Shown: positions 1-30,888 of the stretch, in pieces
How the letters are laid out: every line of letters starts with the position of its first letter
How positions within the stretch are numbered: position 1 is the stretch's first letter
Origin: a virus
Reading direction: 5' to 3' (one strand)
DNA: 30,888 bases
IMG/VR virus record: IMGVR_UViG_3300036831_000239
Coordinates: 1-30,888 of that record
Position numbers and translations under genes: made by a program
The notes under the pieces: generated by a model
Seen by the model: only the letters and a program-made list of their open reading frames with translations
Told to the model about the DNA's origin: nothing
Databases searched by the model: none

Positions 1-477
1 TCAGATGTTCCCTGCGGGCGATTTCCCGACATCTTCGAAATCCGCGGCAAGGTCCGCCAGGTCGTCGAGCGATCCCTTCGCGATCGCTGCATCGAACCGG
101 CTTCTGAATTCCTCGTAGCGGTCGCCCAGCAGCTCTCTGGAATTCTCCAGGACATGCTCTGGATGCATGTTGTTCTCTTCGCGATGGCGGGGGCGTTCGC
201 GCTCGAGAATCGAAAGCAGGAGCCTTTGGGCCGAAGGCCGGCCGTCAACGGCATTGAGCACGATTTTTCGGGCGAACGATTCGAGCATCGTCCCCGGTTT
301 CGCTTCGCGAAAACCCTCCTCGTCCGAATTGACCGCCGCGATCACCACCGCGTCGAACTTCTGCTTTGCAAGCGTCTTCGGACCCGGCTTTCCGCTCGGA
401 TTTCCCGACTGTCCCTTCTGAAACCGCGTGTGCTCGGGCGGGCGGCCATAGCCGACCGGGTGGGAAGTTTCGCTCAT
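1..477 (-). CDS. DUF5681 domain protein, possible small-terminase-like
   Basis: A complete 158-residue protein. The N-terminus holds the DUF5681 signature (GYGRPPEHTRFQKGQSGNP, about residues 9-27), a basic Gly/Pro-rich stretch followed by a mostly helical region. The family often lies next to phage large terminase genes and is suspected, not proven, to assist packaging as a DNA-binding small subunit. Here it is divergent from the terminase, which is unusual for a TerS. No other TerS candidate is seen in the window. The start ATG (complement of 475-477) lies 3 nt after the stop of a possible small ORF, which suggests a two-gene minus-strand unit. Family assignment is firm; the packaging role is inference. 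Confidence 0.8.
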   Translation of the reverse strand: MSETSHPVGYGRPPEHTRFQKGQSGNPSGKPGPKTLAKQKFDAVVIAAVNSDEEGFREAKPGTMLESFARKIVLNAVDGRPSAQRLLLSILERERPRHREENNMHPEHVLENSRELLGDRYEEFRSRFDAAIAKGSLDDLADLAADFEDVGKSPAGNI

Positions 478-480
478 GTT

Positions 481-579
481 TTATCCCGTTTTGGAATCCT
501 CAATTCGAAGCAGATACTCCCGTATCGCACGTTCGCCAAGAGCGCACGCCAGCGCACCAAGTGTACAGACAGTATCCAT
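481..579 (-). CDS. small ORF upstream of the DUF5681 gene
   Basis: A 32-residue reading frame (MDTVCTLGALACALGERAI...) ends 3 nt before the DUF5681 start, so translation could be coupled. An AGG/GAG-rich stretch precedes the ATG at 577-579. The frame stays open upstream to an ATG at 675, giving 64 residues, but that version would translate straight through the two palindromes at 636-671, so I prefer the short form. No family is recognised. It could be chance reading frame. Confidence 0.35.
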   Translation of the reverse strand: MDTVCTLGALACALGERAIREYLLRIEDSKTG

Positions 580-608
580 CTCTGCCTGGCCAATATGGAA
601 TATATATG

Positions 609-639
609 ATTCTATTCGCTTTTTTCGTGCGGCAGTGAA
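609..639 (-). promoter_or_regulatory. candidate minus-strand promoter
   Basis: Read on the minus strand, TAGAAT (complement of 609-614) resembles a -10 box. TTCACT (complement of 634-639) could be the -35, with a long 19-nt spacer. It would transcribe the small ORF and the DUF5681 gene. The -35 overlaps the TGAAC-N4-GTTCA palindrome at 636-649, as expected for a repressible promoter. The motif match is weak. Confidence 0.3.
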
Positions 640-649
640 CAAACGTTCA
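636..649. promoter_or_regulatory. inverted repeat TGAAC-N4-GTTCA, candidate operator
   Basis: Five-base perfect arms separated by AAAC. It sits between divergent genes and only 2 nt from the larger palindrome at 652-671. It shares GAAC/GTTC half-sites with alphaproteobacterial LexA-type boxes, but the spacing is not the usual direct GAAC-N7-GAAC arrangement, so a LexA assignment is not supported. Confidence 0.4.
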
Positions 650-651
650 GT

Positions 652-671
652 GTACAAAAATATTTTTGTAC
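652..671. promoter_or_regulatory. perfect 20-bp palindrome, candidate operator
   Basis: GTACAAAAAT followed immediately by its exact reverse complement. A perfect, AT-rich palindrome of this size in a GC-rich divergent intergenic region is the form expected for a dimeric repressor or activator site. It lies upstream of both the terminase leader and the DUF5681 unit. The cognate regulator is not in the window. Confidence 0.55.
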
Positions 672-689
672 GCAAACGTATTTCTCCGC

Positions 690-718
690 TTGACGGCTTT
701 GATCAAACGCTTTATCGA
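690..718 (+). promoter_or_regulatory. candidate plus-strand promoter before the terminase leader
   Basis: TTGACG (690-695) is one base from the sigma70 -35 consensus. After 17 nt comes TATCGA (713-718), a poor -10. Transcripts from here would meet the terminator at 742-777 before reaching the terminase. The call depends mainly on the -35 and on position. Confidence 0.3.
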
Positions 719-741
719 TTTCGTCACAACGGATTTCCGCG

Positions 742-777
742 CCCGGCGCTCTCTCCCGAGCCGCCGGGTTTTTCTTT
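742..777 (+). terminator. Rho-independent terminator in the terminase leader
   Basis: A perfect 7-bp stem (CCCGGCG at 742-748, CGCCGGG at 762-768) is followed directly by TTTTTCTTT. It lies about 100 nt before the terminase start. It could end a short leader RNA or be a conditional terminator controlling the late operon, as lambda tR' does. The hairpin is seen; the regulatory role is inference. Confidence 0.65.
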
Positions 778-881
778 CATCCCCATCCTTGGTTGCCAGA
801 TCTCGTGCGCGTCTGCGCGCGAATGATCCTTCTTTCCAGCGGCGGGCCATCACAACTTACCAATACAACGGAGGACGCGTG

Positions 882-2228
882 GTGGCGCTCGAAGGCAGCC
901 AAGACGGCGCCGCGGGTGAGGATCGTCAGGCATTTCTTGCCGGGCTTTCGGATCCTCGATCCGCGCGCATTCTCGAGGACTGGTTCGCTTGGGCGCGCCC
1001 CGAGCAGCTCCCACCGGCTGGCCCATGGACGACATGGCTCTACATGGGCGGCCGCGGCGCCGGCAAGACGCGCGCGGGCGCTGAATGGATTAAGGCGCGG
1101 GTCACAAGCGGTATCGGGCGCCGCATCGCGCTGGTCGCCTCGACCGCCGCCGACGCGCGCCACGTGATGATCGAAGGTGAGAGCGGACTGCTCACAATCG
1201 CGCCATTAGGGGATCGGCCGGTATTCGAGCCGTCCAACCGGCGGCTCATCTGGCCCAACGGCGCGATCGCGACGCTCTTCAGCGCCGAGCAGCCCGACTC
1301 GCTTCGCGGGCCGCAGCACGACACCGCCTGGTGCGACGAGCTCGCCAAATGGAAATACCTCGAACGGGCCTGGGACAATCTCCAGCTGAGCCTCAGGCTC
1401 GGCAAACTGCCGCGCCAGGTGATAACCACCACGCCGCGCGCGCTTGCGGCCCTCAAAGCCATCATGGAGCGGAGCGATACGGCAACCACCCGCGGCACTA
1501 GCTATGACAACCGCGCCAATCTCGCGCCCTCCTACTTTGCCGAGATCATTCGCCGCTACGAAGGCACCCGCTTCGGGCGGCAGGAGATTAATGCCGAGCT
1601 GCTCGAGGATGTACAGGGCGCGCTCTGGACGCGCGCGATGCTCGACGCGGCGCGGCTTGCCTACGGCATAGAGCCGCCGCAGATGGCGCGCGTCGTGGTC
1701 GGCGTCGATCCCTCCGGCACGCGTGGCGGAGATGATCGCGACGCGGTTGGCATTATCGCGGCCGGCAAAGGCCTCGACGGACTCTGCTATGTGCTTGCCG
1801 ACTTCACTTGTGCGCTGTCGCCCGCGGGCTGGGGCCGGCGCGTCGCCGAAGCGGTGTCGGCACATAAGGCCGATTGCGTCGTCGCGGAAGCAAATTTCGG
1901 CGGCGCGATGGTCGAGAGTGTCTTGCAGGCCGCGAACACCGGCGCGCGCGTGAAGATGGTGACGGCATCGCGCGGCAAGATCGTGCGCGCCGAGCCGATT
2001 GCGGCCCTGTACGAACAGCAGCGCGTGAAGCACGCCGGCCTGTTCCCGGAACTCGAGGACCAGCTCTGTGCCTTCACGACATCCGGATATGTCGGCGACC
2101 GCTCACCCGACCACGCCGACGCGCTCATCTGGGCGCTGACCGAACTCGCGCTGCCGCAAGGCGGCGAAAGCGGCTGGGTTGAGTTTGCGAGGCGCGAATT
2201 AACCAGAGCCAAGGCACGGCTGGAATAA
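882..2228 (+). CDS. terL: phage terminase large subunit
   Basis: The ATPase-nuclease that pumps DNA into the prohead and cuts it. I chose the GTG at 882 because GGAGG (870-874) lies 7 nt upstream; this gives 448 residues, typical of gene-transfer-agent-like terminases. The frame is open to an ATG at 666, but that extension runs through the terminator and is basic and unlike the family. The ATPase domain has Walker A GGRGAGKT (about residues 55-62) and a Walker B-like WCDE (about 149-152). The RNase H-like nuclease domain shows acidic residues in GVDPSG (about 273), VVAEANFGG (about 335) and SPDHADA (about 409). All key motifs are present and it looks functional. It heads the packaging and head operon. 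Confidence 0.95.
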   Translation: MALEGSQDGAAGEDRQAFLAGLSDPRSARILEDWFAWARPEQLPPAGPWTTWLYMGGRGAGKTRAGAEWIKARVTSGIGRRIALVASTAADARHVMIEGESGLLTIAPLGDRPVFEPSNRRLIWPNGAIATLFSAEQPDSLRGPQHDTAWCDELAKWKYLERAWDNLQLSLRLGKLPRQVITTTPRALAALKAIMERSDTATTRGTSYDNRANLAPSYFAEIIRRYEGTRFGRQEINAELLEDVQGALWTRAMLDAARLAYGIEPPQMARVVVGVDPSGTRGGDDRDAVGIIAAGKGLDGLCYVLADFTCALSPAGWGRRVAEAVSAHKADCVVAEANFGGAMVESVLQAANTGARVKMVTASRGKIVRAEPIAALYEQQRVKHAGLFPELEDQLCAFTTSGYVGDRSPDHADALIWALTELALPQGGESGWVEFARRELTRAKARLE

Positions 2229-2241
2229 CGGAGCTTACGAA

Positions 2242-2337
2242 ATGAGCCTCGGAAGACGGAATACAGAACCCAAGCATCGGAAAAAGGTGCTGCGTTCTTG
2301 TGATACCTGTACTCTTACTCTGATTTCTGTGCTCTGA
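2242..2337 (+). CDS. possible 31-aa leader ORF coupled to the portal gene
   Basis: The ATG at 2242 has a GGAG box 8 nt upstream (2230-2233). The frame encodes MSLGRRNTEPKH... with a CDTC motif and stops one base before the portal ATG (TGAAATG). The portal start has no convincing ribosome site of its own, so this ORF could deliver ribosomes to it. The same TGA-A-ATG spacing recurs at 12714-12720. It is basic and too short to assign. It may act only in coupling. Confidence 0.4.
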   Translation: MSLGRRNTEPKHRKKVLRSCDTCTLTLISVL

Positions 2338-2338
2338 A

Positions 2339-3721
2339 ATGCTCGACCTGACTACGCCAGGCGCGCGGGTAAGACCGATTCCCGAAGGGCTGGTTGCGCG
2401 CGCCGTCCAGGCGGTCAGGTATCTGATCACCGGCGTCGGACCCGAGACCTGGTTCGGGCCGATGCAGCCTTTGAAGCCGATGGCGCCGGAAGGCACCGGC
2501 GGCAGGGCCTTCGATTATCCGGTCGGGTACAATCTCCAATACCAGCCGCGATCATACGAGCCGGTCTCGTTCAGCGATCTCCATGCGCTCGCCGACAACT
2601 GCAACATGCTGCGCATCGTCATTGAAACGCGCAAAGACCAGATCGAAGGGCAGGACTGGGAGGTACGGCCGCGCAAGCGGCCGGACGGCACGCACCCCAG
2701 GGCCAGCGAATTCGCTTCCCAGATTGCGGACGCGAAAGCCTTCTTCGCTTTCCCCGACAAGGAGCACGATCTCGCGTCCTGGATTCGCGCCGTTGCGGAG
2801 GAGATGTTCGTTACCGATGCCGCCTCGATCTATGTCCGTCCGGACTGCAAGGGCCGCGTTTATAGTTTCGACGTGCTCGACGGCTCGACGATCTCTCCCC
2901 GCATTGATGCGTGGGGGCGCGCACCGCAGCCGCCGGATGTGGCCTTTCAGCAAATTCTGCACGGCGTGCCCGCGGCGGATTTTTCACGGGACCAACTGAT
3001 CTACTATCCGCGGAACAGAAGGCCGGGCCACGTCTACGGCTATTCGCCCGTCGAGCAGGTCATTCTCACCGCGAATACGCTCATCCGCCGGGAGATGCAC
3101 CAGCTCGCGTACTACACGGCTGGAAACATGACGGACGCGGTGTTCACGTCACCAGCCGGCTGGAGCGCCAACGAAATCGAGACCTGGCAGACACATTGGG
3201 ACTCGGTCTTTCTCGGAAATGTCGCCGCCAGACGGACCGGCAAATGGGTGCCGAACGGCGTTGAGTACAAGCCGCTGAAGCCCCCGAACCTCAACGACCG
3301 CTACGACGAGTTTCTCGCCCGCATCATCTGCTTCACGTTTTCGATTTCGCCGCAGCCCTTCGTCTCCATGATGAACCGCGGAACGGCCCAGACCGCGCAC
3401 GATGCGGCGATCGCGGAAGGGCTCGTCCCTGTCCTCAACTATTTCCGCCGACTTTTTCGCGTCCTGTTCGATCGGCTCGGCTGGAATGAGATCGAGATGG
3501 TCCCGGTCGACGATCGTGAGATCGATGCCGCGACGCAAAACACGATCGAAGTCAACGACGTAAAAACGGGAATACGCACGATCAACGAGGTCCGCTCCGG
3601 ACGCGGACTTGATCCGATTACGGGTGGCAACATCCCGATGGTACAGACGGCGACGGGGTACCTCGATATCCGCGCCAACATCGTGAAGCCGGAAGCGGCG
3701 TCGGATCACAACACAGCCTGA
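2339..3721 (+). CDS. phage portal protein
   Basis: 460 residues. It would form the dodecameric ring at the capsid vertex through which DNA passes. The call rests on position between terminase and protease, on length, and on portal-type segments: an N-terminal region with RIVIETRKDQIEG, a clip/stem region with QLIYYPRN and GYSPVEQVI (about residues 220-240), and a C-terminal part with FSISPQPFVSMMNRGTA and TINEVRSGRGLDPI. The last matches the 'N-E-x-R-x-x-x-G-L-x-P' block common in siphophage portals. Translation may be coupled to the 31-residue ORF upstream. No truncation is seen. Confidence 0.9.
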   Translation: MLDLTTPGARVRPIPEGLVARAVQAVRYLITGVGPETWFGPMQPLKPMAPEGTGGRAFDYPVGYNLQYQPRSYEPVSFSDLHALADNCNMLRIVIETRKDQIEGQDWEVRPRKRPDGTHPRASEFASQIADAKAFFAFPDKEHDLASWIRAVAEEMFVTDAASIYVRPDCKGRVYSFDVLDGSTISPRIDAWGRAPQPPDVAFQQILHGVPAADFSRDQLIYYPRNRRPGHVYGYSPVEQVILTANTLIRREMHQLAYYTAGNMTDAVFTSPAGWSANEIETWQTHWDSVFLGNVAARRTGKWVPNGVEYKPLKPPNLNDRYDEFLARIICFTFSISPQPFVSMMNRGTAQTAHDAAIAEGLVPVLNYFRRLFRVLFDRLGWNEIEMVPVDDREIDAATQNTIEVNDVKTGIRTINEVRSGRGLDPITGGNIPMVQTATGYLDIRANIVKPEAASDHNTA

Positions 3722-3760
3722 GTTTTCCCCAACTAATCCGAACTTCCAAAGGAACCTTCG

Positions 3761-4768
3761 ATGGACAAGCTGAACATCTTCATTCCGCTGACCAAAGTGG
3801 ACGTGGAGAAGCGCCTCGTCTTCGGGACGATTGCCCAAGAGATTCCCGACAGGGCGAACGAGATCATGGATTACCCGAGCGCCCGCCCGGAATTCGAGAA
3901 GTGGTCGAGCGACATCGAGAAGGCCTCCGACGGCAAAAGCGTGGGCAATCTCCGCGCCATGCATGGCAACGTCGCCGCCGGCAAGCTGACCGCGATCCAT
4001 TTCGACGACGCGGCCAAACGCATCGAGTGCTGCGGCAAGATCGTCGACGACGGCGAGTGGCTGAAGATTCTCGAAGGCGTCTACACCGGCTTCTCGATGG
4101 GTGGAAAATACCTGAAGCGCTGGAAGGATACCGACAATCCACAGCTCACCCGATATACGCCCGCTCCTACGGAAGTGAGTCTCGTCGACAATCCGTGCAT
4201 TCCGACGGCGACTTTCGAAGTGATCAAGACAGACGGTTCGACCGAGCTGCGCAAGTTCAAGCCCCGCGAACCGAACTCCACCAACGTCGCGCCCGGCGTG
4301 GAACAAAGTCATGTACAGAAGGTACACGACCTGGCGCAAGCGATCCACGACAACGCGGTCGACCTCGGCGCGGACTGCAATGGCGACGGCGCTTCCGAAG
4401 GCGACACGGAGGGCGACGACGGCGAAGCCGAAAAGCTCGCGAAGCTCGGCGCCGACAACACTGCGCTCCTCAATATCATCGGCGCGTTGAAGCCGCAGGT
4501 GGACGACCTCGTAAAGCGCGTGAAGGACGCCGAAGCCGAGATCGAGCGCCTCAATGCCCGACCGGCACCGGGCGGCCCCGTCATTGCCGGCACGCGCACG
4601 ATCACCAAAGGACAGGATGCCGAAGGCCTGAACGGTTTCAACGGCGACGATCCGGTCTCCGCATTCGAAAAGCACCTCGATACGCTCTCTCCGTCAGAAC
4701 GCGCGCTAGCGCTGATGAAGTTCAGCCTCGCCAATCCCCTTGCTGCCGCGCCCTCTCCGCGCCGGTAG
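3761..4768 (+). CDS. prohead protease, XkdF/peptidase S78_2-like, with coiled-coil tail
   Basis: 335 residues with an AAAGGA ribosome site (3747-3752). Residues 1-165 look like a XkdF-type prohead serine protease: H68 in RAMHGN and S112 in GFSMGG are the likely catalytic pair, followed by EVSLVDNPCIPTA (about 137-149), the conserved block after the active site. Residues about 175-270 are acidic and then form a heptad-rich helix (LVKRVKDAEAEIERL), as expected for a scaffold. The protein is therefore probably a fused protease-scaffold that shapes the prohead and then cleaves itself. The gene order portal-protease-capsid supports this. Which residues complete the triad is not certain. Confidence 0.85.
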   Translation: MDKLNIFIPLTKVDVEKRLVFGTIAQEIPDRANEIMDYPSARPEFEKWSSDIEKASDGKSVGNLRAMHGNVAAGKLTAIHFDDAAKRIECCGKIVDDGEWLKILEGVYTGFSMGGKYLKRWKDTDNPQLTRYTPAPTEVSLVDNPCIPTATFEVIKTDGSTELRKFKPREPNSTNVAPGVEQSHVQKVHDLAQAIHDNAVDLGADCNGDGASEGDTEGDDGEAEKLAKLGADNTALLNIIGALKPQVDDLVKRVKDAEAEIERLNARPAPGGPVIAGTRTITKGQDAEGLNGFNGDDPVSAFEKHLDTLSPSERALALMKFSLANPLAAAPSPRR

Positions 4769-4804
4769 CAAGCGCCCGCGGAGCCGCAGGATCCCCCCTC
4801 TCCC

Positions 4805-4830
4805 GCGCCCGCGGGCGCACCCTTTTTCCT
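4805..4830 (+). terminator. GC-rich hairpin with T-run between protease and capsid genes
   Basis: A 14-bp perfect palindrome (GCGCC-CGCG-GGCGC, 4805-4818) is followed by ACCCTTTTTCC. It lies in the 83-nt gap before the major capsid gene. It could be a weak terminator, or a processing or stability hairpin for the abundant capsid message. The three-base gap before the T-run weakens the terminator reading. Confidence 0.35.
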
Positions 4831-4851
4831 GTCAACAGAAGGACGATAGAT

Positions 4852-6390
4852 ATGAACATCACCGCAGAAACGATGGCCCTGATGAAGGCGGCGCTGAAAA
4901 ACGGCAGCGCGGACCTCGCCAAGGCTGTCTCGACCGGCTACGGCCTGACGTACTACGATCTCCAAGCGCCTGCGAAAAATCTGTACCCCACGATCACCAA
5001 GCTCCGGAACATGACGCCGCGCGTTGGCCGGCCCGCCGGTTTCGGCCTGCAATCCAACTGGAAAATCGTCTCGGCGATCACCGGCTCAGGCTTCGACGCC
5101 ATGGGCTGGATTCCCGAGGGTCAGCGTTCCGGTGCCATGTCATACACCACGTCAACCGCGTCGGCTGCGTACGTCACGCTCGGCGAGGAAGACTATCTGA
5201 CGATGGAAGCCGAATCCGCGGCAGAGGGTTTCGAGGACCTCAACGCCACGCTGTCGATGCGCCTTCTGCAAAAGACGATGCGCAAGGAGGAGAACGGACT
5301 TCTCGCCGGCAACGGCACCGGCACCGGCGGTATCGCGCTTGGCACGCCGTCGACGCCGTCCCTGTCTGCGGTCGCAGATACGTCCGCAACACTTCCCACG
5401 GCGACATATTCCGTGATCGTGGTCGCGCTCACCGCCGAAGGCTGGCTCAACTGCAAAGGCAATGCGGCGGCCGGGTTTACCCCGTCCAAGACCATCACCG
5501 GCATGGATGGCCAGACCTACACGTTGAACGGCGGCAATTCGAATAAGTCCGCGAACGCGACTCAGGCGATCACCTCCGGCACCAATGGATTGTTCGCTTC
5601 GGTCACGCCGGTCTCAGGCGCAGTCGCCTATGCCTGGTTCGTCGGCACAGCAGGAAGCGAAACCCTGCAGGCAATCACTACCGTCAATGTCGCCTACTTC
5701 AATGTGCCGCTCGCCGCCAGCCGCCAGGCGATTTCCACCGTCACCTCCGACAACTCACAGAACGCAACCGCTTTCAGCGGCTATCTCAGCAATGCCTTCT
5801 CGGGCGGCATCGTACAGCTGCTGTCCACAGGCACGAGCGCCAACAAGGGCGCCGGCTCGACGCTTACTGCATCCGGCAAAGGCTCCGTGGTCGAGATCGA
5901 CGCCCTGCTCAAGTCGATGTGGGACAGTTATCGCCTCGGCCCGACGGTGATCTGGGTGTCATCGCAGGAGCAGAACAACATTACGGCCAAGGTGCTGAAC
6001 GGCGCGTCATCGCCGCTTCTGCGCTACGATGTGAATGCGTCCGGCGATGGAAATTACAGCCTCACCGCCAACGGACAGATCCGCTACTACTACAACCCGT
6101 TCACCGGCGGTGGGATGGAAACGGAGGGCGGCGGCGGCGACAAAATCCCGATTATCGCCCATCCCGATCTTCCGCCCGGCACGGTCTTCGCGCACTGCGC
6201 GAAGCTGCCCGAATGGTATCAGTCGAACGAAGTGCCCAACACGGCGGAAGTGATCACGCGTCGCGATTACTACCGCATCGACTGGCCGCTCCGCACGCGC
6301 CGGCGCGAATACGGCATCTATGCCGAGGAAGTGCTCGCGGTGTACGCGCCGTTCGCACTCGGCATCATCACAAACATCCAGAACGGATAA
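4852..6390 (+). CDS. major capsid protein (HK97-fold) with inserted beta domain
   Basis: 512 residues; the ATG at 4852 has AAGGA 8 nt upstream. The frame is open far upstream through the protease gene, but that part is only shadow sequence. Position after the protease and the N-terminal and C-terminal segments (e.g. RMTPRVGRPAGFG-like region, LAGNGTGTGG loop, RYDVNASGDGNYSLTANG, AHPDLPPGTVF and the C-terminal RRREYGIYAEEVLAVYAPFALGIITNIQNG-like tail region) fit an HK97-type shell protein. Residues about 165-290 are a Ser/Thr/Gly-rich insertion ending in VSGAVAYAWFVGTAGSE, an Ig/FN3-like surface domain seen in some phage capsid proteins. It makes the protein longer than usual. The domain fold is inferred from pattern only. 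Confidence 0.9.
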   Translation: MNITAETMALMKAALKNGSADLAKAVSTGYGLTYYDLQAPAKNLYPTITKLRNMTPRVGRPAGFGLQSNWKIVSAITGSGFDAMGWIPEGQRSGAMSYTTSTASAAYVTLGEEDYLTMEAESAAEGFEDLNATLSMRLLQKTMRKEENGLLAGNGTGTGGIALGTPSTPSLSAVADTSATLPTATYSVIVVALTAEGWLNCKGNAAAGFTPSKTITGMDGQTYTLNGGNSNKSANATQAITSGTNGLFASVTPVSGAVAYAWFVGTAGSETLQAITTVNVAYFNVPLAASRQAISTVTSDNSQNATAFSGYLSNAFSGGIVQLLSTGTSANKGAGSTLTASGKGSVVEIDALLKSMWDSYRLGPTVIWVSSQEQNNITAKVLNGASSPLLRYDVNASGDGNYSLTANGQIRYYYNPFTGGGMETEGGGGDKIPIIAHPDLPPGTVFAHCAKLPEWYQSNEVPNTAEVITRRDYYRIDWPLRTRRREYGIYAEEVLAVYAPFALGIITNIQNG

Positions 6391-6417
6391 GAAGAAAAGC
6401 TTAGCGCAGACGTCGCA

Positions 6418-6552
6418 TTTCCTCCCCCGCGCATGCATTGCGTGGGGGTGGTGGTGCGAAGCACGGGTGGGGGCACTTTGGTGCGTGTCGCGTTCGTCGC
6501 CCCCTCCACCGCTTCGCGGTCCCCCTCCCCCACCTCACGGCGGGGGAGGAAG
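6418..6552. repeat. GC-rich palindromic intergenic repeat, copy 1
   Basis: About 135 bp between the capsid and connector genes. It starts TTTCCTCCCCCGCGCATGCA and ends CGGGGGAGGAA. Inside are GTGGTGCGAAGCAC and the block GCCCCCTCCACCGCTTCGCG. The outer ends pair with each other and inner segments form further hairpins. Copies at 7416-7474 and 8435-8566 share the same blocks. Repeats of this kind are scattered in many alphaproteobacterial genomes, so it probably came from the host. Confidence 0.85.
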
Positions 6553-6582
6553 TTTCTCCGCGGCTCCACGTGAGTCGACACC

Positions 6583-7392
6583 ATGGCGCAATTTGACCTT
6601 TGTACGCTCGCCGACGTGAAAGCGTGGCTCGGGCGGAGCGACGCGAACTCCGATGCCATGCTCTCAACGCTCATCACACGCGTTAGCCGGCAAATTCTTT
6701 CGTATCTCTGCCGCACCACCATTCTGCCGCACAGTGTAAGCGAAATCCGCGACGGCACGGGCGGAGAGACGCTGGTCCTTCGCGAATGGCCGGTGCTCCT
6801 GGTTTCGTCGCTCGCCATCTCCGGGCAAAGCGTGCCGCCGGCGTCAGCCAGCATCGGCTGCGGCTTTTTTCTGGAGACGTGGAACGGTGTCCCGCCCGGC
6901 CGCGCGCAGGTGATCGCGCTGAACGGCGTTTGTTTCACCCGGGCCGCGCAGAACGTCAGTATCCTCTACAGCGCCGGCTATCAGGTGAGTGCCGAAGGCC
7001 AGACGGTCGAGAACGGCAGCGCTACCGTTAATGCGCCATACGGCGCCTGGACGAGCGACGGGGGTGTGACCTATGCGAATGGCACGTCGCTCACACGCGT
7101 CACGGGCATGCCATCCGTCGGTCAATATCAGCTGACGCCGAACGTGCCGGGATCGTACAGTTTCAACGCCGGCGACAACGGCGAGGCCGTGCTCATCACC
7201 TATGGCTATGTGCCGGCCGATCTTGCCGATGCCGCGATCGAGCTCGTTGGCGAACGATTCAAATATGCGCAGCGCATCGGCGAGATTTCGCACAGCCTCG
7301 GCGGCAACGAGACCGTCGCCTTCGACAATGCGCGATTGACGCCCCTCGTGACATCGCTGCTCGCGCCGTACCGTAACCTGCTGCCGATCTAG
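6583..7392 (+). CDS. head-tail connector (gp6-like adaptor) with inserted beta module
   Basis: 269 residues. The N-terminal DLCTLADVKAWLGR with a following helical region (ISRQILSYLCR-like, residues about 30-50) is the usual start of gp6/gp15-type head-tail adaptors that plug onto the portal. The C-terminal helix region (DLADAAIELVGERFKYAQRI...) also fits. Residues about 160-210 hold a module (GVTYANG...GQYQL...GSYSFNAGD...ITYGY) that recurs in the tail tube protein at 8618-9373. Family members without it are much shorter. The ATG at 6583 has only a weak ribosome site; the repeat's GGGGGAGG lies 31 nt away, too far to serve. Confidence 0.75.
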   Translation: MAQFDLCTLADVKAWLGRSDANSDAMLSTLITRVSRQILSYLCRTTILPHSVSEIRDGTGGETLVLREWPVLLVSSLAISGQSVPPASASIGCGFFLETWNGVPPGRAQVIALNGVCFTRAAQNVSILYSAGYQVSAEGQTVENGSATVNAPYGAWTSDGGVTYANGTSLTRVTGMPSVGQYQLTPNVPGSYSFNAGDNGEAVLITYGYVPADLADAAIELVGERFKYAQRIGEISHSLGGNETVAFDNARLTPLVTSLLAPYRNLLPI

Positions 7393-7415
7393 GCCATTCC
7401 GCGGAACGGCCAATT

Positions 7416-7474
7416 GCCCCCTCCACCGCTTCGCGGTCCCCCTCCCCACGTCGCTTTGCTCTCGGGGGAGGAAA
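7416..7474. repeat. GC-rich palindromic intergenic repeat, copy 2 (short)
   Basis: Contains the right arm of the repeat only: GCCCCCTCCACCGCTTCGCG, CCCCCTCCCC and the terminal CGGGGGAGGAA. The left arm seen in the other copies is missing, replaced by an imperfect palindrome (GGCCATTCCGCGGAACGGCC, 7392-7411). Its terminal GGGGGAGGAA is an excellent Shine-Dalgarno sequence 8 nt before a TTG (7482) and 20 nt before the ATG (7494) of the next gene. Confidence 0.8.
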
Positions 7475-7493
7475 GCTCTCGTTGGATTGCTCC

Positions 7494-7970
7494 ATGATCT
7501 CCACGACCATCGATACTGCCGCCGCAATTGCAGCGCTGGCGCGGTGGGGCGCCGGGCTGCGCGCAAGACTTCGTGACGCCTTCGCGCAAAACGCGGCGGC
7601 GCTGCTCGCGATCGTGCGCGCGAAACTCTCGGGCGAGGTGCTCGAGCCTCGGAGCGGCGCGCTTCGCGCCAGCATCCGCGCCGAAACCGGTGAAGACGAA
7701 AGCGGCTTCGCCGCGCGTGTGTTCAGCAACGGCTCGGTTCCGTATGCGCGAATTCAGGAATATGGCGGCCGGATCGCCGTTCCCGAGCTTGCGCCGATAA
7801 ACGCGCAGGCACTCGCCTTTGCTTATGGGGGACGGCTGGTGTTTGCCCACCGCGTGCGCGCTCACGCCGTGACCATTCCCGAACGGAGCTATATGCGCAT
7901 CTCGCTCGACGAGTTTGCACCGGTGTTCGCCGACTCAGTGCGACGCATTACCGGGGAGACGCTTTGGTGA
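7494..7970 (+). CDS. HK97 gp10-like head-tail joining protein
   Basis: 158 residues from the ATG at 7494. An in-frame TTG at 7482 would add 4 residues and lies at ideal distance from GGGGGAGG supplied by the upstream repeat. The sequence pattern is that of HK97 gp10: an N-terminal helix rich in Ala/Arg, LSGEVLEPRSGALRASI, then VPYARIQEYGGRI and PERSYMRISLDEFAP. The family helps complete the head-to-tail joint. The gene ends with a GTGA overlap with the next start, showing tight coupling. Confidence 0.85.
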   Translation: MISTTIDTAAAIAALARWGAGLRARLRDAFAQNAAALLAIVRAKLSGEVLEPRSGALRASIRAETGEDESGFAARVFSNGSVPYARIQEYGGRIAVPELAPINAQALAFAYGGRLVFAHRVRAHAVTIPERSYMRISLDEFAPVFADSVRRITGETLW

Positions 7971-8413
7971 GCGAGCCGCAATTCGCGCGAGAAGCGATCT
8001 ATGCGGCGCTGTTTGCGCTCCTCTCGGGCGCCGTTGCCTTTCAGATGGCGACACGGCGCATCAAGGATTACGCCGACGTCGACCAGGCGAGGCAGCCCGC
8101 CCTCCTGCAGGTCGAGTTGGGCGAGAAGTGGAACACGCGCCTTGGCGCGCCGCCCATCATAACCCTCGCCGCGCGCATCTTTGTCTATTGCGAATCGAAT
8201 GATCCAACGGCGCCCGTGTCGACCGCCATGAATGCGCTGCTCGACGCGGTAACCGCAGCAATAGCACCGCCGATCCTGCCGCACGGCCCGTTCCGCCAGA
8301 CGCTGGGTGGCCTCGTACAGCATGCCGGGATCGCGGGAGATATCACCATCGCCGAAGGACTTAGCGGCCAGTCGGAAGCCGTTATACCCATCGAGATTGT
8401 GGTGAACAGCTAA
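7967..8413 (+). CDS. tail terminator/minor tail protein
   Basis: 148 residues from a GTG that overlaps the previous stop (GTGA). The TTG just before it would add one residue. Length, position between the gp10-like protein and the tail tube gene, and a mixed alpha/beta pattern (REAIYAALFALL, YADVDQARQPALLQVE, RIFVYCESND, EAVIPIEIVVNS) agree with the lambda gpU/GTA-type tail terminator group, which caps the tail tube. No single diagnostic motif is present. Confidence 0.7.
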   Translation: MSEPQFAREAIYAALFALLSGAVAFQMATRRIKDYADVDQARQPALLQVELGEKWNTRLGAPPIITLAARIFVYCESNDPTAPVSTAMNALLDAVTAAIAPPILPHGPFRQTLGGLVQHAGIAGDITIAEGLSGQSEAVIPIEIVVNS

Positions 8414-8434
8414 CACACGCAGACGCGGAGTTTA

Positions 8435-8566
8435 TTTCCTCCCCCGCGCATGCACTGCGTGGGGGAGGTGGTGCGAAGCACTGGAGGGGGCACTTGCTGG
8501 CCGCTCGGTCGCGGCCCCCTCCACCGCTTCGCGGTCCCCCTCCCCCACGCTTCGCACGGGGGAAAA
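8435..8566. repeat. GC-rich palindromic intergenic repeat, copy 3
   Basis: Nearly the same as copy 1 in its left part (TTTCCTCCCCCGCGCATGCA, then TGCGTGGGGG, GGTGGTGCGAAGCAC, GGGGGCAC) and in the GCCCCCTCCACCGCTTCGCG block. The middle differs between copies. It ends CACGGGGGAAAA rather than GGGGGAGGAA. It lies between the tail terminator and tail tube genes. Confidence 0.85.
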
Positions 8567-8617
8567 TAAAAACATCCGCTCCGCATGCACATTTTCCTTT
8601 CCTGAAAGGTGAACCCA

Positions 8618-9373
8618 ATGCAGTTGAACTTCGGCGTCGGCACCGCCATCGGCAAGCGCACCGACATCGCCTACGCCAAGCCGTCGTTCCTGGGCGTGCT
8701 GCAAGACCTCGAGATCGATATCGCCGTGACGCTCAAGGAACTGACCGGTGCGTACAGAATGCCGATCGATGTGGCGCCTGCGGCCATGAAGGTGACCGGC
8801 AAGGCGAAGTTCGCGCGCATCCAGGGCGCCAGCGTCAACAATCTTCTGCTCGGCCAGACAGAACTCGACACCGCCGGCATCGACATGGCTGTTGCCGAGA
8901 GTTTTTCTGTGCCGGCCTCCTCGCCTTACACCTATCAATCCGCCAACCATTCGAGCTTCATCGAAGACCTCGGCGTCTTCTATGCCAATGGGGGCGCGCA
9001 GCTGCAGCCGGTATCCGCGATCACGAGCGTCTCCGGACAGTACAGCGTCAACGCCGCGACCGGCACCTACACCTTCGGCTCCGGCGACGCAGGCCTTGGT
9101 ATGGTTGTCTATTACAGCTACTCGGTGAACAGCCTCGTGCAGTTGTCCCTCGCCAATCAGCTGATGGGCACGGGTCCCGTGTTCGAGCTTCAGGCGAAGC
9201 AGGACTATTTCGTCCAAGGCGCGGAGAAGAAGCTTGTCATCAAGCTCAATTCCTGCCGCGCCTCGAAATGGACGCTGCCGTTCAAGAACACCGATTACAC
9301 CATCCAGGATTTCGAATTCACCGCCTTCGCGGACCCGACAAACAACTGGGGCACGTTCGCGTTCAGCGAGTGA
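8618..9373 (+). CDS. major tail (tube) protein
   Basis: 251 residues; the ATG at 8618 has GAAAGG (8604-8609) 8 nt upstream. A GTG at 8609 is in frame but overlaps that site. The fold pattern (TAIGKRTDIAYAKPSFLGVLQDLEIDI start, long beta-rich body, TIQDFEFTAFAD near the end) and its place before the chaperone and tape measure genes identify the tail tube subunit. Residues about 118-170 carry the GVFYANG...SGQYSV...GTYTFGSGD...YYSYS module shared with the connector at 6583-7392. Such a module probably projects from the tube surface. Confidence 0.8.
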   Translation: MQLNFGVGTAIGKRTDIAYAKPSFLGVLQDLEIDIAVTLKELTGAYRMPIDVAPAAMKVTGKAKFARIQGASVNNLLLGQTELDTAGIDMAVAESFSVPASSPYTYQSANHSSFIEDLGVFYANGGAQLQPVSAITSVSGQYSVNAATGTYTFGSGDAGLGMVVYYSYSVNSLVQLSLANQLMGTGPVFELQAKQDYFVQGAEKKLVIKLNSCRASKWTLPFKNTDYTIQDFEFTAFADPTNNWGTFAFSE

Positions 9374-9400
9374 CGGGGATCAGTAGAATCCTGGGTGAAG

Positions 9401-9955
9401 ATGGGCGATCCGACAATCGTGATAGCGGGGAAGCAGTGGTGCGTCCCGCTGCTGGCGCCCCGGCAGAACCGCATTGTCGTGCCGGCACTGATGCTCCTCG
9501 GCGCGCGCGCTGAAAAGCAATACGAACTGCTCCTCGACATTGTCTTTGCTGCGTTGACGCGCGCCTCACCTGCGATCGCGCGCGAGGAATTCGAGGACTG
9601 GCCTGTCGCCACACACGAACTGGTGGAGGCACTGCCGGTGATCGCAAAGCAGACGGGACTGTGCTGGAAGCGAAATCCCGCCCCCGCACAAGCTGGGACC
9701 TCAGCAAGCAACCCACCCGACTGGGACGCCATCATCGCCGAAGTGGTGAACTTTCTCCCCGGCACCACGCCGGATTACTGGGAAGACGCGCTCACCACCC
9801 CGAGACTCGAGGCGCTCAGGGAACAATGGCGGCTGCATCCGCCGCCGGCGCTGCTTCTTGCGGCGTTTCTCGGCTATCGGCCCAAGCCCCGCGACGAGGA
9901 CGCGGTCGCCGAACTCCTGCGCCTGTTCCCGACTGGTGCACTGAAGCTGAATTGA
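9401..9955 (+). CDS. tail assembly chaperone-like protein, long form
   Basis: 184 residues, ATG at 9401 (a GTG at 9395 is also in frame). The N-terminal half (AGKQWCVPLLAPRQNRIVVP, then VFAALTRASPAI, EALPVIAKQTGL) is clearly paralogous to the next gene. The C-terminal half (about residues 105-184, PPDWDAIIAEV...) has no counterpart there. Position between tail tube and tape measure is that of lambda G/GT and RcGTA g10, whose products hold the tape measure soluble during tail building. The N-terminal/C-terminal split recalls G and T domains, but here by separate genes. Function is inferred from position. Confidence 0.65.
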   Translation: MGDPTIVIAGKQWCVPLLAPRQNRIVVPALMLLGARAEKQYELLLDIVFAALTRASPAIAREEFEDWPVATHELVEALPVIAKQTGLCWKRNPAPAQAGTSASNPPDWDAIIAEVVNFLPGTTPDYWEDALTTPRLEALREQWRLHPPPALLLAAFLGYRPKPRDEDAVAELLRLFPTGALKLN

Positions 9956-9958
9956 CTT

Positions 9959-9970
9959 GTACAATTGTAC
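9959..9970. promoter_or_regulatory. 12-bp perfect palindrome GTACAATTGTAC
   Basis: Lies in the 43-nt gap between the two chaperone-like genes. It has the same GTACAA/TTGTAC arms as the 20-bp palindrome at 652-671, with no spacer. It may be a binding site or chance. I cannot tell from one copy. Confidence 0.25.
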
Positions 9971-9998
9971 TCCGCCGTCAACAATGAAGGGCATCATG

Positions 9999-10388
9999 AT
10001 GGAAACAAGCGAAAGCAATTTTACGAACGCCAGGATCACCGTGGTCCTCGCGGGACGCGAATGGCCCATACCGAAGCTTGGGCCGAGGCAAAACCGGATC
10101 GTGGTACCCGCGCTCCTCGAACTCATCCCGAAGATTCTCCTCGCGATTGAAGTTGCCAACGAGTCGACCGAAAAGCGCAGCATCTGCACTGTCGTCTCGT
10201 GCTGCCTCGACTCAAAAAGCTACGACACGATCACCAAGTTGGTGTTCACGGCGCTGACGCGAGCACATCCGGAATTGACGCGCGAAAGTTTCGACGACAT
10301 GGCGATCGACACCTACGAACTGGTCAACGCGATTCCACCAATCGCGCGGGCCTCGGGCCTCCTCGGGTGGGACCGCCATTACGCATGA
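9999..10388 (+). CDS. tail assembly chaperone-like protein, short paralogue
   Basis: 129 residues from the ATG at 9999, with GAAGGG about 7 nt upstream; ATGs at 9984 and 9996 are also in frame. It matches the N-terminal half of the preceding protein: AGREWPIPKLGPRQNRIVVP, then VFTALTRAHPEL, and NAIPPIARASGL near the end. It has an extra segment (NESTEKRSICTVVSCCLDSKSYDTI) and lacks the C-terminal half. It overlaps the tape measure start by ATGA. It probably acts with the long form on the tape measure protein. Confidence 0.6.
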   Translation: METSESNFTNARITVVLAGREWPIPKLGPRQNRIVVPALLELIPKILLAIEVANESTEKRSICTVVSCCLDSKSYDTITKLVFTALTRAHPELTRESFDDMAIDTYELVNAIPPIARASGLLGWDRHYA

Positions 10389-11707
10389 GCGATGCGGTCG
10401 AAATCGCCTTTCGCGCCGATCTTTCCGATCTCGAATCGGGAGCGGAGCAGGCGGCCGAGCTCCTGCGCAAGTGCGCCGATGAGTTGGCACGCGGCTTCGA
10501 GCAGGCGTCGCTCAAAGAAGTGGCGATTGCGGAGGACCGCAACAACGCGCTGTATCGGCTGGGCCAGGAATCGCTCGATCAGTGGCGCAGCGACGCGATC
10601 GCGGAAGCCGACGCGAAATATGCGGCCGAACTCCAGTTCCTTGATCGCAAGGCGGCGGCCGACAAGAACGACGCGGCGGCGGAAGTGCGCGATCTCCAAC
10701 AGCGGCGGGTCGCGTACGAAGACCATGTGCTCGCGCTGCAGAAGATCGATGAGCGTTACGCGCAAGAAAAGCAGGCACGCGAGCGCGAGGCGCTGGCCGA
10801 TGCCATTGCTGCCGATAATGCGCGGCTCGCCTCGGCGCTCAAGGCGCTCGATACCGAATTCCGTACGCACCAGATCGGCGCCGACGAACGATACCGCCTC
10901 GAGCAGACGCTCACGCAGCAAATTTACGGCGAGGAACTGAAGCGCGTCGATGCGCTGATCGCCACGCTCGCCGAAGGCACAAAGGCCTACGAAGACGCGA
11001 TCCGCCAACGCCAGAAAATCGAGCAGGAGTTCGAAAGACGATCAGAAACCAACACCAGCCGGCTCGAAGAATTCGAAGCCCAGAAATGGACACAGCTCGG
11101 CAATTCGATCAAGTCGAGCTTCAACAGCGCCATCGACGGCATGCTGTTCCAGGGCAGGACCTTCGGTCAGGGCATGCTGACGATCGCCGAAGGCATCATC
11201 AAAGCCTTCCTGCAGATGGGCGAGACGATTGCCGAGAACTGGATCGAGACGCAGATCGCTTCATTGTTCGAAACCAAGGCCACGCAGACCACGTCATCGC
11301 TCGGGCAGATCACCGATGCCGCAGCGGTTGCCGGCGCCAATACCTTCGCCTCCACGGCGGCCATTCCCGTCATCGGACCGGAACTTGCGCCGGGCGCCGC
11401 GGCAGCGGCGATCGCACAGGTGATGGGCTATACGAGCCTGCTTGCCCTCGATGTCGGCGCATGGAATTTGCGCAGCGACATGCCGGCGCTGCTGCACAAG
11501 GGCGAAATGGTCGTCCCGGAGAATTTCGCCTCCGGCCTGCGTGGCGGCAAAGGGCTTGGCGGCGACACCTACCACTTCAACACCGACTATCATCCATCGT
11601 GGTCTGGACGGGATCCGATGACCCCGCAGGAATTTTTCCGCAACAATCACAACGAGATCATTGGAGAAATAAAGCGGCTGGTCAGAAACGGATCGCTCGC
11701 CTTTTAA
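10385..11707 (+). CDS. tail tape measure protein
   Basis: 440 residues, starting in an ATGA overlap with the previous stop; upstream open frame to 10199 is shadow. Residues about 10-250 are a long heptad-rich coiled coil (many Ala, Glu, Arg). About 260-340 contain amphipathic/hydrophobic stretches (GQGMLTIAEGIIKAFLQMG). Near the C-terminus is DVGAWNLRSDMPALLHKGEM, a block often seen in tape measure proteins. It is short for the family; at about 1.5 angstrom per residue it would set a tail of roughly 65 nm. That length is an estimate. Confidence 0.85.
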   Translation: MSDAVEIAFRADLSDLESGAEQAAELLRKCADELARGFEQASLKEVAIAEDRNNALYRLGQESLDQWRSDAIAEADAKYAAELQFLDRKAAADKNDAAAEVRDLQQRRVAYEDHVLALQKIDERYAQEKQAREREALADAIAADNARLASALKALDTEFRTHQIGADERYRLEQTLTQQIYGEELKRVDALIATLAEGTKAYEDAIRQRQKIEQEFERRSETNTSRLEEFEAQKWTQLGNSIKSSFNSAIDGMLFQGRTFGQGMLTIAEGIIKAFLQMGETIAENWIETQIASLFETKATQTTSSLGQITDAAAVAGANTFASTAAIPVIGPELAPGAAAAAIAQVMGYTSLLALDVGAWNLRSDMPALLHKGEMVVPENFASGLRGGKGLGGDTYHFNTDYHPSWSGRDPMTPQEFFRNNHNEIIGEIKRLVRNGSLAF

Positions 11708-11982
11708 GTCGCCGGACGAATGCAGACCGCTGCGGGCGGCCACGGCAGGAACCATAAACGATCATTCTCTGCGGGAAGCCACACGCCGCCGAGGCGCCTC
11801 GCCTCTTCTATCAGCTCGAGCGCTTTGCCCGCAGCCACCTCGTAATGGGGGCTGAGCGTCTGTGGGTTGTCAGAGCCGAACACGAAACTGCTGCTGCAGA
11901 ATGTCACGATGACGCGTGCTTCGGGCGGCAAGTCATTCAAGTGCCGGCGGTCGTCAATATTGATGATGTCGGCGTCAGGCAT
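11704..11982 (-). CDS. minus-strand orphan gene in the tail operon
   Basis: 92 residues (MPDADIINIDDRRHLNDLPP...), filling the gap between the tape measure and DUF2460 genes in the opposite direction. GGAG-type boxes lie 2 and 9 nt before its start on the minus strand. It overlaps the tape measure stop by 4 nt. Composition looks like a real soluble protein (FGSDNPQTLSPHYEVAAGKALELIEEARRL), not the Arg/Ala-rich pattern of shadow frames. I do not recognise a family. It may be a moron-type gene with its own promoter. Confidence 0.6.
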   Translation of the reverse strand: MPDADIINIDDRRHLNDLPPEARVIVTFCSSSFVFGSDNPQTLSPHYEVAAGKALELIEEARRLGGVWLPAENDRLWFLPWPPAAVCIRPAT

Positions 11983-12056
11983 CTCTCCGTGCTCCGTTTC
12001 TGGCTACCCCCGCAGAATGTCGGACCGGCACCGCGCTCGCAATGTCAGGAGGGCGC

Positions 12057-12716
12057 ATGTTCACTTATCCGCGCCATCTGCCGGGACTTGCCTACTCCAA
12101 GGTCCGGCGGCCAAAGCACAATGTTTCGGTACAGACGCATCAGTCCGGCGGCGAAGTCCGGATGTCCTACTGGAGCGAGCCGCTATGGGAGTGGGACCTG
12201 ACTTACGACCTCTTGCGCCACGGCGTTCGCAACGGCCGCGCCTGGGACGAGCTGCTGCAGATAGAAGGGTTGTTCCTCGCGTCGACGGGAAACCTTAGCG
12301 GCTTCCAGTTCCATGACGACGATGACCACCGCGTCACGCGCACGCTGGTCGGCAGCTCGGACGGGACCACGACCACCTTTACGTTGAAGCGTTACCGCGG
12401 CTCATGGGCCGGCGGGCCGCTCGGACTTGAAGCGATTGGCGTGCTCGACTTCTCGGAGCCGTTCAATCTCTACCTCAACACTCTGCCGGGCGCCATAGAC
12501 CCGAACGATCCGGTGTACGGCTACACGCTCGACACCACAAAGCCGAAGAACCAGCAGCTCGTCTTCAACAGCGCGCCGCCGCCGGGGCACACCTTCGTCT
12601 GCGACATGAGCTATTTTTTCTACGTGCGCTTCCAGACGGATTCGCTCGACCTCGAAAAATTCATGCACCAGCTGTGGTCACTGAAGAAGGTGACCCTTTG
12701 TTCCTTGAGGTTCTGA
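12057..12716 (+). CDS. DUF2460 distal tail protein, RcGTA g12-like
   Basis: 219 residues; the ATG at 12057 follows AGGAGG (12047-12052). An ATG at 12042 precedes that ribosome site and is less likely. The family (TIGR02217) is found in gene-transfer-agent-type tail clusters, where it forms the distal tail ring. Visible marks: FTYPRHLPGLAYSKVRRP start, WDLTYDLLR and DELLQIEGLFLASTGNLSGF, then GSSDGTTTTFTLKR. The last segment, YFFYVRFQTDSLDLEKFMHQLW, is characteristic. It is followed by a small gene with TGAAATG spacing. Confidence 0.85.
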   Translation: MFTYPRHLPGLAYSKVRRPKHNVSVQTHQSGGEVRMSYWSEPLWEWDLTYDLLRHGVRNGRAWDELLQIEGLFLASTGNLSGFQFHDDDDHRVTRTLVGSSDGTTTTFTLKRYRGSWAGGPLGLEAIGVLDFSEPFNLYLNTLPGAIDPNDPVYGYTLDTTKPKNQQLVFNSAPPPGHTFVCDMSYFFYVRFQTDSLDLEKFMHQLWSLKKVTLCSLRF

Positions 12717-12717
12717 A

Positions 12718-12891
12718 ATGGACGGAAAACTGAGCGCCGCCGATTTGGCGAAGGTCTTCGTGCATTATGGCAGCATTGACGAAGCAGCTGCACGCTTCTT
12801 AGCGCACGAGAAACATCCGGGTCGCGAAAGGTTGATTGTTTTGCTCATGGCCACAATCCGGGAAGACCGGGATGGCAGCGCGATCCATTAA
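12718..12891 (+). CDS. small gene between g12-like and g13-like genes
   Basis: 57 residues (MDGKLSAADLAKVFVHYGSI...) ending ...REDRDGSAIH. It starts one base after the DUF2460 stop (TGA-A-ATG) and its stop overlaps the next start (TAATG), so it fits exactly into the operon. It is predicted mostly helical and soluble. No family is recognised. In the RcGTA order these two neighbours are adjacent, so this is an extra gene. Its exact fit to both borders is the main support. Confidence 0.6.
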   Translation: MDGKLSAADLAKVFVHYGSIDEAAARFLAHEKHPGRERLIVLLMATIREDRDGSAIH

Positions 12892-13790
12892 TGCGCACCT
12901 TCGTCGATTTCACCAACGCCGGTGGTGCGGCGTTTCTCGCCAGCCGCGCGCCGTGCTGGATGGCCGAGCTTTTCACCGTCACGATCTCGTCGGGCACAGT
13001 GTACCGCTGGAATTCTTCCGATATCGATTTGAAGCTTGCCGGGAACACGTGGTTCAGGGCTTGGCCCGGTGTAGCCCCGCTCATCACGCGCAACCGCTTC
13101 GGCGTGAAGAACACGGTCGAGGTGCCGGAACTGGAACTGCGCCTCGGCTGCGATGACACCCTGCTCGGCAATCTGAAAGCGCAGATTCACAACGGCCTGT
13201 TCGACGGCGCCACCGTCGAAATGTCCCGGGTCTACATGCCGGCGCCCGGCGATACGAAGTACGGGCGAACCGTGTTGTTCTCGGGCCGGCTTTCCGGCGT
13301 GACGATCGATGCGGAAGGCATCACCGTCACCTCCAAGGGCCACAACGTGCTGATGAACCAGCAGGCCCCGCGCAATCTCTATCAGACGAATTGCGAGCAC
13401 ACCTTCTGCGATGCCGGCTGCACACTGGCGGAATCGCTTTATACGTTCACCGGTCAAACGGTGGGCGGCGGTTCGAGCGCGCGCGGACTCGTCTGGACGG
13501 TGCCGGCCGGCTTCACGGCGGGGCAATTCACGCTCGGGAAAGTCACGATGACGAGTGGCCCTGCGTCGGGGCAGATCAGGACCGTGGCGCTCGCGGCGGG
13601 CGTGTCAATGGTGTTCACCTATCCGCTGTACGACGCGCCCAACCCCGACGACACCTTTTCGATCCTGATGGGCTGTGACCGCCAGCTTGCCTCGTGCAAG
13701 ACCCGCAAGCAGGCGAATGGTACGAGCATCGACAATTCGCAGCACTACCGCGGCTTCCCCTTCGTCCCGCCGGCGGAATTGGCGGTCTAG
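12891..13790 (+). CDS. DUF2163 baseplate hub protein, RcGTA g13-like
   Basis: 299 residues. The family (TIGR02218, BR0599 type) forms part of the baseplate hub. Seen here: an N-terminal beta domain (WMAELFTVTISSGTVYRW), a cysteine cluster NCEHTFCDAGC (about residues 165-175), and near the C-terminus GCDRQLASC with YRGFPFVPP. Spaced cysteines of this kind in the RcGTA homologue are reported to hold an iron-sulfur cluster; I recall this from family knowledge and cannot test it here. All family cysteines appear present. The start overlaps the preceding stop. Confidence 0.88.
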   Translation: MRTFVDFTNAGGAAFLASRAPCWMAELFTVTISSGTVYRWNSSDIDLKLAGNTWFRAWPGVAPLITRNRFGVKNTVEVPELELRLGCDDTLLGNLKAQIHNGLFDGATVEMSRVYMPAPGDTKYGRTVLFSGRLSGVTIDAEGITVTSKGHNVLMNQQAPRNLYQTNCEHTFCDAGCTLAESLYTFTGQTVGGGSSARGLVWTVPAGFTAGQFTLGKVTMTSGPASGQIRTVALAAGVSMVFTYPLYDAPNPDDTFSILMGCDRQLASCKTRKQANGTSIDNSQHYRGFPFVPPAELAV

Positions 13791-13792
13791 CG

Positions 13793-14275
13793 ATGTCGGA
13801 AACCGAAGAACGCGCGCGCGTCTGTGCGATCGCGAAGACGTGGATCGGCACGCCCTTCCGCGATCAGGGCAACGTGAAAGGCCCGAACGGCGCCGTCGAT
13901 TGCGCCATGATGCTCGTCGCTGTGTTTCAGGAAGCGGGACTGCTTGATCCGGCTTACGACCCGCGGCCCTATCCGCCACAATTCCATTTGCACCGCGGTG
14001 AAGAGCGGTTCCTGAAGGCGATCGACGGGATCATCGCCGCGCGCGCCCGCGGGGCGGAAGTCTCGCGCGCAGCGATTGCCGGAGACGTCATCGTCTATCG
14101 CGTCGCGCGCTGCTTCAGCCACGGCGGCCTTGTCATCGAAAACGAACACCTCATCCACGCCTATTACCGTTCGCAGCGCGTGGCGGTTTCATCGCTGCAC
14201 GAAATCGAACTCGCCTGCCTCCCCGACGGCAAGCCGCGGCCGTTCAAGCTGTTCGATTTATGGGCGCACGCATGA
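13793..14275 (+). CDS. NlpC/P60 tail-tip peptidoglycan hydrolase, RcGTA g14-like
   Basis: 160 residues, ATG at 13793 two bases after the previous stop. It would cleave peptidoglycan peptides during DNA entry. NlpC/P60 marks: TWIGTPFRDQG, catalytic C37 in GAVDCAMMLV, H110 in CFSHGGLVIE and H122 in LIHAYY. Length is right for the tail-associated family. The start used avoids an earlier in-frame ATG (13694) inside the preceding gene. It ends in an ATGA overlap with the tip gene. Confidence 0.88.
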   Translation: MSETEERARVCAIAKTWIGTPFRDQGNVKGPNGAVDCAMMLVAVFQEAGLLDPAYDPRPYPPQFHLHRGEERFLKAIDGIIAARARGAEVSRAAIAGDVIVYRVARCFSHGGLVIENEHLIHAYYRSQRVAVSSLHEIELACLPDGKPRPFKLFDLWAHA

Positions 14276-15651
14276 GCTTCTTGACCGGTGCGATGGGAGG
14301 GACCAACGCGTCACGGCCGACCGTCTATACCGGCATCCAGATCCAGACTTCGGCCCAGGGCGTGCCGATCGCCATCGTCTGGGGCAAGAACCGCATCGCC
14401 CCCAATCTCATCTGGTACAACAATTTCCAGAGCCACAAGCAGTCGCAGAAAGGCGCCGGCGGCAAGGGCGGCTCCAAAGGTTCCGGCAACTACACCTACA
14501 CGGCATCGGTTATTCTGGCGCTCTGCGAAGGCCCGATGCACGGCACGGCGCCCAATTACGGCATCGAGGCGGTGTGGGCGGACCAGACGGAATACTTTAC
14601 CGGCGGCCTTGCGAAGCTGAACCTCAGCGTAGCGCCGGGCACCGCTTCGCAAGGCGTGTGGGCCTTTCTGACGAGCAATTATCCCGCCCAGGCGCTCGCC
14701 TATGCCTACACGGCCTACCTGTACACGGAGACCTATCAGCTCGGCTCGTCCGCCGCGCTGCCGAACCACAATTTCGAAGTGGCGGGTGTGCTCGCCTATT
14801 CGATGGCGTCTTCCGGCGCGCCGAACGGCGATGCCAACCCCGCCGATATCATCTCGGACTTCCTGACCAATCCGCAATACTCAATCGGGATTGCGAGCGC
14901 CGCGCTCGATGCGCCTTCGCTGGCTTTCTACAAGACCTATTGCACCGCGGCCGGCATCTTCTTCTCGCCGGTGCTCGGCGGCAACAACGGGCAGGAGCAG
15001 ACAAGCTCGGTTCTCGATCGCTGGGCGGCGCTCTCGAATACCTGGATTTTCTGGTCGGGGGGCGTGTTCAAATTCGTGCCGTTGGGCGACAGCGCAATCA
15101 CGAATAACGGCGTCACCTACACGCCGAACCTGACCATTCAGTACGACCTGACATACGACGATTTCATCGCCACCAAAGTGAAGCAGGGCGCCTCATCAGG
15201 CGACGGCGCGAGCAAGACGGGAGACGGCGGTCCTATCCTGGTGACGCGCGCGGATCCCGCCGATTGCCCCAATCACGTGAAGGTCGAGATCAAGGACCGC
15301 GGCAACGCCTACAATTCCGCGCCCTACGAATGGCAGGATCAAGGTCTCGTCGACCAGTTTGGGCAGATCGATTCGACCGTCACCCAGGCGCATGAGATTT
15401 GCGAGCTGTCCATCGCTGCATCCGTGGCGCAACTCATCGGCCAGCGCGCGGCCTATATCCGCAACACCTACAGTTTCAAGCTCGGTTACGAATTCTCGCT
15501 CCTTGAGCCCGGCGATCTTGTCAGCCTGACCGATCCGCATATCGGCTTGACCCAATTCCCCGTGCGCATCCGCACCATCGACGAGGACGAATCCGGAAAC
15601 CTTTCGATCGTCGCCGAAGAATTCCCAGGCGGCATCGGGACGGCGCTCTAA
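14272..15651 (+). CDS. tail tip (J/megatron-like) protein, N-terminal part
   Basis: 459 residues, starting in an ATGA overlap. It resembles the N-terminal two thirds of alphaproteobacterial tail tip proteins (Phage-tail_3 type): GIQIQTSAQGVPIAIVWGKN, a Gly-rich loop, YTYTASVILALCEGP, then a C-terminal part with EWQDQGLVDQFG and FSLLEPGDLVSLTD. It stops at IVAEEFPGGIGTAL. In intact relatives this point is followed by a linker and then an 'NP-P-x-I-F-E-P' region. That region lies instead at 17856-18872. I therefore read this as the 5' part of a gene split by insertion. It could still be made as a separate chain. Confidence 0.75.
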   Translation: MSFLTGAMGGTNASRPTVYTGIQIQTSAQGVPIAIVWGKNRIAPNLIWYNNFQSHKQSQKGAGGKGGSKGSGNYTYTASVILALCEGPMHGTAPNYGIEAVWADQTEYFTGGLAKLNLSVAPGTASQGVWAFLTSNYPAQALAYAYTAYLYTETYQLGSSAALPNHNFEVAGVLAYSMASSGAPNGDANPADIISDFLTNPQYSIGIASAALDAPSLAFYKTYCTAAGIFFSPVLGGNNGQEQTSSVLDRWAALSNTWIFWSGGVFKFVPLGDSAITNNGVTYTPNLTIQYDLTYDDFIATKVKQGASSGDGASKTGDGGPILVTRADPADCPNHVKVEIKDRGNAYNSAPYEWQDQGLVDQFGQIDSTVTQAHEICELSIAASVAQLIGQRAAYIRNTYSFKLGYEFSLLEPGDLVSLTDPHIGLTQFPVRIRTIDEDESGNLSIVAEEFPGGIGTAL

Positions 15652-15687
15652 ATTCAGACGCGGCACAAATCCGCAGAAGGCGTAGGT

Positions 15688-15894
15688 ATGTCAGAACAAT
15701 CCGACTTCGGCGATGGCGTTGGCTTCTCGGTGAAACGCCCGAACTCGACAGACGGGGCTTCCGCCCCCAACGTGAAGGGCAGATTATCCGACTTCGCGAA
15801 GGGAGCGGAAACACAATGGCCTTCCAAAGACCAAAGCCGCCAGAATGGGCCGGGTTCTTCGCGTCTATTCTCGTCTTGGGGGCATCCCAAGTGA
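15688..15894 (+). CDS. possible small ORF overlapping the two-TM gene
   Basis: 68 residues (MSEQSDFGDGVGFSVKRPN...). The first 45 residues look soluble and protein-like; the rest overlaps the next gene in another frame. The overlap of 79 nt and the weak ribosome site argue against it. It might instead be the remnant of a gene truncated when the insert formed. Confidence 0.3.
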   Translation: MSEQSDFGDGVGFSVKRPNSTDGASAPNVKGRLSDFAKGAETQWPSKDQSRQNGPGSSRLFSSWGHPK

Positions 15895-16961
15895 TCGGGG
15901 TGGGCAACAACGCCGCGCTACAAACCTGGTTGTTCTACTTGGGGGCGGGTGGATTAGTGCTCTCTCTCGTCTGGTATGCCGCGCGCCTAATTACTTCGTA
16001 TTTTGGCGCTCATTCCGAGAACGGTTCTGGGCGACTGGATATGCGCGTCAGCACGTATGCTGGCCACGATATTTCAGGCACTGTCTACACCGGCGAGACA
16101 GTAAACGTACACCATCACCACGCGCCGCAACCTCACCCAATGGGCACGGCCTTGGGGCTGTTACCGCCGCAACCGCCCACCAAGGAGACGGAAAGCATCT
16201 ATGAGAAGCTAGCCCGCAGAAACCGCGCACAACGGGACACAAAGCTAAAGGACGCGATCAATTACGCGGTCACTGGGCTTTGGGATTCTCCACCACTGGA
16301 AAACACTCAGGGCGGCCTGATTCAAAGGGCTGGAGAAGAACTAGTGAAATTTCATCAATTTGCGCTTGATGGTGAATTGCGCGTCTGGGGTCAACATCCA
16401 GTAAGCAAAATCTATGTGGAAATCCCGCCGCATTACTGGACGGCAAATCGAATTCGCTTTCTAAGCATATTTCTTGATCAAACAGCCATGGAAGTCGACG
16501 ATGCGTGCGAACTGCCGAGACCGCCATACACTGATCATATGGTTAGCAAGGTTCAGGTAGAAAGGTTGTGGCCGCCGACAGATGCGAACGAAATGCTTTC
16601 TCTGCAACAAGCATCGCAGGTAGCGTACGAAGTGGCAGAAAGAGACGGTTGGCTGGACTTAGTCGTAAACCGGAAGGCAGTCGAACACGCGCAGCTGGCG
16701 CAATTTAAATACATGATGGTGCTGGTGGGCGCAGACGGACTTGCGGTTCTTACGGGAATCAGACCGCCGTCAACGCAACGATATCCAATTCCAGCCTACG
16801 AACTGAGGAATGTTCATCCAGAATATGCCGCAACAAGCAATCTGCATGAATCGCACCCCGGCGGCGCACTGATGTATCGGGACGTTTCCATAAGCAGGCG
16901 AGACTTAGACAAGGTCATTGAAAAGTACCGGGGCCATGCAGAGAACGCGAGGCAACAATGA
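15816..16961 (+). CDS. two-TM protein of unknown function carried by the insert
   Basis: 381 residues; GGGAG (15801-15805) lies 10 nt before the ATG. Two membrane segments (about residues 12-30 and 37-58) are followed by a polar stretch with alternating small residues (STYAGHDISGTVYTGETVNV) and a HHHH run (about 99-102). Then comes a large soluble domain of about 260 residues with charged helices (YEKLARRNRAQRDTKLKDAI) and a beta-rich end. The soluble part probably faces the cytoplasm. I recognise no family. It is less GC-rich than the phage genes. A role as a cargo gene, for example superinfection exclusion or defence, is a guess from architecture and place. Confidence 0.8.
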   Translation: MAFQRPKPPEWAGFFASILVLGASQVIGVGNNAALQTWLFYLGAGGLVLSLVWYAARLITSYFGAHSENGSGRLDMRVSTYAGHDISGTVYTGETVNVHHHHAPQPHPMGTALGLLPPQPPTKETESIYEKLARRNRAQRDTKLKDAINYAVTGLWDSPPLENTQGGLIQRAGEELVKFHQFALDGELRVWGQHPVSKIYVEIPPHYWTANRIRFLSIFLDQTAMEVDDACELPRPPYTDHMVSKVQVERLWPPTDANEMLSLQQASQVAYEVAERDGWLDLVVNRKAVEHAQLAQFKYMMVLVGADGLAVLTGIRPPSTQRYPIPAYELRNVHPEYAATSNLHESHPGGALMYRDVSISRRDLDKVIEKYRGHAENARQQ

Positions 16962-17047
16962 CAAAGCCTTGGATTCACCCGCTCAATGGAAAGCTAGGTA
17001 CAGCAGGTCAGAGTCGCTCAACACGCACCACAATCGTTGGAAACTGA
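16958..17047 (+). CDS. possible 29-aa ORF after the two-TM gene
   Basis: Begins in an ATGA overlap with the preceding stop and encodes MTKPWIHPLNGKLG.... Only the overlap supports it; 29 residues is within chance. The rest of the gap to 17123, between convergent genes, shows nothing I can name. Confidence 0.2.
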   Translation: MTKPWIHPLNGKLGTAGQSRSTRTTIVGN

Positions 17048-17123
17048 ACGACTAAGTTCCGTTCCATTTCGCTCTCTCTTCCAGTATTAAACGCCACCGA
17101 CTCTGCGTTCGCGCACCCTCTGG

Positions 17124-17345
17124 TCAAGGAAGTGGCTTAGTGAGGCGGCTGCCGTAACCATCTGGTATGTTGACACCAGCTTCGCGCGCCTTCTTTCCGT
17201 CCCGAAGCCCCGTACCATCGCATGCAGCGCATTTCGGGATAGGCGCCCTAGGAGAATGCGGCACGACTCGCCGCGACTCCACTACGTAACCGTTTCCGTC
17301 ACAAGCGGTACACTTGTCTATCATTGAAAATATACCATTAGTCAT
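17124..17345 (-). CDS. small DnaJ-type zinc-finger protein
   Basis: 73 residues with two CxxCxGxG motifs, CTACDGNG (about residues 12-19) and CAACDGTG (about 38-45). Four cysteines spaced like this bind one zinc ion in DnaJ-type fingers. There is no J domain. The ATG at 17345 has AAGGG 8 nt upstream on the minus strand; an internal ATG at 17324 has none. It lies 13 nt after the stop of the other minus-strand gene, so the two probably form a unit. The role is unknown; binding of RNA, DNA or unfolded protein is possible. Confidence 0.7.
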   Translation of the reverse strand: MTNGIFSMIDKCTACDGNGYVVESRRVVPHSPRAPIPKCAACDGTGLRDGKKAREAGVNIPDGYGSRLTKPLP

Positions 17346-17358
17346 TGTGGAAGCCCTT

Positions 17359-17553
17359 CTAGCAAAGTTTTTTGTTTCGGCAGTTTCCTATGGCGACGAT
17401 ATGGAAGTCGGTCGCAATCTGCGAAATGAACGTCGATGTCTCGTCCTGGGCGCGCGCGGGACGAATAACAGGAGCAAAGACATTGGCCCAAAGGCCGATA
17501 GCGATGGCCGCTAGAATAATCTTGGTAGTGCGATCAACAACTGGCGCGGTCAT
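17359..17553 (-). CDS. small exported or membrane-anchored protein
   Basis: 64 residues from the ATG at 17553 (GGAG 10 nt upstream); a GTG at 17580 would add nine. Residues about 10-30 are hydrophobic (IILAAIAIGLWANVFAPVI) and followed by RPARAQDE, a likely signal peptidase site. The mature part is short and ends in NCRNKKLC, with two cysteines that could pair. Similar small proteins (hydrophobic start with GLWAN, a short helix, C-terminal cysteines) occur in rhizobial-type genomes, to my memory without known function. It is first in a two-gene minus-strand unit. Confidence 0.65.
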   Translation of the reverse strand: MTAPVVDRTTKIILAAIAIGLWANVFAPVIRPARAQDETSTFISQIATDFHIVAIGNCRNKKLC

Positions 17554-17689
17554 AGAGCAGTTCTCCGAATCTAACGTCACAAAGATATGTTACTCTGTTC
17601 CGTCGCAAGCGCACACCGCGCGGCTCGTGTCTTGCCGGTCTTGGAGATCTCACCAGACCTCGCCAGCACGTTCAGCCGCTTACGCGCTT

Positions 17690-17735
17690 CTCCCTGTCAT
17701 GGACTTGACCGGCTATCTCGACGCGTCGATTCCCT
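17690..17735. repeat. possible degenerate host-type palindromic repeat
   Basis: CCTGTCATGGACTTGACCGG followed by CTATCTCGACGCGTCGATTC resembles the 'GTCATGGCCGGACTTGACCCGG' repeats of alphaproteobacterial genomes. The match is from memory and there is no second copy in the window. The surrounding stretch 17581-17855 otherwise shows no gene I can support; a frame beginning at 17587 has shadow-like composition. Confidence 0.3.
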
Positions 17736-17855
17736 AAGCCGCAATTGCGTGGTCGAACATGCCCAAAAAGCTAGGCGCGGTCCCGTCCGTTTTCTTGTGG
17801 CCCTTGCCCCACGATACTGCTCTTTTTCCTCTGCGCCTCTGGTGGTGAACCTACC

Positions 17856-18872
17856 ATGCCAGGACAGCAGCAATCCGCGAGCGGTGGCAGCTACGATCCG
17901 AATGTCGATCCGGGCGATGTCAATCCGCCCGCGATCTTCGAGCCCTCCATGGCGCTCTGCATCTCCGGCGCACCCGAAGTGTGGGTTACGGCGAGCGGAG
18001 GCACCGATTGGGGCGGGGCGATCGTCTCGATTTCTTTCGACGGCACGAACTTTTCCGTCATCGGTCACATCACCGCGCCGGCCCTCCAGGGCGGTCTAAC
18101 GGCAGCCCTGCCCTATCACGGCGATCCGGACAATTCGGGCACGCTATCGATCGATCTGACCGCGAGCGCCGGCATCATGCCGACGAGCGCCACCCACGCC
18201 GATGCCGATGCCTTCCGGACCCTTGCGTATGTCTGTTCCAATTTCAGTACGGTGGCGCCGAACGACGGCGAGCTGATCGCTTATGGTGCGGTTGCGGCAA
18301 CAGGAACCTACACCAGCGACCTCGCCTATCTCAGGCGCGGGCTCTACGGCACGCCCGACATGGGCCATGCGATCACGTCGTTCTTCACCCGCATCGATCT
18401 CGGGGAAATCGGCAAGGCACTCAACTCGATCATCGTGTACAAGCTGCCGCCGCAATATATTGGCGCCACGCTCTATCTGAAATTCCAGAGCTTCAACGTG
18501 TTCGGCCGGGCCTTACAGGATATCGCGAGCGTCGTCGAATACACCTATGTGCCTTCGGGGCAAGGCTACGGCTACAGCGCCGGCGTGCCTTCTACCCCGA
18601 CCGGCCTCGCGGGTTACGCGCGTGGTGCTTCCGGTTCCGGCTACAACACGCTCAACTGGACCGCCAATCCGTCCGGCGATGCCGTGCAGTATTATACCGT
18701 GCTCCGGCGCCTGAGTGGTTTCGGTTCATACACTGCGATCGGCACGTCATCGGGCACGAGCTACAACGACAACAGTGCCGCGACCGGCATCACCTACGAT
18801 TACGAACTGACCGCGACCAATGTTTCCGGCACCAGCGCCGCCGCAGGTCCCGTCACCGTCACGACCAACTGA
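17856..18872 (+). CDS. tail tip (J/megatron-like) protein, C-terminal part
   Basis: 338 residues. NVDPGDVNPPAIFEP (about residues 15-29), then PEVWVTASGGTDWGGAIVSI and RGLYGTPDMGHA, form the middle-to-C-terminal region of alphaproteobacterial tail tip proteins. The end (about 245-338, TPTGLAGYARG...YYTVLRRLSG...YDYELTATN) is one FN3 domain. The frame is open upstream from 17775 without a convincing start, and the ATG at 17856 has only a weak GGTGG. This looks like the 3' part of the gene begun at 14272. Whether it is translated on its own is open. Confidence 0.75.
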   Translation: MPGQQQSASGGSYDPNVDPGDVNPPAIFEPSMALCISGAPEVWVTASGGTDWGGAIVSISFDGTNFSVIGHITAPALQGGLTAALPYHGDPDNSGTLSIDLTASAGIMPTSATHADADAFRTLAYVCSNFSTVAPNDGELIAYGAVAATGTYTSDLAYLRRGLYGTPDMGHAITSFFTRIDLGEIGKALNSIIVYKLPPQYIGATLYLKFQSFNVFGRALQDIASVVEYTYVPSGQGYGYSAGVPSTPTGLAGYARGASGSGYNTLNWTANPSGDAVQYYTVLRRLSGFGSYTAIGTSSGTSYNDNSAATGITYDYELTATNVSGTSAAAGPVTVTTN

Positions 18873-18887
18873 TCTTTCACCAAACAA

Positions 18888-19003
18888 ACCCATCCTCGCG
18901 AACGCGGGGACCCAGAGGGTGGAGCGCGACAAAAAAGGCGCGTGCCGTCGCTTCGTTTTCACCCGCCACGCATCTGGGTTCCCGCTTTCGCGGGAATGAC
19001 ACC
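18888..19003. repeat. inverted-repeat element before the next tail gene
   Basis: The left arm (CATCCTCGCGAACGCGGGGA, then CCCAGAGGGTGGAGCG) pairs imperfectly with the right arm (CGCCACGCATCTGGGTTCCC, then GCTTTCGCGGGAATG). Each arm has its own small hairpin (CGCGAACGCG; CCCGCTTTCGCGGG). The form 'CATTCCCGCGAAAGCGGGAA' is a common dispersed repeat in proteobacterial genomes. It fills most of the 148-nt gap between genes. Confidence 0.7.
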
Positions 19004-19020
19004 ATTGAAGAGGGCTCGCG

Positions 19021-19500
19021 ATGGCCAGCATTGTCCTTCAGGCGCCGGGGCCGAATATCGCCTTTGGTGCGGCACCATCCGGCTCGACCTACATCTCCGA
19101 TGCGAACGGGCTGGTCGTCATCACCAACGGCAGCGTAAATGACGAACTGTATCTTCTCGGCGCCGGGTGCATCGCGCTCGTTCCGGGCGGATTCGGCGGC
19201 AATTCGAACCAGATCGGCACGTTGTACACCGTGCAAGTAACCGATCTCGCACAGATCATCGTCTGCACCAACGCGGGCGCCTTCACGCTCAATTTGCCCG
19301 CGACATTCCCAGTCGGCTTCTACGTCGACGCTATCCAGGGCGGCGCCGGCACGGTAACGGCAAACCCGCTCGGCGGCGGCTCGACCGTCGGCGCGCATCA
19401 GACGACGCAAGCGCAATACCTGCAGCTCCGATGCGTCGTCATCGCGAACAATGCCGGACTGACCGCGGCCGTGTGGGACACGATCCGGATGGGCGCGTAA
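19021..19500 (+). CDS. tail accessory protein of unknown function
   Basis: 159 residues; AGAGGG lies about 5 nt before the ATG. It is Gly/Ala/Thr-rich and beta-like throughout (MASIVLQAPGPNIAFGAAPS..., LGGGSTVGAHQTTQAQYLQL), ending AVWDTIRMGA. It follows the tip gene and precedes two fibre-like genes, so a tip or fibre-attachment role is likely. No family is recognised. Only 4 nt separate it from the next start. Confidence 0.7.
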   Translation: MASIVLQAPGPNIAFGAAPSGSTYISDANGLVVITNGSVNDELYLLGAGCIALVPGGFGGNSNQIGTLYTVQVTDLAQIIVCTNAGAFTLNLPATFPVGFYVDAIQGGAGTVTANPLGGGSTVGAHQTTQAQYLQLRCVVIANNAGLTAAVWDTIRMGA

Positions 19501-19504
19501 GCCC

Positions 19505-20095
19505 GTGGCGAGGAACAACGCCTCCTACTCGTTCCAGATTGTCGTCAGGCAGGCGAACGGCCAGCCCTACGACCTGACCGGCCGTTCGCTGGTCATGCAG
19601 TTCAAGAACTCGACCGGCTCTGCCCCAACAGGAGCGGCAACGCTGCAAACGAGCGACGGCTCGATCGTCGTACAGAACCCTGCCGCGGCCGGCATTGCCA
19701 CCGGTACGCTCTCCGCGACCCAGATGGGCCTCATGGCTCAGGGTACCTGGTACTGGGACATGCTCGATATCACCAATGCGGGCGTGCCGGTGTCGCTCGG
19801 TGCGGGGATTCTTCCCGTCCGCCAGGGCATCACGAATTCGACAACGCCGGTGATGCCGACGCCGGGGATTCTTCTCCCTGGGGCCGGGATAGACGCCATT
19901 CAGGTCACGGCACCGGGCGATTCGATCACGCTTCAGCTTGCGCCATCGGGACCACCCGGCAGCGGCGCCAGTTACCTGCCGCAAACTGCGCCGTCAGCTC
20001 CGGCCACAGGCTTTCTCGTCTACTGCGACGCCTTTGACGGGATCCTCAAAGCCATTTCGTCCAACGGCGAAATCACGGACCTCGCTCTGCCATGA
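19505..20095 (+). CDS. baseplate/fibre-attachment protein, BppU-N-like start
   Basis: 196 residues from a GTG at 19505. The first 100 residues (YSFQIVVRQANGQPYDLTGR, VMQFKN, GATLQTSDGSIVV, GTWYWDMLDI) resemble the N-terminal domain of phage upper baseplate proteins, a beta sandwich that docks fibres. A Pro/Gly-rich linker follows (about 110-165), then TGFLVYCDAFDGILKAISSNGEITDLALP-like end, the type that closes many fibre chains. The stop overlaps the next ATG (ATGA). Confidence 0.6.
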   Translation: MARNNASYSFQIVVRQANGQPYDLTGRSLVMQFKNSTGSAPTGAATLQTSDGSIVVQNPAAAGIATGTLSATQMGLMAQGTWYWDMLDITNAGVPVSLGAGILPVRQGITNSTTPVMPTPGILLPGAGIDAIQVTAPGDSITLQLAPSGPPGSGASYLPQTAPSAPATGFLVYCDAFDGILKAISSNGEITDLALP

Positions 20096-22503
20096 AACCA
20101 CGTTCGATCCTCGCTGCGCTGTCCATGGCCCTGTTCGCATCGCCAGCGGCAGCAAGTGAAATCTCCTACATGCCAAGCTGGCTCAACGTGCTGGCGTATG
20201 GCGAGAAGGCGGACGGTCATTTCGGCGATGCTTCTGTAACCTGGTCGGCGGGAACCGCTGGAACGGCCCAAGTCTGCTGGCCTGGCGGCACGTTCACCAC
20301 AGCCGACATCGGCAAGGGCGTCACACTCGACCTGGCCGATGTGGGCAATGCGCCGCTCAACACGCACTTTACTGCGGTCGCCAGCACGCACTGCATGACG
20401 GTGGCTGACACCATCACCTATCCGAGCACGTACATTCTCCCCACGTGGGTCGACGTGGACGGCGCGAACTACGGCTACGGCTACCTCCCCGGCGACACGG
20501 GGCACTGTTCATACTCGGGCTGCGGCGGCGCGCCTTCGTACACCGTGAAGGTCGTGCAGCTGATCGATCCGACCGCGCCGCACGGCCCGACGATCAATTC
20601 CGGGGGCTTGGGCGGGACCAGCGGCTCTCGTTACCTCATGGGCACCAGCGCGGCGCTGGCGAACCGGCCCTTCGTCATCAACGCAACGATCTCCGTTGGA
20701 GGGGCGGTAACGGCGCTCGGGTCGATCGTGCAGGTTGGATATTACGACTCGGCCTCGGGCAGCCCGCTGTCTGTGGTGCCAGCCATCCAGAACGCGCAAG
20801 GGCAATGGGTACAGGACACGTCTAATCCGCTGACCGGTGCGACGATCAATCCGGTTTTCGGCGTAGCGCCGGGCGGTCTCGCCATGACGCGATCGAGCAC
20901 GGCGATCAACAATTTCTCCTGTCCGAACGGAAGCGCTACGACGGCGATGAGCGGCAGCGGTTCAGGTCTCATGATCGACTGTGACGAGGTGCTGTCGGCG
21001 GCGTGGTGGGGGACGGACAACTGGCAGTTCGAAGAGAACGCCTTCACCGCGATGCTGAACTATAACAGCGCCGGCGACCCGAAGTGCCTCTACCACCCAG
21101 CTGGAAAGTACTACCACTCGAAGGTCTGGAATTTCACGCTGAACGGCCGCTCATACCTCTGCGGCGACTCCAATGCGCGTTTCCCGGGACTGACCAACAT
21201 CTTCGGTGCTCCCAATTCGGCGGGCGACATGGTCGATGTGGCGGGCTGCAACAAACGTGGACTGCAGCACTTTGGCGGCGGTCTCCTGTACGACGACCCG
21301 ACCTCCGGCACCACGGCGGGCTGCGGCATCGTCGGCATCCTGTTTTCGGGGGTGCGCGAAAGCACCCAGCACCAGAACGCCGTGATGAGCGGCGGCGAAT
21401 GCAACTGGTGCACGCTCGATGTCTATTGTTTCAACATGCGCGGCCGCTGCATCGGCACCAACGCAGATGCTTCCGGCAATGCCGGGTGGGGCGAGAGCCA
21501 GGTCGATTATCGCGCCGAGAACATGGGCGACGTGGACCAGAACGACGGCGGCGGCCACGTCATGCATTATCCATCTGTTGACCTGACGGCGCTGGGCGGC
21601 GGCAGCAATAATAATCTGCGCGTCGGGTGCAACAATCAGGCGCGCGTCTACCGCAGCTTCGGCAGGTCCGTGTACATCGCCGACGAGGCGGCCGGCAACG
21701 CGCACAACATCTGGATTTGCCTCGGCGCCCATTCCGAGGGGTCGTCCATGTTTGGGACCGGCGCGGGCGGCAATCTCCTGCAGCTCGGCGACAATGCAGG
21801 CGCGACGACCGATTGGCCGAAACTGGGCGGGGGCGTCGTCTCTGGCGTGGACGGCAACATCAGCCACGTCAGCGTCTGGGGCGACTACACAAACCCGCAA
21901 TACGGCACCGCGGCGATCCTCAGCTACAATGGCAACGACATTAAGGGCTTTGTATCCATTGGCGGGACCAACGAGGCGCTGGGCAGGGGTATCGACAACG
22001 AGAACTGTACGGGCTGCTCGATCAGTGTGACCCACATCTCCGCCAACGACTACGGCTATACGTTAGGCGGCGGTGGCAGCGGCAACTCGCTCAATGCCTA
22101 TGGCAGCGAAGCCTCGGTAGCGCAGAACATCGAAGCCGCACAACAGCCGCAAGGTGCCAATCCGGCCCAGTATCCCGGCTGGACGACAATGCCTGGGTTC
22201 CCGACGTGGACGGTTCAAAACACCATCAAGGCACATCCTGGTGGCGGCCAGTCGAACGCGACGCTCCTGTCCGGGGCGATCGACAGCGTCAGCCTCGTGA
22301 CCTCCACTGACGACAGCGTCAAACTCATGGCGGCGTGGTTTGGTGGCTGTCAGTTCGTCATCAACAATGGCTCCAACCCCATGATGGTGTGGGGCTATTC
22401 GGTTTCCGATCAGATCAACAACGCCTCGTCCATCGAACAGGCCGCAAACACTGCGTACTGGTATTGCTCGTACAAACCGAACAAGTGGTACAGGCAGACC
22501 TGA
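20092..22503 (+). CDS. large fibre/spike-like protein with a signal peptide
   Basis: 803 residues, starting in an ATGA overlap. Residues 1-22 are a clear Sec signal: basic start KPR, hydrophobic core, SPAAAS before the likely cut. The rest is Gly/Ser/Asn/Thr-rich and beta-like; residues about 300-680 have short repeating turns (GDNAGATTDWPKLGGGVVSG, HISANDYGYTLGGGGSGNS) as in right-handed beta-helix spikes. About 20 cysteines are spread along it, which suits an exported, disulfide-bonded protein better than a cytoplasmic virion fibre. Position suggests receptor binding. No catalytic motif is visible. Fold and role are inference. Confidence 0.75.
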   Translation: MKPRSILAALSMALFASPAAASEISYMPSWLNVLAYGEKADGHFGDASVTWSAGTAGTAQVCWPGGTFTTADIGKGVTLDLADVGNAPLNTHFTAVASTHCMTVADTITYPSTYILPTWVDVDGANYGYGYLPGDTGHCSYSGCGGAPSYTVKVVQLIDPTAPHGPTINSGGLGGTSGSRYLMGTSAALANRPFVINATISVGGAVTALGSIVQVGYYDSASGSPLSVVPAIQNAQGQWVQDTSNPLTGATINPVFGVAPGGLAMTRSSTAINNFSCPNGSATTAMSGSGSGLMIDCDEVLSAAWWGTDNWQFEENAFTAMLNYNSAGDPKCLYHPAGKYYHSKVWNFTLNGRSYLCGDSNARFPGLTNIFGAPNSAGDMVDVAGCNKRGLQHFGGGLLYDDPTSGTTAGCGIVGILFSGVRESTQHQNAVMSGGECNWCTLDVYCFNMRGRCIGTNADASGNAGWGESQVDYRAENMGDVDQNDGGGHVMHYPSVDLTALGGGSNNNLRVGCNNQARVYRSFGRSVYIADEAAGNAHNIWICLGAHSEGSSMFGTGAGGNLLQLGDNAGATTDWPKLGGGVVSGVDGNISHVSVWGDYTNPQYGTAAILSYNGNDIKGFVSIGGTNEALGRGIDNENCTGCSISVTHISANDYGYTLGGGGSGNSLNAYGSEASVAQNIEAAQQPQGANPAQYPGWTTMPGFPTWTVQNTIKAHPGGGQSNATLLSGAIDSVSLVTSTDDSVKLMAAWFGGCQFVINNGSNPMMVWGYSVSDQINNASSIEQAANTAYWYCSYKPNKWYRQT

Positions 22504-22603
22504 AGTTTCGAGCCCGGTGAATTTAGAACTTTACCAAGCAGGCGCGCTGCACCAACTGGGCGGCGCGAAATAACCACTTCCTTCCATATCCGGAGTCTCC
22601 CGC

Positions 22604-22693
22604 ATGAAACGCTGGCTTCTCGCCGCGCTGCTCGCGCTTGTGCCGAACGCGTTTGAAGAGACGTTCGAAAATGACGGAGCGGGTTGCCGATGA
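22604..22693 (+). pseudogene. remnant of a signal-peptide fibre gene, now a 29-aa ORF
   Basis: MKRWLLAALLALVP is nearly the same as the start of the gene at 25402 (MKRRYLAALLALVP), and the DNA CTCGCCGCGCTGCTCGCGCT is identical in both. GGAG (22592-22595) lies 8 nt upstream, again as at 25402. After residue 14 the similarity ends and the frame runs into NAFEETFENDGAGCR and stops in an ATGA overlap with the lysozyme. I read it as a decayed copy, with the body of the gene deleted. It may still feed ribosomes to the lysozyme gene. Confidence 0.6.
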
Positions 22694-23130
22694 ACCAGGT
22701 TGCCCTCGATTTCATCAAGGCGCGCGAGAAGTGCCGCCTTCTGGCCTATCAGGATTCCGGCTGCAAATGGACCGTTGGATGGGGCGCGACAGGCCCAGCC
22801 ATAGGCTACGGCACGCAATGGACACAGGCCGAAGCGGAGGCGGACCTGATTGCTCGCGTCGGGAAAGTGGAAACGGCCGTCAGCATGGCCGTTGCCCCGT
22901 TGCGCCTCACGTTGCAGCAGGAAGCCGCGCTGATTTCGTTTGCGTACAACGTGGGCACGTTCGCCGCCCTCGGCCCTGACAGCCACGTGCGGGCCTTCGT
23001 AAAGGTGCGGAACTGGCTCGCCGCAATGAAGGCGCTGCTCACCTGGGATCACGTCGCGGGCGTCGAAATGCAGGGGCTTTTCAAGCGCCGCTGCGAAGAA
23101 GCCGCGCTCTTTCTTGAAGGAACCGTGTAA
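22690..23130 (+). CDS. endolysin, GH24 phage lysozyme
   Basis: 146 residues; GGAG (22676-22679) lies 10 nt before the ATG, and a TTG at 22684 is less likely. It hydrolyses the glycan strands of peptidoglycan at the end of infection. The full catalytic pattern E-8-D-5-T is present: E13, D22 and T28 in AREKCRLLAYQDSGCKWTVG. Later QQEAALISFAYNVG is the usual second block of the family. There is no signal peptide or SAR segment, so release would depend on a holin. It opens the lysis cassette. Its stop overlaps the next start (TAATG). Confidence 0.92.
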   Translation: MNQVALDFIKAREKCRLLAYQDSGCKWTVGWGATGPAIGYGTQWTQAEAEADLIARVGKVETAVSMAVAPLRLTLQQEAALISFAYNVGTFAALGPDSHVRAFVKVRNWLAAMKALLTWDHVAGVEMQGLFKRRCEEAALFLEGTV

Positions 23131-23381
23131 TGTTCGGAAAGCACCGCGAAGCCCTCGACCTCCGCGCATGGCCAATCCAGCCCGCGCCCGAGACCTTCAA
23201 TCCGGAACCGCTGTACAGCGACGTAAAGGCGTATGCGGCGCGCCACAAGGTCAGCCGCGATCTCGCATACAGGACGCTGCGCAAGCAAATGCTGCTTGAT
23301 GCCGTGCCCTGCTGCCCATCTTTGCGCGGCGATCCGCTGCTCGCAGCCATTCTCTGCGAAACGATCAAAGCCCTGCCGTGA
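23130..23381 (+). CDS. small unknown protein in the lysis cassette
   Basis: 83 residues; GAAGGA lies 8 nt before the ATG, which overlaps the lysozyme stop. YSDVKAYAARHKVSRDLAYRTLRKQM (about residues 29-54) is a basic helical region. It is soluble and without signal. The regular spacing and codon pattern make it a likely gene. I recognise no family. Confidence 0.65.
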   Translation: MFGKHREALDLRAWPIQPAPETFNPEPLYSDVKAYAARHKVSRDLAYRTLRKQMLLDAVPCCPSLRGDPLLAAILCETIKALP

Positions 23382-23382
23382 C

Positions 23383-23619
23383 ATGCGCTTCCTCATGCAA
23401 TTCGCCGCGGCGTGGCTCACGCTGACATGGCACACAAATGCGCCGGATGGCCGGCCGCATCCGGGATATTCCTACTGCCTTCCCGGTGAAGCTGGTCCGC
23501 GAGGCTGGGCGCGGACAAAGACGCTGCTCGACTCCGACTGGCGTGCGTACAGCCGGGCATTGCAGCCGAGCAACTGCGACATTCTCGCGAGAAGCATTCA
23601 AGCCCACCTGAACTTCTGA
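23383..23619 (+). CDS. small unknown protein, possible membrane-associated start
   Basis: 78 residues (MRFLMQFAAAWLTLTWHTNAP...). The first 17 residues are hydrophobic and could be a short signal or anchor. Then PDGRPHPGYSYCLPGEAGPRGWARTK and a polar end. It starts one base after the previous stop, which supports coupling, but there is no good ribosome site. Function unknown. Confidence 0.5.
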   Translation: MRFLMQFAAAWLTLTWHTNAPDGRPHPGYSYCLPGEAGPRGWARTKTLLDSDWRAYSRALQPSNCDILARSIQAHLNF

Positions 23620-23668
23620 CCCGCCGTATCCGCGAGCCGTTCCGTCGCCCATGCCGTTTGCGGCGTGT

Positions 23669-23686
23669 GCAGGCTTTCGAGCCTGC
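23669..23686. other. hairpin with TTCG loop
   Basis: GCAGGCT-TTCG-AGCCTGC: a perfect 7-bp stem closed by the very stable UUCG-type tetraloop. No T-run follows, so it is not a standard terminator. It lies in the 128-nt gap before the 23748 gene and could protect or separate transcripts. Confidence 0.45.
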
Positions 23687-23747
23687 TTCAGGGCGGCTCA
23701 CGGATGCGACGCAATTGTGCCCGCATCGTCCGCAAAGGAAACGAAAA

Positions 23748-24047
23748 ATGTCCGCACTCCTAGCCTCTCTCTGGGCGCTGCTTCAGCAGGCCGCGCTCTC
23801 GGTCACCGCCAAGCTCGTCGCCTCCTTCAGCACGATCCTGGGCAATCTCACGACGGACGAACGCCAGATTCTCGTCGACGCCAAGACCGCATTCCTGAAC
23901 GACATCCAGGCCGGCAAGTCGCCGGAACAGGCTGCCGCCGATGCCCTCACCGTTTTCTTCAATGAAGAGAAAGGCGAGGTGAACAAGATCGTGCTGTACT
24001 TCTTCCGGGCGTTCCTCGCCGCCTTCGGCGTGCCGCAGAGCGGCTGA
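23748..24047 (+). CDS. small phage protein in the lysis cassette
   Basis: 99 residues; AAGGAA lies 7 nt before the ATG. Residues 1-30 are weakly hydrophobic (LLASLWALLQQAALSVTAKLVASF); the middle (TTDERQILVDAKTAFLNDIQAGKSPEQAAADAL) is an amphipathic helix; the end (NKIVLYFFRAFLAAFGVPQ) is hydrophobic again. It could associate with the inner membrane. Position suggests a lysis or host-interaction role. No family is recognised. Confidence 0.65.
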   Translation: MSALLASLWALLQQAALSVTAKLVASFSTILGNLTTDERQILVDAKTAFLNDIQAGKSPEQAAADALTVFFNEEKGEVNKIVLYFFRAFLAAFGVPQSG

Positions 24048-24065
24048 TTGTTTCGCGTGTGATCC

Positions 24066-24096
24066 AAACGCAGCCGGAGAGGCGGGGGCTGCGTTT
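24066..24096 (+). terminator. 10-bp stem hairpin, possible weak terminator
   Basis: AAACGCAGCC (24066-24075) pairs perfectly with GGCTGCGTTT (24087-24096). The 3' side ends in TTTC then CATCC, so the U-tract is short. It sits between the genes ending at 24047 and starting at 24158. Confidence 0.45.
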
Positions 24097-24157
24097 CATC
24101 CTCCGCGCACGAGCAATTCCGCACACCGCCTCACTTCTCCTTCAAAGGTACAATCCC

Positions 24158-24397
24158 ATGCTTAATCTCATTCGCGCACTCGTGCCCGGCGGCCTGTTGC
24201 GCGCCCAGGTGCTGAAATGGTTGCGCTGGGCCTCCACGGCCGTCGGCGCGTGGGTGCTCACGTCAACCTATGTCCGGCTGACAACGCACATCCATTCGCT
24301 CTCGCAGTCCGATGCGGCGAGCATATCGGGCGTGGTCGCGACGGCTGCAGCCGGTCTCGTGCTCACGTTCGGCCATGCTGGACGCGAAGAAGGTTGA
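24158..24397 (+). CDS. two-TM holin candidate
   Basis: 79 residues; CAAAGG lies about 9 nt before the ATG. Two hydrophobic segments (about 24-41, WASTAVGAWVLTSTYVRL; about 54-72, ASISGVVATAAAGLVLTFG) are joined by a short polar loop, and the C-terminus is charged. Size and topology fit a class II holin, which would open the inner membrane for the lysozyme. The similar DNA order lysozyme-small genes-holin-lipoprotein supports it. There is no sequence motif that proves holin function. Confidence 0.6.
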   Translation: MLNLIRALVPGGLLRAQVLKWLRWASTAVGAWVLTSTYVRLTTHIHSLSQSDAASISGVVATAAAGLVLTFGHAGREEG

Positions 24398-24578
24398 TTC
24401 GACGATCAAAGGAACTGCAGCGCTTACGGCAGTCGCGACGGCGCTCGCTATTGAAGCCGGCGCTACCACGCCGGCCCAGGTTCAAGCCGCTGCCGCGGCC
24501 GGCCCCGAGGCGCTGGCGCAGGTGATTCCGCCTCCCGGCCAACTTGCACGGTTCGCGCTCGCGACGGGGAGGTTCTGA
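24375..24578 (+). CDS. small Ala-rich protein
   Basis: 67 residues (MLDAKKVDSTIKGTAALTAV...), overlapping the holin candidate by 23 nt and ending in a TGATG overlap with the lipoprotein gene. It is Ala-rich and helical, with a Pro-rich break (QVIPPPGQ). No strong ribosome site; an ATG at 24312 is in frame but overlaps more. The tight junction with the next gene is the best support. Confidence 0.5.
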   Translation: MLDAKKVDSTIKGTAALTAVATALAIEAGATTPAQVQAAAAAGPEALAQVIPPPGQLARFALATGRF

Positions 24579-24814
24579 TGTTCACCCGGCGGGCAGACCG
24601 TGTGTTCGGGCTGATCGTGTTGATCCTTGCCGCGCTGATCCTGCATGGCTGCGCGCACGGGCCAGCCGTGCACTGTCCGCCCATCCTTCCCTATTCGAGC
24701 CTCGAGCAGTCCGTCGCGGCCGCAGAGCTCGGCAAGATGCCGCCAGACGCGGAGATCCCGCGCATGATGGAGGACTACAGCGCGCTCCGGGCGGCGTGCC
24801 GGGCCGGGAAATGA
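24578..24814 (+). CDS. Rz1-like outer-membrane lipoprotein (o-spanin candidate)
   Basis: 78 residues. A basic start (RRADR), a hydrophobic core and a lipobox LHGC with C25 show lipoprotein export. The mature part has CPPILPYSSLEQSVAAAELGKM, then a helical end DYSALRAACRAG. Proteins like this are common in phage lysis cassettes and are taken to be Rz1-type outer-membrane spanin subunits. The following one-TM coiled-coil protein could be its inner partner, though in lambda the two genes overlap out of frame. Function is inference. Confidence 0.65.
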   Translation: MFTRRADRVFGLIVLILAALILHGCAHGPAVHCPPILPYSSLEQSVAAAELGKMPPDAEIPRMMEDYSALRAACRAGK

Positions 24815-24815
24815 C

Positions 24816-25088
24816 ATGCAGCTCTTGTGGCAGGCTTTCCAGCAATTTGGTCCGTACGGTCTCATCATCGCCGCGTCCGGGTTTATCATCTGGACGTTGT
24901 GGAAAGATCGCCAGGAACAGGCAAAAACGGCACCGCTGCTGCTGGAGCGCGTGATCACCGCGCTGAACAACTCGACAGCGGCGATCGACAAGAACACGGC
25001 CGCCAAAGAGGAAAATACCCGCGTGAGCCAGCTTCAATCCGAGGCTTTCAACAGGCTCCGCGACGCGTTGGGACGCGTGCTCTCATGA
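24816..25088 (+). CDS. one-TM coiled-coil protein, BhlA/UviB- or Rz-like
   Basis: 90 residues. One membrane segment (about 10-28, FGPYGLIIAASGFIIWTLW) near the N-terminus is followed by a long polar helix (VITALNNSTAAIDKNTAAKEENTRVSQLQ-type heptads). This topology fits both small bacteriocin/holin-like proteins (BhlA/UviB) and an inner-membrane spanin. It starts one base after the lipoprotein gene and ends in an ATGA overlap with the next ORF. Confidence 0.6.
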   Translation: MQLLWQAFQQFGPYGLIIAASGFIIWTLWKDRQEQAKTAPLLLERVITALNNSTAAIDKNTAAKEENTRVSQLQSEAFNRLRDALGRVLS

Positions 25089-25282
25089 ATGGGTTCGCGG
25101 AATTCCTGTGCCTGATGTTCGCGCCCGGAAAACTCGCCGCGGCGCGCCGGCAGCAACTTGCCCAGGTGCGAGCGGCTGCAATCCGAAACATCCAGGCCGC
25201 GATGCGCAACGGCGAAGCCGCAGAGCGCAACACCACCGCCGGGTTTCAGGACACACGCGGGGCAAACAGCGACGTTGCCTGA
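25085..25282 (+). CDS. small basic helical protein
   Basis: 65 residues from an ATG overlapping the previous stop. MNGFAEFLCLMFAPGKLAAARRQQ begins with a short hydrophobic stretch, then a basic helix (RQQLAQVRAAAIRNIQAAMRNG). It is last in the lysis run, just before the terminator at 25309. No family is recognised. Confidence 0.5.
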   Translation: MNGFAEFLCLMFAPGKLAAARRQQLAQVRAAAIRNIQAAMRNGEAAERNTTAGFQDTRGANSDVA

Positions 25283-25308
25283 TGCCTTGTCCGGGCTCCA
25301 ACTGAATC

Positions 25309-25364
25309 AGCCTCACCCTTCCCCGCATGCGCGGGGACCAAGCTCAGGGTGAGGCTCTTTTTCT
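25309..25364 (+). terminator. strong nested hairpin with T-run
   Basis: An 11-bp perfect outer stem (AGCCTCACCCT, 25309-25319; AGGGTGAGGCT, 25346-25356) encloses a second hairpin (CCCCGCATGCGCGGGG). CTTTTTCTGG follows. It should end transcription of the lysis genes. The outer-plus-inner form also resembles dispersed host repeats of the type 'CCTCACCCTGAGCTTGG'. The gene at 25402 would then need its own promoter, or readthrough. Confidence 0.7.
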
Positions 25365-25401
25365 GGCCGCACTTCCGCTTTTTCTCTCACGGAGTTCTTC
25401 G

Positions 25402-27027
25402 ATGAAGCGACGGTATCTCGCCGCGCTGCTCGCGCTTGTGCCCTTGGGTGCGGCCGCACAGACGCATGCGCAGTACACAAACACGGACGGCTCGCAATCC
25501 GGGGCTGTGGCGGCGCTGTGTTCGAACGGCAGCACCAACAGCTCCATCCCGTGTCCCGGCGATGATCCTACGGCGGGGCAGTACAAAAACTCCGACGGCA
25601 GCCAATCCGCTGCGGCCGTTCTGCTTTGCCCGCAGGGTGGTCTTACCATCGCCTGCTCATTTGCTCCCTCTTCGTCCCCCACCTTCACCGGCATCGTCAC
25701 TCTGCCGGACGGATCGACGTGGAACGGTACACATTTAACCGACCTCGGCGGTATCGTGATCAACAGGTCCCTTTCCCTGATTGGCGGTTTCGCGAATACA
25801 GGCTTGCTTGTCGAGAACGCCGCTACCGGCACGTACAGTTCCGGCGGCGCAACTTATCTCAATCTGTTCTACGGAACCTCGGATCACGCTGCGATGGCCG
25901 CAGGCGGCAATACGGCGTTGCTGGAATCATTCTATCAGTTCGGTTCAGCTGCAATGACCGGAAACAGGACGGCTTTTGGCGCTCATGCCGTTCAGATGGC
26001 GACCACCGGCAACACCGGCGCGGGCTTTGCCTATTCGGGCATCACCGGCTCCGCGAAGGCCACCGCGAACGATAACGGCACCGGCACGACGGCTGCGACG
26101 GCAAGGGGCATCTTTCAAGGCGTAGTCGCCATCGGTGATGGTGAAGCAAGCGCCACTGATCTGTACGAAATCAACGGGATTGAGGACGACGTTATATGTG
26201 TGAGCGGGTGCAGTGTCTATAAGCGCATCGGCTCATCGAGCATAATCCTGAACGGCAATGCCGGTCAGGGCGCGGTGGTCGACACGGCCTACGAGGTCGG
26301 CGCGCAGCCGGGTGCCCTGGGGCTGTGGAAATACGGCTACCAGCTATGTGGTGCAGACGGCATTTCCACTGGCTGCCTCGACGCCGCCGCGACCGCGATC
26401 GGATGCCCTGCGAACTGTGGTACGATAACGAACTTTGCCGACTCCAGCAACTTTACGATCACCGGTGACGCTTGGAAATCGCCTGGCGCAACCATCGACG
26501 GCTCCGGGAATATCGAGGGAAACAATCTCTCCATCACCGCCACGAAAGTGCTCACGATCAGCAATACGCTGACTCTTGCCGGTACGGACAGCTCCACGCT
26601 GAACATCGGCTCTGGCGGGACACTCGGGAGCAACGCCTTCAACAGCACGTCTTATTGCGCAACTGCTGGCTGTACCATGGCCGGCACGCTCAACATGAAC
26701 GCCAATCAAATCACCAATTCCGGAACGTTTCAGTCCAACAACGGCAACGGCGCGGAGATTCCAAATCAATCGTGTCTAGCCTCGGCCACGACGGTGCAGT
26801 TCATACCGTACAAAGGCAGCACATCGACTGGCATGAGCTGTCATGGGGTATCGGGTGACTGGGGTATGGACGCAGCAGGAACAGAAGACTTCTGGGGCAG
26901 TTCAACTGCCATCACCATCGACTCCGGTATTGCCCTTGACTTCGCTTCATTGCCGTCCGGCACACCGTCCACTTACGCCTGTTTCACGACAGGCGGCCAA
27001 CTCATTTCATCAGCAACAGCTTGCTAA
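25402..27027 (+). CDS. second fibre-like protein with a signal peptide
   Basis: 541 residues; GGAG lies about 8 nt before the ATG at 25402, and the open frame upstream is the terminator. MKRRYLAALLALVPLGAAAQ is a Sec signal. Two tandem repeats follow, QYTNTDGSQSGAVAALC and QYKNSDGSQSAAAVLLC (about residues 24-75). The body is Gly/Ser/Thr-rich and beta-like, with an LTISNTLTLAGTDSSTLNIG turn pattern, and the end (LPSGTPSTYACFTTGGQLIS) is of the type that closes tail fibres. About 16 cysteines are present. Fibre-like sequence with an export signal is unusual; see findings. Confidence 0.75.
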   Translation: MKRRYLAALLALVPLGAAAQTHAQYTNTDGSQSGAVAALCSNGSTNSSIPCPGDDPTAGQYKNSDGSQSAAAVLLCPQGGLTIACSFAPSSSPTFTGIVTLPDGSTWNGTHLTDLGGIVINRSLSLIGGFANTGLLVENAATGTYSSGGATYLNLFYGTSDHAAMAAGGNTALLESFYQFGSAAMTGNRTAFGAHAVQMATTGNTGAGFAYSGITGSAKATANDNGTGTTAATARGIFQGVVAIGDGEASATDLYEINGIEDDVICVSGCSVYKRIGSSSIILNGNAGQGAVVDTAYEVGAQPGALGLWKYGYQLCGADGISTGCLDAAATAIGCPANCGTITNFADSSNFTITGDAWKSPGATIDGSGNIEGNNLSITATKVLTISNTLTLAGTDSSTLNIGSGGTLGSNAFNSTSYCATAGCTMAGTLNMNANQITNSGTFQSNNGNGAEIPNQSCLASATTVQFIPYKGSTSTGMSCHGVSGDWGMDAAGTEDFWGSSTAITIDSGIALDFASLPSGTPSTYACFTTGGQLISSATAC

Positions 27028-27037
27028 GGGAAACCCC

Positions 27038-27448
27038 ATGAAACGCTTTGTAGCAATTCTCGCGCTCGCATCTCTCGCGTCAGTCTCCGCACGCGCGGAG
27101 GACAAGACGCCTGTGCCAACGCCAAAACTAACCGCGACAACCGCCGCTCTCAATGCCGACGCGTTGAAGAAAGCGACGGACGCGTTGGCGATAGCACAGC
27201 AGGAACTGGCCCAAGCAAAAGCACCGCCTCCGCCAACTCCACCAGCTCCGCCGTGTTCGGTCGCAACTGTCCCGGATAGCTGGCGTGGCTCTGTATCGAA
27301 GGATCAAGTCTTCAAATTGTTAAGCCTCGTACAAGACGTTCCAATGAAAACAACCGACCGTGCCGTGACGACGGAGATGGCGTTCGCTGGCATCTTCTCC
27401 GACGTGGATACGTGGTGTAAGGCGAACGCGCAAAAACCGACAAAATGA
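27038..27448 (+). CDS. small exported protein with coiled coil and Pro-rich linker
   Basis: 136 residues; AAGGG lies about 8 nt upstream. MKRFVAILALASLASVSARAED is a signal peptide with an ARA cut site. Then a helix (ALNADALKKATDALAIAQQELAQAKA), a proline run (PPPPTPPAPP, about residues 66-76), and a C-terminal domain with two cysteines (PCSVATVP; DTWCKANA). It follows the fibre-like gene by 10 nt, so they are likely co-transcribed. Function unknown; it might be a periplasmic partner of that protein. Confidence 0.7.
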   Translation: MKRFVAILALASLASVSARAEDKTPVPTPKLTATTAALNADALKKATDALAIAQQELAQAKAPPPPTPPAPPCSVATVPDSWRGSVSKDQVFKLLSLVQDVPMKTTDRAVTTEMAFAGIFSDVDTWCKANAQKPTK

Positions 27449-27704
27449 CTACCTCAATTTCCGACTCCTCCGAGATCATTGCCGGCGATTGCGACACGGC
27501 TCCGCCCAAGTACAGGGCAAGCACGTGCCCAAAGCGTGCCGCCGATCCGAGACTTGCGATTACCTTGGTCGGAGGGAGTATCGGTCCTTTCCCGGCGAGC
27601 GCCGCGCGGCGGCTCTTCTGCCAAACCGATCGTTCCCGCTGCAGTGCGGTTGGCGCGGTGGAATTTGTGTGGTATGCGCCGTCGAACTCATGTTGGGGAA
27701 AGCA

Positions 27705-27914
27705 ATGTCGCCAAAAAAGCCCGCACAGGCTGAAGTGCCTATGAACGAAGAGACGACGAAGCTCAAGGAGCGCATTTACTTGAATGAACTTCGCGCCGCG
27801 GACATAGAGGCGCAGGCGCGCTTTTTTGAAGCGCAAGTTCGCTTCACGAAGGCTCGACAGGAGATGAAAGAACTCACGGAAAATCTCTCGGGAAAGACGG
27901 GCGGGCAAACCTAG
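27705..27914 (+). CDS. small coiled-coil protein
   Basis: 69 residues; GGGGAA is close upstream. Residues about 12-58 (NEETTKLKERIYLNELRAAD..., FFEAQVRFTKARQEMKEL) form a strongly charged helix. Small proteins of this form occur next to phage genes in rhizobial-type genomes, to my memory without known role. The preceding 256 nt (27449-27704) contain one open frame that I do not trust. Confidence 0.55.
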   Translation: MSPKKPAQAEVPMNEETTKLKERIYLNELRAADIEAQARFFEAQVRFTKARQEMKELTENLSGKTGGQT

Positions 27915-28234
27915 GCACCCACACGCCTGATTTGCGAAAGCGATTGAACTCATACGGCACGAATCATTGCGGGCTCCGCGGCTATTCCGCCGAACTCTTT
28001 GCAAGCGTCGGATCGGGAACTGCTTAATGATCTTCACTAGCTGCAGTGGGGTCCTGCAAAGCGGATCGAAATGGGGTCTTGACTTGGGATACGAGCCAGT
28101 TGGAGAAGAGCGTCTCGGAAAGAGACTTGATTTGTGAACACATTCTCGTTCGGCCGCGGTCCGAGCGCAGTACCGACGGTGGAATTACCGAGCTTCCAAG
28201 AGAGACCAAAAGCTCAAAGGGCAGATAACCTCTT
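27915..28234. other. intergenic stretch at the change from phage to glycan-type genes
   Basis: 320 nt with no gene I can support; a 60-residue frame at 28046-28228 is doubtful. It contains GTGGGGTCCTGCAAAGCGGA followed by TCGAAATGGGGTC, two TGGGGTC motifs about 24 nt apart, which is reminiscent of IS21-family ends, but no transposase is near. It must hold the promoter of the next gene. A prophage end could lie here. Confidence 0.4.
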
Positions 28235-30067
28235 ATGAGTACGGCAGCAGTCGCGGAAAGATCGTTCTCGGTTGAGCCAAGCGGAAAAGAGCCCATACGC
28301 TTGGTGATTTGGGACTTGGACAACACCTACTGGACCGGCACGCTTACCGAAGGCGGAATTCATCTGCGAGACGATACTCAAAACATCGTGGTGAAGCTGG
28401 CGCATCGCGGGATTATAAGTTCCATCTGTTCTAAGAACGATCACGATAGCGTACAGAAGATATTAAGCGATGCAGGTGTGTGGGATTACTTTGTCTTTCC
28501 CACCATCAATTGGGAAGCCAAGGGGCCGCGGTTGGAGGCACTTGTCGACGAACTACAGTTGCGTCCGGGAAGCGTGCTGTTCATCGACGATAATCCGGTG
28601 AACCTGGCCGAGGCCGTACACTTTATGCCAGAACTTCAAACCGCGACAGAGGCCTTCATTCCGAGAATGCTAGAAAGTCCCCTTCTCAAGGGGAAGGACG
28701 ACCGCCAGCTAAAGCGTCTTGCTCAGTACCGGCAAATGCAAACCCGGAAATCCGACGCCGCGGCTTCGGGACAGTCCGTAGACGATTTTCTTCGTAGATC
28801 GAATATCCAAGTCTTCATCGACCACGATCTGGAAGCCCATGCATCAAGGGCAATTGAGCTGATAAACCGGACAAATCAGCTGAACTTTACAAAGCTACGT
28901 CTCTCGGAAGATGTGGCGGCAGCAACGGCAGAGTTAATGACACAGGTAAGGACATTCAATGTGCAGGCCGGACTGCTGCGTGTGACCGACAACTATGGCG
29001 ACCACGGAATTGTTGGTTTATACGTGCTCGATGGGGCCAGGGATAAGCTGATTCACTTCTGTTTTTCATGCCGAATTCTTGGGATGCGAGTGGAAACATG
29101 GCTTTACAGGAAACTCGGCAAACCTCACCTGTCGATAATCGGTGAAGTACGGTCCAACCCGGTTATGGACTGCACAGACATAGACTGGATAAATTATCGT
29201 TCGCAATCAGTGGCCGAGCTTGGAGATCGAGAGGGTGCAAGCACGCCACAACTCGACTGGATTGTTGTCAAGGGCGGATGTGATCTTTCAGCTGTTTCCC
29301 ATTACCTCCGATTTTCTACCGCTGAACTAATCGGCGAATTCAACACGGGGCGGCACGGACTCAACATCCGGAATGATCATTCGTGTTTTCTTCACCACGC
29401 TTTTCATGGCGTTGATCCCGGCGTATTACGGGAATTGGAACGACTTGGATACGCCCCAGGGGATTTTGAAAGTGCTCTTCTTACACCACGTTCGGGTATG
29501 GGTTTCTGGATACTCAGCTTCTGGACAGACAGTTGTCATGCACTGTACCGCCATCGCGAATTGGGCTGCGTCGCGCCGTTTCTAGTGCCAGGGGCCCGGG
29601 GCCATCTGCGGAACGCTCAACTGATGCAAACCGAAGATATCCCAGTAGAAAATCGATCACAGTTTATTGTAGACGCCTTGCAAACCATTAAGAATGATTG
29701 GGCGTACATTGGCTTGATAGACGGCAAACAGTTCAAGGATAATCTACGCCCAGTTCTCGAAAGCGCTCCTGTTGGCACAATCATCGTCCTTGTGAAAAGG
29801 TCGGAATCTTACTTTGATAAACGAACAAACGTTCGCCATTTTTCACAGTATGGAAAGGACTTAAATATCTGGATGACAGAATTGTCCGAAGAGTTTTCAA
29901 ACGTTTTGTTGATGGATATCAGCGACTACGTACAAAATGATGCTGAGGTGCAAGGGTGGCTACATTTCGATCGAGTAGTGTACATGCGGCTGGCCGAAGA
30001 CATTAAGGCCAGGATCGTGGAAACAAACACTTCAAAAGAAATGGGTCGCGCGGCGCCGCCACTTTGA
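28235..30067 (+). CDS. FkbH-like HAD-IIIC protein with extra C-terminal domain
   Basis: 610 residues. Residues 20-150 are a HAD domain: WDLDNTYWTGTL with D27 and D29, ICSKND (motif II region), and LFIDDNP (about 115-121, motif IV). About 170-320 form the GNAT-like second domain of FkbH (IELINRTNQLNFT, VTDNYGDHGIVG, SCRILGMRVETW). FkbH proteins load glyceryl units from 1,3-bisphosphoglycerate onto a carrier protein for polyketides; relatives lie in surface-polysaccharide loci. About 340-600 may be an SGNH-like domain, with GGCDLS near its start and WLHFDRVVYMRLA near its end. No carrier protein gene is in the window. GC is lower than in the phage genes, so it is host or cargo. Confidence 0.85.
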   Translation: MSTAAVAERSFSVEPSGKEPIRLVIWDLDNTYWTGTLTEGGIHLRDDTQNIVVKLAHRGIISSICSKNDHDSVQKILSDAGVWDYFVFPTINWEAKGPRLEALVDELQLRPGSVLFIDDNPVNLAEAVHFMPELQTATEAFIPRMLESPLLKGKDDRQLKRLAQYRQMQTRKSDAAASGQSVDDFLRRSNIQVFIDHDLEAHASRAIELINRTNQLNFTKLRLSEDVAAATAELMTQVRTFNVQAGLLRVTDNYGDHGIVGLYVLDGARDKLIHFCFSCRILGMRVETWLYRKLGKPHLSIIGEVRSNPVMDCTDIDWINYRSQSVAELGDREGASTPQLDWIVVKGGCDLSAVSHYLRFSTAELIGEFNTGRHGLNIRNDHSCFLHHAFHGVDPGVLRELERLGYAPGDFESALLTPRSGMGFWILSFWTDSCHALYRHRELGCVAPFLVPGARGHLRNAQLMQTEDIPVENRSQFIVDALQTIKNDWAYIGLIDGKQFKDNLRPVLESAPVGTIIVLVKRSESYFDKRTNVRHFSQYGKDLNIWMTELSEEFSNVLLMDISDYVQNDAEVQGWLHFDRVVYMRLAEDIKARIVETNTSKEMGRAAPPL

Positions 30068-30108
30068 CGCGTCGCGAGGTTCATTATCGACGGCGAGCTA
30101 TCACTTTT

Positions 30109-30888
30109 TCAGATCGGTCCCAGATTTATGAAATTAAATCCCCATCTAAGCTTTTCGACTCCGGTTCGTATTGGGTGATCTAATACCTGCAATGCGAATA
30201 GGTTGTGGACGCGAAACCAATCGATTTTTTCTTGCAGCTTCCGAAGCTTGTGCTCGTTGTTGAATTCTCGAATTGCCAGCATTTCACCGGCCCAGTCGTT
30301 AGTTGTGAGCGTGGCTAAAAGAAGGTCGTCAAAATAGATTGGCACAGCAGGCATGTAACATATGGGATCCCATGTAAAAGTGGTCAACGTGGGTTTTGAG
30401 GAAGAGTAATAGTCTACATCCACCGCTGCAAAACCGAGGGGAGCCTGTCTGAATTTGGCTTCGAGCGTGCGAGCCGTCTCGGCAATATCACCGATTATCA
30501 ATTCCGCAAAGTCCGGCAGCCTCGAACGCAAAGCGTTTTGATCGCCCATTTTATATTGCCCGTGGGCCCAAAATTCAGGATGGTCTCGATAATCGGATGG
30601 CGGCGGCAGGCCGATTGCGTTGTCGAGCCCAATGATACGAATATCAATTTCAAGATCATCCCTGAAATATTTAGCAGCCTTGCACAGATCAAGAAGCCCG
30701 TTCCCCGCAGCCACCCCAAACTCTACTACGGTGATAAGGGGATAATCACAGAGTATTGCCTCAAGGCAGGCGAGTCCAAGAGGAATTGCGTACTGCTTTC
30801 GCCCTAAATCCAATTCGCCTGATCTGATCATCTGTCCTATCCGGGAAAGATGATCTCTGGCCTCCTTGCCACTCTTGAATAGTTTCAC
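30109..30888 (-). CDS. SAM-dependent methyltransferase-like protein, start at window edge
   Basis: At least 259 residues, counted from a GTG at the last bases of the window; the true start may lie beyond. VVEFGVAAGNGLLDL (about residues 53-67) is motif I for SAM binding in a class I Rossmann fold. IIGLDNAIGLP follows as motif II-like. FAAVDVDYYSSSKPTL (about 153-168) and PIYFDDLL resemble the metal-binding part of macrocin/TylF-type sugar O-methyltransferases. It points towards the FkbH-like gene (41-nt gap). A role in decorating a surface glycan is inference. Confidence 0.65.
   Translation of the reverse strand: MKLFKSGKEARDHLSRIGQMIRSGELDLGRKQYAIPLGLACLEAILCDYPLITVVEFGVAAGNGLLDLCKAAKYFRDDLEIDIRIIGLDNAIGLPPPSDYRDHPEFWAHGQYKMGDQNALRSRLPDFAELIIGDIAETARTLEAKFRQAPLGFAAVDVDYYSSSKPTLTTFTWDPICYMPAVPIYFDDLLLATLTTNDWAGEMLAIREFNNEHKLRKLQEKIDWFRVHNLFALQVLDHPIRTGVEKLRWGFNFINLGPI

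Follow-up and report, generated by a model that had tools for sequence, protein, structure and literature searches.

The tail fibres and tailspikes of tailed phages are ordinarily made and assembled in the cytoplasm and carry no signal peptide; T4 and P22 are known cases in which already completed particles can take up fibres. As taught, the assembly of tailed phages takes place entirely in the cytoplasm, and their receptor-binding proteins are sought among proteins without signals. In filamentous phages, the adsorption protein pIII has a signal peptide and disulphide bonds and is matured outside the cytoplasm; it is anchored in the membrane and assembled during extrusion, without lysis. A further exported phage protein is encoded by lambda lom, which lies between the tail-spike and tail-fibre genes and is expressed in lysogens (PMC12309495). 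No description of signal-bearing or exported tail fibres in tailed phages was found in the open-access literature, the coverage of which is incomplete, and the available parts of articles on signal peptides in phages describe none (PMC12946066, PMC5723332, PMC9723563, PMC6102473; PMC8143477, PMC3338817, PMC6469090).

The locus considered here belongs to an IMG/VR virus record of 30,888 bases, referred to below as the window, which is the whole stretch of DNA analysed. Two of its genes, fib1 and fib2, resemble the tail fibres and tailspikes of tailed phages in their slot after the tail-tip gene and in the fibre-like repetitive text of fib2, and their relatives share with such proteins the same N-terminal domain as well as Collar and pectate-lyase-like domains. 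Unlike ordinary fibres, the proteins described here bear a predicted cleavable Sec signal and 0.6-3 cysteines per 100 aa, in even numbers.

Layout of the locus and the N-termini of its predicted exported proteins

Head and tail genes lie between a terminase region and a lysis cassette in the window, the right end of which holds low-GC genes (Table 1). The start of fib1, 3' of the tail genes, overlaps the stop of the preceding PHROG-1084 gene by 4 nt (ATGA). The second gene, fib2, lies beyond the lysis genes, 119 nt from its preceding neighbour, and starts at an ATG inside a 566-aa ORF; the ATG of the third exported protein follows 10 nt past the fib2 stop. In fib2, two QYTNxDGS..C..C units are succeeded by the fibre-like repetitive text SPTFTGIVTLPDGS. 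The lipoprotein-like ORF of the lysis region is, judging from its sequence, a possible outer spanin. Relatives of the 196-aa gene upstream of fib1 were found only in L001, and in another locus, L005, a 1238-aa protein opens with the same domain as the 159-aa tail-region protein.

Table 1. Features of the window around fib1 and fib2
Feature	Coordinates	Strand	Evidence or remarks
Tail-tip/J-like tail protein	14260..15651	+	33-41% identity over 95-99% to isolated-phage proteins annotated tip attachment, host specificity or tail protein
Tail protein	17856..18872	+	Gene calls; counterpart of the region 3' of the tail-tip gene in L001-L005
Tail-region protein, 159 aa	19021..19500	+	70% identical to L001 12419-12913; homologues in L002, L003 and L005
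Protein directly 5' of fib1, 196 aa	19505..20095	+	PHROG 1084, E 1.4e-10
fib1, 803 aa	20092..22503	+	Predicted signal peptide 1-21 (MKPRSILAALSMALFASPAAA, then SEIS); 20 cysteines; C-terminal domain 709-803
GH24 phage lysozyme (endolysin), lysis cassette between fib1 and fib2	22690..23130	+	PF00959, E 8e-25; PHROG 7 endolysin, E 1.6e-35
Small lipoprotein-like ORF (LILHGC)	24578..24814	+	PHROG 26778, E 2.5e-13
fib2, 541 aa	25402..27027	+	Predicted signal peptide about 1-19 to 1-23; 16 cysteines
Third exported protein, 136 aa	27038..27448	+	Predicted signal peptide about 1-18

Signal peptides were ranked with a home-made and crude Sec/SPase-I score of the n-, h- and c-regions, on which reference signal peptides reach 7.4-10.6 and cytoplasmic proteins stay below 3. 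On this scale fib1, fib2 and the third protein take ranks 1, 2 and 3 among the 893 starts in the window, with scores of 11.5, 10.1 and 9.5, and each of them, like the relatives discussed below, has an N-terminal n-h-c signal with a small-residue cleavage motif. Their mature parts hold 20, 16 and 2 cysteines, which is 2.6, 3.1 and 1.7 per 100 aa; for comparison, twelve other phage genes of the window have 0.89. Three observations of the first-pass annotation, namely the clear signal peptides on the 803- and 541-residue proteins, their roughly 20 and 16 cysteines and a third exported protein after the second, are thus borne out. A signal that goes unused, either because translation starts further downstream or because a cytoplasmic fibre keeps its hydrophobic N-terminus as a structural element, would draw on the in-frame ATG codons at fib1 positions 12 and 27, the former being the start chosen by the gene caller; against such a reading, a purine-rich ribosome-binding site lies just 5' of the signal-bearing start of both fib2 and the third gene.

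Neither fib1 nor fib2 contains a lipobox, a membrane segment or a Pfam domain, nor was an exporter or anchor for the outer membrane found. The best 19-residue hydropathy of the mature proteins is 1.67 for fib1 and 1.55 for fib2 and is not C-terminal, so that these proteins, though like pIII in being putative phage adsorption proteins with a signal and predicted disulphides, differ from it in having no membrane anchor and in belonging to a tailed phage with a lysis cassette. Their sequences end in WYRQT and SATAC, and Pfam gives no match to a Lom-type outer-membrane protein; Lom is an outer-membrane beta-barrel made in lysogens, whereas neither fib1 nor fib2 could be assigned to a family of this kind and both are located among late genes. 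These features bear on the proposal, put forward in the first-pass annotation, that the proteins act on the surface of the lysogen, as lysogenic-conversion or superinfection-exclusion factors displayed there in the manner of lambda Lom. The signal peptides, the precedent of lom (PMC12309495) and the lysis genes that part fib2 from the tail operon speak for such a role, but the translation of fib1 is coupled to that of the late tail operon, no promoter is predicted 5' of fib1 or fib2, neither protein has a recognisable means of display, and the relatives carry fibre domains. Because the genes lie with the tail genes and have no predicted promoter, late expression is likely and action on the uninduced lysogen unlikely, and we consider surface display on the lysogen improbable.

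Recurrence of the signal downstream of the tail-tip gene

No direct homologue of fib1 or fib2 turned up in viral contigs, isolated-phage records, PHROGs, Pfam or the PDB, and a single-sequence AlphaFold model of fib1 was unusable (pLDDT 32). Parts of both proteins do find matches. Residues 709-803 of fib1 match three proteins: a signal-less structural protein adjoining a capsid-like gene (L180), a signal-less protein in a tail region (L012) and a signal-bearing, pectate-lyase-like protein on a bacterial chromosome away from phage genes (L181). The domain has two cysteines in fib1 and in L181, one in L012 and one in the first copy present in L180, the second copy there having two at other places. 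For fib2, only the signal and the first QYTNxDGS unit, with its two cysteines, recur in L001 (16435-17082). Neither protein has the N-terminal domain common to the fibre family described in the next section. With almost no homologues available, the case for fib1 and fib2 rests on position, signal and cysteines, and was therefore built on their neighbours and relatives, with the tail-tip protein as bait. The tail-fibre look attributed to both proteins by the first-pass annotation finds backing in position, composition and relatives, though not in any domain match on fib1 or fib2 themselves.

A search of viral contigs and bacterial genomes with the conserved tail-tip protein gave 104 related loci, 83 of which remained after dereplication and nearly all of which are alphaproteobacterial where named. 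Genes were called with a codon model, and the same signal scoring was applied upstream and downstream of the bait. Across the 83 loci, a signal was scored in 23 of the 88 proteins of at least 300 residues downstream of the bait, against 1 of 120 upstream (p = 6e-9), with the qualification that one of the downstream positives, L025 18963-20453, is a membrane transporter that the crude score picked up wrongly. About a third of the loci with enough sequence (15/45) have at least one signal-bearing downstream protein of at least 200 residues. Of shuffled N-termini, 2.5% pass the threshold, compared with about 30% observed, and with this background and the single upstream case a chance origin of the signals was rejected; the same comparison counts against a signal that goes unused.

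The content of the slot varies considerably. In L001, the closest relative, whose tail proteins are 70-81% identical to those of the window, the region of fib1 and fib2 holds unrelated signal-bearing proteins of 952, 215, 286 and 447 residues, and such a kept slot with swapped content is typical of receptor-binding genes. Genes in the slot follow closely on their neighbours (median gap to the preceding gene 10.5 nt; at most 30 nt in 24/40), and some of the signal-bearing relatives are enzyme-like, resembling GDSL esterases or pectate lyases. The number of mature cysteines is even in 26 of the 28 signal-bearing fibre-slot proteins (p = 1.5e-6), whereas signal-less neighbours are at chance.

Fibres with and without a signal peptide

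The relation between signal and fibre can be followed best in a family comprising L008, L024, L050, L078-L093 and Bradyrhizobium phage ppBdUSDA122-1, the signal-bearing members of which share their N-terminal domain with signal-less tailspikes. One of the latter, L088 4639-6411, passes from this domain into a pectate-lyase-like domain, and signal-less siblings (L172, L173) occupy the same slot after the tail-tip gene. The N-terminus is MSQGSTVLPTTG in signal-less members; in signal-bearing ones SQNGL, SQAPL or AEQSS comes after the signal peptide, so that the predicted cleavage would restore an ordinary fibre N-terminus. The cysteines follow the signal closely: exactly two are present in the N-terminal domain of 17 of the 18 signal-bearing members, the remaining one having none, and not a single one in the 12 signal-less members, a difference for which the p value of 1.5e-7 is only a guide because the sequences are related. 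The pairs differ in position, with three or more arrangements represented. The domain that follows can hold a second pair, of which six members have both cysteines and four have neither. The family tree, in which L145 was counted as signal-less although it is signal-bearing, needs several gains or losses of the signal, at least two of them forced by well-supported branches. A model of the N-terminal domains (pLDDT 72) strongly matched predicted fibre, spike and Collar proteins of phages and gave weak matches in the PDB, to a phage capsid spike and a tailspike N-terminus (E 1.3e-3 and 5e-3, with low TM-scores). The short triplet Collar proteins of about 200 aa, which account for most of the PF07484 matches across the family, were judged to be another system and not phage side fibres.

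A second set, made up of ppBdUSDA122-1, L169 and L194-L201, illustrates how freely the signal itself varies. Its length ranges from 17 to about 33 residues and its identity between distinct members from 18 to 68%, yet it remains signal-like throughout, and the mature start QNELVPPTSG is nearly fixed. Such a generic, freely varying signal ending at a sharp boundary is as would be expected of a cleaved Sec signal, and a structural hydrophobic segment was rejected on the grounds that the signal drifts freely up to the fixed mature start. In all seven contigs checked, a signal-bearing fibre follows the tail-tip gene, and every contig of sufficient length has a second one in tandem with it. In ppBdUSDA122-1, whose genome is linked to Bradyrhizobium diazoefficiens USDA 122, one signal-bearing protein, 865 residues long, bears the annotation tail fibre; it has a Collar domain and 18 cysteines. 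Modules of this Bradyrhizobium fibre recur in 12 proteins from isolated phages or complete phage genomes. Most of these are annotated as tail fibres or tail proteins, and all 12 are signal-less and do not exceed 0.5 cysteines per 100 aa. The two ppBdUSDA122-1 proteins WAX24263 and WAX24264 are like fib1 and fib2 in being signal-bearing, even in cysteine number and in tandem after the tail-tip gene, one of them being the annotated tail fibre, but they have no detectable sequence similarity to fib1 or fib2 and share with them position and character only.

The signal thus appears as an add-on at a fixed fibre N-terminus, gained together with cysteine pairs, and because of this, of the even cysteine counts and of the drift of the signal, the export of the fibre-slot proteins through a real, cleaved Sec signal can be regarded as well supported at the level of sequence. 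The divergence in sequence and length of signals that stay signal-like before an invariant mature start, together with the cysteine pairs that track them, makes it very improbable that the signal is unused. The comparisons suggest a recurring pattern in related viruses of soil bacteria, in which fibres are sent out of the cell interior to fold.

Proposed fate of the exported proteins and its meaning

We propose that fib1 and fib2 are tail-fibre or spike-type proteins made late, with the tail genes, which would be exported by means of their cleavable Sec signal, lose it and fold with disulphide bonds in the periplasm. They would probably remain there until the cell is lysed, since they have no lipobox, membrane segment or recognised outer-membrane domain, and would then be freed alongside the virions. 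For the last step we favour the attachment of the mature fibres to tail tips outside the cytoplasm, because the relatives keep an ordinary fibre N-terminal domain behind the signal. This sequence of events as a whole, from late synthesis to attachment at the tail tip, has in our estimation a marginally better than even chance of being correct. The wider proposal, that alphaproteobacterial tailed phages complete their virions outside the cytoplasm through Sec export, periplasmic disulphides and addition to tail tips at lysis, is more tentative and falls somewhat short of an even chance. The first-pass annotation had argued that export would remove fibres from virions; export itself finds support in the sequence comparisons, while the premise is too strong, because particles can gain fibres after their completion, and the mixing of periplasm and cytoplasm at lysis would make this possible. 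Extracytoplasmic attachment to particles is accordingly favoured here as the better of the two proposals made in that annotation.

Several features count against the proposed sequence of events. The gene fib2, set apart by its 119-nt gap and its place beyond the lysis genes, is possibly under separate control, the GDSL-esterase-like and pectate-lyase-like relatives could work as free proteins, and the signal-bearing protein of L181 stands in a bacterial chromosome away from phage genes. The same enzyme-like relatives, and the C-terminal domain that the chromosomal protein shares with fib1, would suit exported, disulphide-bonded soluble factors that are never on the virion and that, after lysis, degrade, deacetylate or bind surface polysaccharide, so that a path is cleared for the progeny or receptors on debris are blocked. 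The third exported protein and RlpA-like exported proteins also indicate that phages of this group use the periplasm. A free enzyme, however, would not need the fibre N-terminal domain that is intact behind the signal in the best-studied family, nor do soluble factors readily account for the regular, often tandem position of the signal-bearing fibres after the tail-tip gene, and we regard soluble action as rather unlikely, while preferring attachment to the tail tip.

If the fibres are exported and disulphide-bonded, many receptor-binding proteins of rhizobial and soil phages would at present be mislabelled as hypothetical or as secreted host proteins, and a final step new to virion assembly could be tested in a phage whose genome is complete and whose host strain is named. 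If the proteins instead act free, these phages would stockpile surface-active proteins in the periplasm for release at lysis.

Relatives of the fibre and lysis regions

The C-terminal domain of the 803-residue fibre-type protein is common to a pectate-lyase-like protein with a predicted Sec signal, whose gene lies on a bacterial chromosome, distant from phage genes. Two long proteins from related loci are both signal-bearing, and they contain a segment resembling a short structural protein whose gene, in many of these phages, lies upstream. Near their lysis genes, related phages repeatedly code small RlpA-like proteins with a signal.

Sequences among the tail genes

Palindromic, repeat-like sequence is present both between tail genes and immediately 5' of the gene for the 541-residue fibre-type protein. 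A short ORF whose N-terminus is export-signal-like is flanked by tail genes, and a membrane-protein-like ORF in DNA of lower GC (0.53-0.59) forms an insertion separating the tail-tip gene from the next tail gene.

Features of the window and of related loci (L handles)
Feature	Location	Length (aa)
Pectate-lyase-like	L181 9761-11179	472
Long signal-bearing	L071 15444-18164	906
Long signal-bearing	L082 14985-17729	914
RlpA-like, signal-bearing	L008 19039-19407; L042; L060; L069; L073; L093; L105 19614-19973	
Palindromic, repeat-like sequence	window 18872-19021; 25280-25400	
Export-signal-like ORF	window 17359-17553 (-)	64
Membrane-protein-like ORF	window 15816-16961	381
FkbH-like HAD; hydroxylase/methyltransferase-like	window 28235-30067 and 30109-30888 (-)	

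Right end of the window

The right-end DNA coding the FkbH-like HAD and hydroxylase/methyltransferase-like proteins has a GC content of 49-53%, against ~62% in the phage part, and these genes represent either host flank or cargo.
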